Positions 1 to 64,000 of a DNA stretch of 64,000 bases are shown here, in pieces. The notes under the pieces are model-generated. The model saw only the letters and a program-made list of their open reading frames with translations. It did no database searches and had not been told where the DNA came from. Positions within the stretch are counted from its first letter, which is position 1. Each line of letters starts with the position of its first letter. A program made the translations under genes and the position numbers. The DNA comes from Protula sp. h YS-2021 (lineage: Eukaryota; Annelida; Polychaeta; Sabellida; Serpulidae), in contig OX457028.1 of assembly GCA_949752745.1 (NCBI GenBank), positions 27,678,645 through 27,742,644 on the forward strand, read 5' to 3'.

Positions 1-463
1 ATTTTCTGTATTTAGCGGTAAGCCCAGTAAAGACTACATTTCGGCAAGCCTCATGCATTGATAGGGGGTATCATTTGGATTGCTTTGACAATTCTCTCCC
101 CCCATATATGCTCTGTTAGATAAGCCCTGACCAGCTGCAAGTTTCACCTCTCCTCGGTGGCTTGGTGGTTTATCAAACTGACCAAAAGACATGCCTGTAA
201 TGCTTGTTTTACTAAGAGGAGGGTTTGAAGTCTTGAGCTTTCTCAATGTGAACCAGACATCAGTCGTCCAAGTACTGGATGGCAAGCATGCCTAACTTTT
301 TAGTACTTTTATCACTTCCGGGAATTGGTACGGGGAGGTAGAAAGCCGATGTGTCCCTGTTGTTCAGTTGCAGGATTTCTGTTATCACCCGGGCAGTGTC
401 CATTTGAAAGGTGGAGGTCGTAAGAACTGATTTAAATCTGACAGAATTGTAACCATTTTGCAA
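1..463 (-). pseudogene. DIRS-like retroelement reverse transcriptase remnant
   Basis: Read on the minus strand, this stretch carries reverse-transcriptase-like fragments: a block with FQMDTAR near 400-420, then KKLG and IQYLDDCLVHIEKAQD around 245-300. YLDD followed by a hydrophobic strand is the RT catalytic box, and the FxMDTAR...YLDD(W/C)L combination is typical of the tyrosine-recombinase (DIRS-type) retrotransposon family. The spacing between the two blocks is much shorter than in a full RT, so the palm is internally deleted, and a stop follows YLDD in the same frame. It is therefore dead. It continues off the left edge of the window. A gypsy-like origin is the alternative; assignment rests only on short motifs. 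Confidence 0.5.
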
Positions 464-639
464 CCCCCATGTTTTCTTGGTGACTAGTAATAGCCACCTG
501 AAAAAGCTTTATTCTGAGTCTAGAATTTCCTGCAATACTGTGTTTGTTCTACAACTCCTGAGTCATATCATGAAGAGCCTGACCTTGCTCAAGGTCCTGG
601 CTGTAGCAGGTGGCTAGATGGTCTTTAGCTTTCGGATGT

Positions 640-2640
640 AAGGGAACTGAGGGCAATCTGCTCCTTTTGAATGGCAGATGATGACATTGCCGGGGCCCTT
701 GGCTACTCGGCGGAGTGCTCCCATCTCTTCACAAACATCGAAGATTCTTTGCAATTCAGTAATTTGTTCGTTCTCATCTATACTGCTGCGAGGCTTGGTG
801 GCTGGGAGTTATGCCCTTCTGCTGACTCTGCCTCTTGGCTTGTGGGGAGTTCTGGCGTAGCTGCGAAGTGGCTGTCTCCCCTCTGCGTTACTTCTTAAAA
901 CGGATCCGGCTTGATGTGCCGGTCGCGTAGGGCGTCTGGGGCAAGCCATCGGAGCCAAGTCTTGGCAGAGGACACTTTTTTGCAAGTTCGCCAGTTCTGC
1001 CTGTTTTAGTGGTGATAACTCGATCTGGCTCAGAATACTTGAATGCCTCATTCACGTGCCTCCTTGACCGATGACTAGCTGTAAACAAAGGTGAGAGGTG
1101 AGTTGACTTGCTGCTTGTTGCATTCCATGTTGCCACTGAGACACACTCCAACAGCTTTAAATCACTGGTTCAGATATCTCTTTCTGGGTCAGAACCTTCT
1201 TCAACGTATGGCTTTTGTGTCCCTCTCGACTAGGGGACTATCAGAGACCGACGACACCGTAGTCTGCGTCCTCTTGCAGGGTTGTATTTATAGCTCTATG
1301 AGGATTAAATTGTTCACGGTTCTGTGAGGTGCAGACCCGACCCCTAGCTTCTGTGATGCGTGGAACCGTGGAGCCGAGGCCTTGCCCTCAACAAACTTCG
1401 CCCACTGAAACTCTCTTTTCCTTTCTATCTCTCTCTCTCTCTGTCTGTCTGTCTGTCTCCCTCTCTACCTCGATGACCCGGAACAGGTGATTTTTGCTAG
1501 GAAAGCCTCAAATTCCGGAGCTTCGCATGGTAACGTCATTCTAATCGGAGAGTCCTTCAGTGGAATGTGCTCTGGTTCTTCTATAACAGGGTTGCTTCCT
1601 CTATGACGGGGTTGGGGGAGCGCCGTGTCACGTAACGGCAAGCAAGGTGGGCAATGCGAATAGGACGTCTGTCTGACGCTGCAGACTCCCCTGTATTATT
1701 GTTCCTTCTTCGGCGAGAACACTTCAGCCATAAGTCGGATGGGGTGTGACAGTGCCTGCGCTTCCTCCTCCTGAAATTCGTCCTCAGAGTCTGACTCTTT
1801 CCCCTCTGATGCTGGACGAGAAGATTCATTTTCCTCATCTGTCTCCTGGTCAAAGCCTTCCAAAACGAACGCGTTTTCTTTGCCTGTAGCCGAGCTTGTG
1901 TTTCTGTGTCCCTGGTTTGCTGTTCTGCAACATGACCAGACAGGGGAAGGTCTACTGAATACTCATCACTTGCTGGGTTACCTGCGCTGCCGACGGTGGC
2001 GCTTTGCGTTGCTGGAGTACGTGCAGGGAGGCTAGCTGGGTTTGTGTCTGCTCCTGGATGACTCTCTTTGCTGCCATCTCTTGTGCCCAGGATGGCTCTG
2101 GAGTAGTCATCTGACTTGATTTTGATCTCGCACTGAAGGGAAGGACCTCGGTGCTACCAATTGCTGTGATGGAGAAATACTTAACTCATGTCCTGGTACT
2201 AATCATCACTGGCGAATAATCCGGACTTAGGTTCGGACAGTTATAGTGTCTCCTTTAGATGTGTTTTTTGTAGACGGACGACAAAATGACTATTGAGAAG
2301 AGATCCACACACCTCTCTCCTCCGTATCTAGTTCCGCTACTGTCTCCGAAGACATCGAGCGATTAAGTTTCGTCCTAATGCTACTTTTGCTGGTCATGAC
2401 CCCAGATTGTTGGCTACTTGCTGAAGATAGGCACCTTGGTTTCTGCCAACGCCTTCTGGTGCTGCGTTTTTCACGCAGCTCCTTCCGACGCTGATTCTTG
2501 ATGCGATTTGTATATATCGCCTTCCACTTTGTATGGGAGGGGTGTTCACACATCATATAGGTGTTTTTCACCTCACACAAGACTAAGCCTTACCCAATCC
2601 CGCACTTGTCGCAGAAGGAATAGGCATTGCCCGTAAATAA
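640..2640 (-). pseudogene. Decayed gag-like ORF of the same retroelement
   Basis: The minus strand has broken reading frames in the order expected upstream of the RT: a Cys-containing segment (FCDKCG, near 2600), a basic region with SxxR motifs (2290-2580), an acidic Ser/Glu/Asp-rich segment near 1740-1860, and a Pro/Arg-rich segment near 810-1060. Frames shift several times and stops intervene, so no intact protein remains. Zinc-knuckle-like plus low-complexity acidic/basic composition fits a gag-like ORF1 of a DIRS-type element, but no domain is diagnostic alone. A short CT/GTCT-rich simple repeat (about 1425-1460) lies inside. Function in the cell: none expected. Confidence 0.4.
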
Positions 2641-2739
2641 TGGATGGCCACATGCGGCCTTGTTAAGTGGGTCTTCTGCTTCCTCCATGTCCGTAACAGA
2701 AAAGCTCGATAAATAACTGGGCAACAACACAGTTACACT

Positions 2740-2930
2740 GGCCAAGATATACCCCTAGTTAACCCTACCCTCTCTGCTATCCGTGCCTACGCCAGGAGAG
2801 AGGCATGGCACAACCCAAAGAGGGAGATAGCAAGGCCCAGATATACCACTAGTTAACTCGACCCTTTCTGCTATCCGTGCCTACGCCAGGAGAGAGGGAA
2901 GGAACAAACCAAAGAGGGGAGATAGCCGGG
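2740..2930. repeat. Two-copy tandem repeat, about 95 bp
   Basis: Two adjacent copies share GCTATCCGTGCCTACGCCAG and an 'AAAGAGGGAGATAG' tail, differing at a few positions. They lie just 5' (on the minus strand) of the gag-like remnant, so they may be part of the leader of that element. Confidence 0.75.
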
Positions 2931-3239
2931 TGAGGATACAAGTTTGGGAGAAGTACAAGGGTAACCCACACTTGTTAACCCTGGTGGGGAATTGGGTAGA
3001 GCCACTTGGCTCTTCTCTTATAGCCACTTGGTTCCCAGACAAACCTACGGGAAGGGATGTTGCTGTGAACCTCTGATTCTAGCTAGAGGTGCAAAGGGAG
3101 CAACAACGCTCTGTTAATTCAAACACAGCAACCCTGGTAAGCCAATGGCGCTAGGGTTGTCTTAAGCAGTATGGAAGAAGCAACAGAGACAAGAAAACCT
3201 TATCAACGCCTTCACCTGTCTCCGTGTCTTTCCAACACC

Positions 3240-3840
3240 TAATATGACAACAAAAACTCAATATACGGTCAGACTGACACCGCTGACTGGTGAAGAAAAA
3301 TCGAGAAACACTGTGCGCGATAAACACCGATATTGCTCACTCGTGGCGAACACTAGCATTCCTGATGTTAAGTGGCTTTGGCATTCAAAACGTATCGATT
3401 ATTGCGCACTGTTGGACAAAACACTTCGGTAGTATATACAAAAGTGTCCAAAAGCCATACAAGCACCTCTTATCCTGGAAACTTGGTCAAAAAATATCTT
3501 CAATGATTTCCTTCCAAAAACATATGACTTCACTGTTCTGCACATAAAAAAGAGGATGTGGGTTGTGTGTTGTCACTTGTGTGTTGTCTTTCAGACTCGG
3601 GTTTTTCCGGTTTTACCTAATAAGGCAATTTTTGCAATGCTTGTTTACACTGTAAGCCTAACGTGTAGAAAAGTTCAGTTCATAATTTATGCGTCCATTA
3701 CCTAATCAATGAAGATCCCATAAGCGAACACAGGCTTTTGTGAAGTAAAAAGGAATTTTATTTTTTCTACATCGGAATAACCCCCTTCTTTTCTCGGGTA
3801 TGCATGCCTGGATCTCAAAACGATTTTTTTCTTCCATCAG
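3240..3840. other. Intronic or intergenic DNA, no gene seen
   Basis: Short open frames only, without recognisable domains, good codon structure or splice sites. The last 60 bases form the polypyrimidine-rich 3' splice region of gene 1's first visible exon. Confidence 0.5.
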
Positions 3841-3948
3841 GCTTTAACAGAAAAGGAAAAAGAAGAAGCAATGCTCAAAAAGGAAATCAAAGAGCGAGAA
3901 GAGAAAATTATGTTTGAACAGGAACAGAGGCGAATAATGGATGAAAAC
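3841..3948 (+). CDS. Gene 1, first visible exon: coiled-coil protein
   Basis: This 108-nt exon sits between a strong acceptor (TTTTTTTCTTCCATCAG) and a GTATGT donor, starts and ends in phase 0, and encodes 36 residues that are almost all charged or helix-favouring (EKEKEEA, KEIKEREEK, FEQEQRR). It is the first of six phase-compatible exons (3841-3948, 4421-4489, 6358-6473, 8174-8334, 9105-9203, 16614-16687) that together give about 208 residues of continuous coiled coil followed by a short hydrophobic tail. The N-terminal part must be encoded left of the window. Such a charged C-terminal coil occurs in many animal proteins, including invertebrate GIMAP-type GTPases; without the N-terminal domain the family cannot be named. 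Confidence 0.8.
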
Positions 3949-4420
3949 GTATGTCGCTTTATTCATGCATATTTTTTTGTGATCCCCTCTTAATTTTTAA
4001 TTTAAATGTGTTATTTTTCATACTCTGTTTCATCGTTAATAGCACGGTTGTTTAGAACTGGATTTCTCTTGATACTGAGCAGACTACCAACCCTAAAAGG
4101 GCATTTTTCTATGACTGAAAGAAGAACTACAGCTGCTGGCGTTAGTGCTGTATATTTAATAAATAAAAAGATAAGGATTTTTTAAAAAGAGTCACTTATA
4201 AGCACCGATAACCTGCTGTTTTTCAAATTTTCAGTTATTATGTGCAATGACTGAAATTTCCAAACTTACTAAAGATGCCTTAAAAAACTAGACTCAACAA
4301 GTGTAATATGTTAAGATTATATATTAATATCCATAAACTGTTTTAAATTATTTGCAATATATTTCGCATTGCTGCATAACTGTTATATTTTGGTCGCGTG
4401 AATAGCATCGCAGACAACAG

Positions 4421-4489
4421 CAGCAGCAAATGGAGGTCATGCAGAAGATGCAGACAGACATGCAAGAGAATATAAACAAGCGCATGAAG
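4421..4489 (+). CDS. Gene 1 exon 2, with a GC-AG intron donor
   Basis: A 69-nt, phase 0 to phase 0 exon encoding a Gln/Met-rich helix (QQQMEVMQKMQTDMQ). The acceptor lies in a run of CAG triplets, so several in-frame start positions differing by one Gln each are possible (NAGNAG). The 3' junction is AAG|GCAAGT: a GC donor in an otherwise perfect consensus, the classic minor GC-AG class. No alternative GT donor keeps the frame with the next exon. Confidence 0.65.
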
Positions 4490-4975
4490 GCAAGTGACAG
4501 CAGCAGCAGCTATAACAGCTGTCTCAGCAGCCAAAGCAGAAGTCATTTTCGATAGCTGTTTGTTAGAATGCTCGGTGACAATGAAAAGAATAATGACCTT
4601 TTTGAGCTACTAACCGAAAGACAAAATTTCCTTCTGATCTTTTCATACAGTGTCATTGATTTACAATTCGAATAATTTTAACGGGCCGTAATTTTCAGAT
4701 ACCGGGATAATTCCCTGTTTCACTTCACGTTGACCAGATTTACTCACTGCAATTGATTAGTCAATTCATTTAACTTAAAACATCGTGTGATAGGATTTAA
4801 TGATGACTTCATAGAAAGCTGGTAACTGAGAGAATCTTTGCCACCCGTGCGAAATTGACATCCATCATGGAGGGAGGGGGATAGGGAGATTGCCTGCTTT
4901 CCAAACTCTGTCAGAATTAACCAGATCTTACTGCAAGTAAAAAGTACCAAAATTTATTGTACATTATAGTAAATA

Positions 4976-6219
4976 TACTGACGCAAAGTAAAAACGCAAA
5001 GGCTTCAAGATGGTTTTTATCCTGTTCCTTTTGGGTTATGGAAATGAAACAAACGTCAAATGTTTCACACTATTAGAATAGATTCTATTGTTTTTTCACA
5101 CCAATGCACTGTATCGATTACGAAAACCAAAATGCCACGATTTGCCGAAAATGAGAGGCGGCAAGCGATCGGTATGTTAGAGTCGGGCCTATCACAGTCA
5201 GCAATCGCTTGAAGGTTTCATCACAGTCATCACAGTCAGCGACCATATGCAGACTGCAACAGCGTCACCCACAGACCGGCTCTGTACAGGACCGCCCACG
5301 ACCTGGTCGACCAAGGTTACGACCCCATCGCAAGATAGATCTATGCGAACGGCGCATCTTTGAGATCGGTTTCGAACCGCAACGGCCACCGCAAATGCGA
5401 CTCCAGGGAGACAAAACACCCGCATCAGTCGACAGACAGTGTTGAATCAATTGCGCGATCACGGGATACGAGCTCGTAAAGCATACGCTGGACCAGTTTT
5501 AAATGAACGTCGACGGTGTATGAGAAGGCGGCCAATTATTCGGGAAACCAATGGTCAAGAGCATTTTGGAGAAGAGTACTGTTCTGTGATGAATCCGGAT
5601 TTCATGATGGCCGTAATCGAGTGTATCGGCGAACGGCAGAGCCATTTACGAGACCTTGTGTTAGCGAGGTGGATAGATTTGGTGGAAGAAACGTTATTGT
5701 ATGGGGCGCTATCAGATTTGGCTGGAGATCACCTTTGCTAATTATTTAAGGCAATTTAACCGCCAGACGTTACGCCAACATCATCCTAGAGGGTCAGAGT
5801 GTAAAGTAGTGCACGAAAGGCCGACAATCCCTATTCATGCAGGACAACGCGCGTCCGCATGTAGCAGAAATATGCATTAATCTGCTTCGGAATAACAATG
5901 GAAGCAATTTTTGAGATAAAAAATTATGTTGTTATTATTGATCTCAATAACTCAAATTTTCATCTCCAAAATTTAATTGCTGATTCATTATATTTTATGT
6001 GAATGTGTGTCTCCCGTAACATTTTTTAGGTTTGTAAAATTGATTTTTTGATCTCAAAAATAAATTTTTGCCATCTAAAATTCAATTATTGATAGCAAAA
6101 TATAAATTAATGAGATCTAAATTGATTTATTGATATCTCTAAATATATTTTGATATCAGAAATAAGGATTAAATGTTAAAATGGCATTCCATATACCTTT
6201 GCGTTTTTACTTTGCGTCA

Positions 6220-6223
<4 letters not shown>
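4976..6223 (+). mobile_element. Tc1/mariner-type transposon with matching inverted ends
   Basis: The left end ACTGACGCAAAGTAAAAACG (from about 4977) is repeated perfectly in inverted orientation at the right end (about 6196-6223); the match extends for about 28 bases and each end abuts TA. The interior holds a Tc1-like transposase pseudogene and, at 5900-6175, AT-rich DNA in which GATCTCAAAAAT-like words recur. A (TA)n tract (6221-6251) follows and may be expanded from the TA target site. The element lies in intron 2 of gene 1 in the same orientation as the gene. Length (about 1.25 kb) is normal for the family. Confidence 0.8.
5132..5905 (+). pseudogene. Tc1-like transposase, inactivated
   Basis: The plus strand begins with MPRFAENERRQAIGMLESG, a typical Tc1 helix-turn-helix N-terminus, and continues in changing frames through CDESGFHDGRNRVYRR (first catalytic Asp region), GGRNVIVWGAI, a degraded RRYANIILEG block and MQDNARPHVA (second catalytic Asp region). 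Stops and frameshifts separate these blocks (for example just after the N-terminal helix near 5210, and near 5745), and the final Glu region is not evident. The protein would cut and paste DNA between inverted ends; this copy cannot. The ends remain intact and might be mobilised in trans. Confidence 0.8.
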
Positions 6224-6253
<30 letters not shown>

Positions 6254-6357
6254 TTAGATGCTGCACACATATATATCACGTGTTTACCATATGCTCACCA
6301 CATACTTATTTTAAGCTATAGTAAGCACATGGTGAAGTCGGATTACTGCGTTTTCAG

Positions 6358-6473
6358 GAAGAGGCGGAGGCAAGGAAACAGATGGAGCGCGACCACCAGG
6401 CAATGCTTGACAAACAACTTGACAGACAAGCCAGGCAATTCAAGGAAACCATGGAGGCCCGCGAAAAGGACAG
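6358..6473 (+). CDS. Gene 1 exon 3: coiled coil
   Basis: A 116-nt exon between TGCGTTTTCAG and GTATAC, entering in phase 0 and leaving in phase 2. It encodes 38 residues of mixed charge (EEAEARKQMERDHQAM, DKQLDRQARQF) with heptad-like spacing. Phase agrees with exons on both sides. It lies 135 bp after the Tc1 copy, so the transposon landed close to its branch point and acceptor without destroying them. Confidence 0.8.
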
Positions 6474-6704
6474 GTATACTCATGAGGAGCATGTCGAGCC
6501 CATAACTTAGCCCGAATCCGGGAATATCACGATCTTACGTATGCTACTGAACACCACAAAAAAGTAAATATTAATACTTAAAATTAAATATAAATTTTAA
6601 AATTCATTCAGTCAGTATAAAGTCTGGTAGTCTCTAGTACTTGAAACTGCATAATTAAGTAATAAGTCCGTGATTACTTCATTCTTCCTTCCTTTCTGTC
6701 CCTC

Positions 6705-7870
6705 CCAATAAACACTCCGACGTCAATCCAACGTCGATTTACGGTTCCGACGTCGACCAAACTAAACGATTCATCTGGTTATAATTGCTGCATAGGTTTT
6801 CCCTGCGCGTGCAAACGGCCTGTTTCTACGCAGAAAAGGTCTTTTCTAAGCCAGTAGAATGTACTTGTCAACGCATTACCTGTAAAATTTCCATGTCCAC
6901 AGAAAATGACTTTTCTGTGCACTACTATGCGGGGAAAACTTACGATTAAAGAACGTAAGTTTTCCGTTCGTCGCTAAAATTCTCTTTTTGACATTATGTC
7001 TCGAAAGAGGAACAACTGATAAAGAAACAGCCAACGGGCAAGAAAATTACAGAAATGGTGCGTTCATAGGTACATTCTACGGGCTTTGCCATAGAAAAGC
7101 CTTTTCTAAAGTAGAAACAGCCTGTTATTTCAGCAACAAAACTAGACATGGGTGTCTTACGCACAGGACTTTTCTGCGCCACCATCCGTAGTAAATCCTC
7201 TTTTGTCTTTCAACTATCATCCCCTAAAGTAATATACATGTCATTTCAACAATAAAATTAGACATAGATTTCTTACGCACAGGACTTTTCCACGTCACTA
7301 GAAAAGTAGAAAAGCCATTTCGGACACGCATGGCCTCAAGTCGAGTTTCGGCCATTTCCGCTTGCACTTCTTCCTGGGGAATTCCCTGGGCTTTCTCCTT
7401 TCGTTTCCACCTGGTGCGTTTTCCCTTGGCTTTTCCCGCCTCCCACCCTTCCCTTGGTCCTTTTCCCAGGTTCTTTTCTTCCTGCACCCCTAGAAGTATT
7501 CAAAATCTTATGTAATCAATAAATATTCAACTTTGCATAGACGTCGCACCCGACATCGGAACAACGTCAGATTTTGTTTGTTTATGGAAGTTGAAACAGC
7601 TTTGAAACAGAGTGCATCTGTATGGCGATATAACTGTGCAAAATTGTCACAATTTTGCGTTCCAACAGGTTTTTTTGTATGGCTGTATATTTGTACAAAA
7701 ATTTCACGGGGTGCTAGATTAATATTTCCACGGCGACTACACAACATCGCTTGTCCTCCGACGTCTGAACGAAGTCGGAATACATTGTTTCGACTTCCAT
7801 TTACAACCTATTTGTAAACTTGATTAGACATCGGTTAATCAACGCCTAACCAACGTCGACAGGTTAACTT
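6705..7870. repeat. Cluster of dispersed short-element fragments and a foldback
   Basis: Several repeat pieces fill this stretch. At 6707-6760 'CCCAATAAACACTCC' precedes repeated CGACGTC/CAACGTCG words; an inverted relative is at 11440-11490. At 6815-6862 and 7070-7120 there is an imperfect inverted pair around GTTTCTAC...AGAAAAGG and GTAGAATGTAC, giving a foldback of about 300 bp. Two direct copies of TAGACATnnnTnTCTTACGC-ACAGGACTTTTC lie near 7140 and 7260. CGACGTC/CATCGG words recur at 7540-7560, 7755-7775 and 7825-7860. No coding sequence is seen. These look like non-autonomous DNA transposon debris. Confidence 0.6.
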
Positions 7871-7971
7871 CTTTCAACCTCCAAAATGAACCAAAACCCA
7901 ACATTGGTCCGAAACAGGGTGCGACGTCTAACCAACGGTGAAGCAGTGTTACATTGTTACTCCTGTCTCTG

Positions 7972-8135
<164 letters not shown>

Positions 8136-8173
8136 TTCCTCTCTAAGTATTATTTTCATTCTTTCTTCGACAG

Positions 8174-8334
8174 CAAAGCACGAGAAGAGGAGGCTCGGCG
8201 ACGGGACGAGTCGATGACCACCATGCTGAATGAGTTCAAGGAGATGAACATGCGGATGCAGGAGCGAGACGAACAGTACAGGCGGGAAATGGTGGAAATG
8301 CGCCAAGAGATGCAGGAAAAGGAGGAGCGCGAAA
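8174..8334 (+). CDS. Gene 1 exon 4: coiled coil
   Basis: A 161-nt exon after CTTTCTTCGACAG, entering in phase 2 and leaving in phase 1 at GAAA|GTCAGT. It encodes a long amphipathic helix rich in Met, Glu and Arg (REEEARRRDESMTTML, EMVEMRQEMQEKEE). The frame would run on to TAG at 8358-8360, giving an alternative end if intron 4 were retained, but the next exon joins in perfect phase and continues the same coil, so splicing is preferred. Confidence 0.8.
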
Positions 8335-8739
8335 GTCAGTGCATTAAAAACCTGAAATAGGACTGAGAAAAGTGGTCTTGTTTTTAAGGAAATTAAACTG
8401 GAAAGGGGTACAGAAACTGACCCCCTTTTTAGATGGTTAAATTAGTGGGATGATCCCACTAGTATACTCAAACTTCACAGCCACGTTAAGATATATTGTG
8501 CGAAAAAAATACCCGAAAGTCGGTCAATAAATGGCCCGCAAAAGTGGATATGATGTCCCCGACAGTGGCGATGATATAAGGTGTTACCGTCAAAGGTTGC
8601 TATTTATCCCGAAGATATGAGGCCAACATCATAAAATATTATGTCTGTTTGAGAATATAAGCAACATCAGCATTCCCCAATGCTGAAGGTGTATTATAAT
8701 ATTGTGTAAAGCACTCACATACACGTGTTTCAACCCTAG

Positions 8740-8990
8740 GGGGGCCACTCACGAACCAACTGGTTACCATGCGTGTCCATGACTTTTGAAGACCCCTAAA
8801 CACGGGGTGCTAATCTCGAATTTGTGAAGTTCCGCAAAAAATCCTCCATGCGTTTTGTGGGTAACGCGGAGTACTGGATGAAAATTACCCCCTTTTTAAC
8901 GAAATTGGCATTCCGCGCGGACCACATCTGACCTCGAAAGTGTCCCCCCTTTCTCCGCGTTTGTGTGGCCCCACATGGTAACACAAATGA
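8740..8990 (-). repeat. Dispersed repeat family R1, copy 1 (inverted)
   Basis: Contains CAACTGGTTACCATG, CCCCTAAACACGG and a GTACTGnATGAAAAT block. Read on the opposite strand it matches the segment at about 10870-11150 over most of its length, with many small differences. A weaker third relative (GCGTGTCCAAAA ... TTCATTCAGTAC) lies at 24516-24580. It is probably a short non-autonomous element; no coding capacity is visible. Confidence 0.65.
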
Positions 8991-9104
8991 TATGAAGTGG
9001 CCCCCTGGGGTTTCACATATGAAACGAAGTGACCCCTTAGGGTTTTAATGTGTTCAGGTCTCAGAATATTTCAAGTTTTAGTGACACAGAACTCAAATTT
9101 TCAG

Positions 9105-9203
9105 AGGACCGCATACTTGCTGAAATGGAAGAGAAACAAAGGCAACATGAGCTTGAGAAAGAGCGCCTGAAAGCCGAGGTCGAGAAAGCCAAGCTTGAGA
9201 AAG
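9105..9203 (+). CDS. Gene 1 exon 5: coiled coil
   Basis: A 99-nt exon between ACTCAAATTTTCAG and GTAAAAG, phase 1 in and phase 1 out. It encodes a Glu/Lys/Arg-rich helix (EMEEKQRQHELEKERLKAEV). It is followed by a 7.4-kb intron holding the Polinton remnant. Confidence 0.8.
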
Positions 9204-10700
9204 GTAAAAGTTGTTACTAAAACAGGGAAACTTCAAGTACAGGTGGTTTCCTTCCTGAGAAACCACGAGTGAGTACGCCACAAATTTGTATCTCGCCAGG
9301 AAACCATCTGTGTGAGGAGTTCGTCAGTTTTAAACCATAGTTCCACTGAATATTAAATGTGTGTATAATAGGCGCAATTTTGCAGACTGCAATGATGCAC
9401 CTCAGTGACCAGCTATACAGATTCTTTTTAGTTTTAAAATTCAGTACAAAAGATAATTGTGATATTGGTCAAACCTTAGAGAAATCAGTTCGAGATCCCG
9501 ATCTTGATGTCACCAGGATAAAATATCGGAATTTGTATATAGTAACGGATAGCAATTGGATCACGTTGAAATTTCGGGATTTGCACCATATCTGAAAGAA
9601 ATCTCTATAACTTTGAGATCATGCCCTACAAATTTCGGTATCGAGGAAGCGATTAATTTTTTTACCAGATTCTCATCCTCTCTTTTCCTGTGGAGATACC
9701 GTATAAAGTGGCTAAGAATCTTTTCCAGAATGCTGAAGCAGAATGTTAGAACAGTTTTCAAGATGATTTTAATGATGAATTTATTTTTATAGGATATAGG
9801 CTTTGGAAAATTCAGTATAGGAAAAAGCTAGCTACAGCAGACGACAATGGATAATTCTATATAGAATGAACAGAGTAAAAAAAAAAAAGCCGTGATGGTT
9901 GACCTGTCTGATAAACGAAGCTTAGCCATATATGTTGATGTCCAGAATTAAAGTCGCTGAGTGAACCAGCAACTTTAGAAAGTCGCTGAAATTTTCAGCA
10001 GCTTTGTAAAGCTGCTGATTTGACAGATCCGCTGTAACATATACATAATTGCAAATAGTACGCACATTTTCATTTTTGGCATTAAAGGGTTTTTCGAGCT
10101 TATGAACACCCAAACTGGACACACAATCGGACGAACAGAGAAACTTTTCAGAGTCCTTGAGATGTTGCTTATGCAAATTAAAAATTGACGTCATCAGGAG
10201 GGGTTTCGTAGCTGAAAATTTTCATGCAAAGAAAATGGGTGACGTCACAAAAGAGACTAATGCAGAAAGTCATTTACTGGCCCTTGAAGTATGAGCCGAA
10301 AGGCCAACAAATGACTTAGTGCATTGCTCGATTATAACAACATACTATTGCGCTATAACAGGGTCAAAACTTCGCACATCAAACGGTTCAGCCAGTTTGC
10401 TTGTGATGCGAGTCATGTTTATATGTGGTGTGCAATTTTGAACGCTTTGCTGTCAATAACTGCAACCATGTTCAAAAACGAGATCGAATGCAGTTTCGTT
10501 GTCGGTCACTTGGTTTAGCCACTAATTAGTGTGCTCTTGCCTTCACACGCACCTGCCAAATGATTTCATGTGGTTTCCATGTTGTGGATCGCATCGCGTT
10601 TGCTGGAAATACATAAATGAAGAAATCTAGAGCCCTTGTGGGGAAGGGGAACGAACCACTGGGGGGAGGGGAGTGATGGGGCGACGTAGATGAAGAATTC
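9204..10700. other. Intron 5 of gene 1, left part
   Basis: No coding sequence seen. It holds a perfect 10-bp-stem hairpin at 9996-10017 (CAGCAGCTTT, 2-base loop, AAAGCTGCTG), a GAGCCGAAAGGC-containing repeat (about 10275-10360) with an imperfect relative at 16490-16560, and a G-homopolymer at about 10718-10741. Confidence 0.5.
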
Positions 10701-10869
10701 GAGTAATGGCTTTGGGGATTGGGGAGGGGGGGGGGGGGGGCTGTTGTGCTGTTTTAGCATAACTTGTTTTATTTCTGGATCACTTCATGCAAACAGTGTA
10801 TCTTTGTTTTAAAAATCATCGTCTAGGGAGCGACAATCATAGTGTGGTCGCCCCTCCGTCACAGTACCC

Positions 10870-11150
10870 ACGCCCCGGAGATGTGCTACCTTATTGCGCG
10901 TCCAAAAAAAAGGGGCTAATTTTGAGGCCAGACGCGGGCAAAATGATAATTTCGTTAAAAGAGGGAAGGGAGTCATTTTCATTCAGTACTCCCCGTTTTT
11001 CACAAAACAGACTGGGGAGTTATTTCGAAATTTCTTTCCGCATTTGGTGAAAAATGGGGTATTATTTCAAAGTTAGTACTCCGTGTTTAGGGGTCGTTTT
11101 AAAAGGTCATGTACATGGTAACCAGTTGGTACGCGAGTGCCCCCGGGCCT
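10870..11150 (+). repeat. Dispersed repeat family R1, copy 2
   Basis: Opposite-orientation relative of 8740-8990, sharing CATTCAGTACTCC-like, CCGTGTTTAGGGGTCG-like and CATGGTAACCAGTTGGTA blocks. The two copies could pair to form a stem with a 2-kb loop in the gene 1 transcript. Confidence 0.65.
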
Positions 11151-11339
11151 CACGCACGATCTGTTTGAAGTTGAGTTCCCTGAATATTTTCAAAAGTAGG
11201 TGGGGAAAAACTGTCTCATACTTTACCTCCTCGCTTTGGTCTATTTCGCAGTGACCTGTCATGGCTACCGTTTCCGGTGAGCGATAACATCAGGAGGTTG
11301 TGTTTAGGTGCTGAGTCCGGCCTCCATACAATAATAACT

Positions 11340-11800
11340 ATATGATATTTCGACGTCTACCCAACGTCGATTTGCGACCTTTATTCAACGTTGCACCAAA
11401 GACTCGGAGAAAGTTGCGTTTTGGCAACGTGTAAACAACGCCGCAACCCCCTCGATGTTGGATTGACGTTGGAATGTTTATTGGGTCATGCGGTAACACA
11501 GGATATGACTGAAGATAATTTTCATAGATTTTTTTAAAAGTAAACCGGGAAACAACTATTTTCGAAAATATATTCGTGAAAATTTCCTTCATTCATATCC
11601 TGAGTTACCGGATGTCCTAAGGCTGAGGGTACTTTGACAGAAGTTGACCACGACACCTCATGATTGTCACTATCTAGACTGGAAGTCTGGATTATTGCTT
11701 TACCGACGTCTGAACAACGTTGGAAGATAGATTAGGTAGACAAACACAATCAGCCGACGTTGATGGAACGTCATAATGTTCACTGGGATGAATAAATTAT
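11340..11800. repeat. CGACGTC/CAACGTTG-word repeat, second cluster
   Basis: Words such as CGACGTCTACCCAACGTCG (11350-11370), GATGTTGGATTGACGTTGG plus AATGTTTATTGGGT (11450-11488), CGACGTCTGAACAACGTTGG (11703-11725) and GACGTTGATGGAACGTC (11756-11775) recur. The 11450-11488 block is the inverted complement of 6707-6745, so the two may be ends or copies of one non-autonomous transposon family. Confidence 0.6.
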
Positions 11801-12024
11801 TATAGCGTCATAAGCAGTAATGTGATATTATAGCGAAAAAATCACGTAGCAGAGGGACGGTTCACTCTTCGCATGTGGAACCGTTTGCATTTTTAACGAG
11901 TTCTTATGCCACTGAGTAGAAACCCAAAAATGGCAAAACAAAAAGAAAGAAACAAAAACCAAAGTAACTTTTTAAAGGAAAAGTATTCCGGAGTTCTATC
12001 ACTTCTTATTAATAAATAGCCGGG

Positions 12025-12140
12025 TCTATGCGGTCTCCCCCCCCCCCGGCGGTCTCCCCCCCCCCCCCGCGGACTCCCCCTACCAACTCCACCCTGGCGA
12101 TCTCCCCCCGTAGGCTGACTCCCCCCGTCCTTCTCCCCCC
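12025..12140. repeat. C-rich low-complexity tract
   Basis: Runs of 6-14 C separated by short words such as GGCGGTCT and GCGGACT. On the minus strand it reads as Gly/Arg repeats, which I regard as a by-product of composition. Confidence 0.9.
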
Positions 12141-12249
12141 ATGGCAGATTTTTTAAATCAGCAAAACTTGTACATTTCATTCCTTTTTTAATTTTCAACC
12201 TCGCCTTTCATCTACTTTTACATAATTATCACTAGGAAATTAATCTGCT

Positions 12250-12471
12250 TTAAAATCCAATTACGAGGTGCTCATTTGTATGTTTAACAATCTCGCCATT
12301 TAGCACTTGAATTTTGGCTTTGCAATGACCAGCCAAATCTCGCTTTCCCTGACTCCTTCTTTTTTCGCATTCATATGAAATTGCACCACTTGCCAATTGC
12401 TTCTGCTTTACATACAAGAACCCATTGTAAGACAATTTCTGCTTTCCTCGCAAAGTCGTAATGAATTCCAT
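12250..12471 (-). pseudogene. FLYWCH-type zinc-finger fragment
   Basis: A 73-codon minus-strand frame holds GKQKLSYNGFLYVKQKQL, then YEC with CEK, CKAKIQV and a terminal HTNEH. The pattern G-x-x-x-L-x-x-x-G-F-x-Y...W/Y-x-C...C-x-A-x-I/L...H-x-H fits the FLYWCH domain, a DNA-binding zinc finger common in animal MULE-derived transposases. It stands alone, with no transposase core adjoining. It follows the Polinton ATPase remnant in the same orientation, so it may be host capture by, or insertion near, that element. I cannot show a start or expression. Confidence 0.45.
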
Positions 12472-12589
12472 CTTGATGTGATAATTTGGCTACTTTTTGG
12501 TGAGCTTTTATACAACCATTTACGTTCTCCGGACGCAAATCTGATATCCATAAATAAACCAAACTACTCCGGAAAACACCATCATCAGT

Positions 12590-13143
12590 AGCCTACTCTG
12601 GCGGTGATGGCTGAGAATAATGAATAAATAGCCATGAGGTTTGCTGGTAGCATCTTCAAAGGCTTCTACGAGAAATTGAGATTTTCCAGGATACATTTGC
12701 CGCGCTAATGTACTTACTTGTTGGCTGTCTCTAGGACTTTAAAAACAGAATGATGCAATGCGTATTCAAACTAATATTTCGCATTTCTATACCATGATGG
12801 AATAAATTATGCACAATAAAGATGATGCTCAGATTTTGATGACTGCTGCCAACACTAAAGAGACGTGAAATGCACTCATCAGTATGGCATTTGGTTATTA
12901 AGTCGTCAATGATGAATACGTTTGGCTTTTTCGGGTTAAAGCACTCTTCAATGTAGTCTGAAATGCCTGGGTAAAATTTCACACCTTTCATTCCCTTGTA
13001 CAAAGGCTGATCTGCCGCATATAGCCATAAAATGATTTTTGGAGAGGGTTTAATTAACTTTTGTTTTAGAATTTCCTTGACTAGAGAAGTTTTACCTCTG
13101 CCTGTAGATCCAGAGACCAAACATGTGAATGGATGTTTCATTT
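12590..13143 (-). pseudogene. Polinton/Maverick packaging ATPase (FtsK/HerA-type), frameshifted
   Basis: The minus strand begins with MKHPFTCLVSGSTGRGKTSL. GSTGRGKT is a Walker A loop right at the N-terminus and NVFIIDDL (12900-12925) is the Walker B strand; SIIFIVHNLF resembles the sensor strand of A32-like genome-packaging ATPases of Polintons and related virus-like elements. The frame stops near 12731, but a different frame immediately continues with PRDSQQVSTLARQMYPG, the usual conserved C-terminal block, so a small indel in a T/A run has broken the gene. The start directly follows the integrase remnant on the same strand. In the living element the product would pump DNA into capsids. No capsid, protease or polymerase B gene is seen nearby. 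Confidence 0.8.
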
Positions 13144-13144
13144 T

Positions 13145-14145
13145 TGAATGTCTGTTTCTTTCACCCAACTGTTCAACTTCTTTGGCCAACCTAACCACTT
13201 GAGAAATTCTTCTTTAACACCTCGTCGTTTTTCGTTTTTTTCAAGACCTTTTCAATTCTGTAGATGGATTCAATATCTTTTGTCACTTTCTGCAGTTCTT
13301 CCTCATAGAAATATCTATAAATATCTTCATCCAAAAAGTCTTTCACACGATACAAGTGTATTCCTTACTTCTTGCGACGATGTGTGACAAGGAGGACTTC
13401 TTGCATTCACTTTATATGATAATCCCGTTGAAACACGTATTTCATTTTGGGAAATACGAACATGTTCCCCAAATTTTATATTTGTAGGGTTTTTTCTTCT
13501 TCTTTGGTCGCAATTTCAATTTGTCCACATACATATACTTCCACACTTTAGATTCATTTTCCTTTCGAATATCTGCAGGAGCATACTTATTAGGAAGGGA
13601 GCCATGATTTCTATGGTTATAATTGAACATCACGCCTGGAAGGATGTCCACATAGCGATAAGTTTGGTTATGTAGGAAATATCGATACATCAGTTCCTTT
13701 AGAGTACGAATGACTCTCAGCAAAGTTGACTTTGGTTTCATTCTTTGTTGTATAGGCATGAATTCCCTCCTTCTTCAAAAATGCTTTTACCTATCTGTTT
13801 TTAAATTCAGTTCTTTTATCTGGCCTTAGAGTTCGTGGTCTTTAATGTGTTTCATGAAAAATCTTTTGGAAGGCTTTTATGTGATTTGTTGGGTATTGGC
13901 TGCACCCACAAATATTTGGAAAACACATCAATGACAACCAGTAAAAAGCGAGTGTCATCATTGTAGGAGGCTATTCTCCCATATCAGCCAAATCAATACT
14001 CCACATGTCATCAATACCACGTGTAATGACACGTTGCCTTTCAAATCTGTATTTTACAGGTTGTAGTAAACTGAATGCATCTTGATCCTGCAGCCATTTC
14101 TTCACTTTGCAATGAGTGACTGGTTCATTATGTTTTAATATGTAT
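13145..14145 (-). pseudogene. Polinton/Maverick retroviral-like integrase with chromodomain, broken
   Basis: On the minus strand, in several frames, come KVKKWLQDQ (near 14095), RGIDDMWSIDLADM (near 14000, with the first catalytic Asp), RFLLVVIDVFSKYLWVQPIP (near 13920), YNHRNHGSLPNKYAPADI (near 13600), then IYRYFYEEELQKVTKDI (near 13300) and a chromodomain-like end around 13165-13270 with KWLGWP and SWV. This order (core, C-terminal barrel, chromodomain) is that of Polinton integrases. Stops and frameshifts near 13960, 13800, 13450 and 13200 show it is dead. Active integrase would join element ends to host DNA. Confidence 0.8.
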
Positions 14146-14399
14146 TAAAGTTTGTAAGGATCAGCAAATGCCCCGGGTTGACCTAGTTTAAAGCAAATAT
14201 TGGTTAAGTAGTCTTTCCACGTCCACATGTTAGCACTAAATGATCACCACTTGTCAACATATCTTACATTTTATTTCGCCTCATAACTCAATCAACATGT
14301 CTTACAGCTTATTCCTTTTTTACAAATCAAGTATAGACACAATGGTGTGAATAACTGGAGTCCATTGATCTTCAATGTGCACTAACCACCTACTTAATT

Positions 14400-15345
14400 C
14401 ATCAAATGTTATAGCATCTACACCATATCTCTCACAACGTTAATTTGCATTGTCCAACACTTTATCTAGAAGAATAGAATCTCTAGCTTCATTCCAATAT
14501 GTACAGACACATGTGAAATGACAAGTATGTTCTTGACACTCTTAATTTTGACAAGTCTGAACTTTACGGTCTGCATTTTGACAAGCAGGACATACTAAAC
14601 ATTCAAATTTTTTACAGCTAATAACATTTCTTCGCAATATGCTTTTTGCATAATATATTGTCTCAATGTAATTTCTGCCATTATACTGCAATATAGCTTA
14701 ACCACTTTCTCACTTCATCAAACAGTCTTGGAAAAATCGAGCAAAGTGATATGCTGCTTTCACATCAAACTCCTCAGCTCCGTCAATGCTTGAAAGCACA
14801 CACTCAAATCCTCACGTAGGTTTGGCAAATTCAGCGTTGAGTGAGCAAGTTCCCAAAAGATGCTGATTGCAGTTGTTGTTGAACAGACCCAAAACGTGCC
14901 AGTTCACTTATCATGTAGTCCACGTGCTTCTCCTTGAAACACGTTTCTACACCCATCCTTACTTCACATCTCCGTAGTGGTTGAATAATATTTGTTAAAA
15001 AAACACGTCTGTACACTATGACGGCTGGCGAGCAAATGAGCCTTACTCTCCAGATACTGTTAGCTACTGTTAGCCACACTTGTTGCAGAAGTTATCTGGT
15101 TCACACATCTTGCAATTGTACTTGTGGCAGTGAAAATTATAATCATCAACATATCCGTGAGCACCACAATATTCACAGGTAAGTCCAAGTTGATTTTACA
15201 CGTTCATATTCTCTAATTGAACTTCATAAGTCTTTTCTTGGGTAGTTTTGACACCTTCATCCGATTGTCCTTTTGCAATTTGATGACAGTTTTTAGACTG
15301 AGTTGATGTTATCCATCTCTTGAAGCATTGTCTCCCATTCACCAT
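14400..15345 (-). pseudogene. Cys-rich broken ORF, possibly part of the Polinton remnant
   Basis: Minus-strand fragments are rich in Cys pairs: CEYCGAHG ... CHKYNCKMCEPDNFCNKCG (15090-15180) and CLVCPACQ ... ECQEHTCHFTCVCTYW (about 14510-14610), followed by a Trp-containing helical stretch (FDELSRWLVHIEDQW, near 14390). Stops interrupt. The Cys spacing suggests several zinc sites. I do not recognise the family; position upstream of and same strand as the integrase suggests it came with the element. Confidence 0.4.
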
Positions 15346-15949
15346 CATTTATGTTTATGTAAAACTTACTGTCCCTTCAAACAGTGATGTGCGCGCAAAA
15401 CTCACATAGCGCATGTTTTAGTATGAAATGACTTCAAGCCAATTCGTTTGCGTTAAGTACAGTTTAAAGCCAATGTTGCGTAAATTTCTCAAGTTCTGAC
15501 ACACAATCTTCCACAAGGATGGTGCTAAAGCAAACAGTTCTCTCCACGTTTGATTCGAAGAAATGGCCCAAATTCTCCATGCTGTTCTCCGTAATGTTTA
15601 AGTTTCAAACTAATTTTAAAGCTACTTGTCTTCTCCATGGCTACACATTGAATGCTTACTTGGTCCTCTTCACCTGCTCCTTTTATACGGCATTACATGT
15701 ATGTTTTCACGAGATGGTTGTAAAATCGTGGAGTCAGCTCCTTGAAAGTATTTAGAAAGGCTGTTGGCAGACCGTCTGTTAGAAATTGTCTCATGAAAAT
15801 TACTAAAAAGTCTCCTCGTTTTGCCACTGCTCATTTGCCATGCAAAGAGGACCTTGTCATTCGAACACATCTTTGAATGGGCAGAGCTTGTCATTCGAAC
15901 ACGTCTTTGAATGGTGTGCTCTTTCCCACCAAATAACCAACCAAAGAAA

Positions 15950-16160
15950 ATAATAAAGAATTTCACCTACCTCTAATCTTCACTTCTTCCCATCTGTCTC
16001 CAATAACAACAACAATAACACTGTCACTTCCTCTTGCACACACAATGCCCCTGTAAAGGCTGATGAACCATGTCCTAGGGAGGTCCTCACATAGTATATC
16101 CTAGGGGGTCCGCATATAGTATGGTCCAATGATTGACAGCAGTAGAACTGCCGCTGCCTG
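15950..16160. repeat. Short tandem words around CCTAGGG and ATAGTAT
   Basis: Two to three imperfect units of about 29 bp (CCTAGGG(A)GGTCC..CA(C/T)ATAGTAT) lie at about 16073-16132. No other feature is seen. Confidence 0.55.
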
Positions 16161-16167
16161 GGGGTCG

Positions 16168-16201
16168 GACGTCACGTGATTGAGGACGTCACGTGATTAA
16201 C
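16168..16201 (+). promoter_or_regulatory. Double composite CRE/E-box site
   Basis: Two head-to-tail 17-bp copies of GACGTCACGTGATT. Each overlaps a CRE-like core (GACGTCAC) with a palindromic E-box (CACGTG). In animals these bind ATF/CREB and bHLH-zip factors. It is intronic to gene 1, about 410 bp before its last exon; a regulatory role is inference. Confidence 0.4.
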
Positions 16202-16613
16202 TGTTGTAGAACTCTTGTTTTCCTACTACTCAGACTTATTAGATGGACAATCTGGAGGCAGACAAAAAGAATCAGACCAAAACACGTTGTCACGTCACAT
16301 AATTCTAAACTATGGCGATTGAGAATCCCCAAGTGTAAAGAAGTTAACCCTTTCCTAGTTACTTATTTACACTCAAAGAATGTAAAAAAATTACCGACAG
16401 CGCGAACACAGCTGGATGTGGTTGCAGTGCAATATCTAAAACCAGTCAATTTTCGTCCCGAATGCACAAGGTGGTTGCAAAGCTCGAACAATTGATTTAT
16501 TAGCCTTTCGGCTCACGATTCAAAGCCAAATAAATGACTCACTGCATTGTTTTCTTGTAACAACCAAACCAAAGTCGTCGTTATGTAACAACCATTTATA
16601 TTTTGCTCCACAG

Positions 16614-16687
16614 AAAAAGAACCAAAGAAGGGGACCTTCTCCCTGATCAGAATATTTCCATTCTTCCGGCCATTATTCAACAACTAA
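16614..16687 (+). CDS. Gene 1 terminal exon
   Basis: A 74-nt exon after TTTTGCTCCACAG, entering in phase 1 exactly as exon 5 leaves, and ending at TAA (16685-16687). It encodes a basic EKEPKKG stretch then a hydrophobic, aromatic-rich tail (FSLIRIFPFFRPLFNN). A short hydrophobic tail after a long coiled coil suggests membrane association, but it is too short and Pro/Arg-broken for a clear transmembrane helix. The join across a 7.4-kb intron is inferred from phase and splice sites only; a skipped exon is possible. Confidence 0.55.
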
Positions 16688-16689
16688 GA

Positions 16690-19600
16690 AAAGAAATCGT
16701 TGGCTTCGTCATGCTTTAGATTTTAATCCAGCAGAATGGGCCGCAGTCTGGAGCTATGAGCATCACTACAAGAAACGTTTATATCTTTGTAAATATGTGT
16801 GTAATTTGCAGAAAAGTAGCCATTATTTTTAAAACTCCCTTCAGTGCACAGACAATTTAACAGCGCGAATTATATAAAGTCATGTCTTTATGTAGCTATG
16901 CCAACGTTAGATCCAAACCCTATAAGTCTTGAAGTTTAATGTGATTGCTTAACAAGGTCCGTCAAAGTTCTGCGTTTCCCCTTTTCACAACAGAATGGAT
17001 TTTAAACAATATTTACGTAATTACTGAAGAATATGGGTCAAATTTCCGCTTCATAGCTGTTTAGTTCTCATTCTTTTTGTTGGTTACTCGGGTTTTGATA
17101 GACCACGTGATGTATATGTAATGCCGTTTTCACAGTTATTGCCAAATATTGAATATCAATCATTATTTAAAGATGTCTAAAATTCAATTAGATTTGATAG
17201 ATATATAAATGGAATGTAATTTTTGAAATTTCAATTAGAGTTATCTAAAATTCTATCAAAAATTGACAAATCTTTTAAAATTGTATTTAAACGATTGCAA
17301 AAAATTGTGGAACCAGCTCCTTCCATTGACAATGACAATAGAAACCGATGAAAACAAAGCAATTTGTTTTGTGGTAGGCTGCGGCAACATTACGCAAGTG
17401 AACGGCCATCACTTATAGAATTGATAGAATTATTGATATTTTATACTTAAATTTACATTTATATATAAGCTTTTATGTGTACAATTACATTTTATATGAA
17501 AATCTATTTTTGATCTTTAAAAGTAATTTTAGATATCATTGACTTAAAGTACTGTTTGCTTGCATTCTGACCTTAGAGTTAGTGTACAAGTAATACGTAT
17601 AATAAACTGAAGTAGTTTCATAGATTTATAAACGTTTTTCTTCGAAATCTTGTCATAACCTGTTTAGCCTATTGGATAACGTGAAGAATGTGTTAATAGT
17701 AACAAAAGTTCCTAATTTTGCTGGTAAAGTAGTGAAGATAATAACATGGAATGGTTTGAAACCCACGCCACTCAAATAATAATGCAAAATTAACCAATTG
17801 CTCCTATAAAGTCTGTTTAAATTCATATTGCAGAGAAATGTTATTTTAAACGCGTAGAAGTAAGGAAATCTTAATGCTAAACCTCTTTATTAATCTTGTA
17901 CCCAGGTGCTTCATCGGTTTAGTTTATTCAAGTATTGCATTTTATGACACTAGTGTTCGAAACATGACCACTGACAGATTGCTGTTGGGGTGAAATTGTG
18001 AAAATAAATTTCACGGCATTCGAGCTCCAACAGGTTTTTTCTTGCATCGCGGTGGTTGTTATGTAAAATTAATATTCCATTTAATATAATTAATATAACA
18101 TTTTTAATTACTTATCGAACCACAATTGGTGTTATTCAGGTCACTACGTTGTTTTCTGATTCTGTAAATAAATTACAGAATTTGAGTTGACATGCCTTAA
18201 TTTTATGTGACCCGCAATTAATTTTTTTACATTCCAAAATTAAGAAATCTGTTCGAAAAGATGTGATATTCAACAGTCAAACTCGCGTGTTTACGGACGT
18301 TCTTAAAAGGCACAATTTACGTTTAATTTTAAAAAAGTATGGCGTGATGTGATTAAGCTTTCAACTGAAATTCGTTTAGTCTTGCATTGTTTTGTGGAAA
18401 TACTATTTTATTTAAGGGTTTTATGCCTTCCACGTATGTCACATTGCTTAGAAAATATGCGTGGACTTAGCTTTTGGTTCGTTTCTGTGTTTTGTGAAAG
18501 TCCAAGTATTTACGCAATTCAAACTTTTTTAAATAAGCGTGTGCATGTATAATTTTCATATTTTATATCTTTAGTTCATGAGCAAGATTTTAAATATAAC
18601 TCTGAAGCTAAACTTTCACGCAATAAATAAATTTGTGTGTATCAACTAAAACTTGTAATTTTAACGAAATTGTAAGAATAGTAGTTGTGAAAAAAATAAC
18701 TGTTGAAAAATAAAATGTTGCATTTCATTCTTTCTTCTAACGGTTTTGATACTGACTTTAAGTCTGTGTTTAAACTTCGAGCGCTGTCCAAATAGGATAC
18801 TCAAATAAGGATTACTATTTAGTCTTTAAAACACCATACAAAGGTCATAACGACTGATTGTCGACCAGAACACACATTAAGGTAATAGCGCCATTTCGTG
18901 TTAAGAATTCAATATATAAACTTTTATTTGTTCGAATTCCAGTATAATAATAACAACAATAAATTCCAAAAATATGTACTTAGACTATTTTGTGTTATTT
19001 TTCGTTATTGGCTATCGACTTGGTTATCGATTTAGATATGACTTGTTTTTTACACTGGCATAAAGAATAGACGTTTTAATAGAATTCTTTCATGCTCCAA
19101 TCCATGCAGTTTGGGTATGGACTCAGCTTTTTGCGTCAAGAAGATACCGCAAAAGAGATTTGTCCGACAGAAAATATTTGGTTTCTTAACGTATGCTGAT
19201 ATATGTATCCGTATGCTGCCATGGGCTGTCTCTGAAAAACGTAGGGTCTCAGGTTACATTTAACATAAGTAAAACGATTTGATTACTATTATTATCAATA
19301 CGTCAGACACCCAGTTTTATCGGAATGAGAAGTCCCATCGCCTGCAAAGCTTTGCTGATCTCATTATCGCCATCCGCAAAAGATTAATTTTCTGTAACAG
19401 TGGGACCCACCTTCTGCTAAAAGTGTAATTTTGAGTTTTTTCATTAATACATATTTCTATCAATTCTTTTAAGATTTTATGACTTTATATAGTTAAAATG
19501 CCGTGTTTAATTTTTTGCTTTTTAGTTTTGGCAAAAATCCGAAAACACCGGAAATCGTTGCCTAAATGCTTAGTGCGTAGCTTGACACACTTGGACAATG
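16690..19600. other. AT-rich DNA without recognised features
   Basis: No convincing exon. Around 17140-17290 words such as TTAAAGATGTCTAAAATTCAAT and GATAGATAT recur and resemble the AT-rich interior of the Tc1 element at 5900-6175. The block TCCAACAGGTTTTTT near 18030 resembles 7660-7675, indicating old repeat fragments. Confidence 0.5.
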
Positions 19601-19619
19601 TTTACTCTGTGCCGATGCC

Positions 19620-20110
19620 GTGTCATTTATATACAGGTCAAAACTTACCCCTTTTCTGTGTTTCTTGATCGAGCATATTTCCTTTGGCTGAACTCTACCT
19701 TGAAATAGTACTTACATCAATGACTGGTATAAATCATGGATAGACTGGCTTTCTTTGAAATCGCTTGAATCACATTTGCAAGCTTGATTGTCAAATTCTT
19801 TGTTGGGTTGTGAAATAACACCGGAATGTGTGGGTGTCTCCTCAAAATGAACAACTGAAATGTTTCAACAACTGTGCCATCCTATAATCGGAGCTCCGAT
19901 CTTGATCAGCCGTTCTGTTTGTGCTTTGGTTTCGGATTTTCCCTTGCTGAATAAATCTTTTACTGGGCCAAAAATACACGTTTGGCATAGAAAAATTGCA
20001 CACCTTCGAAAATGATCATACTTCTCATATTTTATTTTTTACTTCTTTTTACTACTTTCTAACAATTCCGACAAATCTTCTGGGGATATTATCTTAAAAT
20101 CAATTGAGAC
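19620..20110 (-). pseudogene. Decayed coding stretch of unknown family
   Basis: One minus-strand frame keeps protein-like composition for about 160 codons with a few in-frame stops: FKIISPEDLSELLESSKKK, stop, KYDHFRRCAIFLCQTCIFGP, VKDLFSKGKSETKAQTERLI, stop, then SVVHFEETPTHSGVISQ and SSDFKESQSIHDLYQSL. The last part could also be a 139-nt exon (19716-19854) because TTTCAG precedes it and GTAAGT follows with compatible ends. I do not recognise the family. Either a pseudogene or one or two exons of a minus-strand gene. Confidence 0.3.
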
Positions 20111-20954
20111 ATTTCTCTTATTTAGCTATCTTTCAAATCCCCTTGCTCCGTCAGTGCTTTTTCCGGTTGATTGCGACATAGCTCTAAGAAGCGGTTTGCT
20201 ACTAGTATCCGGCGCACGGCTTCAGTTCCTCATTACATAAAGATATACAAGTCAACTGAGCTAGCGTTGAGGCACACCTCAACGTACAATGGCAATATAC
20301 AACGTCTGTGTCATACTTTCTTTAAAACAAAAGAACATGAAAATAATCACAAATCAGCCGCATTAACTGATTTAGTTTACTTTCAGGGGATCTGGTTTAT
20401 TACGTCAAAAAATGGACACTAAATCTTAATCGTCCACCAAAAACTTTTGAATTGATATTTCAAAGAGCATGGAAGAAATTAAAGTTAAATAACGTGAGTG
20501 TGAAGAATAAATTTATGCCTAATTCTACAGCTATGAATTATGTGAGTATGTGTTTTGCATATTATCAAACACCCTTTATTTACATTTTTGGTCACTTGAT
20601 TTGATTCCATGACATTTAAAGCAAAGAAAGTACGCAAACATATCACTGTGGAACAGTGTGGGGGCTACCTTTTCTGCACCTTAACGAAAAAAATAAAAGA
20701 TATGTCACCCATTAAAAATTGTGCTTGTTTTGCAAAAAACTTATACCGTGCATGAACTTTCAGTTACTGTTTCAGTTACTTTCAGTTACTGTTGTGCAGG
20801 ATTCGTGCATTAGAACATATGAAGTTGGCCCGCATTAGCAGAACAATTGAAGGCTAAGTAGCTCAGATCGAGAGATATACGAAGTTATTCAAGGAAAAGC
20901 TGACTAAGAGTTAATTGTGGTATGGTCTCATGGCGTTTCTATTTCGCTATCACT

Positions 20955-21450
20955 TATTAGTCAGCCGCCGCGTAGCGCGGGGCGTGGGTCCTATTCGGGT
21001 CTGTCCGTCCGTCCGTCTGTCTGGCGACACTTGGAAGCACAAATTTGTGCACGCGATATCTCAGCCGCTATTCAACCCTGGCTTTTGATTTTTGCTGCAG
21101 TGAAAAAATTTATATTGAAGTTGTGCAACGTTGCATTACTTTTCAATTCGACCAAAAAATGACGAAATGGCGACTTGTTAAAAATAGGCAATGTTTTAGT
21201 ATTTCTGTTGCCTACAGTGCAACTTTGTGCACGCGATATCTCAGCCGCTATTTAACTCTGACTTTGATTGTTGCTACAGTGAAAATATATATATGGAAGT
21301 TGTGCAACGTTTTCGATTCGACTAAAAAGTGACGAAATGGCGACTTGTTGAAAATAGGCGGTTTTTCTGTATTTCTGTTGCCTACAATGCAATTTTGTGC
21401 ACGCGATATTTCGGCCGCTATTCAGCCCTGGCTTTTGATTGTTGTCTGTA
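20955..21450 (+). mobile_element. Satellite-bearing element, 170-180 bp core (Helentron-associated/pearl-like)
   Basis: It starts with a GC-rich hairpin (CCGCCGCGTAGCGCGGGG), then a (GTCC/GTCT)n tract (20999-21022), then almost three tandem copies of a core beginning GTGCACGCGATATCTCAGCC at 21047, 21227 and 21397. Hairpin head, GTCY microsatellite and 120-180 bp tandem core is the architecture of bivalve pearl elements and of non-autonomous Helentrons (INE-like). No helicase gene is present. Confidence 0.65.
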
Positions 21451-21499
21451 TTTGTGTCATCTTTCATAACCTATTCATTCATTTACTTCTCATCTTCAA

Positions 21500-24090
21500 T
21501 GATTACATGATTGTTCGACAACTACTTATTTTAACATATTGCTAATAATTTAGGATGGTTTTGCACACAGTATATCATTTGTATAATTGCACAATTGTAT
21601 ATCATTTGTGCATGTCTTATATCGTTTTCTTTCGCATGACGTATGTCATAAGCAAAGTGTAATGTACAGTGGTTATAACAGGGATTGTTTGCAACATCCG
21701 CGAAGTAAATATCGCTTGCAATATAGCTCGCTATGGGTTCCACCATTTTTTGCTCCTAATACATGACAAAAAAGATACATTTTGCAGTGCATATCTTCTT
21801 ATATAACACTTTTTAATCTAAGAATCTAGTAATGAATAATGCTATTGTACATGTGTATTGACCCCTAGTATCTATTGCATAATTTATTGTAGACTTCAAA
21901 TTTTAATTCAAATGCTATTGAGGTATTACTGAAAAATTCTAAAAAAAAATTCTCCATAATTTTTCTGCGTCGGTAAAGTTGTGCGTTTTGAAGGTGCAGA
22001 CAGTAATAAAGCTTCTTTACAATAATGGTCAATGCCACTTTAGTTGATGTGGATTTTAGCGTGATACATATTTTATGTAATGGTTCCTATGCCTGTTGGC
22101 GTTATCACGGTATGCATGTGTGCACGCCTCCTTTGCTTTCCAACTTCTCTATCGTGTCAGATAACATAAATAAAAAGCACCAAATAAAAATTAGTGTTAA
22201 AAATCACAATCACTAATTGATAAGTAAATTCACAAAAAAAACTTCTAAACTAGATTTAAACTACACCGTGCTTGCTGTTTACAGCATATCAAAATTATAC
22301 TGTGTTATCAAAATAATACTTATTTAAGCACAAACTAAAATAAAATTCGCAGAAGAACCATGTAAATGCAGTGTAAAGAGCTGAAAGGTGCGATTTTGCA
22401 ATGTTAGTAAATAATGTAAATAAAAGGAATATGGCAAATAAACTGAACATGGCAAATTGTCTTTATCAACCCTAATCATGTGATAAACCCAAGGGGTCAT
22501 CATTGTTATTTACTTTATAACTTCAAATAATTCCATGGAAATTTTCGTCGGTAAGTTTACTACTAATAAGCGAGTCCACGGTAATGGAAGGACATCTATT
22601 TTTGGATGTATTTATGCGTTTCATTAAATATGAACCTCAAACTGAACCGTTGTTGCAGACATTGTCACATACTATTTTCACAAATACCACAGAGGCATGT
22701 CAAAAGTTGTTTCTGTATGAAATATATAACTGAAGTCGGTTAATAACCGCGATGAAGGCAAGTGTTTGAGGAGATTCAGTCACGACTGGCTGTATTCTGT
22801 CACACTTACGTGACTTAATACAACAGTTGCTTGGAATCGTTTACTGATCCCTTCAACCATCGATAGACATTGATAGAACTCACTACTTTCTCTTTACCTG
22901 CTTTTCATATCATGCAGTTATTAGAGTTTACCGAGTATGTTTTAATTATCTATTTAGCAAAAATTATCCCAAAAACATTCCTAGACATATGCATGTTGTT
23001 GTAAGGGATATGAATATAGATGTTATGGACAGTTTTTTTACAGATTGAACAGTGGCGGCTATGCAAAAAATTCCAGTTCAAGAAAACAGACAGATGAAAG
23101 AATGTGTTAGGCGAAAAGAAATCGCCCGTTTAAAACTGACAGGTTGAATTTATCAACTAGAGCGGCTTTTTGCTTCTATGTGATGCACTTGAAAACATGA
23201 TGTACTATAAAACTTTCTACATTGTTACCATTTGCATAAAACAACACTTGTCACTGATTAATGTCAGTTATAATTCAGCGCAATGAATTATAACCGGGTA
23301 AACGCTCTTCAAAGGATCTTCTTAGACTTCTAAGTGATACTGACGTTCCGCTGACTACCGCACAGAATATAGGTCCCCAAACAAACTCCTTTATTCAGAA
23401 ATATCGCTCATAAAAAGACGATTTATTAGGAATAATGTTAAGAGAAATAAAAGCCACTTGAAAGATCTCTTAAGTTTGGCCATTTGAAAAGTTCACTGTT
23501 TGTTTTATCTACAAAAAGGGATTTGAGGGTGAATATATTCAAGCATTCCGAATCTAGCCCAAAAAGAGGAAGGAGGGTTGGGGATGAGAATCGGTGAGAA
23601 AATGTAAAACAGTAGACTGGGAGAGTTATAGTGGGGTTTTATAACGGCTTGAGAAACTAATCAACCATCTATATATATTCTCGATAACGCTACATTTAAA
23701 ATGACATTAAAGTACATATTCACCAGTACACATAACCTGCTTCTTTGTGTGTTCCTGTCTCGTTGTACCAATAGTACCTGCACTGATCCTCACGCAGCAT
23801 GCCACAAAACAAACAGTGGATATTTACCCAACTGTTCACTGTACAACTTGCTATAGCTAAAAGGCTAATGATGCTTTATTATCGTTTATGTGCGGTATAA
23901 ATTCATTATCGATAAAACATCTAACCCACACAACCGCATATCAACGGCGGTTTCTATCTAAACACCTAACGTCATAGAAGTGAAACGTCCTTTTACCCTT
24001 TTTTCTCCTCAGTAAGCGATTTAATCGGCGCCAAAAGTCTCCGATACAAAGTAAACACTGGGATACCAGGGTTTACCTGTTGTCAGGGTG
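21500..24090. other. AT-rich DNA without recognised features
   Basis: Only short open frames. A good acceptor-like tract (CTTTACCTGCTTTTCATATCATGCAG, about 22893-22918) is followed by no convincing exon. Confidence 0.45.
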
Positions 24091-24096
24091 ACTAAA

Positions 24097-24123
24097 ATGA
24101 GGGCGAAGGAGGAGATTTTTTAC
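24097..24123 (+). CDS. Possible first coding exon of a small gene
   Basis: ATG followed by eight codons (MRAKEEIFY) and a perfect GTAAGT donor, leaving in phase 0. The only downstream exon I find that accepts phase 0 and ends properly is 26331-26507. Joined, they would give a 67-residue protein; further exons in between cannot be excluded. The N-terminus is basic/acidic without a signal peptide. Evidence is a start codon, a strong donor and phase agreement only. Confidence 0.3.
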
Positions 24124-26039
24124 GTAAGTGCAGGCTTAAAGATGGTTTCGGTCTTGCTCAAGAAAGCAGCACATAGTTCACAACGAAATCAACTGTCAGT
24201 TCGTTAGCTGTGATAGTCAGGGATTACAGAATAGCTCAAATCTTTAAATACGCTATTTCTATTGTAGACAGGTACATGTCAATAGAAAAGGGGAAAATGA
24301 TTTCAATTTTCATTTTGCAGGTTGCAATTTCCATCGCATAAATTAAAAATCGATTCGTTTTTCCATTTTCCAATTTGAATGCGAAATTGTAAAATTCAAA
24401 GTACGAAATGTACACCGACCCGAGGGTCAACGCCGCGTTGTGTAAGTGAAGGAACAAGGTGGAGACACTTTCACAAACGCGCTGAGGTCATCAATTAAAA
24501 TGCGGGGTGAGGAGGCATGCGTGTCCAAAATAACTCGCAGTGTGACCCTTTGTTCAAAAAGAGATTTTTTCATTCAGTACCATGTATTTACTTAACAAAA
24601 ACCGGATTCTCTTTGGAACAATAAGAAGAAAAGCTTTCGGAAAATTGGGCACATTCCGGTATCCGTCCACTGTCTATTATTACACAGACGCCTGTATATA
24701 AGCTGTAGCTGTACACGCCAATACATAAAACGTTCAACGGAGAAACAAGGTTTTCAAACTGAACAGTCCATTTAAGGATGCTAACATGAAGAGGTTGTTC
24801 GCATTGTACCAGGGAAATTGCTAGCTCTAAAATAAACTCTTAAATATTTTAACCAGCTAATAATTTCCAAAATTATTCAGGCTAATAATTAACGTACATT
24901 AAAACTTTGTTGAGCCATACAGCGTTGGGGTTAACAAATTTTGTCCGCATAGGAAAATGTCTGCTTACTCAAATTATTCAATAATGGCTTGAATTGTTTA
25001 CTAAATAAACCATCGTTTTTGAAATCAACTGAACTATACAACTTATTTCATCGGTTGAATTATCCCGGTGTCCGGGCATCTCTACCCTTATATTCATATC
25101 AAGTAGGTGATTAATAGACTCAGTATGATAAACAGTTGATTATTACCATCCCTCCTAAAACTCCGAACCAAAAGTGAGGAAATTAAGAAGAACAAATAAG
25201 TGGTAGTCAAAATATAGGTAGGTAAGGTCTCTATGCCACTTAATTTCCTAATAGCACTATTTGAACACTTATGCTCTTCTTTCAATTCTTTCAATTCCGA
25301 TTAGAAATATTATTCAGTTAATGTGACTGGAAATTTGAATGAGCAACCTTAGATACAGATAGTCCACTTCGGACTTGAGAAGCATTACGGAATTAAACAG
25401 AATCAGAAGTAGTCATATTGGTAGCACACATAGCACATTCTTCTTGACATTATCTAGGCGATAAACAGCACTCAAGGATAGCGACATTACCTTATCCGAA
25501 TTATACGGGTTATTCATACAGTGAAACCTACAACTGGGTCTGAAAAATTGTATCCGATGTCCGAACTAGGGAGATTTCAGAATTATTTAAGTTCTTATTA
25601 TACAGAAACCAATGGGAAATTAAAAATGACTGAACTATTTTGATTATTGAATTGTCAACAATGTTTAGGCATTCTTTAACTTTTCGTTGGGACACCGTTC
25701 GGTAGAGTGATAGAGTTGAGACCAGTTTCACACAATCAGACCAACTCATTCACTTAGCACTCTTCAACAATGTTTTCTTGTACAGAGGAACATTTGTCAC
25801 ATACATACCATTTTCACGGCATTGCGAAAACACTTGACAACGCATATCTTTCACCCGTTTCAACCACGTTAGTCCCCCCTCCCCTCCCTCCTTTTGAATC
25901 TGTTGGTGCGAGATTGCTATACACAGCATCAACAACGGCGTACGTGGGTTGTATCGTATGTTATAATCAGTTGATATAAGAAAGACATTATAATAAAAAC
26001 AGAAATCTGAAATAATTTTAAGATTGTCAAAAACAGGGA

Positions 26040-26105
26040 AGTGGTAAAACATTGGCCTCATACTCCAGGGTTTCAGTGTCGTGGGTTCGAATCCAGCACG
26101 AAGGA
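26040..26105 (+). repeat. tRNA-derived SINE head
   Basis: AGTGGTAAAACATTGGCCTC resembles a tRNA D-arm (A box) and GTGGGTTCGAATCCAGCACG is a near-consensus T-arm (B box), about 20 bases apart, with a CAT triplet in the anticodon position. The acceptor stem does not close, so this is a polymerase III promoter relic of a SINE rather than a functional tRNA. Confidence 0.6.
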
Positions 26106-26330
26106 AAATTATGTATTTGCCCTAAAACCAACTTACGAAACAGAAATAGAATGGTTCATTCCATCCCGAATTCAAAAATAACCGCCCATGTTCACTGAAG
26201 TTCGAGTACAAATTTCTAGCATCAATACGATCACCACCATCTTTCAATATTTATTATTTCAAGAAAAAAGGTTTTCTACGTCTTCAAGAATAACTGCAAT
26301 GTCAGTTTACTTTTTATTAATTTCAGGCAG

Positions 26331-26507
26331 GTCGATTTCAAAGCTCATGGAACTTCTGAATATGAATACGCCAATGGATCTTATGAATACCCGCCCAATG
26401 AGAACTATGTAGGAAAATTAGAGCCTTCATACAGCTACTCCTATGCAGTCGTGGAAAAGACAGACAGCGCAGTAGCTTCTTACGAGGAGCTTCCTATAGA
26501 CAAATAA
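26331..26507 (+). CDS. Terminal exon encoding a Tyr/Glu-rich tail
   Basis: After TTAATTTCAGGCAG the frame encodes 58 residues to TAA (26505-26507): HGTSEYEYANGSYEYPPNEN, YSYSYAVVEKTD and a final YEELPIDK. Two YEYxxxx repeats and several Tyr give it a tail-like character, as in cytoplasmic or low-complexity C-termini. The acceptor is a CAGGCAG tandem; only the second site keeps an open frame from a phase 0 donor. An AATAAA signal (26503-26508) overlaps the stop codon. It may pair with 24097-24123 or belong to a longer gene whose other exons I could not find. Confidence 0.45.
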   Translation, partial: VDFKAHGTSEYEYANGSYEYPPNENYVGKLEPSYSYSYAVVEKTDSAVASYEELPIDK

Positions 26508-26509
26508 AA

Positions 26510-28400
26510 TTGTTAAAATGCTCTACTTGTTAGCAGGTTTTATATTACTTACACCGTGCATTTTAGACTTTCTTGTTTTTTTTTTTCTTTTTCACTTAAA
26601 AACATCTTCCTTGATATTCGTACATTTTTGTGAGTTTTGTGAATTGTGAATTGAGCTAAAACAGCAACATAAACCCTCCAACAGTATACTAAGACAGCTT
26701 CCCTGATGATATTCGTAAAATAGGTTCGGGTGTTATGTTAAACCCATTGTATTCCCTGGCGTTAGTGTTTACAAATTCTTCAGAGGATTAAGCAATATTC
26801 GGGGGTTTTTTCTTGCATTTCTTTATAATTTTAATGTCCTACATTTCATATATCTTTTTTACTTGAACTTTCAAAGATAATAGGTGATAACTGTCAATAC
26901 CAAATTAATCGCTTTCCAGTTTTTTAAAATTAATTATTAATGACATAGTTAAATTAATATCCATAATACGAAATATTTTGAAAATAATTAAAACTCCTGT
27001 TTTTGGTTGCACTGATTTTATATTTTGAATACACTAACCTCATTTATATTGTGATAAAACACCTTCATAGAAAAAATTCCTCACTGATGGCACTTCCACG
27101 AGATTTACAAATAAGAATCCAAGCGAACGCAAACCAATTGGGAAGCACACAATATGAAATCAAATGGAATAAATACATTTATATTTTAGAGCTTTATCAA
27201 CATATTATCGAAATCTAAGCATATTGAGCTTTGACGAAAGAGCAAAAGTTTAATTCCAAGTGTTGGGATGTTGTAAGCAAAGCTGTGTGCTTGAGAACTA
27301 TTTGGATTTTTTTACGTTGATTGAAAAATTAATAGCAAAATTCAAAAGTAGTGATGACGTTCTTAGTATTTGGCAAACATTCTAAGGATGTCGATTATAT
27401 GGAATAACCTTATTTTGGATTCATTGAACAATAAATTACATTTTCATCTAACGAACAAACTTCGACTCATCTTTTCCTAAAAAATAACTTATGTTGCTCC
27501 AATTAATGCAGCAGAGAGCTTTGTCAATGATGCTAAATATAAGTCAGATTTTCAAATCTTTTGGAAAAACTAGAAAGGAGCTTTTGATTTGCAAACACAA
27601 CAACTGTAACACTTTGATATTTAGTGCAAAATTGCTTATCAACTGGCCAAAAGCTCTATTTTCTTTCCGACTGAGATATTTTTTGGGATGGAGACAGCCA
27701 AATTTAAGAGCTTCAGGAGATATATGACAGATATGATCCCCGAATCATTGAAACTCGATCATTGTTGAATATCTCGAAAACGGTCCTGGTAATTATTTAT
27801 TATTTAAAACATTTTTCTAATAAAGATATGTCTCAGCTTTATTCCTATTTGTTGATCATTTCCTCGCTTCTAATATCTGAAGATTAATTTGAGATGCCCT
27901 TTAATGCTGCAGATATCTCGCAAATCCTTTACTGAGGCATGTTAAAATTTCTCTCAAATATCTTGGTTGAAGTCAGTAACCGAATCCCAGTTTTTCTGAA
28001 GGTTTTACTTTGTTGAGAAATATTACAGTTTTTCAAGGGAGATTGCCAACATATCTTTAATAATTTTGCCTGAAATGTATGGTACTGGTAGCCTACAGTC
28101 TAAAAAATTTCGTGCTTGAAAGCTCTAAAATTTCCACCATCGTGTCAATTTTTGTGCAAACGTGAAATTTTTATAGGACACTGTCTAGGAAAGACTCGCA
28201 TTCAAATTTCAAGTAATTTAGATCACCAACAATAGGATGGTAGAGAGCTGCCAAAATCGTTCATAACAATTTTAACACAATTTTACAAATGGCCGTTGAA
28301 TCTTTTCACTTTTAAAAGGTGTTCAGAATTCTGTCATTCTGCTGAATTTTTGGCAGAACTCCAAGAATTGTAACAGCCCAGAAAAGAATACTGCAAGAAC
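26510..28400. other. AT-rich DNA without recognised features
   Basis: Degenerate words such as ATATCTCGAAAACGGT and AGATATCTCGCAAATCC (27765-27920) recall the cores of the hairpin-headed satellite elements elsewhere in the window and may be old copies. No gene seen. Confidence 0.45.
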
Positions 28401-28407
28401 CAATCAT

Positions 28408-28917
28408 AAGAGACTTCTTAATTTGACAAGTCCCATATTTTACCAATTATTTGCTTAAAAGCAAAAGAGTATCACCATAATAGCTGATAAACAATACACC
28501 ACTTCTGTGTAAAATGCATATCCTGAGGTTGATCAACAGTGTGAAAAGCTTTCTTACTCGCATAGTTACATATATACAGAAGGCGGATCAACCCGAGCAT
28601 CTTCTGTGTGTTATCGACCTGGCAAAGTCGGTTTATCTAAACATTCCGGCATGAGCATGTAAGAGCAATTACAAGAAACTTATTAATTTTCCAAGTCCCA
28701 TCATTTAACCATTTTTTCATGAATCGCGAAAGAGTATCAGCATGATAACCCATAATCAATACATCACTTCTGTGTAACATGCATATTCCGAGGCTGATCA
28801 GCTCTGTGAAAGGCTTTCTAACGCACACAGTTACATATAAACAGACAGCGGATCACCACTAGCATTGGCCTGGCAAAGCCGGTTTATCTAAACATTCCAG
28901 GATGAGCATGTAAGAAC
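28408..28917. repeat. Tandem duplication, about 250-265 bp unit
   Basis: Two direct copies (about 28408-28666 and 28674-28917) share CAAGTCCCAT, AAAGAGTATCA, CACTTCTGTGTAA, GGCAAAG(T/C)CGGTTTATCTAAAC and GATGAGCATGTAAGA blocks, with roughly 80-85% similarity by eye and a small deletion in the second. Non-coding. Confidence 0.75.
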
Positions 28918-28919
28918 TG

Positions 28920-30900
28920 AAATTCTTGACTTTTGGAAATGAATATATTAACAAAACTACACATGGTAGTTCTTCAGCAAACAGACAGCAATAGCCTCTT
29001 TGTGAGATTACTTTCCCAATTTCTAACCAAGCGTTAGTTTTCAAAATACATCCAAAAAGAGATTTTTCAATGTTCGATTTTTGACAAGCAACCGAATCCT
29101 AACGTCTATCCTACGTCTATACAATAAGTGTGGTGGATTGCACAGATACAGAGATTACACAAGAAATTCAATTACTTGACGCATGGCGAAGAACTTGATA
29201 TATTACATTTATACCGCGCCGGCATCCACTTACTAAAATGGTTTCCCGATATTCCGATAAATGCCAGAACAAGTATTATTTTATTCAATTTCAATAGCAC
29301 TAACGTCTTAATAAGCAATGGAAAACCTCTGTTAGATGCTTAGCTAAGTTGTTGTTTGAACTTATAAATGATACACTTCTTTTGTCTTGCAAATATCAAA
29401 ATGAAGAAGGGTTTCGCTTGATAAAAAATTCTTGTAGCCCACTAAGAGTTCATTAATCGCTATTTCCGACAACTTTTAAACGTCATGCTCTGTGAACCTT
29501 TCACGCTTCAATTAGCTACAATGGCAACTTCATTCTAGACACGCTTATTTATGTTTTTGTTTATGTTATTGGATTATTTGCACTTATTGTAACATTTGTT
29601 TTCAATATACCCGAGATGCAATTGTAAACATTAAATTTATGCAGGTGTATAAATGACATATTTGCCAATTAAAAAATCAGCTTAAAGTTGTGGAAATGAG
29701 CTAGTTCGGGTTATCTTAATACTTTTTTTTTTTGCAAATATTGACACAAACTCAAATGTAACCTATCCCTATCTATCAAGTGTTTAATGACAAAGTATAA
29801 GATATTGAAGAAAGACTTACGTGGTAATAATAGTTATATTCCCTTAATACTGAACTGAATTAAACGGTATTAGTTTTAACCAATTCAGTATAAATGTTCA
29901 GAATATTTCTGCAAACAGTATACTTACCAATTACACATTGTCTGTTTGCCTTTGTATGCAAGTGTATTCTCTGCAACTGAATGATGTGTTATTTTAGAAG
30001 ACCAATATATATCATATTCATATTACCCAACTTCGAAAGTATTACAGCAGGAAAAAATTTTCTTGCAAGTCGGTTGGTGAATGTGTAGTTGTATGCATTA
30101 ATTTCTCATGCACAGTGCCACTTTTCTTGTCATACTATTTAGTTCTTTTACATACAGGAATACTGATGTGTAGATGTTTGTGCCAACTAGAATGCCTAAA
30201 GTCGCTGTTGCCGGAAAGGCATATAAGTCAGAAGGCCGTCGGGGTTAAAGTAAAAATCGGCATCTAGCAATTTTTGCAACTGAAAGTTTTTTTTTTGTTT
30301 TGTTTTTTTTTTTTGTTTTTTTTTTTGTTTTTTACAAAACTGCGGTCATACTATTACCTCAAAAGCGTGCAAAACATATTTTGATTATTGATCTAACTAA
30401 TCTACTTATATATCTTTGAGCCTAGCTTTAATTTTAAGTAGATACTTCTATAAAACGAAAGAAATCTCATTTTATCTCCTTCTTATATTGATCATCATAA
30501 CATATTTTACAAAAAGATACAATTAAAAACCTAATACTTGATCAATGTATGGTGGCATGTTCAATCCAAGTTTTAAGACTGTGATAAGGGTCTCGTTCCC
30601 AAAGAACATTGTAATCTAATAATATAAGCAAATACGTTATCCGATGTATAATTTTAATACATTGGCAACCGTGGCGAGTGGGACCAATTTGCACTGTTAA
30701 CACCGAAACCGACAGATCGATTACATTGACTTGCCTTTTCAGCATCTTTTATATCAGCTCTGCATATTACTACTTTACTTCGATAAGATGGTTCAAATAT
30801 CAATATAGTCACTTTATGACGGTGCAAGATGTATCCAGTGATGTAAATTTATTACATAATGGGCTGCTAAACTAATTCAAAAATAAAAAGTAAATTGGTT
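28920..30900. other. AT-rich DNA upstream of gene 2
   Basis: No confirmed gene. A T-rich run with regularly spaced G lies at 30286-30333. A 71-codon frame at 29128-29343 has protein-like composition (HGEELDILHLYRAGIHLLKW) but no supporting splice sites or family match. Confidence 0.4.
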
Positions 30901-30930
30901 AAGAGGCAAGTCGTTGTAGCAACGGACAAG

Positions 30931-30954
30931 ATGGCGATCGACAAGCCGAAGGAG
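30931..30954 (+). CDS. Gene 2 exon 1 (start codon exon)
   Basis: ATGGCGATCGACAAGCCGAAGGAG is eight codons (MAIDKPKE) in a good initiation context (ACAAGATGG) and ends at a GTATGA donor in phase 0. The next exon that fits is 52461-52608, also phase 0, giving a 21.5-kb intron that contains the giant transposon. The ACAAGATGGCG context also resembles a YY1-type promoter-proximal motif often found at start codons. The full gene 2 model is 30931-30954, 52461-52608, 52867-53333, 62266-62374, 63198-63333, 63666-63767 and onward; all junctions agree in phase. A competing exon directly after (31322 onward) would give only about 29 residues. Confidence 0.45.
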
Positions 30955-31136
30955 GTATGATATTTATACAACAAATATTAAATTGTACCACACTGGCTTA
31001 CATGGAAGTACAAAGCAGAGACTTCTCTTATTCTGCTAAAAGCTATGTAAACACACGAAAACTGTTTACATTTATTCTAGCGTCTTGAAAGGTGACTACA
31101 AAAGTCATCGATCCTTTACTTTGTACTCGTACCTGA

Positions 31137-31187
31137 CTGAACCTGGCAGACAATAAGCCAGCAGACAATAAGGCCAGCAGACAATAA
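31137..31187 (+). repeat. Left terminal motif triplet of the giant element
   Basis: Three adjacent copies of CAGACAATAAG spaced by (G)CCAG (31147-31187). The first two copies form the imperfect terminal inverted repeat with 47402-47437. Likely transposase-binding sites (inference). Confidence 0.75.
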
Positions 31188-31209
31188 GAAGTCCTTTGTT
31201 TTGTTCGCG

Positions 31210-31480
31210 GAAGGCATGAATTTTACAAGAAATGTCGCAAAATGCAAATGTAAACATTGACTATTAGTTAATGAGTAAAGTTAAATGATGTGTACAGTCT
31301 ATATGTTGTGATTTCATTGCAGGTGGAGACAACAAAGAAAAATGCTGTAAAAGGTGTTTACAAGAAATGTCGCAAAATGCAAATGTAAACATTGACTATT
31401 AATTAATGAGTAAAGTTAAATAATGTGTAGAGTTTGATCTGTATGTTGTGAGTTCATTGAAGGTGGAGACAAACAAAGTT
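31210..31480. repeat. Two-copy direct repeat inside the left end
   Basis: ACAAGAAATGTCGCAAAATG through GGTGGAGACAA is present twice (about 31218-31331 and 31359-31471). Both copies contain a CATTG(C/A)AG|GTGGAGACA acceptor-like junction. Immediately after, AAATAAAACAAC-type words (31480-31575) recur three times; on the minus strand they supply AATAAA polyadenylation signals for the giant ORF. Confidence 0.8.
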
Positions 31481-31728
31481 GTTTTATTTCTAATAAAAGA
31501 TTACTTTTAAATAGAAGAGTTGTTTTATTTCAAATAAAAGAATACTTTAAAATGGAAGGTTGTTTTATTCTCATAACCTTCTTTAATTCAATAAAGTAAC
31601 AAAAGGTGAAAAAATGGAAAAAGAACGAACAAATAACAAAGCGTTCTAAATAATAAACGGTTACAAAACAGATTACCAAGCCCAACTAAAAAACCTGAGT
31701 ATAAATATTTATATAAAATAATCGCATT

Positions 31729-34700
31729 TTAAAACGCAAACAATTTGGTATTCACTATCTTACCATGAAATAATTCCCATGCAATCGTTTCTCTGGCAAG
31801 GCGCGGGTCAAATTTCATTCGCATATTATAAATTAAACACTTTGCCATGAAACAAACGAAAGGACCACAGCTCACTGAATCTGTCTGTGGCAAAAAATCT
31901 TTTCTTTCACTGAAATACCGAACTTTCCAAACATTTATATCTTCACACATTTGTTTTTGAATTAAACTTGCCTGACAAATGAATTGAAGTAGCGAGCCGA
32001 CGATATTATCATGGCAAGAACCACTCGAATCACAAACTGTTATAATTTTATCCTTCATATGGACAACTGCCAATACCCAATGCATGTTAGCTATGTTAAT
32101 AGGTAACAGCAAAACGTCATGTCTGAAAATCGATTCTGGTGCAAATAAATGAAACTTGTACATTTTTGGTTGGTTTGGGTTGCTATTTACAAAGTAGTAT
32201 TGATTAAACCAACCTGCTGGTGCTGCGATGGTCTTCCTTGGTGACGATCTTGATAACAAATCAAAATAAATGCTTAAGGCGTCTGAGGAAAACCACTTTT
32301 CGTATGTCAGAATATCTTTTAAAATTCTTTCAGTTACATGGTACGCCCCAATTTTTCCACTAAATCCATCAATTTTGTTGCAAAAACTTTTAAGAGGGGT
32401 TTCAGACAGATTATTTTTTATGGAAAATCCTTCTTTGGAAAGCTGAAACCGTAAGGAGTAATGCTTGCGATCTAAAACAACAATAGCTGTATCACAACCT
32501 GTTGTGTAATTTTCTACTGTTTTATTACCTGCACTTTTGATCTCACCGGAAATCAATATTTCTTCAAATTGGTTATCCGATTTCGGTTCCCTAAGACGCC
32601 TAAAAATTTTCCACGGGTTGTTATCAAAAAATAACAAAATAGTACTTACCTCAAACGTGTCTGCTGTTAATGGATAGGCATCTTTGATTATGCTATTAAT
32701 GTCGATTGTTTTGGAAAGCGATTTTAAGTTCAATTTTTTTAAGCATACCAATAAACTACTATGTACCAGTCTAATATACGGATAATTTGTACCCATATCC
32801 ATCTGACATTTACCACATTGAAGAGGTGCCTTACTACTGTTTAATTCTTTGTCAACGGACAGTTTTAAGGCCGATGGATCCAGACTGTCTAATTCTAAAA
32901 CATGAATCATTTTACCCCATTCCAAAGCGTTTTTGCAAATGCATTCCAGACCGTTCCAAGAATGAAATCCAAATAAGGCGTTTTGAGGTAAATCTTGATC
33001 AATCCCGGTGTTGCATGCTAAGAATTCTAGTACTTGTCGTAAGTAGGTAAACGGATGATTTTCAACTAACGAGCCAATTTTTCCAGTAAGCGCCTTGTGA
33101 ACCAGTTCAGCTAGTAACTCAAACTCGTATTCAGTTTTGGCAGTTTTCAGTAATATTTCAATTTCTTGAATTTCAATATTAGATGACTCCTGTTCGAAAT
33201 TGCCCAATAAATCTAACTTACTTTTTAGTTTCAAATTTTGCACCGATTTGCTGACTGATAATATTTTAAGTAGCGGAGCTACAAATCGTGGAATAGAAAC
33301 TGTGTGATCACAACGCTCATAGATTAACAGATAGGCACCTTTTTGGACCGAGGTATTGAAAGCTCCATTAACTAGTTCACACTGTGGCTCACTCATATCA
33401 CTGAGATAGGTCAATGCCACTTCGCCACTTGCTCTGTTTATAATGGAGGCAGTGTAGTGACCAGTAGATATTGATTTTCCATGATGAGACACAATAGATT
33501 TTAAGGCAAACATCGACGTTTCGAAACCGTGTTTGTCGTTGAAATATATGTATTCGTTTAATTCTATTGGTCTCGAATCCTTAACAATCATGTTGTTCAT
33601 TTTAACAGTTCTATTAATTGTTACCAAAACAGTGTTTTGTATTTGAGTGAAGCGGGTTTTGAACGTTGCATCGGTATTCCGCCTGCAGATATGACAATGT
33701 GCTTTCCCCTTTTCCTCACCAAAGTTTGCATCGAGCAGTTTTTGAACCGTCGCTGTATTATCAAGAGCCGAAATCTGAACAAAATGTTCAGAAATTTTGG
33801 TTAGGTCTGTGTGGCCGCACGAATCACAAGTTCTAATTCTTTCCGCAGTGGTGGAATAACCAATATTATGTAGAAGTTGTGTAATTACAGAACAAAAAAA
33901 ATCATGGGGATCATTTTCTGTCTCATTGGTGAACCTTTCTGGTAAAGTTTCCCAAGAATTTGATGGTTTAGCAAACACTTCAACAAGGAAATCTTTGGGC
34001 ACCGAAGAATCAACATTGGTTCGCAAAAAATACCATATTCTCAGGAGATATTTCAAGGGTCTTCTCAAACTGGAAAAATTTGTTTTACATAAAATTTTTG
34101 TTACCATATCAGTAGGAGCCAACGCTTGCATAAGAGCATTCAACCAGCAGTTATTTTGAATATTAGGCAATTTGCAAAATTTATTTAATATCGAAGTTTC
34201 AAAACTTGGTTTCCTAAGTGAATTTTGCTCAGCTTGCGCCTTTGATTTGAAAATAGTATCCTCTTTCGATTTCTTTGTTTTCTTTAGAACTTCAAAAACA
34301 GGTAATGGTTGCTTTGGAGGCTGCTGGAATTTTCCTTTTCCTTTGTTTTGCTTAAGTTGATTGGGTTCAGGCTTGCGTTTGTTCCATTCCTCCCTCAATT
34401 CTGCCTTGGGCTTTGAGTCTTTTTCAATAGTATCTTTGCGCAGTTTATCAGTTTTTAGAGCTGACTCACCCACAGTTTTATGTATTGCCTGCCAACTTTC
34501 AAACATTACACCAATAAAATCATCTAGTCGTAGTTGAGACTGCCCGTTTAGATCGACACGTTTCACAACATTGAACCTGGCTTCAGCTATTGACGTTAGT
34601 TTTGAGGGGATATGAGCGGAACGATAAAGATCGTGATATGGTACAGAATCTAAAGGAAGATTCATCTCGCTGTAATTTTTTGAATGCCGTTTAAGATCAC

Positions 34701-37700
34701 CAAGAAGCAAATCGCCCCAAATTGGAAGACAAGAAAGGTATTGCTTACTCAAAATATTCATAAATTCCGGTTTATATCGATTGTTCAGAGCCAGTGTATT
34801 TAAATCTTTCCCCCATGCTTCGTCATTTTGCATAATACTTTTTTCAACTGACACCATAACTGATTTTGCCCAACTGCTAAATTTTGAACTAGGAAGCCTT
34901 GCCATTACTTCTGCTTCATCGTAAAAGCCAAAGGGTATTTTCCTTGGTGAGTGTGCAACGTCGTCGGCGTATTCCTCAAGTTCTTCTACATTTAGCACAT
35001 TAGTGGAGTAGCTATTTATTTTTTCAATTAAACGTGTGCTTGCTTGTTCACAGAGGTTCGTTACGTACTTACTACACATGACAACGCCTGCGTCAAAAAC
35101 TATTTCGGACGCCTCGCTAAGTTTTTTGCAATTAGCTAGCAACGCTACAGTTCTCATGCCGAATTGGGAATTTCTTTTACCGTAAATTTCAAGACATTTT
35201 TTAGAAATTCTGTGCATGAAATGGCTTAAACACACTCTTATGACAGTTTTTTTAAAATCGCTCTCTACTGCATCACCTGTCACTATTTTCCAAGCTCGAT
35301 TTACATACTCCAAAAGATCCTCCTTATTCAAACTGTGTAAAATTGCCTTAATGCTCGCCATTGCCCAATCTATGTTTATTTGAATTGGTAAAGATAAGTT
35401 GTTGTAGCCAAAAACTTTTTGCTCGGATGCCCTAAAAGCGGTTAAAAAATGTGCTATTGTTGTCCAGGATTGTGAATCACTAATCATTGCGGCAATTGGT
35501 ATTGAACTTTTTTTAGGAATTGGATTTCGAAATGATATCTCATAATAAAGAAATTGTTTTCCGTTTTCAGTTCGTCTCACAACACTGCCTGTTGCATCTA
35601 AAAATGCAGCATCACGACGACAAAGCTCATGCCAAATTATTACACTTGAGTATGACCACATGAAAACAAAACGTGGATCAAGGCTTATACCGTGAATGAA
35701 ACCTGGCAAAGCCTTTTTACTTGAAAGTTTTTGTTCGTATTCAGCTTTTAGAGCAATTAAGCTTTGAAAAGTGTCAGGCAAGACCCTGTGTTTTTGTCTA
35801 CTTTCACTAGAAATTTTTTGCAAAGTATTTAGTGATCCACCTATTCCGTCCATATTACCAGCAACTATTTCTGCCCCAGTTTTTTCGTTCATTTTTTCAT
35901 GGAAATGCTTCAGTGGCTTTTTACCAGCTGCAAAAAGTTCCTTTAAATTCCTTCTTTCAGAACCAACGATATGTCTTGCATGTCTTTCTCCGATGTCGTG
36001 CTTAATGTTGTTATCTTTATGCACTACCTGTACTTCTTGATGATTAAACATTTTAAGAATAACAGCTAGAGGGCAGTCTTTAAATAAACAACTAGCTTTT
36101 GCAGTAAATAGAGGTGCCTTTGTTTTTCTTTCATTAGATATAGATACTTTATGATATTCAAACTTGAAAACACATGTTTTATTGTGCAATTTCAATCCCC
36201 CAAGAAAAAGCTGCTGCCATTCGTTTTTAGGCAGAGTCCGACCCTTACGCTGGTCATAAATTGAAATCCAGCTTTTTGTTTCTATTTTGAATTCGTAGGT
36301 TTCTGGTTCAACCTTACCTAATACAAATTTTTCTGGTATTTTTGTATCGAGAATCTCTTCTAACAGTGTATTTGAAAAAGGCAATTTTTTTTCATTTTCA
36401 TTGGGGGTTTCAGTGGCATTCTTTGAAATATCCAACAATTCATTACATCCATGATTTAAAAGCTCTGAAGGAATTTCATGCTTTTTCGAAGCAGACACAT
36501 TACAATGTTCTTTTAAAATATTACTATGGGAAATTTCATTCAGGTTATCTTCAGTCAGCGTATTGCACTTCGGGTTTTGGTTAATTCCATCACGAGTGAC
36601 ATTTTCACGAGAAGTTTCATGCATACTCGAGGCCGATACATCACAATGTTCCTTAGAAATATTACAGTGTAAAACTTCTTTCAGTTTGCGTTCAGTTAAA
36701 GGACTGCCCTCTTGATTATGGCTAATTTCATTTCTTTCTTGATCAGTTTTTCCAGTTACAGTTTGTGTGCTTGCAACTGGTTGTGGCGGCTTTTTGTAAA
36801 GCCAGGTGTTTTGTTTTAAAACATCTGGTCTTCGGTCACCATAATCGTACCTTAGTTCTGTGTTTGGCTCTATATCTCTAGCTGCTATCATTGCAACGCG
36901 GGGTGAAGACCCGTCCCTTACTACTTTTAATAAAACATTTTCCCCCTGTTTATCTCCACGCCCGTGATTTATGTACTTACCGAAACATTCCGTTCGTGTA
37001 GCATCAATTGCACAGTCTGGAAGAAACATTACTCGAGTAGTATCTTCTATGGCGTTTGCTAAGTGCAATGGGACAACATTTCCTTTGTACTCTAACAATA
37101 CCTCCCCTTTTATAATATTAGTTGTCGTTCTGACGCCCTTTCCAATGACTGGATCGATATCAAAAATTTCAAGTTTTTTGTTTTCACATAAACCATTTAA
37201 CTGTTCAAGTAAAGTCAGAGGTTTTCTACGGGCTCTCCTGGGCTTTGGACTTTCCTTGGTGATAGCGTTATTCGAAATCTGTTGTGGTTCTTCATGACTT
37301 TTTGGCTCTTTGGGGGTTTGGTCAGCTTTGTTTTGAATTGATTGAACAGTTGTCTCGTCAGGAACGCCATTTGAAGGCATATGTAATTGGGACTTATCAG
37401 AATCGTTTTCTGAGCTTAATTCGCGATAAGGCTTGTAGTCTTGAAGTGGTGTCTCATTAAAAGACGTTTCTGGACTTCTAGGCAAAAAATCAGGGTCGCA
37501 AAAATTACTTACAACTGACGGAATTTCATTTCGTTTGCTAGAAATGTTAAATTCTAAAACAGTATTATCCCTAATCTTTAAGTAGCCAACGCCAGAGTTA
37601 CAATTGGCAAATCCACAACGAAAGGATGAGTCCGAAGCTTTCCGAGGAATGTAAAGATTTTTAGGGATATTAACACACTCCCAATGGTACCACTCGTCAC

Positions 37701-39711
37701 ATGAATCGCACTGAATCATGGGTTCTCTGGATCGGCCTTGGCATATGCAGTAAGTTGGAAGATTTGGTTGAGATTTTTTTTTACGATGTAAATCTTGATT
37801 ATTGACATTTGATTCTGTTTTAAATGACTCAAACTGCCAGATTGAGGACTGTTTTTTCTTCCGTTTGCGCTTTGGTCTTACATTTGAAGCCGGATTTAAA
37901 TTTACTTCTTCGGTCTCAGAATTGCTGAAATTTTCAGTAGAATGTTCTTTAGAGGTTTCTGGCCTAGCTACCAATCCATCAGAGAAAAGTTTTCTTTTTT
38001 TACTTTGTTGATTGTCAATGCAACTTTGTGTAACAGTAACAGACTTTTCAACACCGTTTACTTCGGACGACTCTATTGGTGATACACTTGGTAAAAATTT
38101 TGGTGTTTCATTCATTTTATAGGGTGTTGATGTTTGAAGCTGCTTAATATTTTGCTGAATAGTTTTGCCAGAATCAGATACGTTTGATGGAAGTGCGTTG
38201 CTTTGCCCATTCTCTTCCTTTGACCCACTCTTTGCCTGCATACGTTTATAAGCTGTGTAGAGTTTTTTCTTATTTGTTTCGTTGTTTGACCAACCTAATT
38301 CGCGAAGAATGATTCCCCACGGGCTTTCACTGCTGCGCCAAGATAGAGATTCCCAAGTTTTTGATTCTACTACCTCCAATACTTTACCCAAAACAAAATC
38401 ACTTACCTCGTTAACAACGGGCTTTGAGCGCTTGTATCGGGGACCACCACCACAAGAAACCTGTACTTCGTTCTTATGCTGAAATCCTATATTCTGACCA
38501 ATAAAATGATTTATCTCGGTATCAACCGGCTTTGAGTGCTTGTCTTGGGGAGCATACCCACTAGAAACCTGCACTGTATTCTTATAAAACTCTACATTCT
38601 TACCAGTTGAAACCTTTGAACTACTATTTTTACTACCTGGCCAGTGAGCACTTTCTTTTGAAATAACGGCTGCACGAAAATCCTCAAGCAACCTACAGAA
38701 CATATTTTTGCCGTTTTTGTGAATACTCCCCCAAAAGAAATCTGGTACTGGATTACTCAAACGATACCCTATACTGTCTATTAAACTCTTTCTGAAAGGC
38801 ATACATTGTTCCCATTTTAACCGAAATATTTCTTTCATAACAACTACTTTCTGCCTGTTCCAACTAAAACTGTACCTAGGAACATTGCTATTTGCTACAA
38901 CTTTTGCATCATACGCACTATTACAATACCAAATCTGTTCTGCAACCGTGTAACGGTGGAAATGCAACGCTTTCTCGTATTGATACAGGTGCTCTGAGCT
39001 CGAAAATGACCTCCCTTTATATTGAATAATCGAAGGGAAAAAGTTACTCAGGGGATCAAAACGCCCCTTAATTACACGGAGCTGATTTGAATTCGGTACG
39101 GTGACGGAGACCACGGTCGGGACGACCACGGTATCCGGTGGCGCGGATACGACGGAGTCAGACGGCGCGGGGACGACGGAGTCGGACGGCGCGGGGACGA
39201 CGGAGTCGGACGGCGCGGGGACGACGGAGTCGGACGGCACGGCTACGGCGGTGTCGGACGGCACGGCTACGGCGGTGTCCGTATCCGGTGGCGCGGATAC
39301 GACGGAGTCAGACGGCGCGGGGACGACGGAGTCGGACGGCGCGGGGACGACGGAGTCGGACGACGCGGGGACGACGGAGTCGGACGACGCGGGGACGACG
39401 GAGTCGGACGACGCGGGGACGACGGAGTCGGACGGCACGGCTACGGCGGTGTCGGACGGCACGGCTACGGCGGTGTCCCTTGGCGCGGCTACGGCGGTGT
39501 CCGTTGGCGCGGCTGCGGCGGAGTCGGACGGCGCGGGGACGACGGAGTCGGACGGCGCGGGGACGACGGAGTCGGACGACGCGGGGACGACGGAGTCGGA
39601 CGGCACGGCTACGGCGGTGTCGACGGAGTCGGACGGCGCGGGGACGACGGAGTCGGACGACGCGGGGACGACGGAGTCGGACGACGCGGGGACGACGGAG
39701 TAGGACGGCAC
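31729..39711 (-). CDS. Giant multidomain transposon protein: NADAR-PHD-SET-MULE-USP-Ulp1
   Basis: One uninterrupted frame of about 2,660 codons, stop TAA at 31729-31731. Approximate order: 1-205 Ser/Asp/Val/Pro repeats; 213-350 NADAR (PLSNFFP, SSSEHLYQYEKA, DFFWGS, GKNMF), an ADP-ribose-related glycosidase fold; 390-520 a basic helical stretch; 654-705 PHD finger (CICQ, CDSCDEWYHWEC, C-x4-C); 830-960 SET methyltransferase closest to KMT5A (GKYINHG, YDYGDRRPD); 1160-1250 Cys/His FLYWCH-like region; 1345-1660 MULE-like transposase (AAFLDATGS and INIDWA carrying Asp; CLSHFMH); 1850-2133 ubiquitin-specific protease (NNCWLNAL Cys box, two CxxC, STGHYTAS His box); about 2150-2500 unassigned, with CGKC; 2535-2625 Ulp1/SENP protease (HW, CDSSG, QTDSVSCGPF = His-Asp-Gln-Cys). 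No ATG precedes the NADAR domain: the first codon shown is GTG and the frame is open back to a TGA near 39872, so the true start is unresolved. Likely nuclear. Confidence 0.9.
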   Translation of the reverse strand: MPSYSVVPASSDSVVPASSDSVVPAPSDSVDTAVAVPSDSVVPASSDSVVPAPSDSVVPAPSDSAAAAPTDTAVAAPRDTAVAVPSDTAVAVPSDSVVPASSDSVVPASSDSVVPASSDSVVPAPSDSVVPAPSDSVVSAPPDTDTAVAVPSDTAVAVPSDSVVPAPSDSVVPAPSDSVVPAPSDSVVSAPPDTVVVPTVVSVTVPNSNQLRVIKGRFDPLSNFFPSIIQYKGRSFSSSEHLYQYEKALHFHRYTVAEQIWYCNSAYDAKVVANSNVPRYSFSWNRQKVVVMKEIFRLKWEQCMPFRKSLIDSIGYRLSNPVPDFFWGSIHKNGKNMFCRLLEDFRAAVISKESAHWPGSKNSSSKVSTGKNVEFYKNTVQVSSGYAPQDKHSKPVDTEINHFIGQNIGFQHKNEVQVSCGGGPRYKRSKPVVNEVSDFVLGKVLEVVESKTWESLSWRSSESPWGIILRELGWSNNETNKKKLYTAYKRMQAKSGSKEENGQSNALPSNVSDSGKTIQQNIKQLQTSTPYKMNETPKFLPSVSPIESSEVNGVEKSVTVTQSCIDNQQSKKRKLFSDGLVARPETSKEHSTENFSNSETEEVNLNPASNVRPKRKRKKKQSSIWQFESFKTESNVNNQDLHRKKKSQPNLPTYCICQGRSREPMIQCDSCDEWYHWECVNIPKNLYIPRKASDSSFRCGFANCNSGVGYLKIRDNTVLEFNISSKRNEIPSVVSNFCDPDFLPRSPETSFNETPLQDYKPYRELSSENDSDKSQLHMPSNGVPDETTVQSIQNKADQTPKEPKSHEEPQQISNNAITKESPKPRRARRKPLTLLEQLNGLCENKKLEIFDIDPVIGKGVRTTTNIIKGEVLLEYKGNVVPLHLANAIEDTTRVMFLPDCAIDATRTECFGKYINHGRGDKQGENVLLKVVRDGSSPRVAMIAARDIEPNTELRYDYGDRRPDVLKQNTWLYKKPPQPVASTQTVTGKTDQERNEISHNQEGSPLTERKLKEVLHCNISKEHCDVSASSMHETSRENVTRDGINQNPKCNTLTEDNLNEISHSNILKEHCNVSASKKHEIPSELLNHGCNELLDISKNATETPNENEKKLPFSNTLLEEILDTKIPEKFVLGKVEPETYEFKIETKSWISIYDQRKGRTLPKNEWQQLFLGGLKLHNKTCVFKFEYHKVSISNERKTKAPLFTAKASCLFKDCPLAVILKMFNHQEVQVVHKDNNIKHDIGERHARHIVGSERRNLKELFAAGKKPLKHFHEKMNEKTGAEIVAGNMDGIGGSLNTLQKISSESRQKHRVLPDTFQSLIALKAEYEQKLSSKKALPGFIHGISLDPRFVFMWSYSSVIIWHELCRRDAAFLDATGSVVRRTENGKQFLYYEISFRNPIPKKSSIPIAAMISDSQSWTTIAHFLTAFRASEQKVFGYNNLSLPIQINIDWAMASIKAILHSLNKEDLLEYVNRAWKIVTGDAVESDFKKTVIRVCLSHFMHRISKKCLEIYGKRNSQFGMRTVALLANCKKLSEASEIVFDAGVVMCSKYVTNLCEQASTRLIEKINSYSTNVLNVEELEEYADDVAHSPRKIPFGFYDEAEVMARLPSSKFSSWAKSVMVSVEKSIMQNDEAWGKDLNTLALNNRYKPEFMNILSKQYLSCLPIWGDLLLGDLKRHSKNYSEMNLPLDSVPYHDLYRSAHIPSKLTSIAEARFNVVKRVDLNGQSQLRLDDFIGVMFESWQAIHKTVGESALKTDKLRKDTIEKDSKPKAELREEWNKRKPEPNQLKQNKGKGKFQQPPKQPLPVFEVLKKTKKSKEDTIFKSKAQAEQNSLRKPSFETSILNKFCKLPNIQNNCWLNALMQALAPTDMVTKILCKTNFSSLRRPLKYLLRIWYFLRTNVDSSVPKDFLVEVFAKPSNSWETLPERFTNETENDPHDFFCSVITQLLHNIGYSTTAERIRTCDSCGHTDLTKISEHFVQISALDNTATVQKLLDANFGEEKGKAHCHICRRNTDATFKTRFTQIQNTVLVTINRTVKMNNMIVKDSRPIELNEYIYFNDKHGFETSMFALKSIVSHHGKSISTGHYTASIINRASGEVALTYLSDMSEPQCELVNGAFNTSVQKGAYLLIYERCDHTVSIPRFVAPLLKILSVSKSVQNLKLKSKLDLLGNFEQESSNIEIQEIEILLKTAKTEYEFELLAELVHKALTGKIGSLVENHPFTYLRQVLEFLACNTGIDQDLPQNALFGFHSWNGLECICKNALEWGKMIHVLELDSLDPSALKLSVDKELNSSKAPLQCGKCQMDMGTNYPYIRLVHSSLLVCLKKLNLKSLSKTIDINSIIKDAYPLTADTFEVSTILLFFDNNPWKIFRRLREPKSDNQFEEILISGEIKSAGNKTVENYTTGCDTAIVVLDRKHYSLRFQLSKEGFSIKNNLSETPLKSFCNKIDGFSGKIGAYHVTERILKDILTYEKWFSSDALSIYFDLLSRSSPRKTIAAPAGWFNQYYFVNSNPNQPKMYKFHLFAPESIFRHDVLLLPINIANMHWVLAVVHMKDKIITVCDSSGSCHDNIVGSLLQFICQASLIQKQMCEDINVWKVRYFSERKDFLPQTDSVSCGPFVCFMAKCLIYNMRMKFDPRLARETIAWELFHGKIVNTKLFAF

Positions 39712-39870
39712 GGCTACGGCGGTGTCCGTTGGCGCGGCTACGGCGGTGTCCGGTGGCGCGGCTACGGCGGTGTCCGGTGGCGCGGCTACGGCGGTGTCCG
39801 GTGGCGCGGCTACGGCGGTGTCCGGTGGCGCGGCTACGGCGGTGTCCGGTGGCGTGGCTACGGCGGTGTC
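39101..39870. repeat. GC-rich 24-bp coding minisatellite
   Basis: About 30 units of 24 bp (for example GACGGCGCGGGGACGACGGA + GTCG, or GGCGCGGCTACGGCGGTGTC + C) with a few 6-bp slips. In the minus frame of the giant ORF it gives the eight-residue repeats SDSVVPAS/P and SDTAVAVP. All other frames are also open, yielding long Arg-rich or Thr/Glu/Ser/Gly frames that I treat as artefacts. GC content contrasts sharply with the AT-rich surroundings. It runs straight into the 349-bp array. Confidence 0.9.
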
Positions 39871-42800
39871 CGGTCAAATAAAAAAATTGGAGCGATTTTT
39901 CTGAAGAATTTCTTAAAAAATTTAGTTTTGCCCGGGGGGCCGGGCACCCGTCCCCACCCCCGGGCCTTGTGCCGCAAAAAATTTTATACCATCGGAAGCG
40001 TACATGTACCCTTCAACTTTCTCCCAAGTATCATCTCGCAAATCGGTCATATGAGTGTTTGACAGCGAAAAATAACCCCACCTTCCTTATTGTCTGCTGG
40101 CTAAAAAAAAATTTCAAAATGGCCGCCCACCCCGGTCTGACCTTGTGCCGCATTTTTGACCTCACCATCTTGTTTGTATACTAGAGGTGCATAACTGAGC
40201 CAAGTTTGGTTGAGGAAATCGGTCAAATAAAAAAATTGGAGCGATTTTTCTGAAGAATTTCTTAAAAAATTAGTTTTGCCCGGGGGGCCGGGCACCCGTC
40301 CCCACCCCCGGGCCTTGTGCCGCAAAAATTTTTATACCATCGGAAGCGTACATGTACCCTTCAACTTTCTGCCAAGTATCATCTCGTAAATCGGTCATAT
40401 GAGTGTTTGACAGCGAAAAATAAACTCCCCTCCCTTACTGTCTGCTGGCTAAAAAAAACTTTCAAAATGGCCGCCCGAACCGGTCTGACCTTGTGCCGCA
40501 TTTTTGCCCTCACCATCTTGTTTATATCCTAGAGGTGCATAAGTGAGCCAAGTTTGGTTGAGGAAATCGGTCAAATAAAAAAATTGGAGCGATTTTTCTG
40601 AAGAATTTCTTAAAAAATTTAGTTTTGCCCGGGGGGGCGGGCACCCGTCCCCACCCCCGGTCCTTGTGCCGCAAAAATTTTTATACCATCGGAAGCGTAC
40701 ATGTACCCTTCAACTTTCTGCCAAGTATCATCTCGCAAAACGGTCATATGAGTGTTTGACAGCGAAAAATAAACTCCCCTCCCTTACTATCTGCTTGCTA
40801 AAAAAAAATTTCAAAATGGCCGCCCACCCCGGTCTGACCTTGTGCCGCATTTTTGACCTCACCATCTTGTTTGTATACTAGAGGTGCATAACTGAGCCAA
40901 GTTTGGTTGAGGAAATCGGTCAAATAAAAAAATTGGAGCGATTTTTCTGAAGAATTTCTTAAAAAATTTAGTTTTGCCCGGGGGGCCGGGCACCCGTCCC
41001 CACCCCCGGGCCTTGTGCCGCAAAAATTTTTATACCATCGGAAGCGTACATGTACCCTTCAACTTTCTGCCAAGCATCATCTCGCAAATCGGTCATATGA
41101 GTGTTTGACAGCGAAAAATAAACTCCCCTCCCTTACTGTCTGCTGGCTAAAAAAAACTTTCAAAATGGCCGCCCGACCCGGTCTGACCTTGTGCCGCATT
41201 TTTGCCCTCACCATCTTGTTTATATCCTAGAGGTGCATAAGTGAGCCAAGTTTGGTTGAGGAAATCGGTCAAATAAAAAAATTGGAGCGATTTTTCTGAA
41301 GAATTTCTTAAAAAATTTAGTTTTGCCCGGGGGGCCGGGCACCCGTCCCCACCCCCGGTCCTTGTGCCGCAAAAATTTTTATTCCATCGGAAGCGTACAT
41401 GTACCCTTCAACTTTCTGCCAAGCATCATCTCGCAAATCGGTCATATGAGTGTTTGACAGCGAAAAATAAACCCTCCTTCCTTACTGTCTGCTGGCTAAA
41501 AAAAAAAATCAAAATGGCCGCCCACCCCGGTCTGACCTTGTGCCGCATTTTTGACCTCACCATCTCGTTTGTATCCTAGAGGTGCATAAGTGAGCCAAGT
41601 TTGGTTGAGGAAATCGGTCAAATAAAAAAATTGGAGCGATTTTTCTGAAGAATTTCTTAAAAAATTTTGTTTTGCCCGGGGGGCCGGGCACCCGTCCCCA
41701 CCCCCGGGCCTTGTGCCGCAAAAATTTTTATACCATCGGAAGCGTACATGTACCCTTCAACTTTCTGCCAAGTATCATCTCGCAAATCGGTCATATGAGT
41801 GTTTGACAGCGAAAAATAAACCCTCCTTCCTTACTGTCTGCTGGCTAAAAAAAAAAATCAAAATGGCCGCCCACCCCGGTCTGACCTTGTGCCGCATTTT
41901 TGACCTCACCATCTCGTTTGTATACTAGAGGTGCATAAGTGAGCCAAGTTTGGTTGAGGAAATCGGTCAAATAAAAAAATTGGAGCGATTTTTCTGAAGA
42001 ATTTCTTAAAAAATTTTGTTTTGCCCGGGGGGCCGGGCACCCGTCCCCACCCCCGGGCCTTGTGCCGCAAAAATTTTTATACCATCGGAAGCGTACATGT
42101 ACCCTTCAACTTTCTGCCAAGTATCATCTCGCAAATCGGTCATATGAGTGTTTGACAGCGAAAAATAAACCCTCCTTCCTTACTGTCTGCTGGCTAAAAA
42201 AAAAATTCAAAATGGCCGCCCACCCCGGTCTGACCTTGTGCCGCATTTTTGACCTCACCATCTTGTTTGTATACTAGAGGTGCATAAGTGAGCCAAGTTT
42301 GGTTGAGGAAATCGGTCAAATAAAAAAATTGGAGCGATTTTTCTGAAGAATTTCTTAAAAAATTTAGTTTTGCCCGGGGGGCCGGGCACCCGTCCCCACC
42401 CCCGGGCCTTGTGCCGCAAAAAATTTTATACCATCGGAAGCGTACATGTACCCTTCAACTTTCTCCCAAGTATCATCTCGCAAATCGGTCATATGAGTGT
42501 TTGACAGCGAAAAATAACCCCACCTTCCTTATTGTCTGCTGGCTAAAAAAAAATTTCAAAATGGCCGCCCACCCCGGTCTGACCTTGTGCCGCATTTTTG
42601 ACCTCACCATCTTGTTTGTATACTAGAGGTGCATAACTGAGCCAAGTTTGGTTGAGGAAATCGGTCAAATAAAAAAATTGGAGCGATTTTTCTGAAGAAT
42701 TTCTTAAAAAATTTAGTTTTGCCCGGGGGGCCGGGCACCCGTCCCTACCCCCGGGCCTTGTGCCGCAAAAATTTTTATACCATCGAAAGCGTACTTGTAC

Positions 42801-45800
42801 CTTTCAACTGTCTGCCAAGTATCATCTCGCAAATCGGTCATATGAGTGTTTGACAGCGAAAAATAACCCCACCTTCCTTATTGTCTGCTGGCTAAAAAAA
42901 ATTTCAAAATGGTCGCCCACCCCGGTCTGACCTGGTGCCTCATTTTTGACCTCACCATCTTGTTTGTATACTAGAGGTGCATAAGTGAGCCAAGTTTGGT
43001 TGAGGAAATCGGTCAAATAAAAAAATTGGAGCGATTTTTCTGAAGAATTTCTTAAAAAATTTAGTTTTGCCCGGGGGGTCGGGCACCCGTCCCCACCCCC
43101 GGGCCTTGTGCCGCAAAAATTTTTATACCATCGGAAGCGTACATGTACCCTTCAACTTTCTGCCAAGTATCATCTCGCAAAACGGTCATATGAGTGTTTG
43201 ACAGCGAAAAATAAACTCCCCTCCCTTACTGTCTGCTTGCTAAAAAAAAATTTCAAAATGGCCGCCCAACCCGGTCTGACCTTGTGCCGCATTTTTGACC
43301 TCACCATCTTGTTTGTATACTAGAGGTGCATAACTGAGCCAAGTTTGGTTGAGGAAATCGGTCAAATAAAAAAATTGGAGCGATTTTTCTGAAGAATTTC
43401 TTAAAAAATTTAGTTTTGCCCGGGGGGCCGGGCACCCGTCCCCACCCGCGGTCCTTGTGCCGCAAAAATTTTTATACCATCGGAAGCGTACATGTACCCT
43501 TCAACTTTCTGCCAAGTATCATCTCGCAAAACGGTCATATGAGTGTTTGACAGCGAAAAATAAACTCCCCTCCATTACTGTCTGCTTGCTAAAAAAAAAT
43601 TTCAAAATGGCCGCCCACCCCGGTCTGACCTTGTGCCGCATTTTTGACCTCACCATCTTGTTTATATCCTAGAGGTGCATAAGTGAGCCAAGTTTGGTTG
43701 AGGAAATCGGTCAAATAAAAAAATTGGAGCGATTTTTCTGAAGAATTTCTTAAAAAATTTAGTTTTGCCCGGGGGGCCGGGCACCCGTCCCCACCCCCGG
43801 TCCTTGTGCCGCAAAAATTTTTATTCCATCGGAAGCGTACATGTACCCTTCAACTTTCTGCCAAGTATCATCTCGCAAATCGGTCATATGAGTGTTTGAC
43901 AGCGAAAAATAAACTCCCCTCCCTTACTGTCTGCTGGCTAAAAAAAATTTTCAAAATTGCCGCCCACCCCGTCCTGACCTTGTGCCGCATTTTTGGCCTC
44001 ACCATCTTGTTTGTATACTAGAGGTGCATAAGTGAGCCAAGTTTGGTTGAGGAAATCGGTCAAATAAAAAAATTGGAGCGATTTTTCTGAAGAATTTCTT
44101 AAAAAATTTAGTTTTGCCCGGGGGGCCGGGCACCCGTCCCCACCCCCGGGCCTTGTGCCGCAACAATTTTTATACCATCGAAAGCGTACATGTACCCTTC
44201 AACTGTCTGCCAAGTATCATCTCGCAAATCGGTCATATGAGTGTTTGACAGCGAAAAATAAACCCTCCTTCCTTACTGTCTGCTTGCTAAAAAAAAATCA
44301 AAATGGCCGCCCACCCCGGTCTGACCTTGTGCCGCATTTTTGACCTCACCATCTTGTTTATATACTAGAGGTGCATAAGTGAGCCAAGTTTGGTTGAGGA
44401 AATCGGTCAAATAAAAAAATTGGAGCGATTTTTCTGAAGAATTTCTTAAAAAATTAGTTTTGCCCGGGGGGCCGGGCACCCGTCCCCACCCCCGGGCCTT
44501 GTGCCGCAAAAATTTTTATACCATCGGAAGCGTACATGTACCCTTCAACTTTCTGCCAAGTATCATCTCGCAAATCGGTCATATGAGTGCTTGACAGCGA
44601 AAAATAACCCCACCTTCCTTATTGTCTGCTGGCTAAAAAAAAAATTTCAAAATGGCCGCCCACCCCGGTCTGACCTTGTGCCGCATTTTTGACCTCACCA
44701 TCTTGTTTGTATACTAGAGGTGCATAAGTGAGCCAAGTTTGGTTGAGGAAATCGGTCAAATAAAAAAATTGGAGCGATTTTTCTGAAGAATTTCTTAAAA
44801 AATTTAGTTTTGCCCGGGGGGGGCGGGCACCCGTCCCCACCCGCGGTCCTTGTGCCGCAAAAATTTTTATACCATCGGAAGCGTACATGTACCCTTCAAC
44901 TTTCTGCCAAGTATCATCTCGCAAATCGGTCATATGAGTGTTTGACAGCGAAAAATAAACCCTCCTTCCTTACTGTCTGCTGGCTAAAAAAAAAAATCAA
45001 AATGGCCGCCCACCCCGGTCTGACCTTGTGCCGCAATTTTGACCTCACCATCTTGTTTGTATACTAGAGGTGCATAAGTGAGCCAAGTTTGGTTGAGGAA
45101 ATCGGTCAAATAAAAAAATTGGAGCGATTTTTCTGAAGAATTTCTTAAAAAATTTAGTTTTGCCCGGGGGGCCGGGCACCCGTCCCCACCCCCGGGCCTT
45201 GTGCCGCAAAAATTTTTATACCATCGAAAGCGTACATGTACCCTTCAACTGTCTGCCAAGTATCATCTCGCAAATCGGTCATATGAGTGTTTGACAGCGA
45301 AAAATAAACCCTCCTTCCTTACTGTCTGCTTGCTAAAAAAAAAATCAAAATGGCCGCCCACCCCGGTCTGACCTTGTGCCGCATTTTTGACCTCACCATC
45401 TTGTTTATATACTAGAGGTGCATAAGTGAGCCAAGTTTGGTTGAGGAAATCGGTCAAATAAAAAAATTGGAGCGATTTTTCTGAAGAATTTCTTAAAAAA
45501 TTTTGTTTTGCCCGGGGGGCCGGGCACCCGTCCCCACCCCCGGGCCTTGTGCCGCAAAAATTTTTATACCATCGGAAGCGTACATGTACCCTTCAACTTT
45601 CTGCCAAGTATCATCTCGCAAATCGGTCATATGAGTGTTTGACAGCGAAAAATAAACCCTCCTTCCTTACTGTCTGCTGGCTAAAAAAAAAATTCAAAAT
45701 GGCCGCCCACCCCGGTCTGACCTTGTGCCGCATTTTTGACCTCACCATCTTGTTTGTATACTAGAGGTGCATAAGTGAGCCAAGTTTGGTTGAGGAAATC

Positions 45801-46735
45801 GGTCAAATAAAAAAATTGGAGCGATTTTTCTGAAGAATTTCTTAAAAAATTTAGTTTTGCCCGGGGGGGGCGGGCACCCGTCCCCACCCGCGGTCCTTGT
45901 GCCGCAAAAATTTTTATACCATCGGAAGCGTACATGTACCCTTCAACTTTCTGCCAAGTATCATCTCGCAAAACGGTCATATGAGTGTTTGACAGCGAAA
46001 AATAAACTCCCCTCCCTTACTGTCTGCTTGCTAAAAAAAAATTTCAAAATGGCCGCCCAACCCGGTCTGACCTTGTGCCGCATTTTTGACCTCACCATCT
46101 TGTTTGTATACTAGAGGTGCATAACTGAGCCAAGTTTGGTTGAGGAAATCGGTCAAATAAAAAAATTGGAGCGATTTTTCTGAAGAATTTCTTAAAAAAA
46201 TTAGTTTTGCCCGGGGGGCCGGGCACCCGTCCCCACCCGCGGTCCTTGTGCCGCAAAAATTTTTATACCATCGGAAGCGTACATGTACCCTTCAACTTTC
46301 TGCCAAGTATCATCTCGCAAAACGGTCATATGAGTGTTTGACAGCGAAAAATAAACTCCCCTCCCTTACTGTCTGCTTGCTAAAAAAAATTTTCAAAATT
46401 GCCGCCCACCCCGGTCTGACCTTGTGCCGCATTTTTGGCCTCACCATCTTGTTTGTATACTAGAGGTGCATAAGTGAGCCAAGTTTGGTTGAGGAAATCG
46501 GTCAAATAAAAAAATTGGAGCGATTTTTCTGAAGAATTTCTTAAAAAATTTAGTTTTGCCCGGGGGGCCGGGCACCCGTCCCCACCCCCGGGCCTTGTGC
46601 CGCAAAAATTTTTATACCATCGGAAGCGTACATGTACCCTTCAACTTTCTGCCAAGTATCATCTCGCAAATCGGTCATATGAGTGTTTGACAGCGAAAAA
46701 TAAACTCCCCTTCCTTATTGTCTGCGTGCTTATAT
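39871..46735. repeat. Tandem array of 349-bp units, about 20 copies
   Basis: The landmark GTGCCGCAAAAA(A/T)TTTTAT recurs every 346-350 bp (39969, 40317, 40666, 41015 ... 46597). Each unit holds CTTA(T/C)TGTCTGCTGGCTA (or TGCTTGCTA), the transposon end motif; AAAATGGCCGCCC, a YY1-like word; and a near-palindromic GCCCGGGGGGCCGGGC. Units differ by a few percent and form higher-order blocks: unit 1 equals unit 8, units 5 and 12 share the same ATTCCATC variant, and units 13-15 resemble 16-18 (a 1,047-bp block). Each unit has a 71-codon frame, but it simply follows the repeat. The last unit is truncated at about 46730. Confidence 0.95.
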
Positions 46736-47376
46736 ATGTGTGCTACCACCGGGGAGTGCCAATTTATTGCACAAGAAATCGTTGTGCGAGCACGCTGTGG
46801 GAGTCGAACCCACAATAACACACAGCGTTAAGCAGACTTCTTGAGAAAATGAGCATGATTGGATTTTATGTTTTAAAAAATGCTGTTTACACTAAGGCAT
46901 GATGCAGTGCAATATGGTCTAGCGGTATCAGCCTTTTGAGAAACTCTTTATATTTACTTATAAACAATTTTTTGTCGTTTAAGTGAACAGAAGATTATCC
47001 TGACTTAAAATAAGGATGTCATAGTGAACTTCTAATTTGTGATGAAACCTGGAATAATGACCGCAAAGGCTGTTTGCACATTAAAAGACCACATTTTCAA
47101 TTTTGCCAATTACGTTGTGCTGTTCAATTACATGTTTCTCTCCTTGTAACACATGTAAGCAACGTTTCTATTTGAATCACATAAAATGTGAGGAATCGAT
47201 ACAGGATACTTGTACCTCTTATTGTTGTTGCTGTTGTTGTTTTGTTTACGTGTGTATTAATATGGTGGATGTTCTTTGTTACGTTTTTTTTTTAAACACA
47301 TCTTTTCAAGAACTCATATTATCACTCACTTTGTTTTGACAAATATTGAAGTGTTCGCGAATTATAACCTTAAATT
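46730..47376. other. Right subterminal DNA with tRNA-like pieces
   Basis: After the last array unit comes AT-rich DNA holding two tRNA-derived pieces in opposite orientation: GTGGGAGTCGAACCCACA (46796-46814), the complement of a B box/T-arm (GGTTCGACTCCC), and on the plus strand ATATGGTCTAGCGGTATCAG (46911-46930), close to the 5' half of tRNA-Glu including the A box. They do not form one tRNA. A short CTTATTGTTGTTGCTG run lies near 47217. No gene seen. Confidence 0.5.
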
Positions 47377-47437
47377 CCTTATTGTCTGCCAGCTTCAGTT
47401 TCTTATTGTCTGCTGGCTTGTTGTCTGCTAACTTCAG
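47377..47437 (-). repeat. Right terminal motif triplet of the giant element
   Basis: Three copies of (C)TTATTGTCTGC(C/T) at 47379-47391, 47402-47414 and 47418-47430 (the last with TTGTTGTCTGC), the inverse of the left end. Spacing differs from the left: the inner pair is separated by an extra AGCTTCAGTTT. Confidence 0.75.
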
Positions 47438-47879
47438 CTTTCCGTAATCAGTATCCGTAGCTCCAAGTTAGCCGATCTTCGCATTTACTTGACACATATT
47501 TCACATTTAAAAGCTTTGAATTATATCATAGCAGCTTCTACATGACTATGGAGTAAATATTTCTGTCTTCTATCAAAAACTTCGAAAATGCGCAAAAAAC
47601 AGCGTTATCGCGGAGGCTCTGTTTTTATTTATTCTGATTTGACGTTCTTTTTGTGGAGTGTTTTTGTATATTGTTGATTGTGAATGAGTTTTTAATGATA
47701 AAGCTGTTAGGGTACCATGTTCACAATGAAGGCTTTTCCGGTATAAAGTTAGAAAACAACTTTATTTTATTTAGCCTCGATTTGATATGATATAGGTGCT
47801 AGTGGTTTGCCTTTACGCACGGACCGGCCTCGTTTTGATCAAAATGGGACAAAGTCACCAGCACAGACTAGCAATCAGT

Positions 47880-49390
47880 ATTTTGCTGTTTCTTAGGCCC
47901 AAACCCTACAGGTTTGGGGGCCTATAGACTTGGGGTGTCTGTCTGTCTGTCCGTCATCGCTTTTTTGTACAAGCGATATCTCGAGAACGCAGAGGCCTAG
48001 AGACTTGATGTTGGGCTCATTTGAAAAGTCTCGACTTGTAGATGTGCCTTTTGGCCATTTTGGCCGATTTCGGTCACGTGATCGTGGCCAAATTGGCCAA
48101 AAAAACGCAAAAATCGACTTGTGTTTGTACAGGCGATATCTCAAGAACGCAGAGGTCTAGAGACTTGATGTTGGGCTCATTTGAAAGGACTCGACTTGTA
48201 GATGTGCCTTTTGGCCATTTTGGCCAAATTCGATCACGTGATCTTGGCCAAATGGGCCAAAAACGCCAAAAATCGACTTTTGTTTGTACAGGCGATATCT
48301 CGAGAACGCAGAGGCCTAGAGACTTGATGTTAGGCTCATTTGAAAGATCTCGTGTTGTAGATGTGCCTTTTTGCCATTTTGGCCGATTTCGGTCACGTGA
48401 TCTTGGCCAAATTGGCCAAAAAACGCAAAATCGACTTGTGTTTGTACAGGCGATATCTCGAGAACGCAGAGGCATAGAGACTTGATGTTGGGCTCATTTT
48501 AAAGGTCTCGACTTATAGATGTGCCTTTTGGCCATTTTGGCCAAATTCGATCCCGTGATCATGGCCAAATGGGCCAAAAACGCCAAAAATCGACTTGTGT
48601 TTGTACAGGCGATATCTCGAGAACGCAGAGGCCTAGAGACTTGATGTTAGGCTCATTTGAAAGATCTCGTGTTGTAGATGTGCCTTTTGGCCATTTTGGC
48701 CGATTTCGGTCACGTGATCTTGGCCAAATTGGCCAAAAAACGCAAAAATCGACTTGTGTTTGTAAAGGCGATATCTCGAGAACGCAGAGGCATAGAGACT
48801 TGATGTTGGGCTCATTTTAAAGGTCTCGACTTATAGATGTGCCTTTTGGCCATTTTGGCCAAATTCGATCACGTGATCTTGGCCAAATGGGCCAAAAACG
48901 CAAAAAATCGATTTGTGTTTGTACAGGCGATATCTCGAGAACGCAGAGGCTTAGAGACTTGATGTTAGGCTCATTTGAAAGATCTCGTGTTGTAGATGTG
49001 CCTTTTGGCCGATTTCGGTCATTTGATCTTGGCCAAATTGGCCAAAAAACGCAAAAATCGACTTGTGTTTGTACAGGCGATATCTCGAGAACGCAGAGGC
49101 ATAGAGACTTGATGTTGGGCTCATTTTACAGGTCTCGACTTATAGATGTGCCTTTAGGCCATTTTGGCCTAAATCGGTCACGTGATCTTGGCCAAATTGG
49201 CCAAAAAACGCAAAAAAAATCTATGTGTGTTTGTACGGGCGATATCTCGAGAACGCATAGGCCTAGAGACTTGATGTTAGGCTCATTTGAAAGGTCTCGA
49301 CTTGTAGATGTGCCTTTTGGCCATTTTGGCCAAATTCGGTCACGTGTTCTTGGTCAAATTGGCCAAAAATCCACTTGTTCTTTAAAAGCA
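47880..49390 (+). mobile_element. Hairpin-headed element with about 9 copies of a 159-bp core
   Basis: It opens with the hairpin GCCCAAACCCTACAGGTTTG + GGGGCC, a GTCTGTCTGTCTGTCCGTC tract, then core copies starting GCGATATCTCGAGAACGCAG at 47973, 48133, 48292, 48450, 48609, 48768, 48927, 49077 and 49239. Each core contains GATCACGTGATC (perfect palindrome with a CACGTG E-box) flanked by TTGGCC/GGCCAA pairs. Two core types alternate (CCAAATTCGATCACGTG and CCGATTTCGGTCACGTG), giving a dimeric higher-order repeat of about 318 bp for the first seven copies. Long open frames on both strands merely follow the repeat. Pearl/Helentron-associated class by architecture. Confidence 0.75.
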
Positions 49391-49584
49391 CACTGAGAAG
49401 TACCCTGACGCATTATTTTCGACCTCAGCGAAAATCCCAAACCAGAGTAAAGCGTGATTTTGCAACTGTGGATTTGTTTTTGTTGTCGGCGATAATGAGG
49501 GATTCGGTATTCTGATCTCAAGAACACACATATTTTTCTCAGTAAAAAATTGTTATCTGACCATAAAACCTGTGCGCCATAATT

Positions 49585-49690
49585 AAGCCCCAACCCTTCG
49601 GACTGGGGCCTATAGGTTTGGGGTGTCTGTCGGTCCGTCTGTCAGTCATCGCTTTATACCCCTATGAATTTGGGGGGCGGTTGGGGCCTG
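49585..49690 (+). mobile_element. Core-less copy of the same hairpin-headed family
   Basis: GCCCCAACCCTTCGGACTGG + GGCC hairpin, TGTCTGTCGGTCCGTCTGTC, then directly ATCGCTTTATACCCCTATGA and a GGTTGGGGCCTG tail, with no tandem core. Confidence 0.7.
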
Positions 49691-49721
49691 CGTGTATTTC
49701 ACAAATACTTACTTGTTACCC

Positions 49722-50405
49722 GGTTATTTTATTCGAAACTCAGAATTTTTGCGCATTTTTATTTGGAACGCCCAAAGTGTGATTTGGCTTATTTTGGCTA
49801 TTAAAAGGGTTGAATAATGTGTAAAATAGTTTTCACAGGATCGTATGATAGTTTTTAGGCCCAAACCCTTCGGATTGGGGCCTATAGGTTTGGGGTGTCC
49901 GTCCGTCCGTCTCTTCGTCATCGCTTTATACCCCTATGAATTTGGGAGCGGTTGGGGCCTGCTTTGAGTTTTATCAATAAAAGTTAAGAGTACATAATAA
50001 TGTTTTCCAGTTGACACAGAGGTTCTCTGTTGGTCACAACGATCCAAAAAAAGGGGATCGCCGCTTCATTTCCTCACAATGAAACGGCTACGCAAATCAT
50101 CACTTTCTTTAAGGGCCCACTATGCCTATATCTTTCAAAAAGAAACGACTTCAAAGCCTTTAGTAGCCTTTATCAAATGCCCTCAAAGTAATAAGAAAAT
50201 CAAAAACAACTACTGAGGTGGAATTTATTTTTAAGAAAGAATTTAATGTGTAAATCAAAACAAATCTCGTGCGATAATGACATTGGTTTACATATGATGC
50301 AGGGAGCATGTTTTATTGCATTTTTTAGCCAAATCACACTTTGGGCGTTCCCAATAAAAATGCGCAAAAATTCTGCGTTTCGAATAAAATTAACCAGGTA
50401 AAAAA
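49722..50405. mobile_element. MITE-like element with about 75-bp inverted ends
   Basis: The segment at 49722-49795 (TTATTTTATTCGAAACTCAG, TTTTTGCGCATTTTTATT, CGCCCAAAGTGTGATTTGG) recurs inverted at 50325-50402 with about 90% identity by eye. A third, direct partial copy lies at 50605-50685. The interior has no ORF and was invaded by the core-less hairpin element at 49858-49965. Confidence 0.7.
49858..49965 (+). mobile_element. Second core-less hairpin-headed copy, nested in the MITE
   Basis: GGCCCAAACCCTTCGGATTG + GGGCC, GTCCGTCCGTCCGTCTCTTC, ATCGCTTTATACCCCTATGA and a GGTTGGGGCCTG end, nearly identical to 49585-49690. Its position between the arms of the MITE means it inserted later. Confidence 0.7.
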
Positions 50406-50737
50406 TGAAAAAAGAAATGGCAGAGAGATTTCGTCTAAATGTCAAATTTCTCGTGCACCAAAGAGCAGTCGGTTTTTAACAACCCGTATGCTATATTAAA
50501 AATGTATTAGAAGTTTTAACAAAATATTTCAAGTTTCAATTTCTTTTATACAACAAGTATGGGCTGTTTTGCAAAATTTTTTCTATCATTTCTTTCATTT
50601 TTTTACCTGGTTCCCTCGCAGTCGAAGTTTAAAATTCTTGCGCATTTTATTCGAAACACCCAAAGTGTGATTTGGTTTTAAATTTTAGAAGCAAATTTTG
50701 CAGTTATACATACATACTCGAATTACCTCTGAACTGA

Positions 50738-51163
50738 TATTTAAAATAGAAACCCATACAAAAACAAATTTAAATAAAACCTACTTAAAATCCACAAAAG
50801 AACTGTTCTGTTTCTTTTTGTAGGTTTTATTTAGGTTTTATTTGAAAATGCGTAAGCGGTCAAACTCTCATCCACTCGCTAGATTTAAATTGGGTTTTCT
50901 TTAGTTCCTTTTTCGATTTTATTTGAATTAGGTCAATGCTTGGTATTGATGTTTAAAATAGCAACCCTTACAAAAACAAATTTAAATATATATAACCTAA
51001 TTAAAATCCACAAAAGAACTGTTTCGTTTCTTTTTGTAGGTTTTGTTTAGGTTTTATTTGAAAATGCGTAAGCGGCCAAACTCTCATCCACTCGCTAGAT
51101 TTAAATTGGGTTTTCTTTAGTTCCTTTTTCGATTTTATTTGAATTAGGTCAATGCTTGGTATC
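50738..51163. repeat. Tandem duplication, about 213-bp unit
   Basis: Two direct copies, nearly identical (AAAAATGCGTAAGCGG(T/C)C, CTCATCCACTCGCTAGATTT, GAATTAGGTCAATGCTTGGT in both). Each unit also contains opposing TAGGTTTTATTT and AAATAAAACCTA words that could pair. Confidence 0.9.
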
Positions 51164-51169
51164 TGTCAG

Positions 51170-52460
51170 TTCACAATTGGTTCGCAATTGAACTTTTTTT
51201 ATACATTTTCAAAAAGGATGTGTTACCCTTACATACATTTACCCTTCCGGGCACCCCCTCGGTGTTGTAAATGGGAGGAGGGTCGGTTGGGGCATCATTT
51301 TCAATGGCAGAATGATAATTTTATGAGTAACTGAGGTTATATTGTCTTATTTATATATCCCAGCTGTACAGAGATATTCTTTACATGGAGGTTAAATTCT
51401 GAAGAAAGCATACAAAAAGAATAAGAAAAATGTTCTGCTAACCGTTCCGTAACGTTTATGTTCCCTAACGGATGCAAAGATCCCTTTAACGTGTGCAGTT
51501 TGTTGATGACAGTCAACACACTCTACAGGTTATAGCTGACGGCATAAAACACCGCTCCCTGAAGGCACTTGAGCAACATCGACACCGATTAGTATATGGA
51601 ACGGTGACCGCAAAAGTTGAAATTAGTTCCCAATTGCAGGTTGAAGCAAGGCAGTTATAATTAGGTTTCAAACAGAAAGGCTTGTCACTGTGTTTTTTTA
51701 TTTTATTTAGGATTTTTTTGATTCCTTAATTCAGTTCACTTTTAGGTTTTAATTAGTTCACATTTAATTTCTCAAAATTGCGAACTGTTAAAAAGTGTTC
51801 TTTTTAGGATATTTTTTAGTTCCTAATTGCAGTTGTTTTTTGCGCTTATTTTTTGTATGGGAATGAAACATCACAACTTAAAATGTACAGAATATACTCA
51901 TACATATTTCGGTATCGAGTAGTTAATTTAGTATAATTTTAGCAGTCAACGTATGACCTCTTTATTTAAATTTGTCATCGCTTGACTTTGGTCATTCTGC
52001 ATTCAAAACCCGATACAAAAGAACAACATATGACACTTGACTGCGGAAGCTTTTAGTCACATTAACGAGTAAATAAATGTTGTGAATTAAAACTTCGCCT
52101 GTTTTTCCGAAAGGGTTTATTGCACAGGGATTTTCAGTATATGTTGGTGGCCCATGCAGATAATCAAGCCTACAGAACACAGAAAGTTTACTCCCATGCG
52201 TTGAAAAATGGAAGACTTTGTAGAAAGTGTAACATTTTTAAAAGCATTTTAAAAAACATTATTTCAGCAATTTTTTGTGCCTCAGGTGGTATCCACTTGA
52301 ATATATAGAAAAGTGAGCGAACAAATCAGACTCTGTTATATAATTGGAACTGTAATATACGCGAGATAATTGGACAGCTGACAGACACAAAAATTTATAA
52401 ATTTGGTGAGGGTGGGGGCTACATATCTTGGTGACTAAATCTTTGATGTTAATATTGAAG
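51170..52460. other. Last part of gene 2 intron 1
   Basis: No gene or clear repeat apart from TAGGTTTTAATTAGTTC-like words near 51660-51760 related to the preceding duplication. It ends in the acceptor of exon 2. Confidence 0.45.
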
Positions 52461-52608
52461 GTGGCGCCCATTCCTCCTCTGATGTCAAATAAGCCAGTTA
52501 CTGCGCAGGGACGGTTGCTAAGGAAGCCAAGGTTACCTACGGTTGCACCTCAGCCGCCGCCTACTCCGCCAGCGTCACATGATGCGCAGGCAATCATTGA
52601 ACTGGCTG
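52461..52608 (+). CDS. Gene 2 exon 2: proline-rich
   Basis: A 148-nt exon after GTTAATATTGAAG, phase 0 in, phase 1 out at GCTG|GTTCGT. It encodes VAPIPPLMSNKPVTAQGRLL, a basic KPRLP stretch, PQPPPTPPASHD and a short helix AIIELA. Proline-rich PxxP motifs suggest an SH3/WW ligand or a flexible linker. The acceptor pyrimidine tract is weak, so the 5' edge is less certain than the 3' edge. The next exon continues in phase 258 bp downstream. Confidence 0.7.
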
Positions 52609-52866
52609 GTTCGTATTTCTGTCGTTATTTTTTGAGAAAACACTACTGAAGTTTATTATTCCTTATAATCATGCTCAAAACGTATGCTCTAAAATATGCT
52701 CAGTAAACACACATTGATTGTTTCATCTGTTGGTTCTGTTGTGTGTGTGTATTTTGAAATGAAACAAATATTTCTACTTGCAAATAAAACAGGAGAATCA
52801 ATAGTAGTAAACAATTACTAGGTAACCAAACCCTTATTATTATTGAAACAATTTGATAAATTTCAG

Positions 52867-53333
52867 AACAGTCAAGGGGCGCCACAACTGTATCTGATAC
52901 GAAATATGCGGAAAATTACCGCGAGTATACGTATGTGCCTGGGGCTTCTCCACCACCGCCATCGGAATTTTCCGCTCCTCTTAAAACCCCGCTAAGCAGT
53001 ACGCCCCCACCAAGCCGCTCCAAGGAACTACATTCAAGATCAAAAGTGCGTAGCTCTGAGGCCAAGTATGTAATAGACCCGGTATATAGACAGAACACCA
53101 ATCTAGGCACGTATGTAGAGGGGCAGAGTTTGGTGAAGCCGTACCGTCCCCGTGGTCCAATGCCGCTCCCGGCCAGGGAGCCCCTAAGACAATCGGCGCC
53201 TTCCTACTACCTTGCGGGCCTTCCAGACATGGATGAGCAGGAGAGGTACTTTGAGCAACCCGAGTTCAGTTTACAAGACTTCTTGGTCAGGATTTCCGAA
53301 GAAGAAAGAGTGCCGCTGGAGAGAGTGCAACAG
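52867..53333 (+). CDS. Gene 2 exon 3: main visible exon
   Basis: A 467-nt exon between TAAATTTCAG and GTGTGT, phase 1 in, phase 0 out. It encodes about 156 residues: a Tyr-rich start (KYAENYREYTYVPG), Pro/Ser-rich linker (SPPPPSEF, STPPPSRSKE), a conserved-looking segment (YVIDPVYRQNTNLGTYVEGQ, VKPYRPRGPMPLPARE), then an acidic helical end (DMDEQERYFEQPEFSLQDFL, ISEEERVPLERVQQ). I do not recognise a named domain. Base composition is clearly more GC-rich than the flanking introns and codon structure is good, so I regard it as a genuine exon. Confidence 0.85.
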
Positions 53334-53439
53334 GTGTGTTCATTGTGGCGTGTGTTGTCAAAACGGTTATTTGCATGTTGTCGTTGGAGGTAGGACATCC
53401 AGAACATGTCTGTTGGTAAAACGGCGTCTTGCTTTTTAG

Positions 53440-53495
53440 CCCAGCTTACGTTACACGTAAGCTGGGGTATTCCTATCGGTTTGCGGGCGGTGTCC

Positions 53496-53550
<55 letters not shown>

Positions 53551-54205
53551 GTTTATTTAGTAAACTTTGGTTCAAAATGCATCTCCTCCTACAATTTTGA
53601 TCCGATGTCATTTATTTTTGGTGTGAGGTATCCCTAAGGGGTCGTGCATACGGCTTGTGCTTTTCTAGTCGATCGGGTGATTTTTGAATTTTTGGCGAAT
53701 TTTTAAAGAAAAAATTTTAAAATGTATCTCCTCCTACATTTTTGACCCGATGTCATTTATTTTTGGTATAAGGCACCCCTAAAGGGTCGTGCATACGGCT
53801 TGTGCTTTTTTAGTCGATCGCGCAATTTTTGTATTTTTGGGGAATTTTTAAAGCAAAATTTTCGAAAATAATTCAAAATGCATCTACTCCTACAATTTTG
53901 ATTCGATGTCATTTATTTTTGGTGTGAGGCATCCCTAAGGAGTCGTGCATACGGCTTGTGCTTTTTTAGTCGATCGGGTGATTTTTGAATTTTAGGGGAA
54001 TTTTTAAAGAAAAAAATTTAAAATGTGTCTCCTCCTACATTTTTGACCCGATGTGATTTATTTTTGGTATGAGGCATCCCTAAAGTGTCGTGCATACGGC
54101 TTGTGCTTTTCTAGTCGATCGGGTGATTTTTTAATTTTTGGGGAATTTTTGAAGAAAAAACTTTAAAATGTATCTCGTCCTACATTTTTGATCCGATGTC
54201 TTTTT
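53440..54205 (+). mobile_element. Hairpin-headed element with about 150-bp core and (TTAG)n
   Basis: It begins AGCCCAGCTTACGTTACACG + TAAGCTGGG, a strong hairpin, then a (TTAG)n run of about 13 units (53495-53549), then five core copies starting near 53581, 53726, 53882, 54027 and 54172 with CCTCCTACAnTTTTGA and CATACGGCTTGTGCTTTT blocks. Instead of GTCY it has TTAG as its microsatellite, which marks a distinct subfamily. It abuts the next element. Confidence 0.7.
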
Positions 54206-55330
54206 TTTTAGCCCAGTTTGCTTTTTAGCCAACAGGGCTATACAGATGGGGGCAAGAATCGTCCGTCTGTCCGTCCGTCCGTCCGTCTGTCCGTCCCGCG
54301 ACCGTTAAAAGTGGAATAACTTTTTTATTTTTTATCCGATTCTTACCAAATTTTAAACACGAGTTCCTAACCCTTTACTGCATTAGGAAATATTTTTATT
54401 TTTGCGGTTTAAACCATTTTTGGTGATTTTATTGCCAATTTGGGCAAAATACGAAAAAACCTATCTAGGCCCTCATTTTTCATCGGAAGATTCCGAAATT
54501 TTTTATGAAGAAACTAGGACTAAGGGGTAAAAAAAGTACTTTTTTCGATTTTTGAATTTCGCCTTATTTTTGAATCTACTGAGCTTCAAAGTTTGCAACT
54601 TCTAAAAATTGACAAATTTCCAATTTTTTTTTCTGAACAAAGTAGTTAAAGTGGAATATCGTTTTTATTTTTTATCCGATTCGTACCAAATTTTTTACAC
54701 GAGTTTTTAACCTTCTACTGCATTAGGATTTTTTTTATTTTTTGGTTTAAACCATTTTTGGCGATTTTATTGCCAATTTGGGCAAAATACGAAAAAACCT
54801 ATCTAGTCCCTCATTTTTCATCGGAAGATTCCGAAATTTTTCATGAAGAAACTAGAACTAAGGGGTGAAAAAAGTTCTTTTTTCGATTTTTGAATTTCGC
54901 CTTATTTTTGAATCTACTGAGCTTCAAAGTTTGCAACTTCTAAAAATTGGCAAATTTCCTTTTTTTTTTCTTAACAAAGTAGTTAAAGTGGAATATCTTT
55001 TTTATTTTTCATCCGATTCGTACCAAATTTTAAACGCGAGTTTTTAACCTTCTACTGCATTAGGATTTTTTTTTTATTTTTTGGTTTAAACCATTTTTGG
55101 CGATTTTATTGCCGATTTGGGCAAAATACGAAAAAATCTATCTAGTCCCTCATTTTTCATCGGAAGATTCCGAAATTTGTTATGAAGAAACTAGAACTAA
55201 GGGGTGAAAAAAAGTACTTTTTTCGATTTTTGAATTTCGCCTTATTTTTGAATCCACTGAGCTTCGAAGTTTGCAGCTTTTAAAAAATTGGAAATTTCCA
55301 TTTTTCTTCTTAAAAAAGCAAAGTTTGAAT
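54206..55330 (+). mobile_element. Hairpin-headed element with about 338-bp core, 3 copies
   Basis: It begins TAGCCCAGTTTGC...CAGGGCTATA, followed by GTCCGTCTGTCCGTCCGTCC (54263-54296), then three cores starting AAAGTGGAATA at 54308, 54648 and 54985, each with TTTTTATCCGATTC and CATCGGAAGATTCCGAAATT (a near-palindrome). No coding capacity. Confidence 0.7.
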
Positions 55331-55399
55331 TTGCAGAGGGGCACAATATGTTACATGCAAGTACTTTTGGTTGGACTTTTCAGTAATTTTGTTGTCAGT

Positions 55400-58300
55400 A
55401 GGTCATTTCTATGATATTTCAAGTGGGCGATAATAGGGAACATTGGGCGATAAAGCAAGAAAGTTGTAATTTTCGCTTTAAAAGTGCAGGGATCAATTCT
55501 ATGTCCCGAAATTATGATAAATATGATATTTTTCGGATGGGCGATAATAGGGAATATTGGTCGATACTGCAAGAAAGTTGTAATTTTCGCTTTTAATGTG
55601 CAGGAAACAATTCTAGGACCCGAAAATATGATAAATATAATATTTTTCGGGTGGGCGATAATAGGGAACATTTTGCGATAATGCAAGAAAGTTGTAATTT
55701 TCGCTTTAAAAGAGCAGGAATCAATTCTATGACCCGAAAATATGATAAATGTGATATTTTTCGTGTGGGCGATAATAGGGAGCATTGGGCGATAATGCAA
55801 GAAAGTTGTAATTTTCGCTTTAAAAGTGCAGGGATCAATTCTATGACCCGAAAATATGATAAATGTGATATTTTTCGGGTAGGCGATAATAGGCAATATT
55901 GGGCGATAATGTAAAAAAAATTGTAATTTTCGCTTTAAAAGTGCAGGAATCAATTCTATGACCCGAAAATATGATAAATGTGATATTTTTCGTGTTGGCG
56001 ATAATAGGGAACATTGGGCGATAATGCAAGAAAGTTGTAATTTTCGCTTTAAAAGTGCAGGAATCAATTCTGTGACCCGAAAATATGATCAGTGTGATAT
56101 TTTACGGGTTGGCGAGAACAGGGAATATTGGGCGATAAAGCAAGAAAGTTGTAATTTTCGCTTTAAAAGTGCAGGAAACAATTCTAGGACCCGAAAATAT
56201 GATAAATATAATATTTTTCGTGTGGGCGATAATAGGGAACATTGGGCGATAATGTAAGAAAGTTGTAATTTTCGCTTTAAAAGTGCAGGAAACAATTCTA
56301 GGACCCGAAAATATGATAAATATAATATTTTTCGTGTGGGCGATAATAGGGAGCATTGGGCGATAATGCAAGAAAGTTGTAATTTTCGCTTTAAAAGTGC
56401 AGGGATCAATTCTATGACCCGAAAATATGATAAATGTGATATTTTTCGGGTAGGCGATAATAGGCAATATTGGGCGATAATGTAAAAAAAATTGTAATTT
56501 TCGCTTTAAAAGTGCAGGAATCAATTCTATGACCCGAAAATATGATAAATGTGATATTTTTCGTGTTGGCGATAATAGGGAACATTGGGCGATAATGCAA
56601 GAAAGTTGTAATTTTCGCTTTAAAAGTGCAGGAATCAATTCTGTGACCCGAAAATATGATCAGTGTGATATTTTACGGGTTGGCGATAACAGGGAATATT
56701 GGGCGATAAAGCAAGAAAGTTGTAATTTTCGCTTTAAAAGTGCAGGAAACAATTCTAGGACCCGAAAATATGATAAATATAATATTTTTCGTGTGGGCGA
56801 TAATAGGGAACATTGGGCGATAATGTAAGAAAGTTGTAATTTTCGCTTTAAAAGAGCAGGAATCAATTCTATGACCCGAAAATATGATAAATGTGATATT
56901 TTTCGTGTGGGCGATAATAGGGGACATTGGGCGATAATGCAAGAAAGTTGTAATTTTCGCTTTAAAAGTGCAGGAATCAATTCTGTGACCCGAAAATATG
57001 ATCACTGTGATATTTTGCGGGTGGGCGATAACAGGGAATATTGGGCGATAAAGCAAGAAAGTTGTAATTTTCGCTTTAAAAGTGCAGGAAACAATTCTAG
57101 GACCCGAAAATATGATAAATATAATATTTTTCGTGTGGGCGATAATAGGGAACATTGGGCGATAATGAAAGATAGTTGTAATTTTCGCTTTAAAAGAGCA
57201 GGAATCAATTCTATAACCCGAAAATATGATAAATATGATATTTTTCGGATGGGCGATAATAGGGAATATTGGGCGATAGTGCAAGAAAGTTGTAATTTTC
57301 GCTTTAAAAGTGCAGGGATCAATTATATGTCCCGAAAATATGAAAAATATGATATTTTTTGGATGGGCGATAATAGGGAACATTGGGCGATAATGCAAGA
57401 AAGTTGTAATTTTCGCTTTAAAAGTGCAGGAATCAATTCTAAGACCCGAAAATATGATAAATGTGATATTTTACGGGTGGGCGATAATAGGGAATATTGG
57501 GCGATAAAGCAAGAAAGTTGTAATTTTCGCTTTAAAAGTGCAGGAAACAAATCTAGGACCCGAAAATATGATAAATATAATATTTTTCGTGTGGGCGATA
57601 ATAGGGAACATTGGGCGATAATGCAAGAAAGTTGTAATTTTCGCTTTAAAAGTGCAGGGATCAATTATATGTCCCGAAAATATGAAAAATATGATATTTT
57701 GTGGATTGGCGATAATAGGGAACATTGGGCGATAATGCAAGAAAGTTGTAATTTTCGCTTTAAAAGTGCAGGAATCAATTCTATGACCCGAAAATATGAT
57801 AAATGTGATATTTTTCGTGTGGGCGATAATAGGGAACATTGGGCGATAGTGCAAGAAAATTGTAATTTTCGCTTAAAAAGTGCAGGAATCAATTCTGTGA
57901 CCCGAAAATATGATCAGTGTGATATTTTACGGGTGGGCGATAACAGGGAATATTGGGCGATAAAGCAAGAAAGTTGTAATTTTCGCTTTAAAAGTGCAGG
58001 AAACAATTCTAGGACCCGAAAATATGATAAATGTGATATTTTTCGTGTGGGCGATAATAGGGAACATTGGGCGATAGTGCAAGAAAATTGTAATTTTCGC
58101 TTAAAAAGTGCAGGAATCAATTCTGTGACCCGAAAATATGATCAGTGTGATATTTTACGGGTGGGCGATAACAGGGAATATTGGGCGATAAAGCAAGAAA
58201 GTTGTAATTTTCGCTTTAAAAGTGCAGGAAACAATTCTAGGACCCGAAAATATGATAAATATAATATTTTTCGTGTGGGCGATAATAGGGAACATTGGGC

Positions 58301-59580
58301 GATAATGTAAGAAAGTTGTAATTTTCGCTTTAAAAGAGCAGGAATCAATTCTATGACCCGAAAATATGATAAATGTGATATTTTTCGTGTGGGCGATAAT
58401 GGGGAACATTGGGCGATAATGCAAGAAAGTTGTAATTTTCGCTTTAAAAGTGCAGGAATCAATTCTGTGACCCGAAAATATGATCAATGTGTTATTTTAC
58501 GGGTGGGCGATAACAGGGAATATTGGGCGATAAAGCAAGAAAGTTGTAATTTTCGCTTTAAAAGTGCAGGAAACAATTCTAGGACCCGAAAATATGATAA
58601 ATATAATATTTTTCGTGTGGGCGATAGTAGGGAACATTGGGCGATAATGTAAGAAAGTTGTAATTTTCGCTTTAAAAGAGCAGGAATCAATTCTAGGACC
58701 CGAAAATATGATAAATGTGATATTTTTCGGATGGGCGATAATAGGGAACATTGGGCGATAATGCAAGAAAGTTGTAATTTTCGCTTTAAAAGTGCAGGAA
58801 TCAATTCTGTGACCCGAAAATATGATAAATGTGATATTTTTCGGGTGGGCGATAATAGGGAATATTGGGCGATAATGTAAGAAAATTGTAATTTTCGCTT
58901 TAAAAGTGCAGGAATCAATTCTGTGACCCGAAAATATGATAAATATGATATTTTTCGGATGGTCGATAATAGGGAACATTGGGCGATAGTGCAAGAAAGT
59001 TGTAATTTTCGCTTAAAAAGTGCAGGAATCAATTCTGTGACCCGAAAATATGATCAGTGTGATATTTTACGGGTGGGCGATAACAGGGAATATTGGGCGA
59101 TAAAGCAAGAAAGTTGTAATTTTCGCTTTAAAAGTGCAGGAAACAATTCTAGGACCCGAAAATATGATAAATATAATATTTTTCGTGTGGGCGATAATAG
59201 GGAACATTGGGCGATAATGTAAGAAAGTTGTGATTTTCGCTTTAAAAGTGCAATAATCAATTCTATGACCCGAAAATATGATAAATATGATATTTTTCGT
59301 GTCGGCGATAATAGGGAACATTGGGCGATAATGCAAGAAAGTTGTAATTTTCGCTTTAAAAGTGCAGGAATCAATTCTATGACCCGAAAATATGATAAAT
59401 GTGATATTTTTCGGGTGGGCGATAATAGGGAATATTGGGCGATAAAGCAAGAAAGTTGTAATTTTCGCTTTAAAAGTGCAGGAAACAATTCTAGGACCCG
59501 AAAATATGATAAATATAATATTTTTCGGGTGGGCGGTAATAGGGAGCATTGGGCGATAATGTACGAATGCTGTGACCCGC
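55400..59580. repeat. 114-bp satellite array, about 36 copies with higher-order structure
   Basis: The unit runs ...ATTGGGCGATAATGCAAGAA, AGTTGTAATTTTCGCTTTAA, AAGTGCAGGAATCAATTCTA, TGACCCGAAAATATGATAAA.... Because 114 is divisible by three and most units lack stops, frames on both strands stay open for up to 479 codons; I read these as artefacts. Three variants (ATGACCCG...GATAAATGTGATA, GTGACCCG...GATCAGTGTGATA, AGGACCCG...GATAAATATAATA) recur in order, giving a 342-bp trimeric repeat; spacing of the third type is always a multiple of 114 (342, 456, 570, 684). A block of about 571 bp near 55695-56265 is repeated at 56266-56836. It fills intron 3 of gene 2. Confidence 0.95.
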
Positions 59581-59840
59581 GCATCAAGACAACCTAAGGA
59601 AACTTGTGCACTTGTCCAAAATAAGTACGAAAGTAAAATAAACATGCGCATTGGTCTGGAATAAGAACCGCGCATTAATCTTTATTAAGTTAAATAAACA
59701 TGTGCACTGTTCCAAAATGAGAGCCGCGCATCAACGCAAATTAAATAAACATGCGCACTTGTCTGAATTAGAACCGCGCATCGAGGCAAGTTACATAAAT
59801 ATGCGCACTGGTCCGAAATGCGAGCGTTGTTTGAAGGTAT
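59580..59840. repeat. Short tandem repeat with AATAAACATGCGCA words
   Basis: Four imperfect units of about 50-60 bp, each with AAATAAACATG(C/T)GCA and (A/G)AGCCGCGCAT-like words (59636, 59692, 59745, 59793), directly following the 114-bp array. Confidence 0.7.
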
Positions 59841-60109
59841 CTATGGCAATCTATCCAGTCTACCAGATATACAAAAAATCTGTTCCCAATTTTTCTTGGA
59901 AAGAAATCTTTGTATGCATTTATCGGTCTATGTTCTGGTCCGGTGCTAAATTAATTATTGAGCTAGCTCTTTGCCGTCTCATCTTTTGAAGCTTGATATT
60001 TCAGGGAAATTCCTTCGCTCCTGCACGCTGGAATGGGTCTTATTGCTTTTCGTAAGCTGGGACTTTGTCCTTGGACAAACTTGTGTAGTAATTGAATATG
60101 TATGTGTCT

Positions 60110-60760
60110 CCCCCTAAGGGAGACATATATAGCATTTGGTCTGTCCGTTCTTCTGTCCGCAGTGAGTTCTTATGAAATTAATGAGTCGATTTTTCTCAAA
60201 ACATTCATATTGGGGTACATGTCTAGATAATGCCCGTGTTATTTTTTTTTTCGTTCCTCAAAAATTCTATTTTTGGCAAATTTTTGAACTGGGGGGGGGG
60301 GGGGTCGTGCTTTTTTTTCACTTTGGCAGGCTATATCTCCAAAACAGTTTCTTGGATAAGGCTCAGACGTCGCAAGAAGAACACACATATAGCGCAAATG
60401 TATACTGCAAAGTTTTTCTTCATTTCGTTGAAAATGTATTTTTGGCGAATTTTTAAATTTTTGATTTTATCCTTTTTGGGCCATATTGTTGCGATATCTC
60501 CGAAACAGTTTGCTCGATTAAGCTGAAATGTGGCAGGAAGAACCCACATATAGTGCAAATGTTTACTGCGAAGTTTTTCTTCATGTACTGTAAAAATGTA
60601 TTTTTGGCGATTTTTGTCATTTTTTGGGCTCGCCCTGTACTTTTAAGCATGGAATTTTTTTTCCACGTGACTGATTGGGTGGGGGGGGGGGGGGGAGACA
60701 TATCCGTTTTTGTTTTAACAAAATCACTGGCCAGTCTAGTTCTGTAAGTGTCAATTGAGA
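60110..60760 (+). mobile_element. Hairpin-headed element with about 160-bp core
   Basis: It starts GTCTCCCCCTAAGGGAGACA + TATATAG, a hairpin, then CTGTCCGTTCTTCTGTCCGC. Core copies near 60325 and 60480 share TATCTCCnAAACAGTTT, AAGAAnACACATATAG and GTTTTTCTTCAT blocks. G homopolymers lie at 60291-60304 and 60679-60695; the second is followed by GAGACATATCC, echoing the head. Confidence 0.65.
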
Positions 60761-60879
60761 AGATGTACATATTCTCTGTTTCGTTTCACAGAATTACGGT
60801 GCTGTAAAGATCATTGATGATCTAAATCCAGTGCAATTTAAAAAAAAAAATTGATGTAGCGATTTGGCAAATTCATGCT

Positions 60880-62265
60880 TTGTTTTTGTGTCAGGTGGTG
60901 TACATTCCTGCTGTGTTTGTTTTTGTGTCATGTGGTGTACGTTCCTGCTGTGTTTGTTTTTGTGTCAGGTGGTGTACATTCCTGCTGTGTTTGTTTTTGT
61001 GTCAGGTGGTGTACATTCCTGCTTGTTTTTGTGTCATGTGGTGTACATTCCTGCTGTGTTTGTTTTTGTGTCAGGTGGTATACATTCCTGCTGTGTTTGT
61101 TTTTCTGTCAGGTGGTGTACATTCCTGCTGTGTTTGTTTTTTGTGTCATGTGGTGTACGTTCCTGCTGTGTTTGTTTTTGTGTCAGGTGGTGTACATTCC
61201 TGCTGTGTTTGTTTTTGTGTCATGTGGTGTACGTTCCTGCTGTGTTTGTTTTTGTGTCAGGTGGTGTACGTTCCTGCTGTGTTTGTTTTTGTGTCATGTG
61301 GTGTACGTTCCTGTTGTGTTTGTTTTTGTGTCAGGTGGTGCACATTCGAGCTGTATTTGTTTTTGTGTCATGTGGTGTACATTCCTGCTGTGTTTGTTTT
61401 TCTGTCAGGTGGTGTACATTCCTGCTGTGTTTGTTTTTGTGTCAGGTGGTGTACATTCCTGCTGTGTTTGTTTTTGTGTCATGTGGTGTACGTCCCTGCT
61501 GTGTTTGTTTTTGTGTCAGGTGGTGTACATTCCTGCTGTGTTTGTTTTTGTGTCATGTGGTGTACGTTCCTGCTGTGTTTGTTTTTGTGTCAGGTGGTGT
61601 ACGTTCCTGCTGTGTTTGTTTTTGTGTCAGGTGGTGTACATTCCTGCTGTGTTTGTTTTTGTGTCATGTGGTGTACATTCCTGCTGTGTTTGTTTTTGTG
61701 TCATGTGGTGTACATTCCTGCTGTGTTTGTTTTTGTGTCATGTGGTTTACGTTCCTGCTGTGTTTGTTTTTGTGTCATGTGGTGTACGTTCCTGCTGTGT
61801 TTGTTTTTGTGTCATGTGGTGTACGTTCCTGCTGTGTTTGTTTTTGTGTCAGGTGGTGTACGTTCCTGGTGTGTTTGTTTTTGTGTCAGGTGGTGTACAT
61901 TCCTGCTGTGTTTGTTTTTGTGTCATGTGGTGTACGTTCCTGCTGTGTTTGTTTTTGTGTCAGGTGGTGTACGTTCCTGCTGTGTTTGTTTTTGTGTCAT
62001 GTGGTGTACGTTCCTGCTGTGTTTTTTTTTTGTGTCATGTTTTGTACGTTCCTGCAGTGTTTGTTTTTTTTGTCATGTGGTGTACGTTCCTGTTGTGTTT
62101 GTTTTTGTGTCATGTGGTGTACGTTCCTGCTGTGTTTGTTTTTGTGTCATGTGGTGTACGTTCCTGCTGTGTTTGTTTTTGTGTCAGGTGGTGTACATTC
62201 CTGCTGTGTTTGTTTTTGTGTCATGTGGTGTACATTCCTGCTATGTTTTTTTTTGTGTGTGTCAG
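60880..62265. repeat. 37-bp minisatellite of acceptor-like units
   Basis: About 37 head-to-tail units, consensus TGCTGTGTTTGTTTTTGTGT + CA(G/T)GTGGTGTAC(A/G)TTCC. The sequence TTTGTTTTTGTGTCAG|GTGG is a polypyrimidine tract plus 3' splice site, and the array ends exactly at the acceptor of gene 2 exon 4 (GTGTGTGTCAG|GTGGTGTAC). Roughly half of the units keep CAG; the rest read CATG and lose the AG. Because 37 is not a multiple of three and no unit holds a stop, all three forward frames are open for hundreds of codons; these are not genes. Confidence 0.95.
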
Positions 62266-62374
62266 GTGGTGTACTCACGGCATAATTACAAAAAGATACA
62301 GCAGATACTGATGCAGATGTTCATCCATCCCAGACGGCAGAGGCGAGTTGCCACAGTGAACATGCACATTCCCG
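62266..62374 (+). CDS. Gene 2 exon 4, embedded between two minisatellites
   Basis: A 109-nt exon, phase 0 in (matching exon 3) and phase 1 out at CCCG|GTAATG (matching exon 5). It encodes VVYSRHNYKKIQQILMQMF, then a basic HPRRQRR stretch and VATVNMHIP. The acceptor is the last unit of the 37-bp minisatellite and the donor is the first unit of the 51-bp minisatellite, so many copies of both junctions lie next to the true ones. Phase agreement on both sides with independent exons is the main support; without transcripts the exact junction used is uncertain. Confidence 0.6.
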
Positions 62375-62935
62375 GTAATGCTACTACCCACTACCATCCC
62401 GCCACGGTTGACATGCACATTCCCGGTAATGGTACTACCCACTACCATCCCGCCACGGTTAACATGTACATTCCCGGTAACGCTACTACCCACTACCATC
62501 CCGCCACGGTTGACATGCACATTCCCGGTAATGCTACTACCCACTACCATCCCGCCACGGTTGACATGCACATTCCCGGTAATGCTACTACCCACTACCA
62601 TCCCGCCACGGTTGACATGCACATTCCCGGTAATGCTACTACCCACTACCATCCCGCCACGGTTGACATGCACATTCCCGATAATGCTACTACCCACTAC
62701 CATCCCGCCACGGTTGACATGCACATTCCCGGTAATGCTACTACCCACTACCATCCCGCCACGGTTGACATGCACATTCCCGGTAATGCTACTACCCACT
62801 ACCATCCCGCCACGGTTGACATGCACATTCCCGGTAATGCTACTACCCACTACCATCCCGCCACGGTTGACATGCACATTCCCGGTAATGCTACTACCCA
62901 CTACCATCCCGCCACAGTGAACATGCAATTCGCGG
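62352..62935. repeat. 51-bp minisatellite of donor-like units
   Basis: About 11 near-identical units, each CATGCACATTCCCGGTAATG + CTACTACCCACTACCATCCC + GCCACGGTTGA. Each unit contains CCCG|GTAATG, the donor used by exon 4. Degenerate units continue to about 63115, interrupted by a C-homopolymer (63065-63078). The period is divisible by three, so frames on both strands are open (a 17-residue HIPGNATTHYHPATVDM repeat in one), and inclusion as coding repeats cannot be excluded. Confidence 0.95.
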
Positions 62936-63197
62936 TAATGCTACTACGCACTACCACCTCCCACAGTGAATATGCACATTCCCGGTAATGCTAATCCACA
63001 CTTCCACCCCGCCACGGTTAACATGCGCAATCCCGATAATGTTACCCGTCGCCTGCTCCCTACCCCCCCCCCCCCCTCCCACGGTTAACATGCGCATTCC
63101 CGGTAATGCTACATTTTAGGTCGAAACAAAGTTATATTGCCACATCAGGTAATGATGTAGTATTTTATTGATTGATGTTTTTTTTTAACAAATACAG

Positions 63198-63333
63198 ACG
63201 AAGTTGCCAAAACCACGCCACGTGTACCACAGAAGCAGTTAGTTATTGAAATGGCAGCACTGATCAAGGAACAAATGAGCGCGGTCATGCAGAGTGATAT
63301 GCGCCCAGTAATACGGCCCCTGCCTAAATACAG
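63198..63333 (+). CDS. Gene 2 exon 5
   Basis: A 136-nt exon between TTTTTAACAAATACAG and GTGAGG, phase 1 in, phase 2 out. It encodes EVAKTTPRVPQKQLVIEMAA, a helix LIKEQMSAVMQSD and MRPVIRPLPKY. Its last 30 bases and donor are repeated downstream. No domain recognised. Confidence 0.8.
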
Positions 63334-63460
63334 GTGAGGTGTATGCGCCCAGTAATACGACCCTTGCCCGTACACAAGTGAGCTGTTTGTGCGCAGTAAT
63401 ACGGCCCCTGCCCAAATACAGGCCACATTTCTGTGCAGTAATACGGCCGCTGCTCATCTG
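63301..63460. repeat. Exon-end duplication, four units of about 43 bp
   Basis: GCGCCCAGTAATACGGCCCC + TGCCTAAATACAG|GTGAGG, the 3' end and donor of exon 5, recurs imperfectly at 63346-63384, 63390-63423 and 63432-63460. The second copy keeps a possible donor (AA|GTGAGC); the third and fourth do not. Confidence 0.85.
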
Positions 63461-63665
63461 TATTTTGTTATTTTATAAAGCAAATTGCAGTAGAAAAGTT
63501 AACACAGAAATGCTGTTGGGTAACAGTATATGCAGTTTCACATGAGTTGCCCTTTGATTTTTTTCAGTTTCTCTTTTTTCAGTAGTGAATTCCGTAATCC
63601 AGTAATAATAATAATAATAATAGCAAAATATTTCTAGAGTCTTTGTTCTGTCATTTGATTGACAG

Positions 63666-63767
63666 CCCATATTACAAGCCTGGAGAGCCCCGCCCGCACA
63701 CAGAAATAGTGTTGTACGAAGAAGGCAAAAAGAAAGAGGCCACTGAAATCAGTATCAAAATCCAGCC
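63666..63767 (+). CDS. Gene 2 exon 6; gene continues beyond the window
   Basis: A 102-nt exon after ATTTGATTGACAG with a perfect GTAAGT donor, phase 2 in and phase 2 out. It encodes PYYKPGEPRPHTEIVLYEEG, KKKEATEISIKIQP. The beta-strand-like alternation (TEIVLYEEG, EISIKIQ) suggests the beginning of a globular domain encoded further right. The family is not recognised. Confidence 0.85.
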
Positions 63768-64000
63768 GTAAGTTATTAACATATACACATAATTAAAGTA
63801 TTAATAGATATAAAAGTAAAATTGTAGGAAGTGCCGGAGACTTTGAAATAAAAACATTTCTATGTTCAGGTCAAATAAATATAGGAAACAAAACAAACCG
63901 ATTTTTTTTTCTATTGGAGTTCCGAGGTAATTTTATTTATGGCAAGATTGATTACTTCATGAACTTATAAATTGACCTGTTTCGTGATGGATTGATTGAT

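Follow-up and report, generated by a model that had tools for sequence, protein, structure and literature searches.

The window, that is, the whole stretch of 64,000 nucleotides analysed here (C5:27678645-27742644), contains a transposable element whose single stop-free frame unites five modifier domains (NADAR, PHD, SET, USP and Ulp1) with a DDE transposase of the Mutator type. This transposon-encoded fusion, which the original prediction had proposed from the letters of the sequence, is upheld by the present analysis, and to our knowledge it holds the richest set of modifier domains known in one transposase. We lean towards a reading in which these domains act within the transposition complex of a Mutator-like transposon and would let the element evade silencing and withstand the breaks that it makes itself.

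The features of the element are collected in Table 1. Its termini were set by aligning the left and right ends with each other and from those sister copies that are flanked by 9-bp target duplications; its length is roughly double that of the stretch that had first drawn attention (31131-47443 against 31729-39711).

Table 1. Features of the element and of its reading frame, in window coordinates (the 5' side of the gene lies at high coordinates).
Feature	Position	Strand	Details
Whole element	31131..47443	-	strand of gene; 16,313 bp
Left terminal repeat	31131..31188		three motif copies, minus orientation, <=3 mismatches
Right terminal repeat	47379..47443		three motif copies, plus orientation, <=3 mismatches
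349-bp satellite array	39871..46735		TRF 19.7 copies, 96% matches
Stop-free frame	31729..39873	-	2714 codons + stop; 2,714-residue protein
24-bp minisatellite, PSDSVVPA-type repeats	39088..39873	-	residues 1-262, inside the frame
NADAR	38671..39054	-	residues 274-401; Pfam 3e-11, 44.3 bits vs cut-off 35.1
PHD finger	37588..37749	-	residues 709-762; Pfam 709-741, 6e-7
KMT5A-like SET	36784..37206	-	residues 890-1030; Pfam 911-1012, 4e-10
WRKY-like zinc DNA-binding domain, predicted	35974..36291	-	residues 1195-1300
DDE transposase core	34474..35706	-	residues 1390-1800; D1426, D1502, C1548xxH1551, E1764
USP (UCH)	33319..34176	-	residues 1900-2185; Pfam 8e-12
Ulp1/SENP-type SUMO protease (Peptidase_C48)	31732..32331	-	residues 2515-2714; Pfam 2580-2689, 2e-15

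Reading frame and domains

The single open frame that had been described is real, but slightly longer than the 31729-39711 first given, its extent being 31729-39873. Residues 1-262 contain no methionine and the first one (residue 346) falls within NADAR; the frame is thus without its own start codon and presumably represents an exon or a gene damaged at its 5' side. No clear candidate for a 5' exon of the window copy was present among the open frames listed across 46726-47440. Repeats of the 24-bp minisatellite type are likewise crossed by an open frame in the copies C2a, C5b and C1b. When P0002-P0007 and residues 263-2714 of P0001 were used as tblastn queries, the window was matched only at the 31729-39873 frame.

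Each of the NADAR, PHD, SET, USP and Ulp1 signatures that had been read from the translation scored above the curated Pfam cut-off in the profile search. A sequence search of the PDB matched NADAR to the YbiA structure 2b3w (E 1.2e-6), the PHD finger to structures of Spp1, ING and CXXC1, SET to KMT5A structures as best match (E 4e-10), Ulp1 to SENP1 structures (E 2e-18) and, weakly, USP to USP4, USP15 and USP36 (E 0.002-0.009).

Copies in the genome

The element belongs to a family with at least 14 loci, that of the window among them, in a genome of 863 Mb (218 contigs). This count, obtained from 47 matches grouped by hand, is a lower bound, 17 of 6397 first-look candidates having been scored; ten of the 13 other loci were examined in full or in part (C8 in part). 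Copies span 10-26 kb. Perfect 9-bp target duplications flank five of the seven copies with both ends examined (window included), the flanks of C1b agreeing at 7 of 9 positions and those of the window copy at 3 of 9, which amounts to none. C4 and C6 show the left end only within the 10 kb examined, and the C10 stretch contains 200 N that interrupt its frame. At further loci there are decayed copies, with identities of up to 96%. The family moved recently, because C7 and C11, which lie on different contigs, are 99.95% identical over 5.7 kb.

The original prediction had staked itself on the existence of other copies with the same domain order, and two were found: C7 (3177 codons, in a copy of 13.9 kb) and C1a (2807 codons, in a copy of 25,605 bp) are intact, stop-free and arranged as NADAR-PHD-SET-DDE-USP-Ulp1, and they lie on two contigs other than that of the window. 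C11 (region 5291-15287), which is recent and has a perfect 9-bp duplication, lacks the residues before 1165 (NADAR, PHD and SET) and retains a GDSI stretch, described below, the satellite and DDE-USP-Ulp1. In C1b (region 9638-13890) the 5' portion of the gene, which includes NADAR, recurs together with satellite pieces, and NADAR coding segments occur four times.

The transposase core and its Mutator affinity

None of the Pfam transposase models matched the frame or any of the 27 family proteins, and the core piece of the window protein matched no Pfam family even at E up to 10. Of the profile searches by which the domain assignments were to be checked, those for NADAR and SET were positive, whereas the DDE assignment lacks a Pfam match. 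It is made because of the conserved D1426, D1502 and E1764, the predicted fold and the 9-bp target duplications of sister copies. The alignment of the 27 proteins lists E1764 as invariant and puts the conservation of D1426 and D1502 at 90% or more. The core was modelled from 24 sequences with a pLDDT of 83, an earlier model from 7 sequences (pLDDT 56.9) having been discarded. Its best fold match, at low TM-scores, was ISCth4, a Mutator-type transposase of the IS256 family; integrases ranked below ISCth4, Hermes, the P element and RAG1. Mutator-type DDE cores have C/DxxH ahead of the last E, and this motif is present here as C1548xxH1551, between D1502 and E1764. The target-site duplication of the Mutator superfamily is given as 8-11 bp in the excerpt available (PMC6446971), a range that includes the 9 bp of the present family. 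Terminal inverted repeats are also present, with 32 of the 36 outer base pairs of the two ends of the window element aligned. Judged by its ends, the target duplications of its sister copies and its predicted core, the element is best read as a Mutator-like DNA transposon.

Terminal motif, satellite and a predicted split SGNH part

The ends share a 15-base motif, TTATTGTCTGCTGGC. With up to 2 mismatches allowed, the window has 23 matches to it (0.10 expected), all falling within 31157-47417. At up to 3 mismatches there is one stray match outside the element, at 11320, and the motif is found in 20 of 20 satellite units, once in each. The satellite lies on the 5' side of the gene and, in sister copies, within predicted intron 1. 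Its unit measures 349 bp in the group of the window and 352 bp in others, units of different groups being approximately 66-78% alike over 180-220 bp. The number of units ranges from 0 (C2a) through about 1-3 (C1b, C7, C5b) and 20 (window) to more than 30 (C1a, where 26.3 units form one stretch and 7.7 another). The motif reads TTATTTTCTGCTGGG in 11 matches of C10 and 6 of C11, whereas TTATTTTCTGATAGC is found at the termini of C7 and C11. Both forms carry a G-to-T change relative to the window group; a single change in common is only a hint.

A tRNA-like sequence at 46735-46835 adjoins the last satellite unit. It includes the B-box-like GGTTCGACTCCCAC, and ARAGORN found no tRNA; since similar stretches are present in C1a, C1b, C7 and C10, it is probably a tRNA-derived SINE. 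The window has further tandem arrays outside the element, at 47964-49369 (159/317 bp), 53571-54209 (145/301 bp), 54308-55318 (338 bp), 55423-59561 (114 bp x 36) and 60879-62258 (37 bp x 37), the last one inside a 720-codon open frame on the plus strand (60826-62988).

Some sister copies possess an additional, putatively coding part. A stretch with GDSI and GTND lies upstream in C7 (18784-18548), C11 (6942-7178) and C1a (29545-29301; all region coordinates), and the long frames of C7 and C1a open with the other half of a predicted SGNH domain (DGLHLN), which in C7 falls by itself below the Pfam cut-off. When the C1a halves are joined at predicted splice sites they match GDSL-type hydrolases (Pfam 2e-8) and PDB entry 4c1b, an ORF1-encoded protein (2e-4). 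In C1a, C7 and C11 the halves have satellite sequence between them, and C7 and C1a are predicted to encode an SGNH hydrolase split by a satellite-holding intron. By sequence search, the GDSI piece is absent from the window, C1b, C2a and C5b elements, and the SGNH exon has in C5b a chance-level match alone (E 0.12), outside the element.

Relatives and family history

The protein search retrieved relatives from Mytilus, Pinctada, Palaemon and Tribolium, which, with the size of the genome, suggest an invertebrate host. Those from Mytilus, Pinctada and elsewhere have DDE, USP and Ulp1 in common, often with PHD, and show no NADAR or SET match. At E<=0.01, Pfam detected UCH in 21, C48 in 18, PHD in 14, BAG in 5, NADAR in 3 and SET in 3 of the 27 family proteins, a set in which two entries cover just the N-terminal portions of C7 and C1a (whose UCH and C48 belong to the second portion) and which includes some short relatives; the PHD count includes some matches below Pfam's own cut-off. 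Within the family proteins searched, NADAR and SET matches are confined to three proteins of this genome, those of the window, C7 and C1a, which in a tree built from 26 of the 27 rows (the row of P0023 was too short) form a 100/100 clade that sits on a long stem. A search with residues 262-1060 gave no NADAR/SET relative among 3304 candidates (eligible length approximately 1490-4750 aa), and scanning IMG/VR with the family alignment gave 82 pattern matches, none of them confirmed.

The equipment common to the family appears to be DDE, USP and Ulp1, frequently joined by PHD. Because their matches come only from the three proteins of this genome, and from none of the 3304 candidates, NADAR and SET were probably gained in this lineage. 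BAG, on the same profile evidence, is a gain made elsewhere in the family. P0003 illustrates such a module swap: BAG lies between PHD and the DNA-binding domain, where the window protein has SET, with NADAR in front. BAG is found in P0003 (whose cluster comprises 441 member sequences), P0008, P0012, P0015 and P0018, alongside PHD in at least P0003 and P0015, and one of the 27 proteins has a weak SprT-like match (E 0.0026).

Catalytic residues, selection and alternative explanations

The catalytic residues claimed for the two proteases are borne out, C1909/H2139/D2159 of USP and H2598/D2615/Q2663/C2669 of Ulp1 being invariant in seven family proteins and in the three intact copies. The SET motifs NH and YDYGD are retained in the window protein and the other intact copies, as is the Cys/His pattern of PHD in all three. 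Across the catalytic residues checked, the three intact copies agree except at the position of NADAR E125 and its neighbour. NADAR hydrolases have a catalytic Glu and Lys and, in the last strand, an acidic residue or His; in P. nicotianae these are E43, K50 and E125. With this numbering transferred through the YbiA alignment and motif spacing, rather than through the P. nicotianae sequence, E43 and K50 are retained and the E125 position is occupied by Ser (window), Thr (C7) and Ser (C1a). The proposal of a NADAR acting on ADP-ribose conjugates holds for the domain match, but removal of ADP-ribose is doubtful because the domain appears to lack one catalytic residue of the solved NADARs; it may bind ADP-ribose adducts rather than cleave them.

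C7 and C1a share 52-77% identity, by domain, with the window protein. In all three pairs formed by these proteins, pN is far below pS in all six domains, synonymous sites being near or at saturation. By these substitution patterns all six domains are under purifying selection, because of which the modifier kit looks used. The linker at 1040-1150 has pN/pS of.46/.74 to.67/.74, nearer to pS than in the domains, in an alignment of 10-32% identity where misalignment may supply part of pN.

Fast-changing linkers of this type would suit a polyprotein whose two C-terminal cysteine proteases process the frame into transposase, chromatin and ADP-ribose parts, and the Ulp1-type domain is indeed a cysteine protease at the C-terminus. 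We nevertheless judge self-processing unlikely, as the nearest solved structures are SUMO proteases and, weakly, ubiquitin hydrolases. It is equally improbable that NADAR, PHD and SET were captured by chance and have no role in transposition, with USP and Ulp1 alone of importance. Mutator elements with captured host fragments, the Pack-MULEs, are known from the excerpted literature (PMC6431247), and C11 does without these three domains; in the intact copies, however, all three are open and under purifying selection in spite of their divergence.

Purifying selection on all six domains, like the missing target duplication of the window copy, might also be expected from a domesticated gene, that is, a fixed single host protein with a transposase captured long ago that now serves the host. 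This reading was rejected, and we grant it very little probability, in view of the multiple loci, the terminal repeats, the perfect duplications of five of seven copies and the 99.95% identical copies on different contigs. An assembly chimera or chance open frame, suggested by the low-complexity minisatellite in which the frame begins, can be dismissed with near certainty, given that two more intact copies, on contigs other than that of the window, have an identical order and that decayed copies reach 96% identity at further loci.

Comparison with known elements

As in the present element, MULEs have a zinc DNA-binding domain ahead of the DDE core, terminal inverted repeats and 9-bp duplications, and some of them carry OTU; the core described here is modelled nearest to ISCth4 but has no Pfam MULE match, its copies measure 10-26 kb, and only here are NADAR, PHD, SET, USP and Ulp1 united in one protein. 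In Ginger1 the DDE domain is of the Gypsy-integrase type, with YPYY and GPY/F, whereas the core here is modelled nearest to ISCth4 and the duplications are of 9 bp. SETMAR is a host gene of primates whose transposase is of the mariner type and which, unlike the present element, is not known to carry proteases. As here, it joins SET to a transposase (PMC8704517, PMC9062482).

The original prediction had noted that MULE plus Ulp1 and similar pairs are on record, which is right and understates the published evidence, here cited from partial texts. MULEs with Ulp1 are described in hydra, lancelet and plants (PMC2836005), a MULE with SET in oomycetes (14 members of MULE-Phytophthora_1; PMC6446971), a transposase_11 protein with a C19 peptidase in Trichomonas (PMC2836005), and Ginger1 transposases with, as here, a C-terminal Ulp1, one family also having PHD (PMC2836005). 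NADAR is mobile in retrotransposons as well, namely Gypsy of Ectocarpus and ORF1 of a Tx1 LINE of Crassostrea gigas (PMC12477816), but these are retroelements without such a transposase or proteases. Rehavkus shares with the present family the 9-bp target duplication, a PHD in the transposase and a block of tandem repeats (PMC6446971). Compared by description only, it has its minisatellite ahead of the 3' TIR, whereas the arrays here are on the 5' side of the gene, and the excerpted description makes no mention of USP, Ulp1, SET or NADAR (PMC6446971). Since the repeat block lies on the opposite side of the gene, we do not assign the element to Rehavkus. Internal tandem repeats are also documented for Galileo, where they hold extra transposase-binding sites (PMC3688188), and for Tetris, where they resemble the terminal sequence (PMC4079207), again from excerpts. 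In both, the repeats are inside long TIRs, while here they lie between one end and the gene, or in predicted intron 1 of the sisters.

For the full NADAR-PHD-SET-DDE-USP-Ulp1 set, no report was found among the matches listed from open-literature titles and abstracts, a body of text separate from subscription papers and Repbase; within that range, the earlier statement that no described element has the complete set still stands.

A possible role for the modifier domains

We infer the enzymatic roles of the modifier domains, including the clearing of marks at donor or target sites that the original prediction had put forward, from domain identity and selection. In the favoured reading, in which they act within the transposition complex, the WRKY-like domain and the DDE core would bind the terminal motif and then cut and paste the element. 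USP and Ulp1, common to most relatives, would act in cis at the paired ends, on the ubiquitin and SUMO carried by histones, by repair proteins or by the transposase itself. The PHD-SET part would target or write chromatin by methylating histones (KMT5A itself methylates H4K20), while NADAR would handle, or merely bind, ADP-ribose adducts near the breaks. The satellite would supply additional docking sites for the transposase, as is proposed because the internal repeats of Galileo hold extra transposase sites.

A more far-reaching version, which we put forward only tentatively, has one polypeptide finding the ends, cutting and pasting, erasing ubiquitin, SUMO and ADP-ribose and writing H4K20-type methylation, with the satellite (from no unit to more than 30) serving as an amplifiable docking array by which the element would build a chromatin domain for itself and give rise to new satellite DNA.

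An old guess, voiced for Ginger (PMC2836005), holds that transposition involves the ubiquitin and SUMO pathways. It is now directly testable by single-residue mutants, because open and recently moved copies exist. Selection indicates that every modifier domain of the protein is used, its relatives are shown to swap modules, and satellite DNA would here be tied to the working parts of a transposon.
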